Below are positions 1 through 48,382 of a DNA stretch of 48,382 nucleotides, piece by piece (positions within the stretch are counted from its first letter, which is position 1; each line of letters opens with the position of its first letter). Source of the stretch: a virus; the IMG/VR virus record IMGVR_UViG_3300013131_000067, positions 1 to 48,382 of that record; one strand, 5' to 3'. The notes beneath the pieces are model-generated. The model had not been told where the DNA came from. It worked only from the letters and a program-made list of their open reading frames with translations, and did not search any database. Position numbers and translations under genes: made by a program.

Positions 1-1
1 A

Positions 2-56
2 AAACATAGAAAAAATCCCTATATAAATAAAATATGTAGGGATTTTTTCTATGTTT
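2..56. terminator. Bidirectional hairpin terminator
   Basis: A perfect 20-bp inverted repeat (2-21 and 37-56) encloses a 15-nt loop. Each arm carries a run of six A or T, so transcripts from either side end in a stem followed by U-rich sequence. It lies just upstream of the first gene and probably insulates it from whatever lies to the left. Confidence 0.85.
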
Positions 57-72
57 AAATTGGAGAAATAAT

Positions 73-3000
73 ATGGCGGTAGGTGTAGATTTAGCTAATA
101 AACAAGTAATATTCAGATTATATCCAGAGACGACGGTTTCCGCCAGTGATTGAAATAGCTCTACCGGATTTACTTTTAATAGTATGTATCATATTAGTTA
201 TGCTATTAGATATAGAACTAAAGGTACCTCTAGTTCAACCTATAATTTTGGCGGAATGTATAATTTTAGTCTTTCCGGTGCTTCCATAACCGGAATTGTT
301 ATAGAGATGATGCCAGGTCATTACAAGCCTTATTATAATTCTGGTACAAGAAATTATTTATATTTTTATAATGCCTTGGGTGGATCTACTACCGATATTT
401 GCATTACGGGAGATCAATGATTAATAATTAGATCTCAAGATTCAAACGATAAAGCATTATTTACTCAGCAAATGACAATACAGGAAGCCATAGAATTATC
501 ATCTTCCGAAGGATCTTCTGCTTATGATACGGTTTGAGATGGTGCATCGGAAGGCTCTACATTAACCGCTATGAGGGTCGCTATATCTGGATGTTATGTC
601 ACTACATCTGATTCTGGTTCTGTCTGAGTTAATAACCCAGATAAATATTTAGGGTGTCCATGAGGATATAATTATGGAACGACGCAATTAGACGCATTGA
701 CGGGATCATTAAATTCGGAATATTCTATTTTAAGATTCGGGCCCGTTTATCAAGGATCATCTGGATGATGTATGCCAGCAATTTATTGTGAAAACGGAGA
801 ATTGGCAAATTCAAATCCTGATATACCTGCCGTAGTAAAATTATATGACATTATAAGATGAATGAAAAAGGATTTACCATCAACAGCAAATTATGAAATT
901 TTATGAGTAAGTCCTACAGATCTAGATACCTCAACAACATCTCAGATGTGTACATCTTTAAATCCATATAGAGAATATATAAATGGCGAACCTTATGATG
1001 ATTTGGGGTATTGAGAACCAAGAGGTAATTCGACCGATTACCCAACTACATTATCGGCATATGCAATAAATTATCCAGGAATGGTAAATTATACCGGTAG
1101 CGCTGGATTGGTTGTTATAAATAAATATAGAGATATTAATGCAAGAATACCTGAAAGAGGGCAATATTTAAAGGTTAGAAATTCCCAATTATCAAATGTA
1201 TTAAATACGTTAACAGCATCAATGATATCATCGAGCGGAATAAATTTTTCAGATTCACACGACATAATGGGAATTCAAATTTCGGCGCAAAACGGAAATT
1301 TACCATTAAAACTTAAAGTTGAAAATGTAGATTGAAAATATTTAGGTCAACACTGTTTTGATGCAAAACATACACAAAATTCGGCCGCATCGGGTGTATA
1401 CTGATCCTCCCCATCCGTATCTGGAATTTGGTGATTTTCTACTCCAACCGATAGATTAAAATCTTCAACGGGGGTAGTAAATGGTTTAACGGGATGACCG
1501 AGGCAATATGAATCATATACTCATACTCAACAAAAATGTTTATATTCTCTTAATACTCAAAGAATTGAATTAAATGGTTGTAATATGCAAAGTATATTGG
1601 GACATGGTTTACATAATCAAAATATTGAAACATCTACATATATGATAAACGGAACATTAACCGCATATCAAAAGTCAAAAGTTGAAAATTGTAAATTTGA
1701 AGATATTTCGCAAAAACCACTACAATCATTATTAACAAATCCAGCTACGGGTCCGTATGCATCCACAAGATATTACGAATATCCAATAAGCGGAGATTGA
1801 ATCGTTAACAATGAATTCAGAAGATGTGGAAGTCATATTAATTTAATTAGTCTTGGTCCAAATTGTACAATTTCTGGAAATGTTATTGATAGAATGAATT
1901 ATTTAGTTCCCGGTTATAATAAATTTGGAATTAGAACATATTATTCTCACCCACAACATGTTACAAAATTTATTGATAATACGTTAATAAATAATATGTG
2001 AAACTTTCAATCATGTAATTTGCTAATGACTGGAAATATTCAAAATTATGAAATACATCCAGACGTACTAGAGTTTTATGGTGGTGGTTGGGGTGGGTCT
2101 TTTCATCAAGACGCCGTTCATAACCAAGTTTCTCTTAATGTTTGAGATAATAAATTCATGAATTGTAAAGTTGACGGTATTTTATTTGAGGGCGCATCTC
2201 CGTTCACCCCGGCCTATTCTTGTTCTGCAACAACCTCCGGTAATTTGGCAAATAAAATGGATAACATATCATTTACTGGAAATTTAATTACAAAGAGAGA
2301 ATATTTTGTAAGACTTATAGAAGAAAATGCGTCATATAACGGTAGAACTAAATTTGATTCAAAAACGCCGCCATCATATCCATTAATGTGAATATCGGAT
2401 ATTTTTAATATAGATATTAGTAATAACGTGTTTTTGGGAACCGAAATGACTGATGAGACGAAATATCTTACAACATCGTGGGGTGAAGTTTTAACGGCAT
2501 GAAGAAGTAATACATTTAATATGGATTCCGCTTCCGGTGTTCATATTCATAATAATAAATTTGGTAACTTAACGGGAAAATTATTTTCTCTAACTAGGGG
2601 CAGCGGACTTAATGATTTTACAGCTATTTTAGATGGCGGGCCGTGAAGAACTTTTGGTCAAATTAACGATTTTAATTTTTATAATAATAAAATTTATAAT
2701 TCAAATAATGGATTAATGTCTATTGAAATAAATCCACATATGATAATGCCGATTGATACAACCGTGGATACAAATTTTTTCGTTTTAAATTATACGACCA
2801 TTCCTACATCGTTTACAGCATCTCTTTCGGCTATAGGAATGCATGATGATAACTTATCTATTTCCGGAGCCGGTGATGGTTATTCATATCATCAAGGAAA
2901 ATCAAAAAAGTGAAAAATTTATGATAATGAATTCATTCAAGACTATAATTCGGATTTCTTTACTTATTTTGGAATAAAAAATCAAGGATATGAAACGGCT

Positions 3001-4083
3001 GAAATAAGTGCCGAATGAGCCGTTCCAAAAGGAATAGCAATTTTTTATAATTCTAATATGTATAAATGAAGTTATAATGGAGTATCATATATTCCACAAA
3101 TGGATCCTCAGGTAAGACCCGATATCTATGCTTCAATAACTCCGTTTAACGACGATGATTCAACGATTTCCGGAAATACATTTTATGGTTGGGATCAATC
3201 TACGAGAAATATTGAATGAATTTCCTATAAAACAAATGAAGAATCTGCCAATTATATTAACTCAAATTATGCGACATCTCCAATCGGAAGCACCGGTATT
3301 ATCGACGTAGTTACGAAATATTCCGTTAGTTCCGTAAATTTCATCACATGAAAAAATTTAAATTTGAGTATGAGTAGTAATTGATGATATCACGCTCAAA
3401 ATATAAAAAACGAAGAATATCCACAAGGGTTTGTTACAAAACTATCTAGATATGTACTTACGGGTGGTGTAACATGATCTAATCTTGGGTTTGTTCCTTA
3501 TATGGCAAATATAAGACAAGATTCCTATGATGATGCTATGTTTAATCTAAGTGGATGAACAAATTATCTTAATACGGCAACCACCGGATGAAGAGGTACG
3601 AACAATAGCGTTAGTACTTCTATTCCAAATCTTAATTATACTTTTGATATCAATAATCCAAACTCATTCTTAGAACCCATTTCCGCATCATCAACTAGAA
3701 CAATAAAAACCGGTAAAAAAAGAAATTCAAATATATCCGGCGGTTATTGCTCATTTCCAAATCAATTTAAGCAAAACGTCGGTCAATTATCTGAACTTCA
3801 GGAAATTCTTGATTATCACGTAAATGCGGATACTAGAGGTAGATATATAGAGACCAGAAAACAAATTAAACATTGAATATCACGACATGTTGATGAAACC
3901 GTTTTTGAAAAACAAGATACTTTTTATTTCTTGGATCTTGTAAAAAAGATAGAAATATCAAAGATTACGAATAATACATATTGAGCCGAACAGTCGTTTG
4001 AGAAATATATCAAAGTTCTCGCACCGAATTCAGACATTCACAAAAACATCAAACTCAATTTTATTAAGAAAGAAGAGAAGTAA
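73..4083 (+). CDS. Large beta-helix-like appendage protein (1336 aa)
   Basis: One continuous reading frame once TGA is read as Trp; under the standard code it breaks into many fragments. GGAGA stands 6 nt before the ATG. The protein is rich in Ser, Thr, Asn, Gly and aromatic residues. Its middle has repeated strand-turn units with Asn ladders (NNEF, ISGNVID, NNKF, SNNVF), typical of right-handed parallel beta-helix tailspikes and appendages. The last ~90 residues are charged and look like a separate foot domain. There is no signal peptide. Trp is mostly TGA with a few TGG (e.g. GGGWGGSF). Role in host-surface binding or glycan processing is inferred; no catalytic site was recognised. Confidence 0.7.
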
Positions 4084-4091
4084 ATAGTAAT

Positions 4092-4628
4092 ATGCCTAAA
4101 TGGATATTTGAAAATATAAAGTCTAACAAGTTTCCCGAAAATATGAATGAACTTCATTATAATATGAAAGAATGAGTTCAAACAAGTATATTCAATGTTG
4201 GCTTAAATCCAATAAAACCAAAAACTGATATGTCAGATGTTTTTTTTGATATGTTAAAAAGCAATATATCTTTAGGTCTTGCTGGACCACAAATAGAAAT
4301 GTATTGAGACTATTATTTCACTAGTTTTATACTTGGAACTAAGTTTATTCATATGAAACCACCGATTGGATATTTGTTTCCATGTTATATTAGTGAGATT
4401 TGACCAATTAATACATTTCAGTCATTAATTTCAACTGTTATAGATGATAGATCTCAAGAAGATTTAATGAATAGATATATTATATGATTGATGTCGCAGA
4501 AAACGATTGAGTGATGATCAATTATGACACCCGCAGGATCTATTCCGGGTCCGGTGCAAACTTTACCGCTGTTGATAAAACCAAAAAGAAAAAAGAGGTC
4601 TTTTAATGAATCATTATCAGGTACTTAA
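4092..4628 (+). CDS. Hypothetical phage protein (178 aa)
   Basis: Starts 8 nt after the appendage gene and uses TGA for most Trp (the first, MPKW, is TGG). It is rich in aromatic and hydrophobic residues, with a stretch around EMYWDYYF and IGYLFPCYISEIW, and ends in a basic tail (KPKRKKRSF). I do not recognise the family. Position behind an appendage gene and shared TGA use suggest a virion or assembly role. Its 3' end overlaps the start of the DnaJ-like gene by 23 nt, implying translational coupling. Confidence 0.6.
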
Positions 4629-5355
4629 TCTTAATCCAGAAGTTTATCATGATAAGATAAAAAGAAGATATAAAGAGTTGGCAAAAAGATTTCATCCCGA
4701 TAAATGATCTGGAGATGATAGTATATTTAGAAGAATAAAAGATTCTTATGAAATTCTATCGGATGTTAATAAAAGAAAGATATATGATCAGGTTTATGGG
4801 TTTGAAACAATAGATGTAAATAATGATGGATTTACAATCAATATACCTTTGAAACCACATGAAGTACTTAATAAACTCCCCATACAAGCATCATATCGTA
4901 GAAGAAATGTTTGTTCTTGCGAAGGTAGAGATGAAGAATGTAAATATTGTTTAGGTAATGGAATAATGTCTGAAGATATAGATATGATATTTAGAGACAC
5001 GGATGTATATTATGATGGTATGGAGTTTACAATAAATGCTGGTGGGAATATAAATAAATATGGTGAAGTTAAAGAAATAAAAGGTATCATAAGATACGAA
5101 TATGATCCTAAATTGTGACAATATCAACAAACGATGGATTATATTGGATGCTTTATATACAGTATTGATATTTCTGATGAAGATTTTCAAAAAAATATTT
5201 CAAATTTAGGCTATATCCCAGTAAATATAATAAACTATGGAGAAGTTCAACTTCCTAAAAGTTCTTTTTTGGATGATAATATAATTTCAACCTCTCATCC
5301 AAAATTAAAAGTTTGTCTAAATGTTTTTGTGAAAGATTTATCAAAATTATTGTAA
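4606..5355 (+). CDS. DnaJ-like J-domain protein
   Basis: The N-terminal ~65 residues form a J-domain: HYQVLNLNP at the start, the HPD motif at residues 30-32 (HPDKW, with W as TGA), then YEILSDVNKRKIYD. A short cysteine module follows, C103-x-C105 and C112-x2-C115 then LGNG, which resembles half of a DnaJ zinc-finger repeat. The C-terminal half resembles the substrate-binding beta domain of Hsp40s (DVYYDGMEF, GGNINKYGEVKE). J-domains stimulate DnaK ATPase, so it probably recruits the host Hsp70 for replisome or capsid assembly. At 249 aa it is shorter than cellular DnaJ (~375 aa). The start overlaps the previous gene. Confidence 0.85.
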
Positions 5356-5466
5356 ACCTTAAACTTTAGATATTACAACAATAAATAAAAACAGATGAAG
5401 TAGAAAAACGTTAGAACTATTTCACCTTATTAACCACTAAAACCTTATAACAAAAGGAGGCGATTT

Positions 5467-6273
5467 ATGGTCGATCTATCTTTCCTCAAGCGTGAACTCG
5501 AGAAGGTCTCGAACGCAACTTCCAATCAAGATGTAAAGTGAAAGCCACCGGTAGGTAAATCGGTAATTCACTTTCTACCGTACAAGTTTGACGATAGTTA
5601 TCCCTTTCGTAAACTTAGATTCCATTACTCCCTAAATCCATCAGTATACTGTCTAGAAAACGACGATGAAGGTTCTTGCCCAGTTTGCAAGAAGGCTTCT
5701 GAGTTGTGGAAGCAAGGTCAGGATGATGTTGATGCGCGAAATCTTGCGAAGAAACTTTTCGCAAAGGATCGCTATTATACTCCAATATTTGTTCGCTCTG
5801 AGAACGGTAATGAAGTAAATGAGATGCGAATCTGGGGTTTCGGTAAGCAACTTTATAAGAAGATTCTTGATCTTTATGAAGAGCATGAAACGGATCTTAC
5901 TGATGTAAAGAATGCACCTGATTTCATTATTAAGTTTACAGAACCGGCTCCGGGAGAAACTTTTGGTGATACCGATATTATGGTTGATCCAAAGACTATC
6001 AAGGTTGCAAAACCCGTTGCCGCATCTAAGGGTGAGATTTCTCAAATTGTTGAGAGCGTTCCCGAAATTGAATCTCTCTTTATTCATCGTCCGGCGGCTG
6101 AGGTTATTGATATCTTTGCAAAGTATATCAATAGCTTAGATAAGCCTTCAACCGAAAACGTTAACAAGAATAAGGTTGAAAAGATGAAGCGCGAAAGTAT
6201 TGCGGAGGACAAGTCAAAGGATAGTGATGACGATTTCGATAAGAAATTTGATTCAATGTTTGACGACGAATAG
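5467..6273 (+). CDS. Single-stranded DNA-binding protein, T4 gp32-like
   Basis: A strong AAAGGAGG site precedes the ATG. Residues H53, C62, C71 and C74 (ending in CPVC) match the His-Cys3 zinc site of T4 gp32. The start, with FLKRELEK, resembles the gp32 basic self-association region. The final ~25 residues are very acidic (DSDDDFDKKF, ending FDDE), the usual protein-recruiting tail of phage SSBs. At 268 aa it is close to gp32 (301 aa). Trp25 is the only TGA; other Trps are TGG. It is placed directly before uvsX and would coat ssDNA for the recombinase and helicase. Confidence 0.88.
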
Positions 6274-6287
6274 TAAAGAGGTAATAC

Positions 6288-7526
6288 ATGGCGAAGACTA
6301 AAAAGGGTGGGGCTGTCATCGAAGGAGGTGACAGCCTCATTCAATCTATTCAAAAAGAAATCAATGATGGTATGGCAAAGATGGTTGCTTACAATCTAGA
6401 TGCCGAAGATCCCTTGGAGGTAAAACAGTGATTCTCCACTGGATCAGACCTTGTTGATTTGATTTGTCGCGGAGATTTCGGAAAAGATAAACAAAAAGGT
6501 GGAATTCCGTCCGGTCGTATTCTAATGATCAACGGCGAATCAGGTTCCGGAAAATCACTTTTTGCTTGGCACATTATAAAGGATGTTATTGATAAGGGTG
6601 GCATTGCATTATATATCGATACGGAAGGCGCAACAAATCTAGCATTTCCAAAGATGATCGGATGCGATACTTCAAAAGTTATCTTTATTCCACCGGAGTC
6701 AGCAGAAACAATTGAAGTCGTGTTTTCTATTATTGACAAATTCTTTACTTCATTGTTGAAAAGTAAAGATCCAAATAGATTTGGTATCATTGTTGTTGAC
6801 TCTATTACTCAATTAAGTACATCCGATGAAATGGATGAAGAGGGATTGGTTTCTAGACAATATCCAACAAAAGCAAGAATGATGTCAAAGATTATGAGAA
6901 AGTTCAAAGGTCTCATTCCTCAAACAAATGTATGTCTTTGTATGACAAATCAATTAAGAACGGACATTGGAGATACATCATTTTTTGGTGATCATATGAC
7001 CGTTCCAACAGGCACAGCGCAATTCTTTTCTGCTTCAACAGTTTTAAGATTGTATAAATCATCCAAGGTAAAAGGTGATGTTGCTGGAGATGTTATTGGT
7101 CAGGTTATTCGCGTAAAGACAGAAAAGTCTAGATTTACACGCCCATATAGAGAAGTAAAGATTCCATTGCACTTTGAACAAGGTCTTTTAAATGAAGTTT
7201 CTATTTACGATAAGTTAGATGAAATGAAAGTTTTTGACGGAAAGACAAAAGTAAAAAAGTGGATAAATGATTGGGACGGTAAACAGGGTGCTATATTGGA
7301 AGATGGTAAGTATATCTTTAAGTTTGCAGCAAGAGATTGGACGAATTTGTATAAAACAAATGAAGATCTTAGAGTTTGGTGTGAACAAAGATTGATTGAA
7401 GAATTCATGAAACCCGCATCTGATTGAGCCGCTGGAGATGATCTTTCTGAAAAAGGTAAGATAATAACTTCAAGCGATGAAACAGAAACAATCATAGAGG
7501 AGACAAATGAGCAATCAGAAGAATAA
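6288..7526 (+). CDS. uvsX: UvsX/RecA-type recombinase
   Basis: RecA-fold strand-exchange ATPase of 412 aa (T4 UvsX is ~390). Walker A GESGSGKS lies at about residues 83-90. YIDTEGA and the Walker B strand IIVVDSITQL follow, then MTNQLRTDIGD in the L2 region. Two Trps are TGA (QWFSTGSD and SDWAAGDD) while AWHI, KWINDWD and VWCE are TGG, a clear mixed-use gene. The C-terminus is acidic (EETNEQSEE). Stop overlaps the next start by 20 nt. A 10-bp-scale hairpin sits inside the first 20 codons (see 6311-6336). Confidence 0.92.
6311..6336 (+). other. Intragenic hairpin at the start of uvsX
   Basis: An 8-bp perfect inverted repeat (GGCTGTCA and TGACAGCC) encloses a 10-nt loop containing GAAGGAGG, a perfect Shine-Dalgarno-like string. 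It starts 24 nt inside the gene. No ATG lies at a usable distance from that string, so a ribosome-stalling or translation-control role is only inferred. Confidence 0.5.
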
Positions 7527-8457
7527 GATTGTTATTATCGACGGTTCAAATCTATGTAAAAGATATGAAGCAATGGAGGGGGTGTCCAAATGGGCACCTA
7601 CCTCCCTTGTTTTTAACCACTTATTATGAATTATAGAAAGAATGGAACCATCAAAAGTTCTAATCGCTTGGGAAGGCCCGGGGTCAAGAGATCCAAGAAA
7701 AAAGATCTTTGAAGGTTATAAAAGCGATAGAGATAAATTAAAGAAAAAACAAAAAAAAGTTGATATACGCTCAAAAAGAAAAAAGATTGCGCCAATTGTC
7801 GAACAACATATAGTTCCTTGTTTACCAATCTATCAAGTAAAAGAAGACAGTATGGAAGCGGACGATATTATCGCCGCTCTTGTAAATAGATTGAATGAAG
7901 AAAACGAATATAACGTTATCATAATTTCATCCGACCATGATTTCTATCAACTAGTAAATAAAAACACTGTTATCTATAATCCAATTAGTAAAAAGTTTTT
8001 TACATTAAAAGATATACAAGAAGAATATGGAATTCGTAATCCATATAATATATCGTGAATAAAAGCAATTATTGGAGACAATTCTGATAGTATTCCAGGG
8101 TGTCCAGGATGTGGCTTAAAAACGGCACAAAAGAAATTACATGAAATTCTAAATTCTGAAGATTTATGAACATCCGAACAAATAAAAGAACTTATGAAAA
8201 GTCAAAAGAATTATAATCATGAAGATATAGAAATGTATTGACGAATTATTCAATTGATGGAACCCCTTAATATAAGAGCTCATCTACAAACAAAAAAAAG
8301 ATTAGATTATATCTTTTCAAATCCACCAAAATATGATGAGAAAAAACTCATGAAAGTTTATGTGGAAGCAAAGATATATATTGACATACCAAAAGAAACA
8401 ATTCAAAGAAAACTGTTGGTTCTTTCTGAATACACATTCAAAAATAAAAGTTCTTAG
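7507..8457 (+). CDS. 5'-3' exonuclease / flap endonuclease (T4 RNase H-like)
   Basis: PIN/FEN-type nuclease of 316 aa. Visible acidic metal sites: IIDGSNL near residue 10, MEADDIIAAL around residue 117, ISSDHDFYQL around 143, and the helix-hairpin-helix-like GDNSDSIPGCPGCGLKTA near 195. These order and spacings match T4 RNase H and the 5' nuclease domain of Pol I. It would remove RNA primers and flaps; notably the DnaE in this genome has no 5' nuclease of its own. Four Trps are TGA and two TGG. ATG overlaps the uvsX stop. Confidence 0.87.
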
Positions 8458-8465
8458 GAGATTAG

Positions 8466-9227
8466 ATGTCAATCACAACTTTATCTGATTATGGAAGTAT
8501 ATTTCAATCAAAGCTTATGAAGTTTTTAATAGAAGATAAGATGTTTTTCTTCAAGCTTCATCCCGTTCTTAGACCGGAATACTTTTCAGATAAAAAGTAT
8601 CGAGATTTACTAAAAGTTATTATAAAGCATTTTGAAACATATTCTGATTTACCTACATACGATGTTTTATCAATATACGCAAATAAAATTGTTGATATTG
8701 ATAGAAAAGATGCGATGATTCGTCTTATTAACGAAGTAAAAATAGAGAGTGGAAATCCGGAGTTTTTTCTAGATGAAGCATTAAAGTTTTGTAAAAGAAA
8801 TGAAATAAAGGAAACTCTAATTGATTCTGTTGATTTTCTTCAAAATGAAGATTACGAAAAAATAGAAGATAGATTAATGTCTTTAATGAAAAAGATCAAT
8901 ATAGATATCAGCGGTCATAATTATTGGGAAAACTTTGATGCTAGAAGCGCCATGACAAGATTTAACATTATTCCCACCGGTTGGGATCCTATTGATGCAA
9001 TAACAAACGGCGGATTGGGAGCTGGAGAGTTGGGAGTTATTGCCGGTGGCCCAGGATTCGGAAAATGTACTTCTAAAAACACCAAAATAGATATTGAAAT
9101 AGAGAAAATTATTATAGAAGATGATAATGGTATGGTGAATGAATATTATCCGTGGGATAATATTAAGCTTCCAAACGGAAATATAAAACTCGCAAAAGAT
9201 ATTGTTAATGAAGATTTTTCACTTTAG
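8466..9227 (+). CDS. Replicative DNA helicase, N-terminal half plus N-intein
   Basis: Residues 1-200 are the N-terminal part of a DnaB/T4 gp41-type helicase: helical N-domain, linker, then TGWDPIDAITNGGLGAGELG and Walker A GGPGFGK. The frame then passes directly into an intein N-half at Cys201 (CTSKNTKIDI...) and stops 53 residues later at TAG. The break falls after the Walker A lysine, so this half cannot be active alone. The partner half is at 10166-11383. Extein Trps are TGG. AGGAG lies 8 nt before the start. Confidence 0.9.
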   Translation: MSITTLSDYGSIFQSKLMKFLIEDKMFFFKLHPVLRPEYFSDKKYRDLLKVIIKHFETYSDLPTYDVLSIYANKIVDIDRKDAMIRLINEVKIESGNPEFFLDEALKFCKRNEIKETLIDSVDFLQNEDYEKIEDRLMSLMKKINIDISGHNYWENFDARSAMTRFNIIPTGWDPIDAITNGGLGAGELGVIAGGPGFGKCTSKNTKIDIEIEKIIIEDDNGMVNEYYPWDNIKLPNGNIKLAKDIVNEDFSL

Positions 9228-9285
9228 TTTTTTCAAAACCCGATCTTTCAAGTATATATTATAATAAAAGAAAGGGAATAAATAT

Positions 9286-10203
9286 ATGAAGAAAAAATCT
9301 TTGTTTGAAATTTGATGCGATAAATATGGAAATGATTTAGCAATAATAAAATGAAACGAGTATATAGAGAAACAAAAAAAATGTAATACAAAAAATACAT
9401 ATATTGAAAAATATGGTGAAGAGATTGGTGAAAAAAAATGAAATGAATTTATAGAAAAAAGTAAACAAACAGAATTAAACATGATAAAAAGATATGGCGA
9501 AGAAACAGGTAAAAAAAAATGAAACGAATATATCCAAAAACATAAGAAAAATCAAACTCTGGAGGGATTAATTTATCATCACGGAAAAGAAAAAGGTGAA
9601 TTAATTTACAACAATAGGGTAAAAAAAATAAAAGAAGCGAATCGTGGTGAATCAAATCCCATGTCGATTCAATCAATTTCAAAACGAATGAATATAACAA
9701 TGGAGGAAGCTAGAAAAAATACGCCATGTTATAATAGAAAAAAAGAAAAACATCCGCTTTATAATAAAAAACTGACGGATGAAACAAAGAAAAAGATATC
9801 TCTCGGGGTTCAGCGATCAAAGCCGTGAGGAAAAAAATGTAAAAAACAACAAAGTAAATGTTACGAAATGGTAAAAAAATTTTTTCCAAACACTATTTGG
9901 GAATGTAGTATAAAAACAGAGACAAAATATAGAAATGTGGATATGTTCATACCAGATTATAATCTAATAATCGAATATTATGGCGATTATTGACATATGA
10001 ACCCTTCACGATTCAATGAAAACGATTATAATAATCATTTACATTTAACCGCAAAAGAAAAATGAGCATATGATGAAAAAAGATTAAATGAATTGCGTCA
10101 AGAAGGTTATGATGTATTTATAATATGAGAATCCGATCTAAAGGAAATTAGCGAGGAGAAACTTTATGAAAGTATTAAAGGTTTTAAGACACGAAAAGAT
10201 TAA
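9286..10203 (+). CDS. Vsr-like homing endonuclease within the split helicase
   Basis: A 305-aa protein between the two helicase halves. The first ~110 residues contain four tandem ~25-aa units of the pattern YGxExGxxKWNEYIxK, a feature of free-standing homing endonucleases. A linker with NPLYNKKLTDETKKKIS (NUMOD3-like) follows. The C-terminal third has DMFIPDYNLIIEYYGDYWH, AKEKWAYDEKRLNEL and DVFIIWESDL, matching the Vsr-like endonuclease fold of the EDxHD type. Eight of nine Trps are TGA. The final 38 nt overlap the start of the C-terminal helicase half. It probably cuts an unoccupied helicase gene to spread the cassette. Confidence 0.85.
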
Positions 10204-11383
10204 TATAAAACAACTTTTTGATAAATTAAATATACGCTTTATAGATGATGAAAAAAATGATGTTATTGTTCAAAACGAATATAATATAAAAGTTTTAACG
10301 ACAATGGGTTATAAACAAATAGAGGCGATGAGACTAGTAAAACCAGAGATCCCAGTCACCTTATATTTAAAAAATAAAAAAACATTAAAAGCATCAAAAG
10401 AACATTTCGTAAAAACGTTAAATAGGAGTTGAGTAAAAATAAAAGATTTGATAAATAATGATCAAATAGAAACAAAAGATGGATTTAGTGCATTTGAAAA
10501 AATAAAAGAACATAAGAAACAAGAGGAGTTATACGATTTTCAGGTAAAAGAAATACATTCATATTTTACAAACGATATTAACAGCCATAATTCTCATTCC
10601 TTAGTCAGTATAGGATGTAATGCAGCTAGAATTGGAAAGAATGTTCTTTACATTTCACTGGAATTATATAGTAATGTTGTTGAAACCAGGTTTGATTCAA
10701 ATTTTACAAACATTGAAAATGATAAAATTAGATTTCACAAAGAGATTGTGAAAAAGAGATTAGAATCATTAAAAAATGAAGGAAAATTTGGTGATATTTT
10801 CGTAAAGTATTTTCCAACAGGTTCAGTAACTGTTCAGCAACTAAAAGCATATGTAAATCAATTAAAAGCAATGGGTTTTAATCCAGATCTTATACTTTTA
10901 GATTATGCCGATATTGTAAAGCCGGGAAGGTTTTATAAGGATGCTCATCGTCTTGAACAAAAAGGTATATATGAAGATCTTCGCGGATGGGCTGGTGAAA
11001 TTGAGAAACCAATTTGAACGGCATCTCAGGCTGGAAAACAAGTTATTGAAAAAGATTGGATTGGCATTGAAGATTTATCTGATTCGTTTGGCAAAGCAAT
11101 GGTTGCGGATCTTATCTTTGGTTTAACAAGAAAGATGGATCAAAGAATAGATAATTCTGGAAAGTTATTTGTTGCAAAAAGTCGAGTCGGAAAAGATGGT
11201 TTCATATTCCCTATCACGATGGATACTGCTTTATCTCTTATTGAGGTTCATGAAACGGATCATGATCAAACAAAAGAAATTCTGAGCGGTACAAGAAAAA
11301 ACGAATCCGGTAGAGTTTCAATGTCAAGTCATAAGAAATCCAAAATGATTGATGATTTAAGAAGCGAATTCGGTATATCATAA
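10166..11383 (+). CDS. C-intein plus replicative DNA helicase C-terminal half
   Basis: Residues 1-142 are the intein C-part. It contains block B (LKASKEHFVKT then WVKIKDLINNDQIET), block F (LYDFQVKEIHSYFTND) and block G ending SHN. The extein resumes at Ser143 with SHSLVSIGCNAARIGKNVLY, so splicing rebuilds GPGFGK-S and a 463-aa helicase (T4 gp41 is 475). Downstream are LDLILLDYAD (Walker B), PIWTASQAG (sensor region, W as TGA) and MDQRIDNSGKLFVAKSRVGKDG. GAGGAG lies 9 nt before the ATG. The C-intein is much longer than usual because the split lies before block B. Confidence 0.9.
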
Positions 11384-11410
11384 TGTGTATAGAAAAAAAA
11401 GTCATAATGG

Positions 11411-11443
11411 CTATTTACTTTTCGGTTTTCGTTTAGTATATTA
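11411..11443 (+). promoter_or_regulatory. Putative promoter (CTATTT-20-TATATTA family)
   Basis: CTATTT at 11411 and TATATTA at 11437 are separated by exactly 20 nt; read as sigma70-type elements this is TTTACT, 17 nt, TATATT. It lies in the only sizeable gap between the helicase and the next operon. Three similar sites occur at 40128, 42366 and 47531. Confidence 0.6.
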
Positions 11444-11482
11444 CTAACAGATTTATAAACCAAGGGAAAGGAAAAATTTCTT

Positions 11483-11788
11483 ATGAACAATTATGATCAA
11501 AGTTACACACTAACAATTCAAACATTATCAGGCGCATTAGAGGAATATAATTATAATAATAAGTATAATTTGTTATATGATTATAATAAGTATTTAGTTG
11601 ATTTAAGGCAAAAACGATTTGATATGCCCGATGATGAAGTTTATATCTTTAAAACAGAAAACGCAAATATGGTTGCTTATAAAAACGTATTTGGTGAAAT
11701 TGAATATGTTACAACAGATCTATTCTATAGGCGACATTATGTAAATAAAAGTCTTGTAAAAAAGGTAAAGTCAATAACGGGAGAATAA
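11483..11788 (+). CDS. Hypothetical protein (101 aa)
   Basis: First gene downstream of the putative promoter at 11411, with AAGGAAAGG-like sequence before the ATG. It is rich in Tyr and Asn in the N-terminal half (EYNYNNKYNLLYDYNKYL) and basic at the C-terminus. No Trp, no motif and no membrane segment were seen. Likely a small soluble phage protein; function unknown. Confidence 0.6.
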   Translation: MNNYDQSYTLTIQTLSGALEEYNYNNKYNLLYDYNKYLVDLRQKRFDMPDDEVYIFKTENANMVAYKNVFGEIEYVTTDLFYRRHYVNKSLVKKVKSITGE

Positions 11789-11792
11789 ATAA

Positions 11793-12143
11793 ATGAGCGA
11801 AATAAGTAATAATATATCAATATTATATTCGGAAGTTCTTTATTCCTTTTCTATAATGTTTTTTGATGAGTTAGGAAAGGTTGATGAACAAGTTGCATCA
11901 TTGAGTAAATTGATAGCTCCGGATGAAGTATTAGAAAGATCTGCAATTCCACCTATTTCAACGGTTTTTGTTTTAAATGAATGTATACATTATGAAAAGT
12001 TTAATTCATTTACTGAAATACCGGAATTAGATGTTATAAATAAACTCGCAGAATCAGCCTATGAAAAGTATTATAATTATATTACATTATTTGCGGCATC
12101 AAAAAGATCGACATTACCAAGCGAAGGTAAGATGATAAGTTAA
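11793..12143 (+). CDS. Hypothetical protein (116 aa)
   Basis: Begins 4 nt after the previous stop and belongs to the same operon. It looks all-alpha, with an amphipathic N-terminal helix and a C-terminal helical stretch (INKLAESAYEKYYNYITLF). It has no Trp and no recognisable motif. Function unknown. Confidence 0.6.
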   Translation: MSEISNNISILYSEVLYSFSIMFFDELGKVDEQVASLSKLIAPDEVLERSAIPPISTVFVLNECIHYEKFNSFTEIPELDVINKLAESAYEKYYNYITLFAASKRSTLPSEGKMIS

Positions 12144-12160
12144 CTTAAAAGGAGGTTTTT

Positions 12161-12496
12161 ATGGAAAATATTATTTATGTAATTTTTTGTCTTTTTATTG
12201 TGTTTTGTATAATTGTGACATATAAAATATTCAATATGATTAATCAAATAAATTCTACCATTATTGATATGAATGAATTTATAGAGGATATAAAAAGTGA
12301 ACAAGAATATCTTATGATAGATATCGTTAATAAAAAAGATGATTTAGAGTATCTTGTTAAAGATTTAGAGTGTGATATTAACGAGAATATTGATACTCTT
12401 TTTGATGCATTAAATGATAGAATTGATGAATTAAATAAAAGAATTGAAGAATTAGAACAGCGCATTATCGATCTTCTTATTGATGAGAATGAATAA
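12161..12496 (+). CDS. Membrane-anchored coiled-coil protein
   Basis: AAGGAGG precedes the start. Residues ~4-22 are a hydrophobic membrane segment (IIYVIFCLFIVFCIIVTYKI). The remainder is an acidic coiled coil with clear heptads (INENIDTLFDALNDRIDELNK, then RIEELEQRII). The topology resembles small phage inner-membrane spanin-like or holin-accessory proteins, but its position between replication genes argues against a lysis role. Function unknown. Confidence 0.6.
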   Translation: MENIIYVIFCLFIVFCIIVTYKIFNMINQINSTIIDMNEFIEDIKSEQEYLMIDIVNKKDDLEYLVKDLECDINENIDTLFDALNDRIDELNKRIEELEQRIIDLLIDENE

Positions 12497-12498
12497 TA

Positions 12499-13128
12499 AT
12501 GAAGAATAATCATGAAACTTATCTAAAGATTGCAAGGTTATTTGCAGATAATTCGACATGTTGTTCTAAGAAAACTGGTTGTGTTATTGTTAGAGAAGGA
12601 AGAATTATTAGCACAGGTTATAATGGCGTTCCATCCGGTCAAATGCATTGTGATAAATATTGGTTAACGGGTGAATTTATTGATCAAACGATTCAAGATT
12701 TACAATTAGAGGTTAATGCGAGAGTGCGCTTCGGCATATCTCCGGAATTAATTATAAAAGAAAGTAATGGTCTTTTCGAACATAATGATGACATTATTGG
12801 TATAAAATGTAATAGAAAAAAGCTAATTGAGCACTTAAATCAAAAAGGTTTTAAAAAAATTTTTGATAGAGAGGAACATCATAAGTGGTCTTTAGAAAAC
12901 GAATTACACGCTGAACAAAATGCCTTAATGGCCTGTTGTAAAAACGGTATCGCTACAAATGGCGCTGATATGTATATGACAATCAGTCCATGTAAAACAT
13001 GCGCACTACTTATAGTTCAAGCCGGTATTAAAAGTGTTTTTTTTGAAGTAGAATATGATCTTTCTGCTGGTTTTGAAATTTTAAAGAAAAATAATATTGG
13101 ATATCATAACATAAATTTAAATTCATAA
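12499..13128 (+). CDS. dCMP deaminase
   Basis: Zinc-dependent deoxycytidylate deaminase converting dCMP to dUMP. The zinc site is H137-A-E139 (HAEQNAL) and PC-x2-C (C165 and C168 in SPCKTCA). The N-terminal substrate region has CSKKTGCVIV and STGYNGVPSG. A ~70-residue insert between residues 55 and 130 is larger than in the ~150-190-aa minimal family. Both Trps are TGG. It starts 2 nt after the previous gene. In this genome it could feed ThyX with dUMP while competing with the dCMP-directed ThyA-like enzyme. Confidence 0.9.
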   Translation: MKNNHETYLKIARLFADNSTCCSKKTGCVIVREGRIISTGYNGVPSGQMHCDKYWLTGEFIDQTIQDLQLEVNARVRFGISPELIIKESNGLFEHNDDIIGIKCNRKKLIEHLNQKGFKKIFDREEHHKWSLENELHAEQNALMACCKNGIATNGADMYMTISPCKTCALLIVQAGIKSVFFEVEYDLSAGFEILKKNNIGYHNINLNS

Positions 13129-13187
13129 AATCGAAAAGATCAAGAAATAAAGTTTGTATATAATTGAAAACAAATAAAGAGGTTTTG

Positions 13188-16100
13188 ATGTTAAAATGTA
13201 ATTATGTAAATCTTCATACGCATAGTCACTATTCAATGTTAGATGGAATATCTAAATATGAAAATTATTTAGAATTATTAAAAAATACGCCAAATCAAAT
13301 TAATAGTTTTGCTATGACGGAACATGGTTCTTTAATGGGAACAATTTCTTATTTAAATGCATGTAAAGAATATGGCGCAAAACCAATCGTCGGCGTTGAA
13401 ATATATTTAACGACCGACGATGAACTTATGAAATTTAAAAAAGACAATAAAAAAGTTCCTAAACGATATCATCTAATACTATTAGCTAAAAATAAAAACG
13501 GTTATAAACAATTAGTTCAAATGAACAATTATTGTGTTAAAGAAAAAAATGTCTATATTTCTAGAATACAAAGATCATATATTTTACATACTCCATCTAT
13601 TCTTAAGAAATTTATTAAAAACGATATAATTTGTTCGGCGGCCTGCGTGGGTTCATATATTTTTCAGCCTTATAATTTTAATAACGATCTTGATACTTCT
13701 CTTTTAAGATATAAAGAAATAAAAGATATCTTTAAAGATGATTTCTATTTTGAATTTCAGATGTTAGATATTGAATCTCAAAGAAGAATGAATGGTCTTC
13801 AAATTAAATTGATGGATAAATTCCCAAATCAAAAGGCGATTGTAACATCCGATTCTCATTATGCAAAAAAAGGTTTGGGTGAATTGCGTGAAATTACAAT
13901 GGCAATGAATTGGAAGATGACTCTTAATCAATTCAAGATTGTTACTTCTAAAAATGATAACACCGAAGAGCAAGTAAATATTCATTTCAGAACAAATGAT
14001 GAACTTTATGAAGAATGGTCGCTGAATCATTCGGATATTATTTCGGAAGAACAATTTAGAAAAGCCTGCCAAAACACTATTGACATTTATGAATCTATCA
14101 AATCTTTTTCTTTGGATAAAACACAGGATCTTGATACGGTAAAAGCTTATTTCGATAAAGATCCAGACGAAATTGTTAAAGAAAGATGTATTGCTGGATT
14201 GAAAGAAAAGATTGGCAATATTGATAATATTCAAGTTTATGTTGATCAACTTAAGAATGAATTAAAAATCGTTAAAGAAAAGAATTTTGCTTCTTATTTC
14301 TTAGCGGTTATGACAATTCTTGATAATCTAAAAAAGAATAATCAATATATAGGAATCGGTAGAGGTTCCGCCAGTTCATTCCTTATCAATTATCTTCTTG
14401 GCATTACAAATGTTGATCCCATTGAACATAAATTAATGTCAGAAAGGTTCTTGGATAGCTCTCGAAAGGATTATCCGGATATCGATACGGATGTTGAAGA
14501 TAGAGGGATAATGTATCAAATCTTTCAAGAAACATTTCCAAATCATGATGTTGTTCTTTTATCAAATAGAAATACCCTTTCCGTAAAAGCACTTATTAAA
14601 GCCGTTTGGAAAACTCTTGACATCGATATTCCTATTAAAAATGATGCTTTAGATTCCGCTGATAAGATATCTAAATATATTGACGATAATTATAACGTAA
14701 TTACTCTTAAATTAGAAGAATTTCTTAAGGATAAATATTTCAATGAAATTTTGACGGAATATCAATCAAAGAATACGAAAATAGATTTATTGCAAGTTCT
14801 AAATGAATTATATGAAAATCTTTCCGCAATTAGTGTTCATGCTGGCGGTGTTGTTATTATCGATAAAAAAGAAAATATTGTACCGTATGTTCCTCTTCTT
14901 GGAAATCAAATGTCTCATTATGCAACCGGTTTTTGTGAATCAGCCAGTTATAAAGAACTTGAACAGATTGGTCATATTAAATTTGATATGTTAGGTCTTG
15001 GAAATTTAAGATGTCTTCATAAAACGGTAGAACAAATCAGTAAAGATTTTAATATAAGTAGTGAAAAAGTATATTCAAAAATTGATCCAAAGAATTTAGA
15101 TTTAAACATACCGGAGATTTTTGAGGGATTTCAGCGTGGATTTACCGAAGGTATTTTCCAATTTTCTTCCGAAGGCATGACAAGTATTCTAAAAAGACTT
15201 AAAGCCGATTCTATTCACGAATTAACAATGGTTAATGCTCTCTATAGGCCGGGGCCTTTAGGATCCTCTCTTCATGAGATCGTTATTAAGAATAAATTTG
15301 CAAACGAATCCGAAAATATATTTTCGGATAAAATGTTAGAAAAAATTGGTTTTATTCTTGATGAAACATATTCCGTCCCGCTTTATGAAGAACAGATTAT
15401 GAAAATCGGTAGAGAGATTGGTAAATTCGATGCATCTCAGCTTAATCGTTTTAGAAAATTTCTTAAAGAAGGTCAAAAAATTATTGTTGATAATAAGAAA
15501 CTTTATAATAAACTTCGTAAAGAATTTTATGATCAATTTATGGAAAATGGAGTTGTTCAAGAATTAGATAGAGATGAATTAGAAAAACTTTGGTTGCTTA
15601 TGGTTAAATTTAGTCTTTATTCATTCAATCAGAGCCATAGTTTGAACTATTCTCTACTGGCCTATCAAACGATGTACATGTCGGTAAAGTTTCCCGGATA
15701 TTGGTATACAGAAGTTCTTAACGAAAATCCAGGTAAATTAGAAAACGTTATGCAAGAAATTAAGAATCGATCTAAGCTCGATAATCTTAAGATTAAGTTC
15801 TCTCCTCCACAATTGGGTAATTTCTTTACAGATTATACCTTTGTTCCAGAGGAAAAAGGAAATCCTTATGATGGTACGATTTATATTGGTCTTAGACATA
15901 TCAAAGGATTTGGTGAAAAAGCAATGCCTCAAATGGAACAATTAGTTGGACAATCATTTGAAAACATTGATGATTTCTTGAATCATATCAAAGAAAATAA
16001 GTTAAATGCTATCAATAAGACAGCTCTTCTTGCAATGGCTAATATTGGAATGTTTTCTGAATTGGGTCTTACGAGAGAAAAAGCGAGAGCAAAGATCTTA

Positions 16101-16598
16101 ATTGAAAAGGATAATTCTTTTAGAGTTGAAGAAGAATCAACGGGTAAAAGAAAGAAATGGCGTCAAATGAAGATTTTAGAGGCCATGAAGAAAGATAAAA
16201 TTGAAAATGATGTCGGTAAAAAGTTTTTCTTTATTGCAGAAAAAGAAGCAATCGGAGTTCCTTTTACGGATAATCCTGTATCGTTTTTGAAAGACAAGAT
16301 TAGAGCGATTCAATGTAAATATTTAAATAAATATTGTGATGGTGGAATGATTTCTTCCATTAAGAAAAAGAAAACAAAAAACGGTAAAACATATTATCTT
16401 CTTTTTGTAGAAAGCGTTCTTAAAAAAAGCAATATTATGATTTTTGCTTGGGATAAAGTAATTTCTCAAATGGGGGAAGAATTCTTTACATCTCTTCAAG
16501 AATATGATCCCATAGTATTTGTTGGAAAACCTAACGAATGGAAAAACGGAACATTTAATTTAGATAATATTATTAAGGTAGAATTAGAAGATGAATAA
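13188..16598 (+). CDS. dnaE: DNA polymerase III alpha subunit (C family)
   Basis: C-family replicative polymerase of 1136 aa, the usual DnaE length. The PHP domain begins at once (VNLHTHSHYSMLDG) and has SDSHYA. The palm has GIGRGSASS near residue 391 and the catalytic PDIDTD near 430-435. NALYRPGPL and VPLYEEQIMKIG follow in the fingers. An OB-like C-terminal region is present; no 3' exonuclease insert was seen. The ATG at 13188 is chosen because AAAGAGG lies 5 nt upstream; a TTG 24 nt earlier has no such site. All Trps are TGG. Confidence 0.93.
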   Translation: MLKCNYVNLHTHSHYSMLDGISKYENYLELLKNTPNQINSFAMTEHGSLMGTISYLNACKEYGAKPIVGVEIYLTTDDELMKFKKDNKKVPKRYHLILLAKNKNGYKQLVQMNNYCVKEKNVYISRIQRSYILHTPSILKKFIKNDIICSAACVGSYIFQPYNFNNDLDTSLLRYKEIKDIFKDDFYFEFQMLDIESQRRMNGLQIKLMDKFPNQKAIVTSDSHYAKKGLGELREITMAMNWKMTLNQFKIVTSKNDNTEEQVNIHFRTNDELYEEWSLNHSDIISEEQFRKACQNTIDIYESIKSFSLDKTQDLDTVKAYFDKDPDEIVKERCIAGLKEKIGNIDNIQVYVDQLKNELKIVKEKNFASYFLAVMTILDNLKKNNQYIGIGRGSASSFLINYLLGITNVDPIEHKLMSERFLDSSRKDYPDIDTDVEDRGIMYQIFQETFPNHDVVLLSNRNTLSVKALIKAVWKTLDIDIPIKNDALDSADKISKYIDDNYNVITLKLEEFLKDKYFNEILTEYQSKNTKIDLLQVLNELYENLSAISVHAGGVVIIDKKENIVPYVPLLGNQMSHYATGFCESASYKELEQIGHIKFDMLGLGNLRCLHKTVEQISKDFNISSEKVYSKIDPKNLDLNIPEIFEGFQRGFTEGIFQFSSEGMTSILKRLKADSIHELTMVNALYRPGPLGSSLHEIVIKNKFANESENIFSDKMLEKIGFILDETYSVPLYEEQIMKIGREIGKFDASQLNRFRKFLKEGQKIIVDNKKLYNKLRKEFYDQFMENGVVQELDRDELEKLWLLMVKFSLYSFNQSHSLNYSLLAYQTMYMSVKFPGYWYTEVLNENPGKLENVMQEIKNRSKLDNLKIKFSPPQLGNFFTDYTFVPEEKGNPYDGTIYIGLRHIKGFGEKAMPQMEQLVGQSFENIDDFLNHIKENKLNAINKTALLAMANIGMFSELGLTREKARAKILIEKDNSFRVEEESTGKRKKWRQMKILEAMKKDKIENDVGKKFFFIAEKEAIGVPFTDNPVSFLKDKIRAIQCKYLNKYCDGGMISSIKKKKTKNGKTYYLLFVESVLKKSNIMIFAWDKVISQMGEEFFTSLQEYDPIVFVGKPNEWKNGTFNLDNIIKVELEDE

Positions 16599-16773
16599 TA
16601 AACCAAAACCGTACGCCTGAGTTTGTAGAACTTGTAATAAGTTTGATTTCGCGGATACGGAAGAACAATTAGCATATCCAGAACATACTTCACATAGAGG
16701 TTTTGATATAGGAATATGTTCTGGAAAGATGATACCACTTTATACTTTAGAACAAATAAAAAAGGAGAAATAA
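16591..16773 (+). CDS. Small zinc-ribbon-like protein (60 aa)
   Basis: ATG overlaps the dnaE stop by 8 nt and the TAA abuts the next ATG, so it is translationally coupled on both sides. C-x2-C near residue 12 (WVCRTCNKF, W as TGA) and a later GIC around residue 43 with an intervening His-rich loop could bind one zinc ion. Function unknown. Confidence 0.65.
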
Positions 16774-17346
16774 ATGTCAGATAACACTCTATTCAAAAAG
16801 TTTGAAAACGAACTAAATGAAATTACGAACAAAACCGGAAATAAGGATGCACTTCAAACAATATTTGAAATGCAATGTGAACTTATGAAAAGATATGGTC
16901 ATGAACCAACTTGGCTTAAAACACCATTTATTGAACAGGAAGAAATGCGGGTTATGACAGAAAATGGAGTTGTTACTTTTCCAAAAGAATATATTGCTAA
17001 TCAAAAAGAATTAAGAACTAAGTTACTTCTTGATATGGTTCACGCTATGGATGATGAAGTATCTGAATTTAGAGGTGAATTGCCTTGGAAGCATTGGAAA
17101 AAGTATAAGCCAGAAGATATGTGGTATAATAATGAAAACGTAAAATTGGCTGCGGGTTTTGAACTAATAGATATTCTTCATTTTATGATGGAATCATTTA
17201 TTCTTCTTGGTTTTGATTGGGAAGATATTAAGAAATTATATCTAGTGAAGAATATTGAAAATTTTCATCGTCAAGATGTAGGATATGATAATTCATATAA
17301 AGAAGATGATAAGTGTAATGGATGCGACAATTGTAATTGTAAATAA
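16774..17346 (+). CDS. Dimeric dUTPase / all-alpha NTP pyrophosphatase
   Basis: All-alpha NTP-PPase of 190 aa. Diagnostic segments are IFEMQCELMKRYG (helix 1), DMVHAMDDEVSEFRGELPWK (metal-binding acidic helix) and KHWK, GFELIDILHFMMES (second acidic helix) and VKNIENFHRQDVGYD. This set matches dimeric dUTPases, a group that also includes T4 gp56-type dCTPase/dUTPases. It would hydrolyse dUTP, and perhaps dCTP, to monophosphates, feeding dCMP to the ThyA-like enzyme at 24527. A Cys-rich tail (CNGCDNCNCK) is unusual and could bind metal. All Trps are TGG. Confidence 0.85.
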   Translation: MSDNTLFKKFENELNEITNKTGNKDALQTIFEMQCELMKRYGHEPTWLKTPFIEQEEMRVMTENGVVTFPKEYIANQKELRTKLLLDMVHAMDDEVSEFRGELPWKHWKKYKPEDMWYNNENVKLAAGFELIDILHFMMESFILLGFDWEDIKKLYLVKNIENFHRQDVGYDNSYKEDDKCNGCDNCNCK

Positions 17347-17360
17347 ATAGAAAGAATATA

Positions 17361-18956
17361 ATGAGTTATAATTTTCATAAACATTTTCCATTTGAAAAAG
17401 AACGCGAAATTCAAACTCGCGTTCTTGATCATTTATCTGAAACATGGGAAGATAATAATATTAAGCTATTAAATTTGCCTACAGGAGTTGGTAAGAGTTG
17501 CATAGCAATCGCAGTGTCCCATGCATTAAAGGGAAAGACGATTATATCTACTCCTCAAAAGATTTTGCAAGATCAATATATGAAAGACTTTGGAAACAAT
17601 CTTCTTCTTAATATTAGAGAAATGAAAGGAAGAAATAACTTTCAATGTATTACGGATCCAAATTCTACATGTGCGGATGGACCAGGGGCCATTAAACCGG
17701 AATATTGTCCGGATTGTCCTTATATAGATGCAAAGAAAGCAGCGGAGAAAGCTAAAGTAGTTATTATGAACTTTGCTTATTATATGACAACTTCTTTTAA
17801 TCATTCCTTTAATGATAGACCCACTCTAATTATTGATGAAGCTCACTCCCTTCCAGAACATATTATTGCTTTTGCTGAATTTAGAATTACAGATATTGCT
17901 CTTCAGCGTCTATTTGATAATAAGGAAATTAGAGTTCCGGAGCTTGATAGTCTTAAAAGATATGAAGAATGGATGAAAGATGTTTATGATACTCTTTCTC
18001 TAAAGTGTAAGAAAATTGAAAAGCTATTTAAAGATTTTGATATTGATGCTAATGATAAGAATACGGATAATAAAATTATTAGAGAGATGATTAGAGATTT
18101 TGAGAGATATAATTCTTTCATGTCTAAGATTAATCGATATTTTGAAAGTAAAGATTATGTAGAATGGGTTTGGTCATTTGAGGAAGTATATTCCAAAAAG
18201 AATAAGGAAAATGCTTTCATTTTGAAGCCTTTGACCGTAGATAGATTTGCAAAGGAATTAATATTTGATAGGCATGAAAAGATTATCTTAATGTCAGCTA
18301 CTCTTCTAGAAAAGAAACAATTCTGCAGCAGCTTGGGAATTTCTCAAGATGAAGCGGAATGGATTGAAGCAGAAAGTCCTTTCCCTACTTCTAATCATAA
18401 GTTTTTAATGCATCCAATTGGAAGTTTAAACGCAAAAGAAATTAATGATACTCTTCCAAAACTAATTCCAGCTCTTAAGCTTATTCTTGCTTCTCATGAA
18501 GGGCAAAAAGGCATAATACATTGTGGATCTTTCAAAATTGCTAATTATATTAGGGATAACCTAAAAGACAAGCGATTATTAATTCAAGAATCCGGTCAAG
18601 CAAATAGTGAAATTTATACTCTTCATAAAGAATTGAAACATGATACCGTTATTGTATCGCCGTCAATGGCGGAAGGTATTGATTTGATTGGCGACTTAGG
18701 ACAATTCCAGATTATAGTTAAATTGCCATTTATGAATTTGGGAGATAAATGGACGCGCATTAGAGCTGAACGGTTTCCCGATTGGTATCTTTTTAAATGT
18801 GTTTTACAATTTGTTCAAGCGATGGGAAGAACACAAAGAACGGCGAAAGATAAAGTAACAACTTATGTATTAGATCAATCATTTAATTTCTTTATGAAAG
18901 TAAAAGGAAAGAATATGTTACCGACACATATAAAGAAAATTTGCGGAATCAAATAA
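17361..18956 (+). CDS. DinG/XPD-like superfamily 2 helicase
   Basis: ATP-dependent DNA helicase of 531 aa. Walker A LPTGVGKS is at about residues 39-46 and the DEAH box (IIDEAHSLPEH) near 158. Four cysteines between ~96 and 118 (QC, TC, YCPDCPY) are positioned like the 4Fe-4S cluster of XPD/DinG. The C-terminal domain has LMSATL, GIIHCGSFKIANYI and the QAMGRTQR arginine-finger motif VI. All Trps are TGG. DinG-type helicases unwind D-loops, R-loops and G4 structures. A 10-bp hairpin lies in codons 13-22. Confidence 0.88.
   Translation: MSYNFHKHFPFEKEREIQTRVLDHLSETWEDNNIKLLNLPTGVGKSCIAIAVSHALKGKTIISTPQKILQDQYMKDFGNNLLLNIREMKGRNNFQCITDPNSTCADGPGAIKPEYCPDCPYIDAKKAAEKAKVVIMNFAYYMTTSFNHSFNDRPTLIIDEAHSLPEHIIAFAEFRITDIALQRLFDNKEIRVPELDSLKRYEEWMKDVYDTLSLKCKKIEKLFKDFDIDANDKNTDNKIIREMIRDFERYNSFMSKINRYFESKDYVEWVWSFEEVYSKKNKENAFILKPLTVDRFAKELIFDRHEKIILMSATLLEKKQFCSSLGISQDEAEWIEAESPFPTSNHKFLMHPIGSLNAKEINDTLPKLIPALKLILASHEGQKGIIHCGSFKIANYIRDNLKDKRLLIQESGQANSEIYTLHKELKHDTVIVSPSMAEGIDLIGDLGQFQIIVKLPFMNLGDKWTRIRAERFPDWYLFKCVLQFVQAMGRTQRTAKDKVTTYVLDQSFNFFMKVKGKNMLPTHIKKICGIK
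17398..17426 (+). other. Intragenic hairpin at the start of the DinG-like gene
   Basis: Perfect 10-bp stem (AAGAACGCGA with TCGCGTTCTT) and a 9-nt loop, unusually GC-rich for this genome, 38 nt after the start codon. A similar early hairpin exists in uvsX. It may slow early translation or act as a protein-binding site. Confidence 0.5.
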
Positions 18957-19035
18957 TGATAAAATTTTTTATAATTAACAAATATTTAAACTAAAAAAAT
19001 ATAGGATTGTAAAACAAAATTCAAAGGAAAATAAA

Positions 19036-19461
19036 ATGCAAAGATATAATAGGATAATTGATTATACTTGTGGAGCAATAACATCAGAAATGAAAGAAGA
19101 TCCAAACGGTGAATGAGTTAGATACGAAGATATAAAACAACCATCAAATAATATATCTTTATATCAAGCCAAAGATCATTTAAAACAATTGGCAAATATG
19201 AAATGTGCCACGTCATCATTCTCATCACAAGAAGCAAAAATTATTCTAGATGAATTAAACAAGAAACCAGAACCAAAGAAAGTATATCATTTAGGTGTAA
19301 AAGAAGTATCTTATCGTACATGAATAGCTATGTGCGATGGAAAAGAAGTAGGAAGACAATTTAGAGCAAAAAATGAATGCGAAGCAGAACAAAAGGCAGA
19401 AGATATGTTTAATACATTTAGCTTTGTAACCGGAATGATGGAAATCAAGAAGGAGAAATAA
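19036..19461 (+). CDS. Hypothetical protein (141 aa)
   Basis: Preceded by a 79-nt AT-rich gap with no clear terminator. Both Trps are TGA (GEWVRYED, YRTWIAMCDG). The N-terminal half is polar and the middle helical. The C-terminal half has a compact sequence, VYHLGVKEVSYRTW then CDGKEVGRQFRAKNE, suggestive of a small double-stranded-RNA-binding-like or beta-hairpin domain, but this is not certain. Function unknown. Confidence 0.6.
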
Positions 19462-19463
19462 AA

Positions 19464-19679
19464 TTGAATGATGTAAGATATACAACAGAAAGATTTTGTA
19501 GTCCATTAAATGGACATTGAATTGAAATGTATAGATTTATTATAGAAACAGATCATGAAATCTTTGAATCACAATTATTAGAAGAAAATACTCGATTTGA
19601 TTGAATGTATGAAACAAAAAGAGATCAATTGGTTGGAAGATATATAGGAAAACCAATTTATAGAATAGAAGTAGAATAA
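19464..19679 (+). CDS. Hypothetical protein (71 aa), TTG start
   Basis: The frame opens with TTG 2 nt after the previous stop; AGGAG lies 8 nt upstream and no ATG fits the frame nearby. Two Trps are TGA. Its core (WIEMYRFIIETDHEIFESQ) suggests a small alpha/beta protein. Function unknown. Confidence 0.55.
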
Positions 19680-19701
19680 ATTATAGAAAGAAATATAATA
19701 A

Positions 19702-20889
19702 ATGAATAACAATCAAAAAATTACTTGAGCTGGTATAATTCCGTTGATAGGTGGAATGTGTCTTGGAGCTCAGCAAGCAATAAAAAATAAACCAGAATAT
19801 ATTTTATCATGAAAAGTTTTTGACAAAAATGATGAAATACTTATGAATTATTATAACCAAAAAGAATATGATGTAAAAAGATATACGCTCGATGATGGTA
19901 TTTCGGAAAATATATCAAAAGTAGATATAATGGTTGCAACTCCACCATGTGCTGGATTATCTATGTTAAATTTAGGAAAAAGTAAAGATAAAAAGCGTGG
20001 TGGATGCGCAATTCAAAATGAATGAATATATCGCTCAATGGATATTTGTTTTTCGCCACAAGTTGATTGCAAGGTTCTTATTATAGAGAATGCACCAAAT
20101 CTTTATACGGATGCCGGTATTGAAGTATTAGAAAACATTAAAAATAAAGCAAAAGAACATAATAGGAGTGTTACATTTGTTAAAACATCAACACTAAAAC
20201 ACGGAATTCCTCAAGATAGAATAAGATCATTTACTTTTTTATGGAAGAATTCAAATTGTCCGATTTTAGAATTTGAAGATAAACCTTATGAAAATATATC
20301 CGATTATTTAAAACAAGTAAACAAAACAATGATAAATTATTCTGACGAATTTTCATTTGATGAAAATAAAATGAATAAATTTTTATATGAATATATTGTA
20401 AATAAACTTGGAAAAGATTTTAGATCAATTATATTTAATAATAAATCTAAAACGGTATTAGATTACATCGTTAAAAATAATTTGTTGGATGATATTATAA
20501 TTAATTGTAATGATGAAAATTTAATTAAAAAATTCAAATATGTAAAACATAAATTATCATTGGGAATGGGATATTGAGACAGTACAACAAAAATTATGTA
20601 TAATTATATTAATGCTTTAATTGGTAAGAATATCAAAAGTTATATTCATCCAACGGAAGATAGACTTCTTAATATAAGAGAGTGTTTACATCTTATGGGA
20701 TTCCCTCATGATTTCTATGCAGAAAAGAAAAATGTATGAATGATACCACAAAATGTGCCAACAAAAACAGCTGAATGAGCTGTTAGAAACGCTATCAAAT
20801 TTTTGAATAATGAATTGGAAATTTCTGAATATAACTATATGAAAATAAACAATATAAAGAAAAAAATAGATTTACAAAAAATAATTTAA
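19702..20889 (+). CDS. C5-cytosine DNA methyltransferase
   Basis: Transfers methyl groups from SAM to C5 of cytosine in DNA. Motif I is the AGIIPLIGGMCLGAQQA region at the N-terminus, motif IV is PPC with catalytic Cys83 (ATPPCAGLS), motif VI is IIENAPNL (Ala instead of the usual Val), motif VIII is HGIPQDRIRSF and motif X is QNVPTKTAEWA. The length of 395 aa fits the family. Trps are mostly TGA, including conserved AEWAVRNA. No restriction partner is adjacent, so self-protection from host restriction is the simplest role. Confidence 0.88.
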
Positions 20890-20921
20890 TCCTATATATA
20901 GAATATGGAATATATAAAAAT

Positions 20922-22262
20922 ATGGGAATAAGAACAAGCGTGAAAAAAATAATAAAAGAAAATCCAGATAGTGTTACTTTGGGTGATACGAAACTAGATT
21001 TTAGTTCTACTGATGTGAAATTAATATTTACAATAAATCCAGAGACTGGTGATGTTATTCATGCATTTAGAGAACGCGAAAGTGTATATATTAACGGCAA
21101 AACAATCGAATCAAAATTGTATGATTATGTTGAAAAATTTAGGTACCTTCGAAGAGAATTTGTTAAAATAGAAAAATTGTTGTTACAAAACGAAAATAAA
21201 AATAATGATGTAATAAATACCATGGAATTTTATGAAATTAAATTATCGGAAAATATTGGTGAAATTAATTCATTATTAAATTTATTAAAAAGCAAGGCTT
21301 TTTTTCACTTTCAATTGGCAAATTATTATGATTATTTTAACGAAAAAAGAATAAAAAAAATTATTACCTTATATGAAAAAGTATTATGACAATTTCAATA
21401 TTTGATAGAAAAAAATGAAAATAATCAACAATGGCCTGATACATTAACATCGTTACTTGAAAAATTTTACAATTATGATTTTTCTTTAAAGGATAAAAAA
21501 AGAGAAGATTCATGAATTGACAAAAGCGCAAAAGGAAGATTTTGTGGCGGGCGAGTTTGAGTTAATAATATTATTAATTTTGAATATGATGGAGTACAAA
21601 TTAAGGCGGGAATGGATGTTGTTAGTTTTTGAGTATCCGCATCTCAATTAAAAAAATATTGACATAGTTTTATAAAATATATAGGTCCATTATTATCAAA
21701 AAACTTTATAATGGAATTAAATCCGGAAAATGGAATCTATTATAAAAAAGGTCAATTAATTAGTTCGATGAATTTTGAAGAAACGAAGAAATCACTTGTT
21801 GATACGGGATCTAAAGAATCTAACTCAAAATATCTTAGAAGATTAGCTTATAAGAATATGGGATTAGATATAGATGATCCTACATTGACGGAAAAAAGAA
21901 AACTAAAAGTAAATAAAAAATCAAAAGCATTAAAAGAATTTCCTTTAGGTTACGATTTAAAAGCATGACCTGGAGAAAAACTAAATAAAAAATCAACGTT
22001 TTTAGCCGTAGAAAGTGAAAAATTAAAGGGCGGTAGAGCTGATAACGAAAAAGCATCGCAATTTGATGAAATAGAATTAGCTGTTGGTATTGCGGTAGAA
22101 AAAGAACATACTGCGGATGAACAAGTTGCAAAAGAAATTGCAATGGATCATTTAAAGGAAAATCCGAATTATTATTATAGCATGTATATTATGGGGTTTA
22201 TAGATGAAGATAATGCATTAGACATAATAAGAAAGAATAATTGACAAAAAACAATGGAGTAA
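20922..22262 (+). CDS. Virion-type protein with DUF5661-like C-terminus
   Basis: A 446-aa protein with seven TGA-coded Trps besides one TGG. The first ~150 residues are helical and charged (LRREFVKIEKLLLQNENK). The C-terminus has FDEIELAVGIAVEKEHTADE, then IAMDHLKENPNYY, which matches the EHT...DHLxExPxYY signature of DUF5661 proteins common in phage structural operons. A middle segment, GRFCGGRVWVNN, is not recognised. A portal-, prohead- or DNA-packaging-associated role is possible but unproven. Confidence 0.6.
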
Positions 22263-22270
22263 ATCACTAA

Positions 22271-22633
22271 ATGGAAATAACTCGCGCTGGCATAATGATT
22301 AATCAACCGAGTAATTCAATGTCAAATAATATCGGCGTATTTCATACACCAAATGAATCAGCATCACCTCCGGTAGCTTTTGTGTCTGCGTCTGGGCTTG
22401 TGATAACAGGCTCAACCTTATCAGCTTATTCTCCACCAAGAGCGTTATACTTCCCCACCGCGATAACAAATTATAGAGCATATCCATTTCCAACAAATAT
22501 CAATTCATCTCCATCATATATTTTTATAAGCGTTGCATTACCTGGAACTTATATTCAAGGATCTTTCAATAAAGTTACACAATCTGATGGGAACGAATTG
22601 CCAGCATTATCATCAGCTTATTTTGTTTGGTAA
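22271..22633 (+). CDS. Hypothetical structural-type protein (120 aa)
   Basis: Starts 8 nt after the preceding gene. It is rich in Ser, Pro and small residues, with beta-strand-like segments (GLVITGSTLSAYSPPRALYF, YIFISVALPGTYIQGSF). The composition resembles small phage decoration or tail-accessory proteins. Its single Trp at the C-terminal end is TGG. Function unknown. Confidence 0.55.
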   Translation: MEITRAGIMINQPSNSMSNNIGVFHTPNESASPPVAFVSASGLVITGSTLSAYSPPRALYFPTAITNYRAYPFPTNINSSPSYIFISVALPGTYIQGSFNKVTQSDGNELPALSSAYFVW

Positions 22634-22639
22634 TATATT

Positions 22640-23041
22640 ATGAATGGATTTGGATTAGGTTTAGGTTTAGGATTTGTAAATTGCGGAATTCATTGCGATA
22701 CTGAGTTCCTATTAACGGTATTGCCATCTATAGAAAATTTTTTAGCAACACCATCCGCAGAACAAACCATGAGTTTATCTTGAGATACTTATTTAGGCGC
22801 TGATGGTGGTATAGGTGCTTGATTTGAAATTAGATATTGAAAAACATCATCTCCGAATAACATAACAAATATTTCATATGTTGAAATATTAGAAAAAAAA
22901 TATGATGTTATCAATTTATCATCAAACACTCAATATACTTTTCAAATTAGAGCTTTAAGACAAGACCGAGATGATGGCATATCTGATTTTACATATACTT
23001 ATACGCCATGATCAGAAGCTATAAAAACAACGTCAGTATAA
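22640..23041 (+). CDS. Fibronectin type III-like domain protein
   Basis: 133 aa. After a Gly-rich start (FGLGLGLGFVNCG), one FN3-like beta sandwich is visible: SLSWDTYLGADGG, WFEIRYWKTSS, YDVINLSSNTQYTFQIRALR and YTPWSEAIKT. FN3 and Ig-like domains decorate phage tails and capsids and bind surface glycans weakly. All Trps are TGA. It belongs to the 20.9-23.2 kb structural-like set. Confidence 0.65.
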
Positions 23042-23055
23042 TAGGAATATAAATA

Positions 23056-23211
23056 ATGAAATTAATAAACTCTTGAAAATCAATAGTAAAACAACATGAT
23101 AAATATCATGTTGAATTAAGACTTAGTATAATAACATTGTTAAAAGTATCTTTAGACTTCTCAAATAAAGAATATTCTTTCGTTCTTTTTAATTTTGGCC
23201 TTCGTTTTTAG
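23056..23211 (+). CDS. Small hypothetical protein (51 aa)
   Basis: ATG 14 nt after the FN3-like gene, with AGGAATAT upstream; Trp7 is TGA. The sequence VELRLSIITLLKVSLDFSNK is amphipathic and the end (YSFVLFNFGLRF) is hydrophobic. The frame contains a 9-bp perfect palindrome (23092-23113), so the region may also form an RNA hairpin. Short length keeps confidence low. Confidence 0.45.
23092..23113. other. Perfect inverted repeat inside a small ORF
   Basis: CAACATGAT and ATCATGTTG flank a 4-nt AT loop. There is no downstream T-run, so a terminator is unlikely; it could be a protein-binding palindrome or RNA hairpin. Confidence 0.4.
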
Positions 23212-23259
23212 ATCAAATCTTCATATATAAAATAAAAGTTTTTCTTATAGGGGTTTCAT

Positions 23260-23796
23260 ATGTTTCCTTCACAAATTATTATAGAGGGCCCTGATAGAAC
23301 GGGGAAAGATACGCAAATAAATTTACTTCAACAATATGCCTGGAATAATCATAAACTGGCATATAATCTTTCTCATTATTCACATCTAAAAAACATCAAT
23401 GACTATCAATCTTATTCAAATACTTTATACGATAATCTTATTTATCGTATGTGTATTAGTAATACTTATGATATTTATAATCGTTCTCACATAGGTGAAT
23501 ATGTATATGCACCAATGTATCGCAATTATTCCGGAGATTATATTTTTGATATAGAAATGAAATATTTCATTGATAATTATGATCACATATTTCTTATTAC
23601 TCTTATAACAGATCCTCTTGTACTTATTTCCAGAGATGATAAGCTTTCATTTTCAAATAATTTAGAACAAAAACAACTGGAAATTTCTAAATTTAAAGAA
23701 GCACACGAGATGTCTATTATAAAGAAAAAACTTCTTATAGATTGTACTGATATGTCTAAAGAAGAAGTTCAAGAATTGATTATTCAAAACATATAG
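23260..23796 (+). CDS. Deoxynucleoside monophosphate kinase (thymidylate kinase-like)
   Basis: P-loop kinase of 178 aa. The Walker A motif IIIEGPDRTGKDTQ is at residues 6-19, and EYVYAPMYRNYSGDYIF could carry the DR-type substrate region. HIFLITLITDPLVLISRDD fits the third strand and lid. Thymidylate kinases and phage dNMP kinases share this layout. Because it lies two genes before a predicted dCMP hydroxymethylase, it could phosphorylate the modified dCMP, as T4 gene 1 kinase does; this is inference. Trp is TGG. Confidence 0.72.
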   Translation: MFPSQIIIEGPDRTGKDTQINLLQQYAWNNHKLAYNLSHYSHLKNINDYQSYSNTLYDNLIYRMCISNTYDIYNRSHIGEYVYAPMYRNYSGDYIFDIEMKYFIDNYDHIFLITLITDPLVLISRDDKLSFSNNLEQKQLEISKFKEAHEMSIIKKKLLIDCTDMSKEEVQELIIQNI

Positions 23797-23804
23797 GAGG
23801 TTTT

Positions 23805-24518
23805 ATGTCACAAGTTATTCGAAATGAAGAAATTTATATTGATGAACTCAATAAGTCCGCAACAACAAGGTATGAATTAAACGAAATTCATTGGAAAGAA
23901 ATGAATCTTGCATTAAAGTTGTTTGGTGAGGCTTTTGATAGCGATAAAAAGGATATGATATTTACAAAGAACATGCTTTATTATAAGGGCGGTTATCCTT
24001 CAGAAAAAACTCCTCCGCGTTTGTGGACATTGTTTAATCATCTTTCTATTGTAATGAAATACTTTTCTTACGCAAATAAATTGGATGAAATTGAACCTTA
24101 TTTGAATGAATTTGGTTTGAATGTTTCTCTTACAAACCTTGATTTCTTTTCTAATTTAGATATTCCGATTGATAGTTTGAATAAAAAAGCCTATAATAAG
24201 GTAAAAAAGATTTATGGTGAATTGTTTAAACCAGACGACGACGATGAATTAAACAACATGTTAAAAAGAGATCTCTTTGACAAAATTTTGAACTTTATGA
24301 TGGAAAAGCAGTATATAATCTGCACCCTTAGTGATAGCGTAAAGTTTGAAGCGGCTGATAAGGTTGAAGAAGAATGTGATATTAAACCAGTAAATTTCAA
24401 AAAGGCTGTTTTTTTGAAGTATAAAGTAATCAAGAATGGAGATATTACTGAAGATCTTGCAAAGGTTGATGAGAATATGGATAATATGGAAGCGGCAATA
24501 AGCGTATTAAAGGAATAA
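23805..24518 (+). CDS. Hypothetical protein (237 aa)
   Basis: AGGAGG precedes the ATG by 5 nt, starting 8 nt after the kinase. All Trps are TGG. The protein looks mainly alpha-helical and acidic (FKPDDDDELNNML), with LWTLFNHLSIVMKYFSYANK in the middle and an acidic end (DENMDNMEAAISVL). No known motif. Close linkage to nucleotide-metabolism genes suggests a related soluble role. Confidence 0.65.
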   Translation: MSQVIRNEEIYIDELNKSATTRYELNEIHWKEMNLALKLFGEAFDSDKKDMIFTKNMLYYKGGYPSEKTPPRLWTLFNHLSIVMKYFSYANKLDEIEPYLNEFGLNVSLTNLDFFSNLDIPIDSLNKKAYNKVKKIYGELFKPDDDDELNNMLKRDLFDKILNFMMEKQYIICTLSDSVKFEAADKVEEECDIKPVNFKKAVFLKYKVIKNGDITEDLAKVDENMDNMEAAISVLKE

Positions 24519-24526
24519 AAGTAAAT

Positions 24527-25423
24527 ATGAAAATTATTTCTGGACATAGTTTTTCTTATGTTTATAAAAAACTGTTAGATAGTTTGCTTTATGAATTTGA
24601 GTATGAAAATTCTGCTCGAAATAAGCAAACAAGAGAGATTCTTGATGTTATTCTTACAATAGAGAATCCACTTTCTAACATATTCTCGTGTTCGGCTAGA
24701 GAATTCCCTTATAATTATTTGGCTGGAGAATTGATATGATACTTTATGGGTAGACGTGATGTACATTTTATTTCTCGCTATTCAAAATTTTGACAGAAAT
24801 TAGCTGATAGTGATGGAAATCTAAATTCTGCTTATGGCTATCTTTTATTTCAAAAACCAATAAGTGATAAACATACACAAACGCAATGAATGTGAGCATT
24901 GGATAGTTTGATACGCGATAAAGATACCAGACAAGCAATAATAAGATATAATAATAATGATCATCAATATGAAGGTAATAAAGATTTCGTATGTACTCTA
25001 ATTTCTCATTTCTTTATTCGAGATAATGAACTTCATATGACAACACAAATGAGGTCCTCGGACATAGTTAGAGGTTTAACATTTGATTTCCCATTTTTCT
25101 CATTATTACAACAACAAATGAGAAATCATTTACTTCCAACATATCCTGAACTTAAAATTGGATACAATCGTCTTATTTTAGGTTCTAGTCATATTTATTC
25201 CGAGCATTATAATCTCGCAAAAGAAATGTTAGATGCCGGTATATTTGATTCGAATATACCAGAGTTATCATCAAATCTTATTGATAATAACGGAAATCCT
25301 AGTGATGTTTTAAAAGAAATTGAAAAAAGAGTTGAGCAAAATCGTAAGATGACAACACAACTAATTGATCAATTACATAATTGAATATACAATAACGCAT
25401 TTCAATCAAATAAAACTAAATAA
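24527..25423 (+). CDS. ThyA-family enzyme, predicted dCMP hydroxymethylase
   Basis: 298 aa. ThyA-fold features: HFISRYSKFW and SAYGYLLF, TRQAIIRYN (phosphate arginines from the partner subunit), catalytic Cys156, RSSD at 176-179 exactly 20 residues after the Cys as in E. coli ThyA, and SSHIYS (His/Tyr pair). At the position of E. coli Asn177, which selects dUMP, this protein has Asp187 (GLTFD). That Asn-to-Asp change is the hallmark of dCMP-directed members such as T4 dCMP hydroxymethylase. ThyX is also encoded here, leaving this enzyme free for cytosine modification. Several Trps are TGA. Methylation rather than hydroxymethylation is possible. Confidence 0.75.
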
Positions 25424-25439
25424 AAGGAAAAAATAAAGT

Positions 25440-26690
25440 ATGAATATCTCCTCAAAGATATTATCCGACATTATAATCTACATGAAATATGCTAAATATA
25501 TTCCACAATTCAAAAGAAGAGAAACATGAGATGAAATAGTTACAAGAAATATGGATATGCATATTAAAAAGTTTCCGCAATTAGAAGAAAGAATTAGAAA
25601 ACATTATCAACTTGTTTATGATAAAAAAGTTTTGCCTAGTATGAGAAGTATGCAATTTGCTGGAAAACCGATAGAAATAAGTCCTGCTAGAATTTATAAT
25701 TGTTCATATCTTCCAATAGATGATTATAGAGCATTTTCAGAAATTATGCATTTATTATTATCGGGTGTCGGTTGCGGGCTTTCTGTTCAAAAACATCATG
25801 TAGAACAACTCCCGGAAATTAGAAAACCAAACCCAAATAGACATAAAAGATTTCTTATTGGTGACAGTATAGAAGGATGAGCCGATGCCATTAAAACGTT
25901 AATGAAATCTTATTTCAACGTTAATGGCACCTCCTCTATTATTTTTGATTATTCTGATATCAGACCAAAGGGTGCAAGACTTATTACATCCGGCGGAAAG
26001 GCTCCCGGTCCGCAACCATTAAAAGATTGCATTTATAATATAACAAAAGTATTAGATCAAAAAGAAGATGGAGATAAATTGTCTCCATTAGAGGTGCATG
26101 ATATAATTTGTTTTATAGCTGACGCTGTTTTAAGTGGTGGAATTAGAAGAGCCGCTTTAATTAGCTTTTTTTCGATGAGTGATAATGAAATGTTAGCTTG
26201 CAAGGCTGGAAATTGATGGGAAAAAAATCCCCAAAGAGGAAGAGCAAATAATTCCGTAGTTATTCTTAGACATCGTATTGAAGAAGAAGATTTCAATAAA
26301 CTCTGAGAAAGAATTAGATTAAGTGGTTGCGGCGAGCCGGGAATTATGTTTACTAATGATAAAGAAGTTCTTGGGAATCCTTGTTTGGCTGGAGATACGA
26401 AGGTAGCTACGGAAATTGGCGATATTTCTATAGAAGAATTAGTATCATCGTATGAACAAGAAAAAGAATTACCGAAGATCTTGTCATATAATAAACAAAC
26501 CGGAGAATTAGAATTTTGCGAAATGTCTTGGGGGGCGCTTACAAGAGAACAGGCTGATGTTGTAGAATTAGAATTTGAAGATGGAGAAAATATAACACTA
26601 ACTCCTGATCATGAAGTTTATACAAAAAATAGAGGATATGTAAAAGCATGTAATTTAACCGAAGACGATGAAATTATTTCTATCAAATAA
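25440..26690 (+). CDS. Class II ribonucleotide reductase, N-terminal half plus N-intein
   Basis: Residues 1-314 form the N-terminal part of an adenosylcobalamin-dependent reductase: LPSMRSMQFAG, IYNCSYLPIDD (active-site Cys), GVGCGLSVQKHHVEQLP, DSIEGWADAIK (W as TGA), FDYSDIRPKGARL and CGEPGIMF. It then reads GNP and enters an intein at Cys315 (CLAGDTKVATEIGD). The 102-aa N-intein includes block B with TPDHEVYTKNRGY and ends at TAA. It is close in character to the NrdJ-1 family of split inteins. The partner half is at 27585-28640. Confidence 0.9.
25887..25928 (+). other. Long imperfect hairpin inside the reductase gene
   Basis: Stems GCCATTAA/TTAATGGC (8 bp), CGTT/AACG (4 bp) and GAAAT/ATTTC (5 bp) stack with small one-sided bulges around a CTT loop, giving 17 pairs. 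It lies in ordinary coding sequence; function is unknown. Confidence 0.35.
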
Positions 26691-26700
26691 TTTGGAAAAA

Positions 26701-26749
26701 TTTAGATATTATTCGTATATAAATAATACACGGATTACTAATATCTAAA
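26701..26749 (+). other. Inverted repeat before the reductase-linked endonuclease
   Basis: Perfect 11-bp arms (TTTAGATATTA and TAATATCTAAA) flank 27 nt in the gap between the N-intein stop and the endonuclease gene. The right arm ends one base before the GGAG of the endonuclease, so folding would hide its ribosome binding site. Confidence 0.5.
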
Positions 26750-26763
26750 AGGAGAAATAATAA

Positions 26764-27621
26764 ATGATAGAAATGAAATCCACGATAGATGAAATGGCAT
26801 TAATGGATTTTTTTTACAAACAATTTCAATGACAAAAACAAAAAATAGACATAATAATATGACCAGAATACGAATATAGATTTGATTTGTTTATGAAACA
26901 AAACAAAATACGCAATCCCAATAATGGAATAAAAAAGCGTTTTTTACAACAGATGATAAAAACAGATTATTATGATAATTGATGTAAACTAAAAACTATT
27001 TGCGAAACATTATACCTTGAAGGATATGGTTTTAAATTATTAGCTAGAAAATTTGATGTTAGTTATACCGAAATTAGAACCATATTCAATAATTTAGAGA
27101 TAGAAAAACGACACGGTTTATGCGTTGTGACTAATAAACTCAAAGAAGTTAGAAGTATAAATCTAAAAGAAGCATATAATAAAAGAGAAGGATTTTTCAA
27201 AACTTTTGAAAAAAAAACTAATAAAACTTCTAGGGGAGTGCAAGGATATTATTATAATCAAGGAATGAATAAATTAGTTTGATTGAGAAGTACTTACGAA
27301 TTCATATATGCTAAATGATTAGACAAACAAAAAATAATTTGAGACGTTGAAGTAAAGACTTTTCGACTAAAATCTACTTATTATAGACCGGACTTTTTCT
27401 TGTTTGATGACATCAACAATCTTACTATAAAAAAGATTGTTGAAATAAAAGGATATTGACAAAGAGATGTAAAAAAACTCAGAGAATTACAGCGTGAAAA
27501 TCCTCTAAATTGTGAAGTTTGCATTATATTTGATGTAAAACCTTATATAGAAGAAAATTCTAATTATTCAAAGGAACTAAAAGAATGAAAGAAAAGCAGA
27601 ATATTACTATTAGAAAAATAA
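26764..27621 (+). CDS. PD-(D/E)xK homing endonuclease-like protein in the split reductase
   Basis: 285 aa, between the two reductase halves. A helix-turn-helix-like segment (GFKLLARKFDVSYTEIRTIF) lies around residues 82-105. The C-terminal third has WLRSTYEFIYAKWLD, TYYRPDFFLF and KKIVEIKGYW, which fits a PD...ExK nuclease core. All eight Trps are TGA, unlike the exteins. The last 37 nt overlap the C-terminal reductase half. It differs from the Vsr-like enzyme in the helicase cassette, so the two insertions have separate origins. Confidence 0.78.
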
Positions 27622-28640
27622 AAAAAATTAGTGTTAGAAAAAACAGAGATGTATTTGATATTACGGTTCTCAGAAATCATAACTTTTTTGCTAATAAAAC
27701 GTTGGTATCAAATTGTAACGAAGTCTCGCTTAAGCCATTTCAATTTTGTAATTTGTGTGAAATAAACGCGTCAGACATTGAAAGTCAAGAAGATTTAAAT
27801 GAAAGAGTGGAAGCTGCCGCATTTATTGGAACACTCCAAGCATCTTATACAAACTTTCATTATTTAAGAGATGTTTGGCAAAAAACAACTGAGCGGGATG
27901 CTCTTCTTGGAATAGGAATGACAGGATTAGGTAGTGGTAAATTTTATGATGTTAATTTAGAGGAAGCCGTTCAATTAGCCAAAAAGATAAATAAAGAATT
28001 AGCCAAAGAGATTGGAATAAATAAAGCATCTAGACTTACTGTAATAAAACCTTCGGGTACCGCTAGTGTTCTTCTGGGAACAAGTTCTGGAATTCACGCG
28101 TGGCACAGTGATTATTATATTAGAAGAGTAAGGGTCGGAAAAAACGAAGCGATTTATAATTATCTTTCCAAACAACATCCAGAACTTATAGAAGATGAGT
28201 ATTTCAAACCAGAAACAGATGCAGTTATTGCAGTGCCGCAAAAAGCTCCGAAGAATTCCATTCTAAGGCATGAAAGCGCCTTAGAACTATTAAATAGAAT
28301 AAAGTATATCACCAAACATTGGATTATTCCTGGACATATCAAGGGAGAAAATCACAATAATGTTTCTGCCACCGTTTCTATTCGAGATCATGAATGGGAT
28401 GTAGTTGGAAGATGAATGTGAGATAATAGGAATTATTATAATGGTCTTTCAGTCCTTCCTTACGATGGAGGAACTTATGTTCAAGCTCCGTTTGAAGATT
28501 GCTCAAAAGAAGTATATGAAGAAATGATAAGTCATTTATCGGATATAGATTTATCAAAGATTGTAGAAGAAGAAGATATGACATCCGCAAGAGAAGAAGT
28601 AGCTTGCGCTGGTGGTTTATGTACAATAGATAGGATATAA
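27585..28640 (+). CDS. C-intein plus class II ribonucleotide reductase C-terminal half
   Basis: Residues 1-43 are a C-intein with block F (RDVFDITVLRNHNFFAN) and block G LVSN, then extein Cys44. Splicing gives GNP-CNEVSLKPFQFCNL, the conserved NPC(x)E loop of class II reductases, and a 622-aa enzyme. The rest has LLGIGMTGLGSG, KPSGTASVLLGTSSGIHAWH, GENHNNVSATVSI and a C-terminal redox pair CAGGLC. The penultimate intein residue is Ser rather than the usual His. TGA-coded Trp occurs in VGRWMWDN. Expression depends on its own start inside the endonuclease gene. Confidence 0.9.
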
Positions 28641-28641
28641 T

Positions 28642-29250
28642 GTGGAAATTAAATTATTAGATCACACAAAATTAAGCAACGCCGTTATAGCGGGAAGAAC
28701 AGCTTATCAATCTTTTCATAAAGGTGGAAATTATGATGGTGCAACTGATGATATAACGGATGTAGATAAAGAATTTCTAAATTGATTATTCAATAAACAA
28801 AAACATGAATCTGTACTTGAGATGGTAACATACGTTTTCAAAATGGATGATTTCTCAAGAGCTGTTTTGCAACAATGATCAAGAAATCGTATTATGAGTC
28901 AAACCGTTATGTCAACTAGATATATTAAGCCAAAGAAATTTAAGTTATACAAAACGGATAATGAAGAACTTAATGAATATATTCAAAATTATTTTGATGG
29001 ACTAATAGAAAAATTTGGTCATTTATCAAACGATGTCATAAAATACGGATACCCAGAAGCTGTTTTAACAAAAAACGTTGTTACTTTCAATTTTAGAGAA
29101 CTGAATCATATTCTAACATTGAGATTATCAAATCATGCATTTAAAGAGTATCAAGAATTGGCAAGAATGTTGTTAAATAATATACCTGAAAAACATAAGT
29201 TTTTATTTGAAGAGAGTTTTGGGGAATTTATTGAGAAAGAAGAGTGTTAA
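28642..29250 (+). CDS. thyX: Flavin-dependent thymidylate synthase ThyX
   Basis: Makes dTMP from dUMP using FAD and methylene-tetrahydrofolate. The ThyX signature RHRx7S appears as RNRIMSQTVMS (R81 to S91) with His replaced by Asn. Other family segments are KHESVLEMV, FSRAVLQQW and LNHILTLRLSNHAFKEYQELA. 202 aa is typical. The start is GTG, since the ATG overlapping the previous stop is out of frame and closes quickly. Two Trps are TGA. Its presence beside a ThyA-like gene implies different jobs for the two. Confidence 0.85.
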
Positions 29251-29251
29251 T

Positions 29252-29497
29252 ATGCATATTCAAAAACTATCTTTAGGTTATCTAAACATACTTCCAGTAT
29301 TGGCAATAGGAAGAAATTCTTTTGGTAATAAATGATGAATTGAATTTGATTGATTGTTCTGGGGAATTATGATTGGAAAAGATGATTTAAGTTGTATAGA
29401 AGAATTTATTGATGATCAAAAACAGTTAGATTTAGATGTAAAAGAGACTATTTATAATAATATGGATAAACTTATGGAGGATTCAAATGTTAGATAA
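29252..29497 (+). CDS. Small hypothetical protein (81 aa)
   Basis: Follows thyX immediately. It has three TGA Trps and one TGG (NKWWIEFDWLFWGIM), and a helical acidic C-terminus. The last ~20 residues (DLDVKETIYNNMDKLMED) recur in a fragment at 30930-31001, suggesting duplication. Function unknown; the stop overlaps the next start by 11 nt. Confidence 0.6.
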
Positions 29498-29789
29498 AAA
29501 AGAATTAAATAGAACAATTATAAAAGGTGATAATGTTTTTTATACTGATTCTCCTCAATTTATGATAGAAAGAACAAATACTATTTTTGAAGTAAGAACT
29601 AGGGCATTCAATTCAATAGAAAATATTCAAAATTTTATTGATGAACAAAGTTATTCTGCTTTTTTTATAAGTAATTTATATGAAGTTGAAAATGGTCAAT
29701 ATTGATTAAGATATGATAGTTGTTTGAGAATTAATATGACAGAAGAAGATATAAAACAATTACAGGAGGTATGATACGTCAGACAATAA
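29487..29789 (+). CDS. Hypothetical protein (100 aa)
   Basis: GGAGG lies 7 nt before the ATG. Two Trps are TGA (QYWLRYD and EVWYVRQ). It looks like a small alpha/beta protein (FEVRTRAFNSIENIQNFIDE). Function unknown. Its 3' end contains the AGGAGG that may serve the next gene. Confidence 0.6.
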
Positions 29790-29817
29790 TTTTCCAACAC
29801 CAACAAAGCTAGAAAAA

Positions 29818-30039
29818 ATGTTTTACATTAAAACACCTGAAGTGAATGAAAATAATGAAGTCATATTAATTGATATGAAATGTGTAGAAATTCCAAAAGA
29901 AATATTGGATATGGAAAGTGATGAAAATTTCTTATATTGATTAGCATATGATAAATATGGAAATTCTATTCAAATACAACCATTTTCTAAATGTTTAAGT
30001 AATAATGCAGAATTAAAGTTAGGTGAATTGGGGGAATAA
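29818..30039 (+). CDS. Hypothetical protein (73 aa), start uncertain
   Basis: From the ATG at 29818 the frame runs to TAA directly before the next gene. Upstream the same frame continues as SDNNFPTPTKLEK and meets a perfect AGGAGG at 29764-29769, with ACG 6 nt after it at 29776. Either ACG starts the gene (ATG changed by one base), or a single-base loss separates the frame from the ATG at 29771. The single Trp is TGA. Function unknown. Confidence 0.55.
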
Positions 30040-30573
30040 ATGTTGGATAAAAACAAAGTATATTATTTGGCTCATCTATATTCGTTGGATGTAGGGTTAA
30101 AAGAAACAGAAGAAGAAAAAATAGCGTTATTAGAAGAAAGATTTGATGATGCTAATAGAATAGCTGCTAAGTTTATAAATGAAGGATATAATATATATTC
30201 TCCAATTTCATGTTTTCATGTGATGGCATTAAAGTATGATATGCCAAAAACTTTTACTTTCTGGTCAAAGATAGATTTTACTATGATTGATAGATGTGAT
30301 GGCGTTATTGTGTGCAACGAAGAAGGTATTGATAGAAGCGAAGGTGTTCAGGCAGAACTTAAACATGCAAGAGAAAAGAATAAAGAAATCTTTTATTATG
30401 AGAACGAAAGAGTTTATGAATCAGATACAGATTGAAATGTACCATTAGAAAATGCACATTGACCATCTATAAAAGATTTGTGTACAATTCAACCAATGAC
30501 CAAAAAACTTGGAATGGATATATTTTATGAACAATATATGTGCGAAAGAGCATCGTTCAGGCCAGAAAGGTAG
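30040..30573 (+). CDS. DUF1937-like, nucleoside 2-deoxyribosyltransferase fold
   Basis: 177 aa. VYYLAHLYS at the start, then RFDDANRIAAKFINEGYNIYSPI, W-x2-IDFTMIDRCDGVIVC and DRSEGVQAELKHAREKNKEI follow the order seen in the nucleoside 2-deoxyribosyltransferase-like families (DUF1937/DUF4406). Such proteins act on N-glycosidic bonds of nucleotides. The extra ~45-residue C-terminal extension after the core uses TGA for both Trps. A salvage or modification role fits the neighbouring nucleotide genes but is inferred. Confidence 0.68.
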
Positions 30574-30579
30574 GCTTTA

Positions 30580-30765
30580 ATGTGATTTAAAAGAATATTC
30601 TGTAAGCATGAATTTAATTATTTAAAAGATTTACATTTAATTGATAATAATAGTGTTGATTGAAGAGTTGAATGTAAATGTTGAAAATGCAATAAAGTAT
30701 TCTATGCACATTGCGGATTAGCTCTTGCAAAGTATGGAAAGTTAGTTCAAAGAAAAGAGGTTTAA
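30580..30765 (+). CDS. Small zinc-finger-like protein (61 aa)
   Basis: The second codon is TGA, so the gene is invisible under the standard code. C8/H10 (FCKHEF) and the cluster ECKCWKCNKVFYAHC could bind zinc. Three Trps, all TGA. Similar small CxxC proteins are common in phage accessory operons. Function unknown. Confidence 0.55.
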
Positions 30766-30933
30766 ATGGCAGATAATAAAAGAGAAGAACTTTATAGAAA
30801 ATTAAAAGAGGTTAGTAATCAAATTAAAGAGTGTGACAAAAAATATATTCTTGTCAAAAATCCAGAAATTATTAAAATAATCGAGTATCTTGTTGATGAA
30901 GATATGTGTAAAATTATGGAAAACTATAACTAG
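30766..30933 (+). CDS. Small charged protein (55 aa), possibly frameshifted
   Basis: ATG directly after the previous stop. Highly charged and helical (REELYRKLKEVSNQIKECDKK). The TAG at 30931 is followed, one frame back, by a coding-like tail at 30930-31001 resembling the end of the gene at 29252. The intact gene probably read through into that tail. Confidence 0.5.
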   Translation: MADNKREELYRKLKEVSNQIKECDKKYILVKNPEIIKIIEYLVDEDMCKIMENYN

Positions 30934-31001
30934 ATCCAGATGTTAAAGAGCTTATTTATAACAATATGGATAAGCTTATCGACGAAACGAATAGGAGTTA
31001 A
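30930..31001 (+). pseudogene. Out-of-frame C-terminal tail fragment
   Basis: Reads LDPDVKELIYNNMDKLIDE and ends NRS before TAA. It has no start of its own and resembles DLDVKETIYNNMDKLMED at the end of the gene at 29252 in protein and DNA. Best read as the 3' end of the preceding gene after a one-base indel. Confidence 0.5.
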
Positions 31002-31004
31002 TAG

Positions 31005-31451
31005 ATGATGTTTGAATTATTAAACAAAAGAAGATTGGGATTGTATATTCCAGAAACGAGAGATGAAAGAGTTTATAAAGATGTCAAAAAGTATATTGAA
31101 GACACTCCGATTCCACAAATAAACTTGAAATGACAATCAGATATGAATGATGTAAAAAACGAAGATATTCCTCAATGATTGAGAGATAAAATAAAAAAAG
31201 ATCTTATGATAATTGCAAAACAATTTGAAAAAGATCAAATCGAACAAAGATTAAAGAATCTAACATCAAAAGAAATAGCAGATGCTACAATAGAATTTAG
31301 TAAATGATTAGATAGACAAGGATGAGGAAGAGAAGAAACCTTCTTTAAACATAATGATGAAATTAAAAAGAAAGAAAGAGAATTATTTTGATGAAGGTAT
31401 CCACCATATTTGAAGATAAAGACGTTTAGGAGAAAAACGAATGATAAATAG
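31005..31451 (+). CDS. Hypothetical protein (148 aa)
   Basis: TAGGAG lies upstream of paired ATGs. The protein is helical, highly charged, and carries six TGA Trps (LKWQSD, PQWLRD, SKWLDRQGWGREE, LFWWRYPP). No motif recognised. It ends at TAG one codon before the NADAR frame begins, in the same frame. Confidence 0.6.
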
Positions 31452-31889
31452 TTTTCTGGAGATTATGCCTTTCTTTCCAATATGTTTCCTTGTAAAATAA
31501 TTTATAAAGATTTAGAATTTCTTTCATCTGAACATTTATATCAGTGACTAAAAGTGCCAAATACACAAGAGGGAAAATGATGAAAAGATAAAATAAGAGA
31601 AGCTGTTCATGGAAAAGTGGCAAAGAAATTAGCAACAAATCCTAAATGTCCAAAAGTAGACAAATTTTATGAATTTGATCATATAAAACTTGATCGAATG
31701 AAACTGGCAGTTTATCTTAAGTTTATTCAAAATAAAAATTTAGTAGAATTATTAAGAGAAACTGGAGACGAAGAACTAATTGAGGGAAATGTCTGAAATG
31801 ATACCTTCTGAGGAGTATGTAATGGAGTTGGACAAAATCATCTTGGTAAAATTTTAATGAAGATGAGAGAAATAATTTGAGAAGAATAA
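31441..31889 (+). CDS. NADAR family protein (DUF1768, YbiA/RibX-like), apparent frameshift
   Basis: The frame from 31452 reads FSGDYAFLSNMFPCKI, LSSEHLYQWLKV, KFIQNKNLVELLRETGDEEL, LIEGNVWNDTFWGVCNGVGQN and HLGKILM, the complete NADAR signature with conserved Trps as TGA. No start lies in that frame before FSGDY; the ATG at 31441 gives MINSF and is one base out of phase at a TTTT run. One extra T would give MINSFSGDY. The ATG at 31482 would cut the domain. NADAR proteins act on ADP-ribose-linked substrates and reverse guanine ADP-ribosylation, so an anti-defence role is plausible. Confidence 0.75.
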
Positions 31890-31895
31890 AATTTA

Positions 31896-32126
31896 ATGAA
31901 ATTATCAGAGCTATCTTTAAATGACTTAGCCACAGTTGTAAAAGTGATTGGGCAGGATGCGATTGCTCGAAGACTTGTGGATATGGGTGTAGTTCCAAAT
32001 CAACAGGTGCGGATTGTTCGAGTAGCACCATTGGGAGATCCAATACAAATAAAAATAATGAACTATAATCTAGCTATAAGAAAATCAGAAGCGAATAGGA
32101 TTATAGTAAATTATTTAGATCAATAA
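31896..32126 (+). CDS. FeoA-like SH3 domain protein
   Basis: 76 aa. LSLNDLATVVKVIG, RRLVDMGVVPNQQVRIVRVA, PLGDPIQIKI and NLAIRKSEANRIIV follow FeoA throughout, including the APLGDP motif. FeoA assists the ferrous-iron transporter FeoB in bacteria; no FeoB is in the window. The gene contains no Trp, so its code history cannot be judged. It converges on the reverse-strand tail module, overlapping it by 16 nt. The domain also occurs as a C-terminal part of metal-dependent repressors. Confidence 0.8.
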   Translation: MKLSELSLNDLATVVKVIGQDAIARRLVDMGVVPNQQVRIVRVAPLGDPIQIKIMNYNLAIRKSEANRIIVNYLDQ

Positions 32127-32920
32127 GATGGCAACTCATCCGTTGGAGTTTGTTCTTGTTCATAAGAATTTTCTAATGGGTTTGATGATGTAACGCTAGA
32201 TGTAACTTTATATTGATGCTTTTCCGCTGATTTAATTGCTTCAAGACCTATATTTGATAGATATTCAAAATAATTATAATTTTGCTCATTCGTCAATTTC
32301 GCTGCGAATGCATTTGTATCTTTTATGATATCTTTATATTCACCTTGTAAATCTCCTAATTGTTGACCAATTCATTTAATTGTATCAAAAGTAGTGTTAT
32401 CTGTCTTATTTAATGAATCTAAACTTTGTTCTGTCCCACCAGCTCTTGCTAATTTTTGTAATTTAATAACAATGTGTCTATTATCTATATCTGGATTTAA
32501 TTCCGCATCGAAAGCAATACATCCAGCAGCATAAGCGTACGCTTGTTTTGATTCTGAAACATCATCTACATTCTCGGAAGCATAAGATACAGATGATATT
32601 GCTGAATTAATCAATATTAATGATATAATAGATATTGTCATTTTTTTAAATATATTTGGCAAACTACTTCCTCTTATTGTTCTTGTTATTACTTTAACCA
32701 TATTTAAATTCACATTTTTTAAACTCATAAGTTGTTTTATTTTATCTCCAATCATTTTTATTATAGAACGAATATCAATCTCATTTAATATCGAATTTTC
32801 AGATAATGTTTTTAATTCTAAAATAAAACAAATATCATTATTATTAAATCTAAATTTTTTATATTCATTAATAGTTTGAATTTCTTGTCTTACTATTTGA
32901 TCAATTAAAAAAGTCTTCAT
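32111..32920 (-). CDS. Hypothetical protein with one membrane segment (269 aa)
   Basis: Last gene of the reverse-strand appendage module. Two TGA Trps (IKWIGQQ and YWSK near the end) extend it past the apparent stop at 32372. A hydrophobic segment around residues 95-115 (MTISIISLILINSAISSVSY) is followed by a polar region. The C-terminal part is polar and helical (LQGEYKDIIKDTNAFAAKL). It could be membrane-associated or have a cleavable internal signal. Function unknown. Confidence 0.6.
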
Positions 32921-32942
32921 TGTTTTATCCTTTTACTTAGAT

Positions 32943-33275
32943 TTAGATTTCTAATGCTACTGATTTTGTTCCTGCACTTGTGCTAATTCTTATCTGACTA
33001 CTACTACTATCATTTAAAGAAACCAATCGAAAACAACCAGTAACACTTCCATTATAAATTCTTAATGCGCTATATGGAATATCTATTATATTATAAATAG
33101 GAATTGATATATTTGATATTCCATTATAATACTTTATATATCCAATAGCAGACAAGGAAGATAATAATTCATCTTTACCAAGTCCATCATAAATAACACC
33201 ATCTATGACTTTTGGAGTCCCACCTTTTATAATTAGATCCAAAGCAGATCCATCTATTGATCTTATTATACTCAT
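32943..33275 (-). CDS. Hypothetical virion-associated protein (110 aa)
   Basis: Starts 1 nt after the preceding beta-helix gene's stop. It looks all-beta (YNGISNISIPIYNIIDIPYS, CFRLVSLNDSSSSQIRIS) and lacks Trp and Cys pairs. It may be a tail-tip or fibre accessory protein. Function unknown. Confidence 0.55.
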   Translation of the reverse strand: MSIIRSIDGSALDLIIKGGTPKVIDGVIYDGLGKDELLSSLSAIGYIKYYNGISNISIPIYNIIDIPYSALRIYNGSVTGCFRLVSLNDSSSSQIRISTSAGTKSVALEI

Positions 33276-33276
33276 A

Positions 33277-34797
33277 TTAATATACTCTTATATCGCTAAC
33301 TAATCCGGTAGTTGATGCGGTGGTGTTGTATAGAATCAATTTAACCTTTTGATCAGAGCCTGTTATTGATGCAGATACAGAACCTACTTGTCAAGTTCCA
33401 TTCCCAATAGATGATCATGAGTTATAAGATATATTATTTCCAGTTAAAACCATATCAAATTGATCCCCAACGGTATCTTTAACTCAAGCTGAAACGGTTA
33501 AATTTCCAGTTCCGCTATAAATATCAATTATCTTTTGTCCAATATTAGTAAAATAAAAACCCGGAGCATTATTATAATAATATCCAGTAGTATATTTTTC
33601 TTGAATATCATTTAATGAATAAGGGCCGATGTCGATATAGGATGTACCCAAACCAAGTCGTCTATTTTTACCAAGAATATCATAAGATCCAGCGGATGAA
33701 GCATACGTTATATTACCAACTCCAGATAAACCGTTTTGTTCGTTTATTGGTTCAAAAGCTTTCTTTATACAATCTTTTGCTCTTCATCCATCAAATCTAT
33801 ATAAACCAGCAGATAATACTGATGTTAAAGCTCTCGCACTTAGACTTGCTCTTTCTGCTGTTGCATTGAACATTGTTACAATTGAATCATAATATCCACT
33901 CATTGTTGCTGATGATGAATATACATTTCTAAAGACCGTCTGAGTGTTTGACGCAAAGAAATTATTTATAGCTGCTGCACTATAAGGAGTACTAGAAATA
34001 GCGCCAACATCATAAGAACAATATCCATTTGCTAAAGTACCGCTATTATTTATAACGCTCCGATAATAACCAAGTTGCGATGCAATACCTAAACAATTAT
34101 ATACGTGAGTGTATCTAGTGTTTGCAGCGCCACCTCCAATCAATATTGAATTGATTCCAACACTACTTTTACTAGTAACATTAGCAACTGCTGTACCAAG
34201 CATAGCATATGATCCAGCCATAATAACGCTATTTTCGCAAACACAATTTAATAAACCCTGATAACTAACACATACAAAACAATCATTAACATATACCTCT
34301 CTAGCGCCGTATAATAAATTTTGCATACAACAATTATAAGCATAGCTTAATCCGGTAGTTCTCGCTCCATAAATACCATAAGTTGAGTTTACTGATGATG
34401 CGGTAACGGATCTTACATGACTATCACCATTTCCATCAAACAATATATTTCTAAATTCATAATTGGCACCATTTGTCGAACAATCAACCATTCTTCCGGA
34501 GTTCAAATAAGATTGAATGTTTGCCGTAGTTGTAGCCGTTATTCTAATATATCCAGGTTTATCTGCCGTAAGAGCTAAACAATTCGGATCTCCAATAATT
34601 TTTGTTCTATTCGCATAAGATCCATTATTGGCAATAGTCACTGTTTCTCTATATGTTCCAGGACCAATATAAAGAATATCTCCAGCCGATGCTGATAACA
34701 ATCCAAATCCAGCAACAATAGTTTTTTTTGCTTTATCGTTAGATTCTCCGGAATTTATATCTTTTCCGTTTTGATTTGACACATAGAATATTGCCAT
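33277..34797 (-). CDS. Right-handed beta-helix appendage protein (506 aa)
   Basis: AGAGGA precedes the ATG. The N-terminus (FYVSNQNGKDINSGES, GDILYIGPGTYRETVTI, TKIIGDP) is the classic start of pectate-lyase-like beta-helix proteins. Repeated turns follow (YEFRNILFDGNG, AREVYVNDCFVCVSYQ). The C-terminal ~170 residues, joined only if TGA at the GW junction (residue 338) is Trp, form a beta-sandwich region with YSGTGNLTVSAWVKD and QKVKLILYNTT, resembling a carbohydrate-binding module. Likely a tailspike or fibre part binding host glycans; no catalytic residues assigned. Confidence 0.75.
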
Positions 34798-34803
34798 ATA
34801 ATA

Positions 34804-35160
34804 TTATCCTCTTTCTGCCAGAATTGTACCAGTTATATTCAATGTTTGTTCTGGTATTTGTTCGTTATACTGATATCTTGATATAGTAAATCCTTGACAT
34901 AATCTACCAACAATTTCATTATTTTCAATTTCTTCAATATAATAATAAGAATGCAACAATATTTTATTCAACGATTGGCTTTTTAATATTCTAGCTATCA
35001 ATATTGTATTTTCATGTTTAATATAACTAACCTCTAAATCATAAACATTTAACATCTCTTCATATTCTAATTCTTCTGGAGTTTTTATTAACTCAAAAAT
35101 TCTTTCGTCTCTCGCTGCATTCAGCATTTGTTCTAATTCTTCTATAGTATATTCTGGCAT
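34804..35160 (-). CDS. Hypothetical protein (118 aa)
   Basis: Between the tail fibre and the beta-helix gene. The N-terminal ~35 residues form an acidic helix (YTIEELEQMLNAARDERIFE), then a beta-rich part (SYIKHENTILIARIL, LNITGTILAERG). No Trp. Its location suggests a fibre chaperone or connector, but this is inference. Confidence 0.55.
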   Translation of the reverse strand: MPEYTIEELEQMLNAARDERIFELIKTPEELEYEEMLNVYDLEVSYIKHENTILIARILKSQSLNKILLHSYYYIEEIENNEIVGRLCQGFTISRYQYNEQIPEQTLNITGTILAERG

Positions 35161-35173
35161 TTATATTATTCCT

Positions 35174-38100
35174 TTATAAATCAGTACGAAATCAAATTCT
35201 TCCTATTTCCGGACTAACAGGATCAGAAGTTCTATTTTCTAATACGAATCCAGCATTGCTATTTATAAAACCTGAAATTGGTTGTGTAGCAGATAAAGAA
35301 CCGGATATTCTTGTATCACCATATAAATCTATTTCAGAAAGACCTGTTAACGATAATGTTTGTGCAGATTCTATATTTATATTTCCATTAGAAGATATTG
35401 ACATGCCCTTAATGGAAAACAAATTAAGATTTTGATTTGTTGAAATGGCTATTGAATCACCATTAACATCAATTGGCAGTATTTGATTCGTTTGGAATCC
35501 ATCATTGGCGGATAATGATTGATCTTTTATTTCTACTCCACTTCCATAATCAAACGAAACTATTTTATTGGTATTACCAGCTCTTATTTGTAAATTATCA
35601 CTATTAGCACCATGTAAATTGGATGTATAAGTATTAGTAGATGATAACGATAATGTAGCAGCTAATGTATTTATATTAAAAATATTATTATTACTTAAAT
35701 TTAAATCTCCTGTTAAAATTCCTCCTCCAATTGGAAGATATGCATGAGTATGTGCTGACAAACTATATTGAGGATGATCGTTATTTAATAATCCAGATAA
35801 TGAATTATGGGGAATTCCAGATCCATTTCCGCTTATTGACTGAGCAGACAATGATCCTGTAATTGTAAAAGATGGTCCTAAGTATCTACCAATTCCGGTA
35901 TGATTAATTGTAAATAAGTTAACTGCTCTTCCAGATGTTTGATCATATAATCTTCAAATAAAAGAAGAATCCGTAATCATTCTAGAGTGTTTGGATCCTG
36001 ATCTTAAATCAGTACTTGCTTGCCCACCATCTGTACTTTCTATATAATTTCTAACAACTCCACCACTAGCCACATGAAATATATATGTCGGATCTGTTGC
36101 GCTACCAACTCCAATAAATCCATTTGATTTTAAGAAAATGCCACTATTATTACCAGAAGATCTTATTACGCTTGATGTAATAGAATTGGCAGATAATCCA
36201 TTTGTAAACGTAGATAGTCCTGTGACAGTACCGCCACTTAACGGCAATGCATTAACATCAGTAACTCCAGATAAACCAGATCCACTACCGTAAAAACTAT
36301 TTGCAGATAGATTTCCATTAACATTAAATTCTCCATTATGAACAGTATAAGAAGATGTTATTGATAAACTTGGATTTTGATATGTAGCAGAGGTCTTTCC
36401 TGCAAATAAATTTACATAACTATCAGCAGATATGCCTAAAGTATCTGCGAATGATTTTATGTAATTTGTTTGAACTCAGTCCGAAAATATTGAATTTGTA
36501 ACAAATAAGTTATTATTTGCGGAAACAGATCCTTGAAACAACGCACCACCAAAACCATTAAAAATATAATGATAGTCATCTTGACAATAAAATTCTACAT
36601 TCGACGCTGTTTTATAATAAAAAGTGTTATTTTGAATAGATCCTGCATATATTATAGTAGCGGCGGATAAACTGTTGACATACGTATCAATGCCATAAAT
36701 ATTTTGAGAATAAAAATCATAACTTGATGAAACGGATGTTGGATTAAAAGAAAGAACTTTATGTTTATCAACCGCAACGGCAAATCCACTAGCAAGTTTA
36801 TAAAAACCATTATCATTATCCGATGCAAAATATAAAGACGGAGAAGTTTCAGATCCGTCAGCAATACCAATTAAAGATGATGTTAAGCCTTGCGTAAAAT
36901 AGGTGAATCCAGTAACGCTACCACCCGAAATCGGTAAATAATTATGACTATGAGAAAGTGGATTTATATTTGATATACCATAGCCATCTCCAGATAATGT
37001 AGTCGCAAATAAACTATTTGAGGAGATAGATGGCGAGGTAATTAAATTTTGACAATGCAGTAACGATTTGATTTCAGCGGTATTTGAAACATATAAACAT
37101 CCTGCATTTGTACTTGCAAATTTTGTAGGTATATTCTGAGATTGTGATGTCAAGAAACTAGGATGATAATTTGTGATAGTGCCAGTATTACTGGTTATAT
37201 ACATGTTGCCGTTAAAGAGCCCGCCGTGTCCATGTCCACCATAAATTGCTCAGTTTTTATCATTCAATGTTGGGAATGTTGAAAAAGAACCTAAACCCAA
37301 TAAACCAATTGAATATGAATTTTCAGTACTTCTAGCAGCAAGTCCAAGAACACCAACTGCGTTTCCTGTTGTAGCATTCGTATTATTTCCATAACCCATA
37401 TAACCTACAGCAGAACCAGAGAGAGAGTTTACTCCTTGAGAAAATATACCTTTACAATTTGAAATATCTGGTCTTAAAAAAGCAACAGTATTTGCGGTAT
37501 TATTATTTGATATGATGCCAGCGCCAACACCATTATTTTCAACATATATTCCAGAATCTACTGGAACCAAACCGCCACTTGTATATTTTGAAGCATTTAT
37601 ACCAGCAGGTGTGTTTTTTATGTATAAACCATAAAAAGATTCAAGTGAAAATATATTAGCAGTTACTGTAGAAAAATTAGTTTCAGAATATAATCCACTA
37701 TATTTACCTGTTCCAAACATTTGACTAGTAAAAGCATAGTTATTTCTTATTTCATTAGAAGCTCTATTTACAACAGAATCTGTAATTAAAGGTACATTTG
37801 TATAGGACGTTCAATTTGCTGATAAGTTTAATTGTTTTGCGGTATTATTTGTAGAATGTCATGTTGTTATATTATCAATATAAGCTTTAGTTCTTTTTAT
37901 CTGACCATCAACCTTTACAAATATAACACCATCAGTAGCGTTTTTTACAGTTACAACGCCTATTTTTACGGAGTATTGACTATCTATCGGTTCAACATTT
38001 GTGATTTGACCATCGGTTGAACTTAATCATAGAATGTCACCTTCAACATAACTATTTGTATTTAATCCACGAACTAAACCATTTGTTGTCACATAACCGT

Positions 38101-38788
38101 TATTATTATCGCTTATATCATGAGTTACAACTCCAATTGTTTGAGATGCTGCTGATAATGAAGTAGAACTTGCTAAAGCAATTGTTGGCCTATTTCCTTG
38201 AGCGCCATTTATAAAAACAACCGAACCATTTGGTATCAATACGCCTGTTTTATTTACAACTCTAATAAAGAATTCTTGTCCAATTTGTAATGTAACTCCA
38301 TCATGTTCCGTATCCATACATAAAGTTTTATCATCATCGCTTCAATATAAAGAACCTTCTTGATGAATATGAGTTAAAGATGATGTTAAATTAAATTGCA
38401 ATTCATCAATATTGGATATGTTATATTCACCCATATTAATATCACCAGACATCGTGTCGCCAGATAATGGTAAATAAGAACCAACACCAGCAATAACTCC
38501 ACTTAATCCACTTCCATCTCCAATGAATATACCTGTAGCAGACACGTTTGTTCAATCAACATCTGCGCTTGCAACAATTCCAGTTAATCCAGAACCGTCT
38601 CCAACAAATGTGCCAGTTAAAGATGATCCATTGCCAATAAACACGCCAGTTAAAGAAGTTATAGAAGATGAATATGGAATTCATGAATTATTATTTCATA
38701 TATAATAGTTATCAGCATATACAGAACCTCTTATTAGATTCTTTCCAGATGCCGATGAATCAAAATGTAGTGGGTTTTTTCTTTCCAA
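35174..38788 (-). CDS. Long modular tail fibre protein (1204 aa)
   Basis: Six fragments share one frame and join when TGA is Trp. Repeats include GDGSGLSGV / GNGSSLTGT and LPLSGGTVTG / LPISGGSVTG, alternating with beta-rich spacers, as in trimeric phage fibres. The C-terminus (FVLENRTSDPVSPEIGRI then WFRTDL) is a widespread fibre foot. The start is taken as TTG at 38788 because no ATG exists in frame before the upstream TAA at 38813; the GGAG lies 12 nt away, so the start is uncertain. It opens the leftward module and probably binds host receptors. Confidence 0.78.
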
Positions 38789-38860
38789 GTTTAGCGGTTT
38801 CTCCGTATATAATTATAAATTTACTACTATTATATATTGAAAAAACGGAGGATTTGTAAA

Positions 38861-39193
38861 GTGATATTTATAATCAAAAGAACAAAAGTATTTACTTCTT
38901 TTTTAAAAGAATTTGAAAAGTGATGTTATAAGAATGGATATCTAATGGAAAATTTAGATAATGGAAAGAAACAAGTCCATAATATAATTAAGAACTTTAT
39001 TAAAAATTCTGACGAAATGAAGCCAGATGTTATATCAAGATATTTATTAAAAAATTACTTTAGACAATTTGTAAAACAAATCAATAATGATGGTGTTTTA
39101 GTTAGAAAATATGTAACAAAAAATATTGAAATACCAAAGTATATTTTTGATTTCGAGGTATTTATGACGGAATTAACAATTCTATATTCATAG
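38861..39193 (+). CDS. Hypothetical protein (110 aa), GTG start
   Basis: Divergent from the tail fibre. CGGAGG lies 9 nt before GTG. It is basic and helical (KQVHNIIKNFIKNSDEMK), and its one Trp (FEKWCYKNG) is TGA, which hides the first third under the standard code. Function unknown. Confidence 0.55.
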
Positions 39194-39211
39194 AATGGAG
39201 ACTTTATTATA

Positions 39212-39778
39212 ATGGCAAATAATATATCTAAAAAAGAACTTCAAAAAATAAATATAACAAATTATGATGAGATAAGAAAAAGTATAACGAGCGGAATGCT
39301 TGCGTTTATGTCTGGAAACTATCCTATTTCAAAGATCATTGGAAAATTCACCAAATCTCCGTGGTCACATATCGGAATTTTATTTTACATAAAAGAAATT
39401 GATAGAGTTATGCTATTAGAAAGCGTAGAAGATATGGGTGTACGCTTTATTCCTTTTTCTCATTATGTAAAAGAATATGATGGCGAGGTGGTGGTGTGCT
39501 CTCTAAATAATTTACCTAACATTGATCTAAACATACATCTTGCAAAAGGAATTGATCTGATACTTAGAAAATATGATAAAATTGAACTTGGAAGAATTGT
39601 TGCTCGTATTATTCATGGTGAGGGTAAAGTTCATGATAATCAGGCATATATATGTTCTGAATTAGTTGCTGAATCATTTAAAGAAATATATAAATTTAAA
39701 TATAATAAAAAAGGTTTTATTAGTCCTCAGGATGAATGATTGGATGATAATGTAGAATTATTATGACGAGTGAAATAA
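39212..39778 (+). CDS. Permuted NlpC/P60-like (YiiX/YebB-type) cysteine hydrolase
   Basis: 188 aa. The circularly permuted papain-like layout is visible: SPWSHIGILFYI with His53, then LLESVEDMGVRFIPFSHY, and the late nucleophile YICSELVAESFK with Cys148. Related proteins cleave peptide, amide or acyl bonds. In a phage it might trim cell-wall peptides or act on lipids; no signal peptide is seen. The last two Trps are TGA and the first TGG. Not certain to be the endolysin. Confidence 0.72.
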
Positions 39779-39786
39779 TGTAATAA

Positions 39787-40116
39787 ATGACTCCAGAACA
39801 ATTATCTCAAACTATATCTTTAATTATAAATCAAAATTTAGGTTTGATATCTTTGTTTTTTGCTCTTATATTAGCTGGATTATGAAAAGAAAGTATTACG
39901 GCAATTATAGATGGAATAAGATTTAGATTATCAAATGCCTATCCAGATGAAGATAGTATAATTTTTATGGCGTTAGACGGATCTGAAACAAAAGCTAGAA
40001 TTATTAGAATAGGTATACTTACAAGTTCATTCTTTATTTATAAAAACAATAGTAAACTAACAATTCCAAATGAAAAACTAAAAGATTTGTATATACAAAA
40101 ACTTTTGCCAAAATAA
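39787..40116 (+). CDS. Small membrane protein with MscS-like beta domain
   Basis: 109 aa. A hydrophobic segment at ~17-35 (LGLISLFFALILAGLWK, W as TGA) is followed by a beta-rich part: IIFMALDGSETKARIIRIG, ILTSSFFIYKNNSK and LTIPNEKLKDLY. The order (G...I...T...IPN) resembles the beta domain of MscS mechanosensitive channels after a single membrane helix. It is far smaller than MscS. A role in the envelope during infection is speculative. Confidence 0.5.
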
Positions 40117-40127
40117 TCTAGGAATTG

Positions 40128-40160
40128 CTATTTACATTTTGATTGAATTTTGATATATTA
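40128..40160 (+). promoter_or_regulatory. Putative promoter (CTATTT-20-TATATTA family)
   Basis: CTATTT at 40128 and TATATTA at 40154, again 20 nt apart; as sigma70-type boxes TTTACA, 17 nt, TATATT with an upstream TGn. It would transcribe the glycosylase-like gene at 40210 and the small genes after it. Confidence 0.62.
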
Positions 40161-40209
40161 TTTCTGGTGGTGTTTAGAAATTTTAAAATTTATTTTATCT
40201 AAGGAGTTT

Positions 40210-40644
40210 ATGGTGCAAACATTTCTTATCTCACCAAACCCTTCCGAAACAGCTGGGATTCTAGACGATAAACGACTATTCAAACAAATTGTTGAAGGCA
40301 ATCAGATTCTTGATTGTCTTCTTATTAAAGAATCAAGATGGAAGAATCATCCAGCAGTCAAGATGTGGAAAGGATATGAATCTTTTCTTGTTGCTTATGT
40401 TGGTTTTATGATTCAAGAATGGAATATGCGAGGTTATGATTGTTCAAAATCGAAAATTACTTGGTTTAAGTTTGATCAATTGTCAAATATTTTAGAATGT
40501 AAAGTTCCCCATTGGTTTTCAGATGAATTCTTTTTAGCTCATAAATCAAATCTTATTCGCAAGAAGCCTGAACATTATCGTCCTATCTTTGGGCTTGACA
40601 TTCCAGATAATCTTCCTTATATTTGGCCTAGTGGAAAGGAATAA
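40210..40644 (+). CDS. Pyrimidine-dimer DNA glycosylase-like protein
   Basis: 144 aa. VQTFLISPNPSETAGILDDK, KQIVEGNQILDCL, WKNHPAVKMWKGYE, IQEWNMRGYD and LAHKSNLIRKKPEHYRPIF match a widespread family (PF03013) annotated as pyrimidine-dimer glycosylase. The ATG at 40210 is preferred over an in-frame ATG at 40150 because AAGGAG lies 4 nt before it and the earlier one overlaps the promoter. All Trps are TGG. A repair role is inferred from the family name only. Confidence 0.72.
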   Translation: MVQTFLISPNPSETAGILDDKRLFKQIVEGNQILDCLLIKESRWKNHPAVKMWKGYESFLVAYVGFMIQEWNMRGYDCSKSKITWFKFDQLSNILECKVPHWFSDEFFLAHKSNLIRKKPEHYRPIFGLDIPDNLPYIWPSGKE

Positions 40645-40647
40645 GCT

Positions 40648-40794
40648 GTGTTATTGTCTATTATAATCGTTTCTATTCTTTCGTTTTTATCAATATTGAT
40701 TGGTGTTAGTTTGGATTTAAGAACAATGAAAACTCCACCAAATGATAAATTGGCAAATTGGCTATGGTATAAAGTGAATAAAAATAAGGAGTAG
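40648..40794 (+). CDS. Small membrane protein (48 aa)
   Basis: GTG start with AAGGA 8 nt upstream. Residues 2-20 (LLSIIIVSILSFLSILIGV) form one membrane helix, then a short basic tail with TGG Trps. Could be a small toxin-like or lysis-accessory peptide; no further evidence. Confidence 0.5.
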   Translation: MLLSIIIVSILSFLSILIGVSLDLRTMKTPPNDKLANWLWYKVNKNKE

Positions 40795-40798
40795 TGTT

Positions 40799-41005
40799 AT
40801 GCAATCAAATCTTGATAAGTATATTGATTATGCCTTGGATTGGATTTATAATAGAAAATTTGTTTCTGATGAGGTTAATGAAGATTATCAAAATACCTTA
40901 GATTCATATTGGGATGTGTTAACAGAAAGAGAAAAACTTTTATCTAAAACATATAGAATGAATGAAATTAACGAAGCATTAGATAAAGAAGATATGTATG
41001 AATAA
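40799..41005 (+). CDS. Hypothetical protein (68 aa)
   Basis: AAGGAG lies shortly upstream and the gene follows at 4 nt. It is acidic and helical (YIDYALDWIYNRKFVSDEVN), with TGG Trps only. Its stop overlaps the next start. Function unknown. Confidence 0.55.
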   Translation: MQSNLDKYIDYALDWIYNRKFVSDEVNEDYQNTLDSYWDVLTEREKLLSKTYRMNEINEALDKEDMYE

Positions 41006-41180
41006 AGAAACTCTTTATAAAAGAACATTGGTTCTTATGGCAAATGATATGAATTTATATGAGAACGAACAATATGCAGGAAAGCTTATAAGTCGTTACC
41101 TTAAAAAAGCAATGGAAGAATTAGAAAACGAAGAATGGTTGCATCAAGCAGCAAAACAAATTATTGAGGAGTCCGAATGA
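40998..41180 (+). CDS. Hypothetical protein (60 aa)
   Basis: Overlaps both neighbours (8 and 4 nt), so it is probably translated by coupling. Helical (AGKLISRYLKKAMEELENEE), with one TGG Trp. Function unknown. Confidence 0.55.
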   Translation: MNKETLYKRTLVLMANDMNLYENEQYAGKLISRYLKKAMEELENEEWLHQAAKQIIEESE

Positions 41181-41587
41181 TAGTTAAGCCAGCTTATATT
41201 AAGTGTTCAAAGATAGGAAATAATACTCCTCCATATGAACAAGTAATCTTTAGTATATTTGACAAAGATTCAAATGTAAAAACTGTTGAATTCAAGTTAA
41301 CATTAGAACAATTTACAAGTTTACTTTTAAGTGGTACTATATTTAGAGAAGTAGATGTTAATTATCATATTGATAAATTAGGAAAAGGTTTTGTTGAAAA
41401 ATTGGTAACATTCGAAATTCCAAATGATGTAGGAAAGAATATAAATAGTTATCTTGCGGATCAAATAGAGAATCTTAAACAAGACGGTTGGTTGTTCAAT
41501 ACAAACGATATCGGAAATTCTGAATTTTTAGCATATGATAGTGATGATTTTAAGGCATATACAATTAAAATTTATAAGTGGGAGTAA
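41177..41587 (+). CDS. Hypothetical protein (136 aa)
   Basis: ATG overlaps the previous stop. It looks beta-rich (VIFSIFDKDSNVKTVEFKLT) then alpha/beta. All Trps are TGG (GWLFN, YKWE). No family recognised. Confidence 0.58.
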   Translation: MIVKPAYIKCSKIGNNTPPYEQVIFSIFDKDSNVKTVEFKLTLEQFTSLLLSGTIFREVDVNYHIDKLGKGFVEKLVTFEIPNDVGKNINSYLADQIENLKQDGWLFNTNDIGNSEFLAYDSDDFKAYTIKIYKWE

Positions 41588-41589
41588 AA

Positions 41590-41781
41590 GTGGAAAAAAA
41601 TAATCGATTAGATGAATATAATAAACTAGCGGAAGAATGATTATATATGAAAAGAGATCCTGATACGTCTCAAAAAGAACTTGATGATGTTAATCAAAAA
41701 CTGATTGAGTTATGAAAAGATATGACCGTTTCTGAACATTATCTAGCAAATAATTATATAAAACATTTGAGAAAAAGATAA
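41590..41781 (+). CDS. Hypothetical protein (63 aa), GTG start
   Basis: GTG begins 2 nt after the preceding stop with GGAG close by. Both Trps are TGA (EEWLYMK, IELWKDM), in contrast to the gene before it. Helical and charged; function unknown. Confidence 0.5.
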
Positions 41782-41915
41782 AAAAATTACATTTATAAAG
41801 AAAGAGGGAGTTAAAACACTCCCTAGAGGTTATAGCGGAATCAACATACTTTACTCCATGAGAAAGTGATTTTGAGGTTGAGGCATCTAAAAAAGTTTCT
41901 ATAAAAGAGGTTGTT

Positions 41916-42269
41916 TTGTTAAATAACAATAAAGAAGAACTTAATGAAACTAAAAAAAATGTAACGATTGTAAAGGTTAAAGAACCCACTTTTATAAAAG
42001 AACAAGTAATTGATAAGAAACCAATAAATAATAATACGTCAATAAAGGTTAATGTAAAAAAAGAAACTTCTCAATCTAACAAAATGCTGGTTAAAACTAT
42101 ATTAGAAAAGGTTGCTAAGTTAACAAGCGAACAAAGAAAGAAGTTATTAGAAACTGCCGATAAATATAATCCTTCTAATGGAACAAAGAAATGGGCAGAA
42201 AAAACATTTGAAAACATAAATAATATAAACTCTAAGTTATGTATGTATTTATTAGAAAACAAAAACTAA
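41916..42269 (+). CDS. Hypothetical basic protein (117 aa), TTG start
   Basis: TTG is chosen because AAAGAGG lies 5 nt upstream. The same frame is open back to 41799 and reads IAESTYFTPWESDFEVE there (W as TGA), so the true start may be earlier, possibly at a non-ATG codon near 41832. The body is Lys-rich; the C-terminal ~45 residues (LTSEQRKKLLETADKY, GTKKWAEKTF) look like a small DNA-binding helical domain. A strong terminator follows. Confidence 0.52.
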   Translation: MLNNNKEELNETKKNVTIVKVKEPTFIKEQVIDKKPINNNTSIKVNVKKETSQSNKMLVKTILEKVAKLTSEQRKKLLETADKYNPSNGTKKWAEKTFENINNINSKLCMYLLENKN

Positions 42270-42299
42270 AAAACTAATAGTATTCATTATAACTATAAT

Positions 42300-42323
42300 A
42301 AAAAGAGGCAATGCCTCTTTTTT
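42300..42323 (+). terminator. Rho-independent terminator
   Basis: A 10-bp stem (AAAAAGAGGC with GCCTCTTTTT), a 3-nt loop and a T-run. It ends the small-gene operon just before the next promoter and, being A-rich on its left arm, may also act on the other strand. Confidence 0.85.
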
Positions 42324-42365
42324 GTATATTCAAATTAGAGTATTTTTTCACTTTTTTCGTATCGA

Positions 42366-42396
42366 CTATTTTATTTATGAATGGATTTGTTATATT
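42366..42396 (+). promoter_or_regulatory. Putative promoter (CTATTT-19-TATATT family)
   Basis: CTATTT at 42366, TATATT at 42391 preceded by TGT (extended -10). It lies between a terminator and a gene with a strong AGAAGGAG site, the best promoter context in the window. Confidence 0.68.
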
Positions 42397-42425
42397 TATT
42401 CCATAATTGAGAAGGAGCCCATCAC

Positions 42426-43655
42426 ATGGCTATTATGCGTACGGAAATTCAGGGTCAAATGACCGTTGACCTTATTCGTGATAAGGTTAATAAGTTAAAC
42501 AAGCGTGCTCAAAAGCTTGGCATTAACGGCCTTACGATGGAAGTTACTTCTGAGAATCGCGAAGTCAAGATCGGTTATATTAAGGTTATTAAGACCTTTT
42601 ATACCGTTACTATTCATGGTGAACCTATTCATTATAATGGTTGGACTTTTCTTAGTCGTGTTGATATGGTAAATGGCATTCCAGTTTTCTTTAACGCTCC
42701 AGATACCAATAATAATATGAACGAAAAGTATAGTGATCTTAACACCTCTCGTTGTGATCACTGTCATCATGATAGGCGTAGAAATTCTGTTTACATTCTT
42801 CGTCATGAAGATGGTCATGAGGTTGTTGTTGGTTCTACCTGCATTAAGGATTTCTTGGGTAATCTTCCTGAAAAGGCTCTTTGGGCGTGGAAGAATCTTG
42901 AGAAGCTTGATCGTGATTTTGATGATTTTGGTGGTAGTAAGTATAATGAGAATGTTATTGAGCGTCTTGATTTCTTTGCTTTGACGAACGCTCTTATTCG
43001 TATGAATGGTTGGGTACCTAAGTCTGCCGCATATAACGAAAAGACTTCAACCGCGAGCGATATCATTTACTATCTGAATCCGCCTTCAAGTGTTCATCCT
43101 GAGCCTTATAAGGCTTGGAAGCATTTTGTTGATAGTATCACTATTTCCGATGAAGATATGAAGATTGCTAATGAGGTTAGTAATTGGATTAATCAATCTA
43201 CTGATAATGCTCGTACGATGAATGACTATATGTATAATCTTCGTGCCATGAATAAGTCTGAGTTTGTTGACTACAAGCATTTTGGTTATATGGCTTCTGC
43301 GGTTGCTACTTATCTTAAGGAAATGAATAAGATTCGTATTGAGAGGGAAAAGACTGAAAATAAGTCTAACGAGCATTTTGGTAACGTTGCAACTCGCCAT
43401 AAGAATATCTCTTTGAAGTTTGTTAGTTCTAATGCTTTCGAACGTCAAAATAGCTATTATTATAATGATAATTGTATCTCTTATCGTTATACTTTTGAAG
43501 ATGATAAGGGTAATCAGTTTGTTTGGTGGACAAGCGATATAATTAACGATCTTGAGAAAGATCATTTCTATAGCGTTGACTTTCGGATTAAGAAGCATGA
43601 TGAGTATAAGGGTCGTAATCAGACCATTATTACTCATGTTAAGTTTAATGATTAA
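42426..43655 (+). CDS. Phage protein with Cys/His cluster (409 aa)
   Basis: AGAAGGAG precedes the ATG. A CDHCHHDRRRNSVYILRHED motif near residues 113-132, then GSTCIKDFLG, forms a likely zinc site shared with uncharacterised phage and plasmid proteins. The C-terminal ~100 residues look OB-like and beta-rich (YRYTFEDDKGNQFVWWT, FYSVDFRIKKHDEYKGRNQ). All Trps are TGG and codons are biased toward GTT, CTT, CGT and AAG, unlike the genes before it, suggesting high early expression. Nucleic-acid binding is inferred. Confidence 0.65.
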   Translation: MAIMRTEIQGQMTVDLIRDKVNKLNKRAQKLGINGLTMEVTSENREVKIGYIKVIKTFYTVTIHGEPIHYNGWTFLSRVDMVNGIPVFFNAPDTNNNMNEKYSDLNTSRCDHCHHDRRRNSVYILRHEDGHEVVVGSTCIKDFLGNLPEKALWAWKNLEKLDRDFDDFGGSKYNENVIERLDFFALTNALIRMNGWVPKSAAYNEKTSTASDIIYYLNPPSSVHPEPYKAWKHFVDSITISDEDMKIANEVSNWINQSTDNARTMNDYMYNLRAMNKSEFVDYKHFGYMASAVATYLKEMNKIRIEREKTENKSNEHFGNVATRHKNISLKFVSSNAFERQNSYYYNDNCISYRYTFEDDKGNQFVWWTSDIINDLEKDHFYSVDFRIKKHDEYKGRNQTIITHVKFND

Positions 43656-43666
43656 GGAATAAGATA

Positions 43667-44740
43667 ATGAAGATCAATTCTAACTTGTATAAGAAGATTC
43701 TGGAAGAAATTGAGTTGGGATACATCTCAGTCCAGTCTCATCCCACTCTTCCTATTTTCATTTATAACTATACTCAAAAGACTCAATTTGAATGGCGTTG
43801 GAATGAGGCTACTTCTATTTGTAGAGGTCTTATTCTCGATTCAAAACTAAACATCGTTGCAAGACCTTTTGAAAAGTTCTTTACTCTTGAACAGTGTAAG
43901 GATATGAACATTGAGATTCCTTACGATAAGTCATATTCTATCTTTCCTAAGATGGATGGTTCTTTAGGAATCTTTTGGTCTTATCAGAATGAATATGGTA
44001 TTGCTACTAGGGGTTCATTTACTTCTGATCAAGCAATTGAAGGAACTAAGATTCTATATGAAACGTTTTCTTATGGTAAATTAGAAGCAATGAGAGAACT
44101 TTCGCGAAATGTTACGTTTTTGTTTGAAATCATTTATCCGGAAAATAGGATTGTTGTTGATTATAAGGGTAAGCGCGATTTGGTGTTTTTAACGGCAATT
44201 GATATTATCAACGGTTATGATGACGGCGATGCTTATTTTATGTTTTTTAAGAATAGAGTTAATAGAATTCAGTTTAATGGTTCTTTTGATGACCTTAAGA
44301 ATCTGAATAACATCAATGAAGAAGGTTTTGTAATTCTTTTTGACATCGGTTTCAGAATGAAGATTAAGTTTGAAGAGTATCTTCGTCTTCATAAGCTATA
44401 TTGTGGTTTGTCTAATAAAATGATTTGGGAAATGCTTTCAGAAGGAAGGACAAAAGATGAAATTCTAAATGATATGCCAGATGAATTCATGAATTGGGCA
44501 AAGTCTATAATTGAAAAGTTAGATTCACAATTCTTTACTCATCAAACGGCAATTTTGAATTTATTTAACTTATTCAAGATGTATAGTGAAGATAGAAAGA
44601 TGTTTGCGGAAAAGGTTATGTGTTGTAGAAAGGATTATCATTCAATGTTGTTTTCGGCGTTGGATGGAAAGAATTTTGATAAGCAAATTTGGCGTCTTTT
44701 GAAGCCGAAAGAAGTCGAAAAGTTTAATTCCGTTTCTTAA
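43667..44740 (+). CDS. T4 Rnl1-like RNA ligase
   Basis: 357 aa nucleotidyltransferase that joins RNA ends. Motif I is KMDGS with the AMP-accepting Lys95 (T4 Rnl1 uses Lys99). CRGLILDSKLNIVARPFEKFF precedes it, ATRGSF follows, then FLFEIIYPENRIVVDY (motif IIIa region) and VILFDIGFRMKIKFEEYLRL (motifs IV/V: FRMKIKF). The C-terminal ~100 residues are helical. All Trps are TGG. It probably repairs tRNAs cut by host anticodon nucleases; the kinase-phosphatase partner was not found here. Confidence 0.87.
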   Translation: MKINSNLYKKILEEIELGYISVQSHPTLPIFIYNYTQKTQFEWRWNEATSICRGLILDSKLNIVARPFEKFFTLEQCKDMNIEIPYDKSYSIFPKMDGSLGIFWSYQNEYGIATRGSFTSDQAIEGTKILYETFSYGKLEAMRELSRNVTFLFEIIYPENRIVVDYKGKRDLVFLTAIDIINGYDDGDAYFMFFKNRVNRIQFNGSFDDLKNLNNINEEGFVILFDIGFRMKIKFEEYLRLHKLYCGLSNKMIWEMLSEGRTKDEILNDMPDEFMNWAKSIIEKLDSQFFTHQTAILNLFNLFKMYSEDRKMFAEKVMCCRKDYHSMLFSALDGKNFDKQIWRLLKPKEVEKFNSVS

Positions 44741-44762
44741 TGTAAAAAAGGAGTTTGCAAAA

Positions 44763-45056
44763 ATGAATAAGCCTAATTTTGTTAATGGTTTTAATGATCA
44801 AGAAATCAAGATTGGTGATAGGGTTGCTTATCCCACTTATGGCGGTGGAATGAGTCAAGGAATTGTGGTAGATATTGTTCCTGGCTCTTATTATAATTGG
44901 CGATGCATTCGCATTGAAAAAGGATTTAATGCGGTTATTGAAATTGACGTTAATTATTATTCGAGTTTTGATTATGAAAGTCAAAAGTCGGTTTATAAGA
45001 CATATAAGCGTAGGTTTGAAAGTAATAAAACTAGATATCTAGTAAGGATTAGCTAA
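44763..45056 (+). CDS. Small SH3-like protein (97 aa)
   Basis: AAGGAG lies 10 nt upstream. The N-terminal half (IKIGDRVAYPTYGGGMSQGI, then VVDIVPGSYYNWRCIRIE) resembles a KOW/SH3-like barrel; the C-terminal tail is basic. Trp is TGG. It may bind RNA or protein, but the family is not established. Confidence 0.58.
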   Translation: MNKPNFVNGFNDQEIKIGDRVAYPTYGGGMSQGIVVDIVPGSYYNWRCIRIEKGFNAVIEIDVNYYSSFDYESQKSVYKTYKRRFESNKTRYLVRIS

Positions 45057-45060
45057 ACAA

Positions 45061-45675
45061 ATGAATATATTCTTTACATCTGATTTCCATTTCTCGCATA
45101 GACGGATTATTGATTATTGTCCGGAGACTCGAGGACGGTTTCGATTTGAAAATGGAGATTATGATTTAAATAGTATGAATGAAGCTTTGATTGAAATGTG
45201 GAATTCCGTCGTTAGGTCGGAAGATATTGTTTATTTCTTGGGAGACTGGTCTTTGCATCCTAAGAATAGAGATAAGTTTCTTTCTCGTCTTAATGGTCAT
45301 ATTACTTGGATCAAAGGAAATCACGATTATCGTTCCAAAACTGCTCTTGAACTAATGAAGAGTAGAATGATTTATTATCCAGAAGCACATCTTATGTCTA
45401 ATAATGGACGTGGTTATTTGATGGTTCATTCCCCATTTGATATTCAAAGATATGAGCGTCATATTCCCGATACTGCGAGAATTATTTGTGGTCATGTTCA
45501 TGAAAAGTGGAAGGTAAAAGCTAAAGATAGTTTTATAGAAGCTTATATCACTTCTGATCATAGCGAAGGTGGATTTGTAACAAAACATCCTATCGTGAAT
45601 GTCGGATGTGATGCGTGGTCAATGAATATGGTTAGCTTGGAAGAATTGGAAGATTTGTTCATGAGGATTGAATAA
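45061..45675 (+). CDS. Metallophosphoesterase
   Basis: 204 aa calcineurin-like phosphoesterase. All metal motifs are present in order: TSDFHFSHRR (DxH, residues 8-10), FLGDWSL (GD, 61-62), IKGNHDYRS (GNHD, 86-89), MVHSP and CGHVHEKW (GHxH). It hydrolyses phosphoesters; the substrate (nucleotide, RNA 2',3'-phosphate or protein) cannot be told. Lying three genes from the RNA ligase, an RNA-end-healing role is conceivable. All Trps are TGG. Confidence 0.88.
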   Translation: MNIFFTSDFHFSHRRIIDYCPETRGRFRFENGDYDLNSMNEALIEMWNSVVRSEDIVYFLGDWSLHPKNRDKFLSRLNGHITWIKGNHDYRSKTALELMKSRMIYYPEAHLMSNNGRGYLMVHSPFDIQRYERHIPDTARIICGHVHEKWKVKAKDSFIEAYITSDHSEGGFVTKHPIVNVGCDAWSMNMVSLEELEDLFMRIE

Positions 45676-45678
45676 ATT

Positions 45679-45909
45679 ATGAGATTTATTTCTAACGATA
45701 AGGTAAATCCTTTAATCGGCGAAACTAGAATTATAAAGAAGTTTCTTTTATTTCCAAAGTGCTTACAAAATTTAGACGGTTTTTTTGAATCGAGATGGTT
45801 TGAAACGGCTATCATAGAAGAAATTTATGAAGAAAGAGGAGTATATATTTCAGCAGATCCCGGATATTCTTCTGAAGTTGATTGGTGGGAAAATAGATGG
45901 GTAAATTAA
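45679..45909 (+). CDS. Hypothetical protein (76 aa)
   Basis: Starts 3 nt after the phosphoesterase stop. The C-terminus is rich in Trp written as TGG (DWWENRWVN). It looks beta-rich. Function unknown. Confidence 0.55.
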   Translation: MRFISNDKVNPLIGETRIIKKFLLFPKCLQNLDGFFESRWFETAIIEEIYEERGVYISADPGYSSEVDWWENRWVN

Positions 45910-45924
45910 GGAAATAAAATAACG

Positions 45925-46146
45925 ATGGACAAAATTCTAGTTAGTCGTAAAGAATGAGAAAGATTGAAAAAACTTGAAGAAAAACAAACTAAAGAAGATT
46001 ATTGTTTTTGAGTGCCATGAGAAACGTTCGGAAAAAATGGATGATTATCGCCACATAAGGATAAAAAGTTCTATATATCAATAGGCGATAATTCAATTTG
46101 TCCAACTTGTCATAAGGAAATTAAGAAAGATGTCTCGATCATATAA
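45925..46146 (+). CDS. Small CxxC protein (73 aa)
   Basis: Four of four Trps are TGA (KEWERL, CFWVPWETFGKNGWLS), directly after a set of TGG-only genes. ICPTCHKE near the C-terminus, with an earlier Cys, may bind zinc. Function unknown; the 3' end overlaps the next gene by 17 nt. Confidence 0.55.
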
Positions 46147-46312
46147 AAAGAACAAATACACGAAAAGTAAGGTAATTGATACGTCGTGTAGATGTCATGG
46201 CGGATGTCCTTATTGTTTAAGTAATAGAATGCACTCAGATAATAAGAAAAAGATGTCAGCTGATTATATTTATTATGAAGATATAAATGAGGAACAAGAT
46301 GAGAGTATATAA
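46130..46312 (+). CDS. Small Cys/His-rich basic protein (60 aa)
   Basis: MSRSYKKNKY then CRCHGGCPYCLSNRMH gives a compact zinc-binding cluster after a basic start, a pattern seen in small phage proteins of unknown function. It has no Trp. Overlaps both neighbours, implying coupled translation. Confidence 0.55.
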   Translation: MSRSYKKNKYTKSKVIDTSCRCHGGCPYCLSNRMHSDNKKKMSADYIYYEDINEEQDESI

Positions 46313-46730
46313 TGTAACGGTTACTGAAAAACAACTTAGGGTTCTTAGGGACGCAACCGAGTTATTGACGAGAATTGGTTTAGGTCAATGGAGGGAAATT
46401 ATAGATTGGATGCCTTTAGAAAAAGGTATTTCCTCCGAAGATTTAAATGAAATAGGTCAAATCCTTTCAAAATATACTGAGAAAAGTGTAGATGGTTATT
46501 CGTCTTATATCGGTATTCATAATGCAAGAGATTTTGCTAAGATATCAGATGATTTATATCAAGTTTTTAGACATAGGTTAAGTTGGGATCATGCAAAAGA
46601 TAATAATCTAACAAATGAAGACGGTTCTAGAAACTGGGCTGATATGTTATCGGTTTATTATGATGATCCAATGAAGTATTCTTATGAACCGTTTGCAATA
46701 GTAAAGGAACTCCATAATGAAAAAGAATAA
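46299..46730 (+). CDS. Hypothetical protein (143 aa)
   Basis: The ATG at 46299 is preferred over 46287 because GAGG lies 5 nt before it. Helical; LRDATELLTRIGLGQWREII near the N-terminus resembles uncharacterised phage proteins. All Trps are TGG. Function unknown. Confidence 0.6.
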   Translation: MRVYNVTVTEKQLRVLRDATELLTRIGLGQWREIIDWMPLEKGISSEDLNEIGQILSKYTEKSVDGYSSYIGIHNARDFAKISDDLYQVFRHRLSWDHAKDNNLTNEDGSRNWADMLSVYYDDPMKYSYEPFAIVKELHNEKE

Positions 46731-46836
46731 TAAATATCGCGAACAAATCAATGAACTAGTTAAGAAGATTATGAATAATCAAGTTATGTGTATATGTTGT
46801 GGAAAAAGCGTATTAAATCATAATAAGGAGAAGTAA
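46717..46836 (+). CDS. Very small CxxC peptide (39 aa)
   Basis: Overlaps the previous gene by 14 nt and ends 5 nt before the decarboxylase homologue. CICCGKSVLNH near the end could bind a metal. Real because of tight spacing on both sides, but short. Confidence 0.42.
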   Translation: MKKNNKYREQINELVKKIMNNQVMCICCGKSVLNHNKEK

Positions 46837-46841
46837 ATTTA

Positions 46842-47360
46842 ATGAAGATTAGAGTTCCTTATGAATTTTTTGAAACAAAAGGTATAGGAGAAAGTGCCTT
46901 AGAACATCATGCAGGAAGTTACCATTTTGCGTTACATAGTGCCGGTATTGCAAACTTCAATATAATGACATATAGTTCAACAATTCCAAAAACAGCAAAA
47001 CTAGTAAACTATAATGATATTATAGATAATTTACCTTTTGGTTCGGAATTAACATGTATTATGTCGATATGTAATGGCGAAGAAAGTGAATTGTTATCAG
47101 CGGGTATTATTTACGGCTGGTTATTTGATGAAAATAATGAAAAAATAGGTGGTTTAGCTTGCGAAGTTTCAGGGTGTTATCCATTAGATGAACTTGAATA
47201 TAGATTAGAAGCCGTTATTCGAGAACTACACATAGGAACATATTCTGAATATGAACTTAAGGATCTTAGAACCATAACTAGTAGCCACACTCCACAAAAA
47301 AGATACGGAACAGCTTTAGCTGCCTTATGTTTTGTTAGTTTTAATAAAGATACTGAATAA
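46842..47360 (+). CDS. Pyruvoyl-dependent arginine decarboxylase homologue
   Basis: 172 aa, close to the ~165 aa of Methanocaldococcus PvlArgDC. FALHSAGIANFNIMTYSSTI matches the region around the self-cleavage site: Ser45-Ser46, whose second Ser becomes the pyruvoyl cofactor. Asn40 matches the conserved NxN asparagine. Glu108 (GGLACEVSG) aligns with the catalytic Glu109. The ending, SSHTPQKRYGTALAALCFVS, fits the EHT...G.A.AA end. The family makes agmatine and CO2 from arginine. GGAG precedes the ATG by 10 nt. Trp is TGG. Polyamine supply or pH control during infection is inferred. Confidence 0.83.
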   Translation: MKIRVPYEFFETKGIGESALEHHAGSYHFALHSAGIANFNIMTYSSTIPKTAKLVNYNDIIDNLPFGSELTCIMSICNGEESELLSAGIIYGWLFDENNEKIGGLACEVSGCYPLDELEYRLEAVIRELHIGTYSEYELKDLRTITSSHTPQKRYGTALAALCFVSFNKDTE

Positions 47361-47503
47361 TGAATATAGTTTTTTCAAATATATGTTTGGCTGATTTCTT
47401 TGAAACCCTTTGCGGCAAAGGGATGGATGAAAAAACTTGTAATAAAAACAACCGCTTTTTTATTACAGGTGATTTAAGTAAAATGTATAGTTATATCAAA
47501 TAA
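47360..47503 (+). CDS. Possible small protein (47 aa) or structured RNA
   Basis: ATG overlaps the preceding stop. The frame is Cys-containing (three Cys) and lacks Trp. It is filled by two strong hairpins, so the segment may work as RNA instead of, or as well as, coding sequence. Confidence 0.38.
   Translation: MNIVFSNICLADFFETLCGKGMDEKTCNKNNRFFITGDLSKMYSYIK
47406..47422 (+). other. Hairpin 1 of a tandem pair
   Basis: CCCTTTG and CAAAGGG pair perfectly around a CGG loop. Very compact and GC-rich for this genome. Confidence 0.5.
47435..47470 (+). terminator. Hairpin 2 of a tandem pair, possible terminator
   Basis: A 14-bp stem with one G-U pair (core TGTAATAAAAA with TTTTTATTACA) and an 8-nt loop. 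The T-run is inside the stem, not after it, so termination is plausible but not assured. It lies between the decarboxylase gene and the next promoter. Confidence 0.45.
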
Positions 47504-47530
47504 TATATTTTTTCATTATTTTGTCATTGG

Positions 47531-47563
47531 CTATTTCAAATCACAATGGGATTGGTTAGATTA
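47531..47563 (+). promoter_or_regulatory. Putative promoter (CTATTT-20-TAGATTA)
   Basis: CTATTT at 47531 and TAGATTA at 47557, 20 nt apart, matching the sites at 11411 and 40128 in spacing and the GGCTATTT lead. It sits in a 101-nt gap before a short-gene operon. Confidence 0.55.
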
Positions 47564-47604
47564 TAAATGTGATTGAAAATCGTAAAACAAAAAACGGAGA
47601 CGAG

Positions 47605-47715
47605 ATGACAAAGACTATTACGCCTCAAATGAAGCAATTTTTGATTGAATTCCAGCAAATTGTTGATAAAAACAATATTTTGACGACAATTAACGGGTCC
47701 GAAGTAACAGAATAA
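47605..47715 (+). CDS. Very small protein (36 aa)
   Basis: CGGAGACGAG precedes the ATG. Helical (MKQFLIEFQQIVDKNN). First gene after the putative promoter at 47531. No Trp; function unknown. Confidence 0.5.
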   Translation: MTKTITPQMKQFLIEFQQIVDKNNILTTINGSEVTE

Positions 47716-47732
47716 AGAAAGGAAAAAGTAAA

Positions 47733-47924
47733 GTGTCTAAGACATTGCGTTCACAGTATGGTAATGATGAAAAGAAGCTTGAAAAGAAGATTCGTAAGAA
47801 TCAAACAAAGAAGAGGCATGGAACAAAAACTCAAGTAGTTTCAAATTTCCTTCAGCAGGAACAGAGTGATTTGATTGATTGAGAAGAAGAAGATATCGAA
47901 GAAGAGTTTTATAATCGTTTCTAA
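47733..47924 (+). CDS. Small basic-acidic protein (63 aa), GTG start
   Basis: AAAGGAAAAAG lies before the GTG. A basic N-terminal half (KKLEKKIRKNQTKKRHG) and an acidic C-terminal half (DWEEEDIEEEF, W as TGA). Could bind nucleic acid. Function unknown. Confidence 0.52.
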
Positions 47925-47946
47925 ATTTCCTTATAAGGAGGTTATT

Positions 47947-48309
47947 ATGTCTACTATTATTCCAGAAGGTGTAAAGATTTGTTATCTTTATGTTTATAAT
48001 CGTTCTTTGAGTGTTGATTTTTATAATCATCTTAGGGACGAATTTAAGAATTCTCGTTTGCCCGTTGTAACATGCGCAATTGATACGATTTGTAACCGTA
48101 TCGGTTTCAGCGTAAACAATCCTAATGAAAACTTTTGCAGAAAGATTGGTCGCGAATATGCACTAAATCGTTTAGCCGAATTGAATGATTCGCCAAATTA
48201 TACTATTATTGGTCCGGATTCAATTCCGAGTTATAGTAGTTTTACTAGCGGTTTGGTTGATAATGTTTATGACTTTCTTTATGATAATCAAATGATTACT
48301 GATATGTAA
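47947..48309 (+). CDS. Hypothetical protein (120 aa)
   Basis: The ATG at 47947 follows a strong AAGGAGG at 5 nt; the frame is open further upstream only within the previous gene. The protein is alpha/beta with NRSLSVDFYNHLRDEF and a polar end. It has no Trp. Codons resemble the highly expressed block at 42.4-45.7 kb. Function unknown. Confidence 0.6.
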   Translation: MSTIIPEGVKICYLYVYNRSLSVDFYNHLRDEFKNSRLPVVTCAIDTICNRIGFSVNNPNENFCRKIGREYALNRLAELNDSPNYTIIGPDSIPSYSSFTSGLVDNVYDFLYDNQMITDM

Positions 48310-48328
48310 AAAAATAAAGGAATAAAAA

Positions 48329-48382
48329 ATGAATACCAGTAACACGAGTATGTGGTTTTGTGGCGCTACATCAATGATAACT
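48329..48382 (+). CDS. Partial gene at the window edge
   Basis: AAAGGAATAAAAA precedes an ATG; 18 codons (MNTSNTSMWFCGATSMIT) are visible before the window ends. Trp is TGG. Nothing more can be said. Confidence 0.4.
   Translation, partial: MNTSNTSMWFCGATSMIT

What the first reader, a model, noticed from the sequence alone, without database searches (positions are those of the whole stretch)
8466..11383. Replicative helicase fractured by an intein split at an unusual site
Extein breaks after Walker A Lys (GGPGFGK) and resumes with Ser. The N-intein is only 53 aa and the C-intein 142 aa, with block B on the C side. Most known split inteins split after block B (~100 + ~40), so this belongs with the rare atypical N-short class. 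Without trans-splicing the phage has no ATPase site in its helicase.
Basis: partly seen in the sequence, partly recalled or inferred. Interest (0 to 1): 0.82.

Follow-up and report, generated by a model that had tools for sequence, protein, structure and literature searches.

The report
Phage helicase split by atypical intein
A phage's DNA-unwinding motor is encoded as two separate halves, cut inside its ATP-binding loop, each carrying part of a self-splicing protein (an intein) expected to stitch the halves together; more than 20 other viral contigs break the intein at the same unusual place, so it is a stable family and not a one-off.

Summary
The T4-like/DnaB-like replicative helicase is encoded in two ORFs (8466-9227, 10166-11383) that break at Walker A GK|S. 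They carry a 53-aa N-intein and a 142-aa C-intein, with block B on the C side. A near relative (L001) has the same helicase intact and intein-free, an exact empty site.

Targeted scans found over 20 viral contigs with an intein at the same site. In 21 of 22 split relatives the N-intein is exactly 47 aa, ending in the same motif, with a conserved ~25-residue extension. One relative (L110) is unsplit and reads straight across the break. Its model folds as a HINT domain (pLDDT 88; best PDB match VidaL). Seven relatives lack the endonuclease but are still split.

Natural N-short split inteins are known (15-37 aa; VidaL, PolB16, AceL-, GOS-TerL). This is a conserved variant: break before helix alpha1, with a longer IntN. 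In viral contigs the N-short class is common, not rare. Splicing itself is inferred, not shown.

The parts
8466..9227 (+). Helicase N-half: N-extein (aa 1-200, ending GGPGFGK) plus N-intein; TAG stop; AGGAG upstream
9066..9224 (+). N-intein, 53 aa: Cys1/block A, then extension YYPWD..LPNGNIKLAKDIVNEDFSL conserved in the family
9286..10203 (+). Homing endonuclease-like ORF, 305 aa (8 TGA=Trp): NUMOD3 motif plus Vsr-like catalytic domain
10166..11383 (+). Helicase C-half: C-intein plus C-extein; start overlaps the endonuclease ORF by 38 nt; GAGGAG upstream
10166..10591 (+). C-intein, 142 aa: helix alpha1 region (INIKQLFDKL), block B (LKASKEHF), block F (YDFQVKEIHSYF), block G (INSHN)
10592..11380 (+). 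C-extein, starting with Walker A Ser (+1 nucleophile) SHSLVSIG

Best explanation
This is a fractured phage replicative-helicase gene. The two halves are translated separately. The 53-aa N-intein and 142-aa C-intein associate into one HINT domain and trans-splice by the Cys1/Ser+1 route, joining ..GGPGFGK to SHSLV.. and so creating the Walker A motif only after splicing. The Vsr-like endonuclease ORF between the halves is most likely the homing enzyme that cuts intein-free helicase alleles, such as that of L001, at or near the GK|S codons and spreads the whole cassette. Shown by sequence: the break, the intein motifs, the empty-site allele, the conserved break point and the (predicted) HINT fold of an unsplit homologue. 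Inferred: association, splicing, DNA cleavage and homing.
For: Both halves are helicase. Exact empty site in a syntenic relative. Splicing residues intact: Cys1, block B His, block F Asp/His, His-Asn|Ser, invariant in the family C-intein alignment. The C-intein profile hits VidaL 1.4e-13, gp41-1 1.6e-13, NrdJ-1, CatC. 21 of 22 split relatives share the break point with a 47-aa N-intein. Unsplit L110 reads ..AKDIIETDEL-RIEKRVIEQELQIKDLF.. across it and models as a HINT fold, best PDB match VidaL. N- and C-intein distances correlate, r=0.79. The endonuclease model best matches E. coli Vsr and homing enzyme I-Bth0305I. Homologous endonucleases sit in the same gap in most relatives. No Rfam intron in the window.
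Against: No splicing or cleavage was measured. The joined window intein itself could not be modelled under tool rules. The window C-intein is divergent (at most about 38% identity to relatives, long branch) and its Pfam score is below the curated cut-off. Block B has Ser in place of the usual Thr.
Confidence: 0.88

Rival explanations
1. The intein halves are decayed and no longer splice; the phage uses a host or second helicase and the gene is a pseudogene.
For: Window intein is divergent; the record is a fragment, so a second helicase cannot be excluded.
Against: Both exteins stay 75-76% identical to intact L001 over the full length with open frames; catalytic residues kept; the invariant intein Trp is kept, as a TGA codon; Shine-Dalgarno-like sites before N- and C-half.
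Confidence: 0.06
2. An RNA-level event (group I/II intron, frameshift or read-through) joins the halves and the intein resemblance is incidental.
For: Two ORFs with an endonuclease gene between them also occur in intron-borne arrangements (general knowledge).
Against: No Rfam family anywhere in the window; HINT motifs and PDB intein matches in the segments at the break; an unsplit protein-level homologue exists.
Confidence: 0.02
3. The halves associate without ligation and work as a two-piece helicase.
For: Split inteins bind each other before splicing (general knowledge).
Against: Walker A Lys and Ser would be on separate chains with about 195 aa of intein between them; a P-loop intein in RadA is reported to disrupt ATPase function (cited in PMC6195587).
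Confidence: 0.03

Closest known systems
VidaL split intein (PDB 6VGV) and PolB16 OarG intein
   Same: Natural, N-short, broken before helix alpha1 (site S1 after beta2; PMC13014065). VidaL is the best sequence and fold match in the PDB.
   Different: IntN is 15-16 aa there; here 47-53 aa because a conserved ~25-residue extension stays on IntN.
AceL-TerL and GOS-TerL split inteins
   Same: Natural N-short split inteins from phage-type genes; block B on the C fragment.
   Different: IntN 25 and 37 aa (PMC11766414), break after alpha1 (S2; PMC13014065). Here the alpha1 region (INIKQLFDKL) is on IntC.
Fractured genes with split inteins and Vsr-like endonucleases (Dassa et al. 2009; gp41-1, NrdJ-1)
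   Same: Gene broken at a split intein with a free endonuclease ORF between the halves (paper known from memory and citations; not readable here). The window's own RNR genes (25440-28640) are a typical case, joined intein matching NrdJ-1 at 7.8e-25.
   Different: Those inteins break at the canonical endonuclease site (~100+~40 aa); this one near the N terminus.
Mycobacterial DnaBi1 (P-loop, site b)
   Same: Intein in the replicative-helicase P-loop, with the P-loop Ser as +1 residue (PMC6195587).
   Different: Cis-splicing class 3 mini-intein, not split, no endonuclease.
Homing endonuclease I-Bth0305I / Vsr endonuclease
   Same: C-terminal catalytic fold of the ORF between the halves; TIGR00632 vsr 0.0028.
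   Different: Only distantly related (about 16-22% identity in the structural alignments); cutting not shown.

Membership tests
Split (trans-splicing) class 1 intein | Cys/Ser at position 1, block B His, block F and G residues with His-Asn, nucleophile at +1 | tested here: met
   Cys1; LKASKEHF; YDFQVKEIH; SHN|S; invariant columns
Split (trans-splicing) class 1 intein | HINT fold of the joined halves | tested here: inconclusive
   Met for the unsplit homologue L110; the joined window sequence was not foldable under tool rules
Split (trans-splicing) class 1 intein | Exteins are two halves of one conserved protein with intact intein-free homologues | tested here: met
Split (trans-splicing) class 1 intein | Splicing activity in trans | not testable with these tools
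   needs co-expression
Natural N-short (atypical) split intein | Break between blocks A and B, IntN much shorter than IntC | tested here: met
   53/142 aa; 47 aa in 21 of 22 relatives
VidaL/PolB16 (S1) or AceL/GOS-TerL (S2) type | IntN within the reported 15-37 aa, break right after beta2 (S1) or after alpha1 (S2) | tested here: not met
   IntN 47-53 aa; break before alpha1 but after three extra short strands (model residues 20-36); nearest to S1
Fractured gene | Endonuclease ORF between gene halves that carry split-intein parts | tested here: met
   ORF 9286-10203; same in most relatives
Vsr-like (EDxHD / I-Bth0305I) homing endonuclease | Vsr fold with conserved acidic/His residues | tested here: met
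   Invariant D219, E230, H237, D263; fold matches 1vsr, 1cw0, 3r3p with probability 1.00, E 0.003-0.02
Vsr-like (EDxHD / I-Bth0305I) homing endonuclease | Cuts the intein-free helicase allele | not testable with these tools
   inferred from position and the L001 empty site

The most novel reading that the evidence does not exclude
A third natural architecture of N-short split inteins: the break lies at the end of a conserved ~25-residue beta-rich segment inserted between beta2 and alpha1, all of it kept on a 47-aa IntN, implying a docking interface different from VidaL- and AceL-type inteins. It arose when a Vsr-like endonuclease gene invaded this loop, has outlived loss of that gene in several lineages, and has possibly re-fused once (L110).
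Probability: 0.45. Interest if true: 0.62.

Novelty: new variant of a known kind. Interest (0 to 1): 0.5.

Why it matters
Characterised natural N-short split inteins are few, and the literature read here gives IntN of 15-37 aa. A family of more than 20 phage members with one fixed break point, an unsplit homologue, intein-free alleles, and versions with intact, broken or lost endonuclease makes the origin and persistence of intein splitting testable. It also supplies many natural IntN/IntC pairs for protein ligation. The site in the P-loop ties helicase activation to splicing.

Tried and rejected
Single-sequence search for related loci with P0002 found nothing; the helicase alignment A1 and then the C-intein alignment A3 did. 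Rfam: no intron. The N-intein tail was first suspected to be dispensable junk from a broken reading frame; rejected because it is conserved and its end fixed in all 47-aa relatives. Joint MAFFT alignments of N- and C-fragments, and of whole halves, misaligned the C-inteins; replaced by the C-intein plus unsplit L110 alignment. Genome contigs: only distant relatives, notably Izimaplasma L114. Papers by Dassa 2009, the VidaL PNAS paper and Bachmann & Mootz 2015 are not held, so whether VidaL's own host gene is this same helicase site could not be checked.

Full report
CHECK. The helicase is in two ORFs. P0001 (8466-9227) ends GGPGFGK followed by a 53-aa stretch beginning with Cys; P0002 (10166-11383, read with TGA=Trp) has 142 aa ending INSHN and then SHSLVSIG. 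Both match PHROG 19, DnaB-like replicative helicase, over adjoining profile positions. The joined 195 aa match solved inteins NrdJ-1 (1.2e-5) and VidaL (0.011). TGA is sense: 106 TGA and 73 TGG codons in the main ORFs, and every stop is TAA or TAG.

EMPTY SITE. Contig L001 is a relative with the same gene order and the same code. Its helicase is one 462-aa ORF, 75-76% identical to the window exteins, matching P0001 residues 1-200 and P0002 residues 142-404. At DNA level GGA AAG|TCT CAT in L001 corresponds to GGA AAA|TGT...CAT AAT|TCT CAT in the window. The insert thus lies exactly between Walker A Lys and Ser. No second helicase is in the record, but the record is a fragment.

THE ORF BETWEEN. 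9286-10203 encodes 305 aa with a NUMOD3 motif (2e-5), weak similarity to Vsr (0.0028) and similarity to phage homing and Vsr endonucleases. Its model (pLDDT 72 overall; catalytic part about 75-92) best matches E. coli Vsr and homing endonuclease I-Bth0305I. It overlaps the start of the C-half by 38 nt; the same kind of overlap (19-50 nt) recurs in relatives.

THE FAMILY. Among 80 viral-contig helicases fetched with an extein alignment, two (L012, L023) had an intein at the same GK|S site. A scan with the C-intein alignment gave 24 contigs, 22 of them with the intein in this helicase and two in a terminase-like gene. A further scan added L135, L136, L203/L204 and L138. Leaving out duplicate contigs (L092, L107, L204) and the more distant L138, 21 of 22 split relatives have an N-intein of exactly 47 aa with the same end (mostly ..DEL-x); L101 and L102 are near-identical, so independent lineages are fewer. 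The exception is L109 (27 aa). L138 has 66 aa, and the window has 53 because of small insertions. The extension after block A (PWD....G.I.ARDI...DEL) is conserved, so it is part of the intein.

UNSPLIT HOMOLOGUE. L110 has the whole 184-aa intein in one ORF, reading ..AKDIIETDEL-RIEKRVIEQELQIKDLF.. straight across the break. Its model (pLDDT 88, pTM 0.80) is a HINT fold, best PDB match VidaL (4.8e-9), then gp41-1 and Npu DnaB. The break falls in the loop at residues 40-47, after extra short strands (20-22, 27-30, 33-36) and before the strand leading into helix alpha1 (59-65). In a tree of C-inteins L110 groups with split L111 (98/88), inside a supported set of otherwise split members, which suggests re-fusion; branches are long, so this is tentative.

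ENDONUCLEASE TURNOVER. The endonuclease is present in most split relatives, in two ORFs in L099, shortened in L095, and absent from L012, L094, L096, L098, L104, L135 and L136. L098 keeps the same 18-aa stretch before the C-half as L097, where it overlaps the endonuclease end. The split therefore seems to outlive the endonuclease. N- and C-intein distances correlate (r=0.79), as do intein and extein distances (0.65-0.79), so the first correlation alone does not prove coevolution.

MECHANISM. Association of the halves and trans-splicing restore the Walker A motif; the endonuclease most likely homes the cassette into intein-free alleles. The catalytic residues of both machines are conserved. Splicing and cutting are inferred.

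AGAINST THE LITERATURE. Natural N-short split inteins are described with IntN of 15-35 aa, at S1 (VidaL, PolB16) or S2 (AceL- and GOS-TerL) (PMC13014065; PMC10189870; GOS-TerL 37 aa, PMC11766414). The P-loop is a known intein site in mycobacterial DnaB (PMC6195587). Fractured genes with endonucleases are known (Dassa et al. 2009, from citation and memory). So the kind is known; the 47-53 aa IntN with a conserved extension, fixed across this family, is a variant I did not find described in the papers available. N-short fractured genes are common in viral contigs: SbcC-like genes (29 aa), another group of P-loop helicases (32-35 aa, broken after alpha1), terminase (36 aa), and PhoH (26 aa, C-intein VidaL-like at 1e-17).

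Noticed in passing
window 25440-28640: A second fractured gene: adenosylcobalamin-type ribonucleotide reductase in two halves (25440-26690, 27585-28640) with a conventionally broken split intein (~100 + 43 aa; joined intein matches NrdJ-1 at 7.8e-25) and an endonuclease-like ORF (26764-27621) between. One phage thus carries split inteins of both geometries.
   Followed up: partly
window 1-48382: TGA is read as Trp throughout (106 codons in main ORFs), including the invariant Trp of the C-intein and 8 codons of the endonuclease, so the element has resided in a recoded genome.
   Followed up: partly
L009 506-3768 (LR756500.1): PhoH-like gene of a large phage, fractured in the same style: 26-aa N-intein, Vsr-like endonuclease ORF 1455-2747, C-intein matching VidaL at 1e-17.
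   Followed up: partly
L139, L140, L150, L155, L156, L161, L163, L169, L174, L185; unsplit L151, L176: SbcC/Rad50-like genes (named by eye) fractured after a GGK motif with a 29-aa N-intein ending GFLPDELK, some with and some without an endonuclease ORF; two have the intein unsplit.
   Followed up: partly
L145, L148, L158, L160, L167, L187: Other P-loop helicases broken after helix alpha1 (N-intein 32-35 aa) at an equivalent GK|S position: a different split geometry at the same protein site.
   Followed up: partly
L114 1169-4258 (JRFF01000032.1, Izimaplasma HR2): Helicase with an unsplit intein at the same P-loop site, no N-intein extension, and a Vsr-like endonuclease gene directly downstream instead of inside.
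   Followed up: partly
L008 2546-3439 (Salicola phage SCTP-2): Terminase large-subunit piece that begins with a C-intein and ends with another N-intein, suggesting a gene in three pieces.
   Followed up: no
L001 7799-8239: ORF with a GIY-YIG-like motif (RWYIGKR) between the deaminase and DNA polymerase genes, absent at that place in the window; possibly a free-standing homing endonuclease.
   Followed up: no

Follow-up and report, generated by a model that had tools for sequence, protein, structure and literature searches.

A predicted dCMP 5-hydroxymethylase of the thymidylate synthase superfamily in a TGA-recoded phage

The viral genome fragment IMGVR_UViG_3300013131_000067, analysed over its whole length of 48,382 nt (positions 1 to 48,382 of the IMG/VR record, here called the window), carries a gene that is predicted to encode a dCMP 5-hydroxymethylase acting like gp42 of phage T4, with a probability that we put at about 0.9. 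The fold, the family and the complete residue signature of a hydroxymethylase were established here; we infer the enzyme activity, and hydroxymethylcytosine is expected in the virion DNA. The same function had been proposed by the first-pass annotation and is borne out, because all decisive sequence tests available agree with this family placement and the neighbouring genes are concordant with it. The family and its residue rule are already well described, and the window protein is, by sequence, an additional member.

Read with the standard genetic code, the gene is interrupted by TGA at five codons (71, 89, 121, 123 and 286), a point absent from the first-pass annotation; with TGA read as tryptophan (table 4) the frame is open throughout its 298 codons and gives one intact protein. 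A code with TAG read as glutamine was rejected for the window, as the five TGA stops stay in the frame. In an alignment of 40 proteins, tryptophan occupied the columns of codon 71 (38/40), codon 89 (39/40), codon 123 (23/40) and codon 286 (22/40), so that four of the five TGA columns are mostly tryptophan in the relatives; the column of codon 121 held tryptophan in only five proteins and mostly tyrosine in the others. The recoding is real, since the relatives mostly have tryptophan at four of the TGA columns and, elsewhere in the window, many frames are open only with TGA as tryptophan. Among the hydroxymethylase family members compared it is unusual, and status as a first case is not claimed; in the paper collection searched, no report was found that combines an alternative genetic code, a phage and hydroxymethylcytosine.

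Use of the recoded codon was uneven across the window (counts as TGA/TGG). It was avoided in the genes for DNA polymerase III (0/8), the helicase at 17361 (0/7), a DenV-like protein (0/8) and RNA ligase (0/6), and was abundant in the gene at 73-4083 (31/4), the minus-strand genes at 32111-38788 (17/0) and the hydroxymethylase gene (5/0). In the related contig L047, the polymerase had counts of 0/6 and uvsX of 8/1. No tRNA genes were found in the 48,382-nt window.

Searches of the PDB with phmmer returned MilA (2e-18) and T4 gp42 (8e-16); the five top matches were all CMP or dCMP hydroxymethylases, and all thymidylate synthases ranked lower. The protein also matched Pfam PF00303 (1e-20) and phrog_160 (6.7e-38). 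Its AlphaFold2 model was confident (pLDDT 92.7, pTM 0.91), and in Foldseek comparisons MilA took ranks 1-7 (TM 0.81-0.84), followed by thymidylate synthases and T4 gp42 alike; the E-values to MilA, T4 gp42 and ThyA (1e-14 to 6e-21) identify the thymidylate synthase fold. The hydroxymethylase was unmatched in a search of the defence library. With the window protein as single query, no matches were obtained among viral contigs, and a two-sequence alignment of the window protein and a huge-phage homologue recovered 29 loci; the wider alignment was too divergent to serve as a search query. Close relatives sought through the upstream kinase and the adjacent 237-aa protein gave none, and the polymerase search found one 11.4-kb contig that stops short of the hydroxymethylase. 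In the phylogenetic tree the window protein was placed close to the huge-phage group, a position that is not strongly supported; deep branches were mostly unsupported and long branches met, and no argument on descent was therefore drawn from the tree.

At the active site, the spacing pointed out in the first-pass annotation is exact: Cys156-Arg176-Asp187 corresponds to Cys146-Arg166-Asn177 of E. coli ThyA, with distances of 20 and 11 residues in both. The residues that serve catalysis and specificity in T4 gp42 have their counterparts here in E68, S101, Y103, R135, D153, C156, R176, S177, D179, D187, H222 and Y224, together with T157 as in gp42. These include the catalytic trio (C148, E60 and Y96 in T4; C156, E68 and Y103 here) and the hydroxymethylation signature, i.e. 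an Asp or Glu at Cys-3 combined with a Ser two residues before the Tyr (D153 and S101). The roles of S94, Y96, D145, C148 and D179 of gp42 are known from mutants: Asp179 selects cytosine, and Ser94, Tyr96 and Asp145 place and activate the water to which the hydroxymethyl product is due (PMC6400193). In a metagenome study, positions 177 and 147 were the two thymidylate synthase sites with the strongest association with modification of phage DNA (PMC8670742).

Conservation was assessed in 39 family sequences, which are the alignment minus E. coli ThyA and the SPO1-type dUMP hydroxymethylase, include the window protein and T4 gp42, and contain several near-copies. All 39 have Asp at position 177 (ThyA numbering); Asp at Cys-3 is likewise invariant (39/39), as is Thr at Cys+1 (39/39), and a Ser stands two residues ahead of the catalytic Tyr in all but one (38/39). 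Judged from the alignment, Asp187 is not due to chance, because every family row has Asp there in company with the Cys-3 Asp and the Cys+1 Thr and, with one exception, the Ser. Asp at position 177 alone is nevertheless insufficient to call a hydroxymethylase; it is the acidic residue at Cys-3 that separates these proteins from Xp12-type enzymes. The second phosphate-binding arginine (T4 Arg124) is replaced by Gln136, in a column that is variable among the 39 sequences (Gln 24, Arg 12, Lys 3) and hence not decisive.

Compared with T4 gp42 (PDB 1b49, 1b5d, 6a9b), the window protein has the active-site signature, the substrate-deciding Asp and the water-activating Asp in common, and differs in its identity of only 26%, its length (298 versus 246 aa, with a longer C-terminal region), Gln136 in place of Arg124, and the use of TGA for tryptophan. 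The SPO1-type dUMP hydroxymethylase likewise has Asp at Cys-3 and an Arg-Gln pair at the phosphate site, but Asn at both the base-selecting position and Cys+1. The uncharacterised homologues of the huge phage LR756500 and of IMG/VR relatives (L002, L014-L031) are 41-45% identical to the window protein, possess all signature residues and share kinase or dCMP deaminase neighbours with the window gene; unlike it, they have TGG at the Trp positions, and no cytosine-C5 methyltransferase was found for them.

The proposed reaction would begin with attack of Cys156 on C6 of dCMP, while Asp187 would hold and protonate the cytosine ring. The methylene group of 5,10-methylene-tetrahydrofolate would be transferred to C5, and the reaction to 5-hydroxymethyl-dCMP would be completed by a water that Asp153 activates, in place of a folate hydride. 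This product is probably phosphorylated by the kinase encoded two genes upstream, and the polymerase would then put hydroxymethylcytosine into the phage DNA, where it may hide the DNA from restriction enzymes and possibly serve as an anchor for sugar.

The gene lies in a cluster (23260-29250) on one strand with short gaps, which comprises the kinase, a gene of unknown function, the hydroxymethylase, a class II ribonucleotide reductase (RNR) and ThyX (Table 1). The RNR is split in two (25440-28640), with a free-standing ORF at 26764-27621 between the N-intein and C-intein ORFs. A kinase homologue was located directly upstream of the hydroxymethylase in the related loci L002, L014, L018, L023 and L038, whereas in L030 the distance is about 5 kb, again upstream; a dCMP deaminase homologue was present in the stretch around the relative gene at 20 loci. 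The dUTPase/NTP pyrophosphatase of the window could remove dUTP, and perhaps dCTP.

Table 1. Coordinates of the hydroxymethylase gene, its active-site codons and related genes in the window.
Feature	Position	Strand	Evidence
dCMP deaminase	12499..13128	+	phrog_174 1.4e-47
All-alpha dUTPase/NTP pyrophosphatase	16774..17346	+	PF08761 2e-12; phrog_173 1.1e-18; PDB dUTPase 1w2y 3.7e-5
DNA cytosine-C5 methyltransferase (second cytosine-modifying enzyme), motifs recognisable by eye	19702..20889	+	PF00145 1.2e-19
Thymidylate-kinase-type deoxynucleotide kinase, proposed hydroxymethyl-dCMP kinase	23260..23796	+	phrog_761 4.4e-8; Pfam Thymidylate_kin 1e-4 (below cut-off)
Protein of unknown function (237 aa), gene flanked by those for the kinase and the hydroxymethylase	23805..24518	+	phrog_26615 only, E 0.0019
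dCMP 5-hydroxymethylase (predicted; ThyA superfamily), 298 aa, TGA as Trp	24527..25423	+	PDB phmmer, Pfam, PHROG, AlphaFold2, Foldseek
Ser101-Ala102-Tyr103 (T4 gp42 Ser94-x-Tyr96)	24827..24835	+	Alignment; role PMC6400193
Asp153 at Cys-3 (T4 gp42 Asp145, water-activating; E. coli ThyA Leu143)	24983..24985	+	Alignment; PMC6400193
Catalytic Cys156 (TGT)	24992..24994	+	Alignment
Asp187 (GAT), cytosine-selecting (T4 gp42 Asp179; E. coli ThyA Asn177)	25085..25087	+	Alignment; PMC6400193, PMC8670742
Class II RNR, N-terminal part, then N-intein	25440..26690	+	phrog_367 1.2e-65; intein splicing domain 5.8e-4
C-intein, then RNR C-terminal part	27585..28640	+	Pfam Intein_splicing 7.9e-6, Ribonuc_red_lgC 1.6e-7
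ThyX, flavin-dependent thymidylate synthase	28642..29250	+	PF02511 (Thy1) 2.6e-31

Cytosine would also be the substrate of an Xp12-type dCMP methylase, which finishes the reaction by hydride transfer to give 5-methyl-dCMP. Xp12, a phage with 5-methylcytosine (PMC9206674), was represented in the comparison by its relatives DLP4 and PaMx28, whose ThyA proteins are candidate dCMP methylases and presumably make 5-methyl-dCMP. These proteins have the Asp at position 177 in common with the window protein, and a canonical enzyme with the Asn-to-Asp change yields 5-methyl-dCMP (PMC8670742). The change, which had been read in the first-pass annotation as the mark of dCMP hydroxymethylases, thus stands as an indicator of the cytosine substrate and not of the hydroxymethyl product, as DLP4 and PaMx28 have it without the Cys-3 Asp. 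At Cys-3 and Cys+1 the DLP4 and PaMx28 proteins have Asn and Pro, against Asp153 and Thr157 in the window protein; in T4 gp42 the Cys-3 Asp is required, and D145N abolishes hydroxymethylation with no product (PMC6400193). A dihydrofolate reductase gene is found near the DLP4 and PaMx28 ThyA genes, as expected for a folate-oxidising enzyme, and none was recognised near the window gene. A dCMP methylase is consequently very unlikely; with both acidic residues (Asp153 and Asp187) in the window protein, cytosine together with hydroxymethylation is the consistent reading. MilA (PDB 5jnh, 5b6d), the CMP 5-hydroxymethylase of mildiomycin biosynthesis, is the best match in both sequence and structure, which would favour a ribonucleotide substrate; it has the same base-selecting Asp (Asp186). 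In MilA, however, ribose is selected by Lys133 and Ala176, and deoxy enzymes have Arg and Ser (PMC5175136), as does the window protein at Arg135 and Ser177; this deoxyribose-type site points to dCMP over CMP. The window gene moreover sits in a DNA-precursor operon, whereas the MilA pathway leads to an antibiotic and not to phage DNA, and a MilA-like activity is exceedingly improbable.

The chance that the gene encodes an ordinary or redundant thymidylate synthase, converting dUMP to dTMP, is close to nil. The Pfam family and the fold are common to both, but Asn177, Leu143, Trp83 and His147 of the synthase are Asp187, Asp153, Leu92 and Thr157 here, the canonical C-terminal tail is unrecognisable, and ThyX is encoded in the same window. 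That ThyX makes a second dTMP synthase unnecessary had been argued earlier; ThyX is indeed present and the argument is compatible with the hydroxymethylase reading, but it is weak, as T4 encodes a thymidylate synthase (td) alongside gp42, and the ThyX motif is altered in the window (RNR-X7-S, versus RHR-X7-S). A further explanation is a variant of the dCMP hydroxymethylase reading and compatible with it: the enzyme may be active, with hydroxymethylcytosine being partial or converted further by an unseen enzyme and the C5-methyltransferase marking the rest. The methyltransferase has recognisable motifs and was absent from 16 related records; phages may, on the other hand, carry a methyltransferase for other reasons, and partial replacement is considered possible, though unlikely. 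If all cytosine were hydroxymethylated, the C5-methyltransferase would be without substrate, which counts against the main reading. Rather more doubtful is the proposal that this TGA-recoded phage runs two cytosine-C5 routes, nucleotide hydroxymethylation before replication and DNA methylation after it, with a mixed or staged pattern as the outcome.

For the dCMP hydroxymethylase family, a connection to DNA is offered by the relatives. A full-length T4-type beta-glucosyltransferase was encoded within about 5 kb of the hydroxymethylase in L002 (the 462-kb phage LR756500), L023 and L030, in which the hydroxymethylase is 43-45% identical to the window protein, and in T4 itself a beta-glucosyltransferase adjoins the gp42 gene. 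These neighbourhoods link the family with hydroxymethylcytosine in DNA. As a point against the main reading, no glucosyltransferase, carbamoyltransferase or other hydroxymethylcytosine-modifying gene was recognised in the 48-kb window, which is a genome fragment, and a beta-glucosyltransferase family search of the window gave no match. An Asp-type hydroxymethylase-like gene was also observed near a NodU-type carbamoyltransferase in Xp15 (L003, 3369-6792) and in an Acinetobacter phage (L012, 877-4777), an arrangement reported for 5-carbamoyloxymethyl-dC (PMC8670742).

Several other genes were recorded in the window and in related sequences. A DnaB-like replicative helicase at 8466-11383 was found in two frames with intein-like ends and an endonuclease-like ORF between them (NUMOD3, 9286-10203), and has the appearance of a fractured gene bearing a split intein; the same helicase is uninterrupted in L047 (4746-6128). 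Topoisomerase genes of the huge phage LR756500 (L002, 63-4330) likewise seem, by eye, to be broken up by endonuclease-like ORFs and intein-like ends. The window also encodes a NADAR-domain protein (31482-31889, 1.4e-19), of a family linked to ADP-ribose chemistry, and a T4 DenV-type pyrimidine-dimer DNA glycosylase (40150-40644, 2.3e-19). The latter, with genes for a gp32-like SSB, UvsX, RNA ligase and a DnaJ-domain protein, makes up a partly T4-like set, and the polymerase is of the PolIII type. A ThyA-like protein with the cytosine-type Asp was found on the E. coli plasmid p1106-IncFII (L005, 5066-8348); its gene adjoins ITP/XTPase, amidohydrolase, formyltransferase and transporter genes, perhaps as a small nucleoside-biosynthesis cluster.

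With its five apparent stops, the hydroxymethylase gene would be missed by ordinary annotation. Its recovery means that a TGA-recoded phage joins the phages for which hydroxymethylcytosine is predicted, and the occurrence of a hydroxymethylase together with a C5-methyltransferase in one phage presents a small, testable puzzle.

What the first reader, a model, noticed from the sequence alone, without database searches (positions are those of the whole stretch)
25440..28640. Class II ribonucleotide reductase fractured by a second split intein
Exteins join as GNP-CNEVSL, restoring the NPC-E active loop of a 622-aa enzyme. The 102 + 43 aa intein resembles NrdJ-1 in TPDHEVYTKNRGY and HNFFAN, but the +1 residue is Cys and the insertion appears one residue upstream of the NrdJ-1 site as I recall it. 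Two essential enzymes in one genome thus depend on protein trans-splicing.
Basis: partly seen in the sequence, partly recalled or inferred. Interest (0 to 1): 0.78.

Follow-up and report, generated by a model that had tools for sequence, protein, structure and literature searches.

The report
Split-intein-fractured phage ribonucleotide reductase gene
A phage that reads the stop codon TGA as tryptophan carries its DNA-building enzyme (ribonucleotide reductase) as two genes, each ending in half of a self-splicing intein, with a DNA-cutting gene between them; the layout is known from marine viruses, but here the splice falls directly before the enzyme's catalytic cysteine.

Summary
With TGA read as Trp (relatives carry Trp in 191 of 192 cells at the six nrdJ TGA codons), 25440-28640 encodes a B12-dependent (class II) ribonucleotide reductase in two pieces: N-extein 314 aa + IntN 102 aa, and IntC 43 aa + C-extein 308 aa. 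In intact relatives the two exteins abut with no gap at exactly this junction (31 of 32 junctions examined). The intein is kin of NrdJ-1 (8ubs, E=9e-25), but it splices NP|C, one residue before the NrdJ-1 site (NPC|S), so the +1 nucleophile is the enzyme's own radical cysteine. This is the 'fractured gene' arrangement of Dassa et al. 2009. All 56 IMG/VR relatives of that endonuclease lie at the same RNR loop. Among 74 distinct inteins of the lineage, the NPC| register occurs only where the next residue is Ser or Cys (27/27); every loop with another residue (43/43) splices before the Cys. The DnaB helicase gene is fractured likewise. Splicing is inferred, not shown. New member of a known kind.

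The parts
25440..26381 (+). nrdJ N-extein, 314 aa, class II (adenosylcobalamin-dependent) ribonucleoside-triphosphate reductase, N half (C88 = predicted redox-pair Cys)
   Evidence: phrog_367 E=1e-65; TIGR02505 E=1e-38; 1l1l
26382..26687 (+). IntN, 102 aa, CLAGDT...EIISIK; C1 = TGT at 26382; block B TPDH
   Evidence: (TIGR01445 48.7 bits)
26700..26762 (+). hairpin (UUUAGAUAUUA...UAAUAUCUAAA) between IntN stop and the endonuclease start, immediately upstream of its AGGAG; role unknown
   Evidence: z = -3.1, 1 of 200 shuffles as stable
26764..27621 (+). 285-aa putative homing endonuclease; helical N-terminal region plus PD-(D/E)xK nuclease domain (E179, E196, D210, E227-x-K229); 8 TGA(Trp), 0 TGG codons
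   Evidence: active-site residues invariant in 35 sequences; pLDDT 90; TnsA Z 8.5
27570..27587 (+). Shine-Dalgarno (AAAGGA) and ATG of IntC embedded in the endonuclease's KELKEW codons; 37-nt overlap of the two genes
   Evidence: same device in most loci listed
27585..27713 (+). IntC, 43 aa, ends ...HNFFANKTLVSN (penultimate Ser instead of the usual His)
   Evidence: (TIGR01443)
27714..28637 (+). nrdJ C-extein, 308 aa; +1 Cys (TGT 27714) = catalytic radical Cys C315 of the spliced enzyme; E317, C326, C612/C617
   Evidence: (NPCNEVSLKPFQFC aligned to NPCGEISLANGEPC of 1l1l)
8466..9065 (+). second fractured gene: DnaB-like helicase N-extein, 200 aa, ending in Walker A GPGFGK
9066..9224 (+). DnaB IntN, 53 aa (CTSKNT...NEDFSL)
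9286..10203 (+). 305-aa putative homing endonuclease in the DnaB gap: NUMOD3, Vsr-like DYWH region
   Evidence: PF07460; TIGR00632 vsr, E=0.003, weak
10166..10591 (+). DnaB IntC, 142 aa, ends DINSHN
10592..11380 (+). DnaB C-extein, 263 aa, +1 Ser completes Walker A GxGK-S
   Evidence: (Mel-JY01 match starts at residue 143)

Best explanation
A phage nrdJ gene invaded at its active-site loop (NPC-x-E) by a split-intein / homing-endonuclease cassette. The two halves are made as separate proteins (NrdJN-IntN and IntC-NrdJC); the intein halves associate and splice in trans, joining ...LGNP to CNEVSL... into a 622-aa B12-dependent RNR. Because the intein sits before the catalytic cysteine, that cysteine is first the +1 acceptor of the splicing reaction and afterwards the radical-bearing residue of the enzyme; neither half alone should be active. 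The free-standing TnsA-like PD-(D/E)xK protein encoded between the halves most likely cuts intein-less nrd genes at this loop so that the cassette is copied in by repair. Shown: gene anatomy, intein motifs, exact junction, intact relatives, kinship of intein and endonuclease with about 100 other loci, predicted endonuclease fold and conserved active site. Inferred: splicing, cutting and homing.
For: Exact extein continuity with intact relatives (31 of 32 junctions with 0-nt gap) and equal conservation of both exteins (typically about 65% each in the closest loci). Intein kinship to the solved, fast-splicing NrdJ-1 (E=9e-25) with C1, TxxH, block F, terminal Asn and +1 Cys kept. RNR catalytic residues in place against 1l1l. 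Endonuclease relatives found by their own sequence all lie in RNR genes at this loop, nearly all between split intein halves, which fits a site-specific homing role. Catalytic residues invariant in 35 sequences, model pLDDT 90, TnsA Z 8.5/8.3 and I-Bth0305I 5.0. Intein positions obey splicing chemistry: NPC| only with x = Ser/Cys (27/27 distinct inteins), NP|/NL| for all 43 loops with non-nucleophilic x. Conserved Shine-Dalgarno + ATG of IntC inside the endonuclease reading frame.
Against: No experiment. Penultimate residue is Ser where nearly all relatives have His (VSN|C; only L152 in the curated set, also L133 and L151, share it), which could slow Asn cyclisation. Loop residue x is Asn, not seen in the other NrdJ loops here, though the class I NrdA cases (NLCNEI) have it. 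The endonuclease's target was not determined.
Confidence: 0.92

Rival explanations
1. Genes-in-pieces RNR: the halves assemble non-covalently and work without splicing, as for Aeromonas phage Aeh1 NrdA, and the intein halves are only dimerisation tags or relics.
For: Aeh1 NrdA is interrupted by a mobE endonuclease and still functional without a self-splicing intron (PMC3653736).
Against: All intein splicing motifs are kept; the register obeys the +1 nucleophile requirement in all 74 distinct inteins, which a mere tag would not need; the split falls within the catalytic NPC-x-E loop, where a chain break should abolish activity; related inteins occur as uninterrupted cis inteins.
Confidence: 0.05
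2. A decaying insertion: the endonuclease or intein is inactive and the RNR is lost or replaced by the host enzyme.
For: Penultimate His lost (VSN); endonuclease stubs and endonuclease-free split or cis inteins exist elsewhere in the family.
Against: All three frames are open under one code; active-site residues of RNR, intein and endonuclease are kept; both exteins are equally conserved.
Confidence: 0.04
3. Assembly or code artefact: a continuous nrdJ broken by frameshifts or stops.
For: Under table 11 the frames are broken by TGA.
Against: TGA=W is supported at all six nrdJ positions; the junction falls exactly at intein boundaries; the same three-part layout recurs in dozens of contigs.
Confidence: 0.01

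Closest known systems
NrdJ-1 split intein (Dassa et al. 2009, GOS metagenome; PDB 8ubs)
   Same: Homologous intein, class II RNR host, active-site NPC loop, similar split (about 100/40); NrdJ-1 groups with the NPC|S clade of this family.
   Different: NrdJ-1 splices NPC|SEI with an obligate +1 Ser (PMC13123727); the window splices NP|CNE with +1 = catalytic Cys and lies outside the NPC|S clade (100/99 in the 37-intein tree).
Fractured genes with free-standing endonucleases (Dassa et al. 2009, doi 10.1093/nar/gkp095)
   Same: Conserved enzyme gene split by a split intein with an endonuclease ORF in the gap. That survey is cited for 2 nrdJ and 7 nrdA cases in GOS data (PMC3653736); the details of the arrangement are from memory, as the paper is not held.
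   Different: Window: TGA-recoded phage, two fractured genes in one 48-kb record; the nrdJ endonuclease lacks the EDxHD signature. The nrdJ endonucleases of the original paper could not be compared.
TnsA and other PD-(D/E)xK nucleases; I-Bth0305I (EDxHD homing endonuclease)
   Same: Nuclease domain fold (TnsA Z 8.5, 126 residues, 4.0 A; I-Bth0305I catalytic domain Z 5.0) and E...PD...E-x-K active site.
   Different: 12% identity to TnsA and no transposition genes seen; no D-x-H signature; no Pfam or NCBIfam family reaches its cut-off for the window protein.
Class II RNR, L. leichmannii RTPR (1l1l)
   Same: Catalytic Cys-x-Glu loop, redox-pair Cys and C-terminal CxxxxC.
   Different: Gene is in two pieces; loop is NPCNE rather than NPCGE.

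Membership tests
Split intein, NrdJ-1-like | N- and C-splicing blocks on two separate ORFs fused to the two exteins | tested here: met
Split intein, NrdJ-1-like | Catalytic residues C1, TxxH, terminal Asn, +1 C/S/T | tested here: met
Split intein, NrdJ-1-like | Penultimate His (common, not universal in inteins) | tested here: not met
   VSN: Ser at this position; shared by L152, L133, L151, so it does not exclude an intein
Split intein, NrdJ-1-like | Trans-splicing activity | not testable with these tools
   needs co-expression of the two halves
NrdJ-1 allele (same insertion site) | Insertion NPC|S with +1 Ser | tested here: not met
   NP|C with +1 Cys; 0-gap intact relatives; intein tree
Fractured gene arrangement (Dassa 2009) | Free-standing endonuclease ORF between the intein halves of one enzyme gene | tested here: met
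   (nuclease fold and motif; activity not tested)
PD-(D/E)xK nuclease, TnsA-like | Fold and E...D...E-x-K active site | tested here: met
   Foldseek alone not significant
EDxHD (Vsr-like) homing endonuclease, nrdJ gap protein | E...D-x-H...D signature | tested here: not met
   no His among invariant or nearly invariant columns; PDF...E-x-K instead
Class II RNR (RTPR) | Catalytic Cys-x-Glu loop, redox Cys pair, C-terminal Cys pair | tested here: met

The most novel reading that the evidence does not exclude
One lineage of split inteins with its TnsA-like endonuclease has adapted to the active-site loop of RNR by sliding its splice register by one codon: where the residue after the catalytic Cys can act as nucleophile (Ser/Cys) it can splice after the Cys; elsewhere it splices before it and uses the radical Cys itself as +1, so that no RNR with this loop is barred to it. 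In the window the loop residue is Asn where intact relatives have Cys, and the register is NP| although its closest endonuclease relatives use NPC|C. The endonuclease also carries the ribosome-binding site and start codon of IntC inside its own reading frame, tying the three genes together.
Probability: 0.5. Interest if true: 0.62.

Novelty: new member of a known kind. Interest (0 to 1): 0.45.

Why it matters
It shows the fractured-gene split intein of RNR to be a large viral lineage (about 100 contigs, 74 distinct inteins seen here, splicing before or after the active-site Cys) rather than a few metagenomic curiosities, supplies many +1-Cys split inteins related to the fast NrdJ-1 for protein engineering, and gives a natural case in which an enzyme's radical cysteine doubles as the splicing nucleophile. 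RNRs with a double-Cys loop that carry either register make it testable how an intein shifts its insertion point by one residue.

Tried and rejected
Standard code (table 11): rejected, conserved Trp positions are TGA. Intact nrdJ elsewhere in the record: none. tRNAs or Rfam families in the record: none found. EDxHD class for the nrdJ endonuclease: signature absent. Pattern scans of viral contigs with the DnaB pieces found no relatives; tblastn against phages gave the junction instead. Cellular relatives: no endonuclease homologue in genome contigs; 32 weak intein matches in genomes all lie in other contexts, none at the RNR loop; these scans are pattern-based and can miss. Foldseek against PDB gave no match better than E=0.07 for the endonuclease, so the TnsA-like assignment rests on the VIA-align Z and the conserved motif. 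A C-extein tree was spoiled by broken frames and long branches and is not used. The place of the window's intein in the 75-intein tree is unresolved; its endonuclease is placed (96/84). Phylogenetically independent test of register against residue x: only 3 independent pairs on supported branches, those that differ go the expected way, too few for significance. NPC|C as one clade is not rejected (p 0.11); all NPC rows as one clade is rejected (p 5e-5). Dassa et al. 2009 is not in the library. Whether the NP|C allele already has an InBase RIR1 name could not be settled; a continuous match across the IntC/C-extein junction to an archaeal RNR model (NF006207) hints that cis inteins end at this place in archaea.

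Full report
Observation. The window is one whole IMG/VR virus record of 48,382 bases. Under the standard code the region is a patchwork of short frames, but the breaks are TGA codons at conserved tryptophans: the six nrdJ TGA codons align with Trp in 191 of 192 cells of relatives, and the long reading frames examined all end in TAA or TAG. Read with TGA=Trp, 25440-26690 is a 314-aa N-extein fused to a 102-aa IntN and 27585-28640 is a 43-aa IntC fused to a 308-aa C-extein.

Junction. A scan of viral contigs with the C half gave 33 related loci. In 31 of the 32 loci where both exteins could be placed, the N-extein match ends and the C-extein match begins with no gap, at ...NP|CCEI...; the other (L031) carries an insertion with an HNH-like reading frame a few codons downstream. 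The splice point NP|C is therefore fixed to the residue. Both exteins are similarly conserved. The spliced protein aligns with L. leichmannii RTPR 1l1l across the NPC-x-E loop and the C-terminal cysteines, and holds C88, C315 (radical), E317, C326, C612 and C617 at the expected spacings (assignment of roles from established knowledge of RTPR).

Intein. NCBIfam intein_Nterm starts exactly at C1 and intein_Cterm covers the last IntC residues and the +1 residue, both above their cut-offs. The nearest solved intein is NrdJ-1 (8ubs, E=8.6e-25). NrdJ-1 has native exteins NPC and SEI (PMC13123727), so the window's intein is one residue upstream and uses the catalytic cysteine as +1 nucleophile.

What was missed. 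The 0.9-kb gap is not empty: 26764-27621 is a 285-aa reading frame with 8 TGA(Trp) and no TGG codons. No Pfam family matches it and no NCBIfam model reaches its cut-off, but its alignment with 34 homologues keeps E179, E196, PD210F and E227-x-K229 invariant. The AlphaFold2 model (pLDDT 90) matches TnsA (Z 8.5, 126 residues, 4.0 A) and other PD-(D/E)xK nucleases over residues 155-285, with the I-Bth0305I homing endonuclease domain at Z 5.0. Foldseek alone gave nothing significant. I read it as a homing endonuclease of the PD-(D/E)xK type.

Family. Scanning viral contigs with the endonuclease alignment alone returned 56 loci, and every one lies in an RNR gene at the same loop, almost all between an IntN and an IntC. 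The intein alignment added cis mini-inteins without endonuclease, split inteins with endonuclease stubs or none, and class I NrdA cases at NL|CNEI. This is the arrangement known as 'fractured genes' (Dassa et al. 2009; not held here, recalled; cited for 2 nrdJ and 7 nrdA cases in GOS by PMC3653736). No relative at the RNR loop was found in the cellular genomes searched.

Register. Of 74 distinct inteins, 27 splice after the catalytic Cys and all of these have Ser or Cys as the next residue; the 43 loops whose next residue is Gly, Ala, Val, Asn or Met all splice before it; four loops with Ser or Cys also splice before it. That is what splicing chemistry demands and supports that these inteins are selected to splice. 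In a tree of 37 inteins NrdJ-1 groups with the NPC|S inteins, apart from the window (100/99); in the larger tree the window's place is unresolved. The endonuclease tree puts the window next to NPC|C loci (96/84), and one origin of the NPC register is rejected (AU p 5e-5). So the splice point appears to have moved by one codon more than once; the double-Cys loop NPCC of the window's RNR clade, where both registers occur (L038 type and L134 type), would allow such a slide without changing the product. In the window the second Cys is Asn, which only the NP| register tolerates. The order of events is inference, and independent contrasts are too few for a test.

Expression. The IntC start codon lies inside the endonuclease gene: the conserved KELKEW codons read AAGGA...GAATG in another frame, giving IntC a Shine-Dalgarno sequence and ATG; this recurs in most loci. 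A hairpin (z -3.1) precedes the endonuclease's own ribosome-binding site.

Second fractured gene. The DnaB-like helicase at 8466-11383 is split at Walker A, GPGFGK|S, with IntN 53 aa and IntC 142 aa and a NUMOD3/Vsr-like endonuclease between. In Microcystis phage Mel-JY01 the helicase is one annotated gene in which the two matches abut at 57436/57437, and its nrdJ relative is likewise one gene, annotated as hypothetical. Thus two replication enzymes of this phage are predicted to depend on trans-splicing; that they are essential is inference.

Verdict. Observation confirmed, interpretation supported with additions. Known kind, well-marked new member; the register behaviour is the most interesting part.

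Noticed in passing
window 8466-11383: DnaB helicase fractured gene with an unusual split point: IntN only 53 aa, IntC 142 aa, unlike the usual ~100/40 split; the endonuclease in the gap is NUMOD3/Vsr-like.
   Followed up: partly
window, whole record: Use of TGA for Trp is uneven: many ORFs use mainly or only TGA, whereas 12499-18956 (dCMP deaminase, DNA pol III alpha, dUTPase, helicase) and the RNA ligase 43667-44740 use TGG only. No tRNA gene was found in the record.
   Followed up: partly
window 24527-25423 and 28642-29250: A thymidylate-synthase-family protein (PF00303) and ThyX (PF02511) flank the fractured nrdJ; the first may be a base-modifying enzyme.
   Followed up: no
window 46842-47360: Pyruvoyl-dependent arginine decarboxylase (PF01862, E=3e-29) encoded by the phage.
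   Followed up: no
L031:4228-5000: A relative's nrdJ is interrupted shortly after the NPC loop by an insertion with an HNH-like ORF, resembling a mobile intron at nearly the same site.
   Followed up: no
L133, L151, L152: Inteins ending VSN|C (penultimate Ser, as in the window), with CMEI following.
   Followed up: no
L050/L117, L072, L085, L092, L095, L131: Several RNR genes carry further intein-like stretches at other places, e.g. at (T/S)VKP(S/E/A)G|C downstream of the NPC loop.
   Followed up: no
window 26700-26762: Stable hairpin between the IntN stop and the endonuclease start, next to its ribosome-binding site.
   Followed up: partly

Follow-up and report, generated by a model that had tools for sequence, protein, structure and literature searches.

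Gene organization of the viral locus

The DNA analyzed here (the window) is a linear IMG/VR virus record of 48,382 bp, and its features are listed in Table 1 together with those of related phage contigs. A gene of the pyruvoyl-dependent arginine decarboxylase (PvlArgDC) family lies inside a co-directional, tightly packed run (42426–47503) that also encodes proteins of conserved phage families; it is a metabolic gene located within a virus genome. The phrog_2319 protein that opens the run shows 28% identity to a KVP40-type phage protein (tblastn). Upon reading of the sequence, an AAGGAG-like ribosome-binding site for the PvlArgDC gene was found within the 3' end of the 39-aa ORF that precedes it. 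Neither agmatinase nor deoxyhypusine synthase was detectable in the window, which is a fragment, and no arginine/agmatine antiporter occurs among its annotated genes or the listed neighbors of the other phage copies.

The replication and nucleotide genes of the window encode a PolIII-type DNA polymerase, a UvsX-like recombinase, a DnaB-like helicase, dCMP deaminase, thymidylate synthase, and ribonucleotide reductase. Over its first ~40 residues, the ribonucleotide reductase fragment at 27585–28640 is similar to an intein splicing domain (C-terminal half; below the Pfam cut-off), which suggests that this gene is split by an intein, with its upstream part in neighboring ORFs. The protein encoded at 39212–39739 matches phrog_1128 ("enoyl-CoA hydratase/carnitine racemase-like," E = 8e-16) and is possibly the product of another auxiliary metabolic gene. 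No close relative of this phage was found among deposited phages.

Table 1. Features of the window and of related phage contigs
Feature	Position	Strand	Basis or remark
Recoded ORF, 1,204 aa, 11 TGA / 0 TGG	35174–38788	-	~170-residue stretch 33–39% identical to phage tail fibre proteins
phrog_2319 (conserved phage protein), opening the run	42426–43655	+	PHROGs E 7e-67
T4-type RNA ligase / tail fibre attachment catalyst, phrog_562	43667–44740	+	PHROGs E 1e-58; Pfam RNA_lig_T4_1
Calcineurin-like phosphoesterase, phrog_547	45061–45675	+	PHROGs E 9e-41; Pfam Metallophos_2
Upstream gene of the run, 147 aa	46287–46730	+	Nothing above any family cut-off (Pfam, PHROGs)
39-aa ORF with CxCC motif	46717–46836	+	Ends 5 bp 5' of the PvlArgDC start; sequence reading
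PvlArgDC-family proenzyme, HAGSYH / Bacteroidales-type branch	46842–47360	+	172 aa, ATG start, TAA stop; PF01862, AlphaFold2 model
Predicted beta chain, residues 1–45, ending at Ser45	46842–46976	+	Alignment with M. jannaschii Ser52-Ser53
Codons for His23-Ala-Gly-Ser-Tyr-His28, branch signature	46911–46928	+	His28 replaces M. jannaschii Asp35
Predicted alpha chain, residues 46–172, N-terminal pyruvoyl from Ser46	46977–47357	+	Alignment; invariant residues
47-aa ORF, last of the run	47360–47503	+	Overlaps the PvlArgDC stop codon (TAATG); sequence reading
Deoxyhypusine synthase family protein	L117 6374–7345		PF01916, E 1e-39; same strand as PvlArgDC, 104 bp upstream of it
PvlArgDC, then peptide deformylase 9 bp later	L118 9983–11043		Capsid genes just downstream
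PAPS-reductase-like genes	L119 8836–10002; L121 8836–10002; L122 12343–14220; L123 10533–11768		phrog_2302 (L119), homologues elsewhere; partial DUF3440

Regional use of TGA codons

In many genes of the window phage, TGA codes for Trp. The coding density (ORFs of at least 100 aa) rises from 55% to 90% once TGA is read through. A reading of TGA as Gly (code 25, Gracilibacteria-type) was rejected, as thymidylate synthase scored 58.7 bits with it and 74.5 bits with Trp. The use of TGA is regional: structural-like ORFs rely mostly or wholly on it, an ORF of 1,336 aa contains 31 TGA and 4 TGG codons, and the polymerase and helicase genes use TGG only. The run with the PvlArgDC gene has 0 TGA and 29 TGG codons versus 134 and 66 elsewhere in the window (Fisher p = 4e-13), and it is therefore readable under the standard code. 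By its codon content, the run could be translatable before any recoding machinery acts; an early timing of PvlArgDC expression is a speculative extension of this idea. No tRNA genes, including suppressor tRNA genes, were found in the window.

Protein family and predicted structure

The window gene is a real, intact, phage-borne member of the PvlArgDC family. PF01862 (PvlArgDC) is the sole Pfam family matched by the ORF, with 102.3 bits (E = 3.4e-29) against a curated cut-off of 22.7 bits. Residues 5–165 cover positions 1–161 of the 161-position profile, so that the family membership and full-length colinearity proposed in the initial annotation are borne out. The scores for the two NCBIfam equivalog models TIGR00286 (45.8 bits) and NF009064 (42.8 bits) are below the respective cut-offs of 106.95 and 207, though the model length is matched.

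The AlphaFold2 model, built from an input of 29 window and locus sequences, has a mean pLDDT of 93.5 and a pTM of 0.88. A Foldseek search of the PDB (E ≤ 0.001) retrieved 12 chains, all of Methanocaldococcus jannaschii PvlArgDC (best 1n2m and 2qqd), and the TM scores to the nine intact proenzyme chains are 0.79–0.89. No AdoMetDC structure is among the Foldseek matches listed, and BFVD (viral protein structures) contained no match at E ≤ 0.001. An identity as an AdoMetDC-fold (SpeD-derived, class 1b) arginine or ornithine decarboxylase (ADC/ODC) was considered and rejected because the only Pfam match is PF01862.

Processing residues and the HAGSYH motif

Asn40 and Ser45-Ser46 of the window protein align with Asn47 and Ser52-Ser53 of the M. 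jannaschii enzyme, with no gap between the motifs, and Glu108 aligns with Glu109. These four residues, which the initial annotation had singled out, are invariant in all 107 branch members (9/9 viral and 98/98 cellular). In the PvlArgDC family, Ser53 has been tied to cleavage and Glu109 to its facilitation (PMC2720952). By this alignment, the window proenzyme is predicted to self-cleave at Ser45-Ser46 into the two chains given in Table 1.

His23 and His28, the two ends of the HAGSYH motif, likewise do not vary among the 107 branch sequences (98 cellular, 9 viral). The position of His23 is occupied by Pro in M. jannaschii and mostly by Tyr in the flavobacterial type. Where the window protein has His28, M. 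jannaschii has Asp35, the flavobacterial type always Glu, and the Lichenicola enzyme Asp; the window protein thus has no acidic residue at this site. In the work of Tolbert et al. 2003, Asp35 of M. jannaschii PvlArgDC reportedly contacts agmatine; it is the residue in touch with the substrate side chain. The replacement by His28 weakens the claim of arginine specificity, not that of family membership. Because of this replacement throughout the branch and the scores below the equivalog cut-offs, arginine is an inferred substrate. No measured activity was found for any member of the HAGSYH branch.

Viral homologs

The survey of phage genomes that the initial annotation had proposed showed that viral PvlArgDC is rare. 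The window protein and two other phage copies had 0 detectable homologs in 50,697 deposited phage records (INPHARED, even at E = 10), PHROGs contains no family for it, and a single-sequence search of viral contigs returned no phage relative. Searches with two- and twelve-sequence alignments identified eight further IMG/VR contigs from several phage lineages, which makes nine known viral contigs including the window.

On a T4-like contig of 129.7 kb (L118), the PvlArgDC gene lies within 3.5 kb of genes for a gp21-like prohead protease and the gp23 capsid protein, and this copy is therefore truly phage-borne. The deoxyhypusine synthase family protein of contig L117 is only ~23% identical to its Bacteroidales counterpart, the last enzyme of the pathway suggested for those bacteria (below), and is probably a homospermidine synthase-like enzyme; no further deoxyhypusine synthase and no agmatinase turned up when the window and the other phage contigs were searched. 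In L084 (406–3083), PvlArgDC shares an operon of overlapping genes with two upstream genes, one ATP-grasp-like and the other of the PF09924 aminoacyltransferase-like kind (lysyl-phosphatidylglycerol synthase C-terminal-like), which hints at an amine-conjugating pathway. A PAPS-reductase-like gene is adjacent to PvlArgDC or at most 2 kb away in L119, L121, L122, and L123, which represent three distinct phage lineages. L119, in which a terminase gene is close to PvlArgDC, is near-identical to L121 in gene content. PvlArgDC is under purifying selection in this phage pair (dN 0.060, dS 0.476, dN/dS about 0.13); the figure applies to L119/L121 only, as the nearest relatives of the window gene are saturated.

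Cellular homologs and operon context

The closest cellular relatives found are those of Tannerellaceae and Porphyromonas at ~58% identity, for example Parabacteroides distasonis WP_005856730 (58% over 165 residues). PF01862 was present in 36 of the 392 Bacteroidales genomes and 187 of the 395 Bacteroidota genomes sampled, and the flavobacterial copies recovered are of a different sequence type from the HAGSYH branch. A 375-kb sequence labeled as a Parabacteroides plasmid (NZ_OY725779.1, L003) carries clpB, bamD, and the RNA polymerase omega gene. With these chromosomal housekeeping genes, it is probably a chromosome fragment, and it thus gives no evidence for plasmid carriage of PvlArgDC.

The gene neighborhood was analyzed in 20 Bacteroidales loci outside Tannerellaceae (L154–L173), with neighbor identities checked against the PDB. 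An agmatinase gene lies directly downstream on the same strand in nine of them (gaps of -3 to 90 bp) and ~2.3 kb upstream in two more. A deoxyhypusine synthase family gene is downstream in 11/20, and one or both genes follow PvlArgDC directly in 13/20. Many of these loci display a conserved operon of PvlArgDC, agmatinase, and deoxyhypusine synthase. Bacterial members of the deoxyhypusine synthase family can make homospermidine (PMC9992855), and the operon suggests a compact pathway from arginine via agmatine and putrescine to homospermidine. The Tannerellaceae and Porphyromonas loci examined do not have this operon. In Lichenicola, PvlArgDC adjoins genes for an antiporter, N-carbamoylputrescine amidase, and agmatine deiminase.

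Phylogeny

The tree of the HAGSYH branch is split with full support (100/100) into one group of the other Bacteroidales with L120 and L122 and another of Tannerellaceae with six phage sequences including the window. In the latter group, phage branches from five distinct lineages surround the Tannerellaceae clade. About four changes between viruses and cells are placed on the tree, and well-supported branches compel two to three of them; the long viral branches (0.7–0.9 changes per column for the window and L117) and an incompletely settled bootstrap limit its reading. A grouping of these six phage sequences into a single clade was neither demonstrated nor rejected (p-AU 0.216), so that transfer from phages to Tannerellaceae is only one possible direction. 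It is doubtful that HAGSYH PvlArgDC is a long-standing phage family from which the Tannerellaceae and Porphyromonas copies were acquired; the window gene was more probably acquired from, or exchanged with, Bacteroidales.

Proposed function

Here, we propose, with a probability of roughly 0.7, that the window gene is an auxiliary metabolic gene for a self-processing PvlArgDC enzyme that boosts the supply of agmatine, and hence of polyamines, during infection. The proenzyme would fold and cleave itself between Ser45 and Ser46, and Ser46 would become the pyruvoyl cofactor, so that PLP of the host would not be needed. The processed enzyme would convert arginine to agmatine as the first step toward polyamines. 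Host agmatinase, or agmatine deiminase with N-carbamoylputrescine amidase, would presumably convert the product to putrescine and onward to longer polyamines. Polyamines may then support translation and phage replication and improve phage growth, although this benefit to the phage is speculative. Arginine as the substrate is supported by the many cellular branch members that lie in the PvlArgDC–agmatinase–deoxyhypusine synthase operon. The initial annotation had offered DNA packaging, acid buffering, and redirection of host arginine as roles of agmatine. The agmatinase and deoxyhypusine synthase neighbors favor polyamine supply instead. Nothing found speaks for acid buffering, as neither the annotated window genes nor the listed phage neighbors include an antiporter.

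The HAGSYH branch may alternatively be a pyruvoyl decarboxylase of another amino acid, named after distant arginine-using relatives. Such a shift would fit the invariable His at a position that is Asp or Glu in the other types, together with the second invariant His23, and the Lichenicola enzyme, encoded with agmatine deiminase and N-carbamoylputrescine amidase, keeps the Asp. We nevertheless consider it rather unlikely, as agmatinase genes directly downstream in 9/20 loci would make little sense for a product other than agmatine or a close guanidino-amine. The comparison also exposes a Bacteroidales branch annotated as arginine decarboxylase as differing at a residue said to contact the substrate.

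Consumption of protons or arginine by the phage enzyme to control acid or arginine, as in Chlamydia AaxABC, is an unlikely purpose. Chlamydial family members do work in arginine:agmatine exchange (PMC2720952), but the genes associated with the branch are polyamine enzymes, and no antiporter is present among the annotated window genes and listed phage neighbors. It is very unlikely that the protein, processed or not, has no decarboxylase activity and is a decayed remnant or was co-opted for a structural or regulatory role. The long viral branches of the window and L117 would suit such a fate, whereas the processing residues are kept in 9/9 viral copies, selection is purifying in L119/L121, and the window ORF is intact with a plausible ribosome-binding site. 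That the viral contig is mis-assembled or includes cellular DNA might be suspected from the position of the gene 1 kb from the end of a linear fragment, but this is hardly credible given the run shared with phrog_562, phrog_547, and phrog_2319, the lack of TGA codons in gene and run alike, an identity of only ~58% to any cellular copy found, and the L118 copy beside capsid genes.

Comparison with known systems

The enzyme proposed here, a polyamine-feeding PvlArgDC, shares with M. jannaschii PvlArgDC (PDB 1mt1, 1n2m, 2qqc, and 2qqd) a common fold, a full-length alignment, and the Asn, Ser-Ser, and Glu processing residues. It differs in its low identity (22–23%), in His28 for Asp35 and the HAGSYH motif, and in being phage-borne. 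The Bacteroidales enzymes, such as that of P. distasonis, belong to the same HAGSYH branch but are chromosomal, and many of those outside Tannerellaceae are followed by agmatinase and deoxyhypusine synthase genes. Chlamydial AaxB is also of the PF01862 type, self-cleaves at Ser53, and uses the strand with the Glu109 equivalent; it functions in arginine:agmatine exchange with a porin and an antiporter, and such partners were not found around the window gene (PMC2720952).

Among viruses, the chlorovirus PBCV-1 also encodes an arginine-to-agmatine step feeding polyamines. According to the work cited in PMC9992855, this enzyme is PLP-dependent and derived from ODC, and the virus, which infects eukaryotes, has its own enzymes from agmatine to putrescine. 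A search of the open-licence literature gave no prior account of a phage-borne PF01862 gene, and in this respect the remark of the initial annotation that no well-characterized phage example is known holds for the family. It does not hold for the reaction: Li et al. 2023 demonstrated activity for phage arginine and ornithine decarboxylases that depend on a pyruvoyl group and have the AdoMetDC fold, and reviewed the reasons why spermidine matters to phages (PMC9992855). These AdoMetDC-derived enzymes (class 1b; pelagiphage HTVC201P and others) resemble the window protein in being phage-encoded, in generating the pyruvoyl cofactor by self-cleavage, and in decarboxylating arginine or ornithine, but their fold is unrelated and they are not homologous to PF01862 (PMC9992855). 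What is new in phages is therefore the enzyme family, not the reaction. PvlArgDC represents a second pyruvoyl enzyme, not homologous to the first, through which phages appear to supply the synthesis of polyamines. Arginine or ornithine decarboxylation seems to have been picked up independently by phages more than once, and this repeated gain lends support to the idea that phage replication is limited by polyamines.
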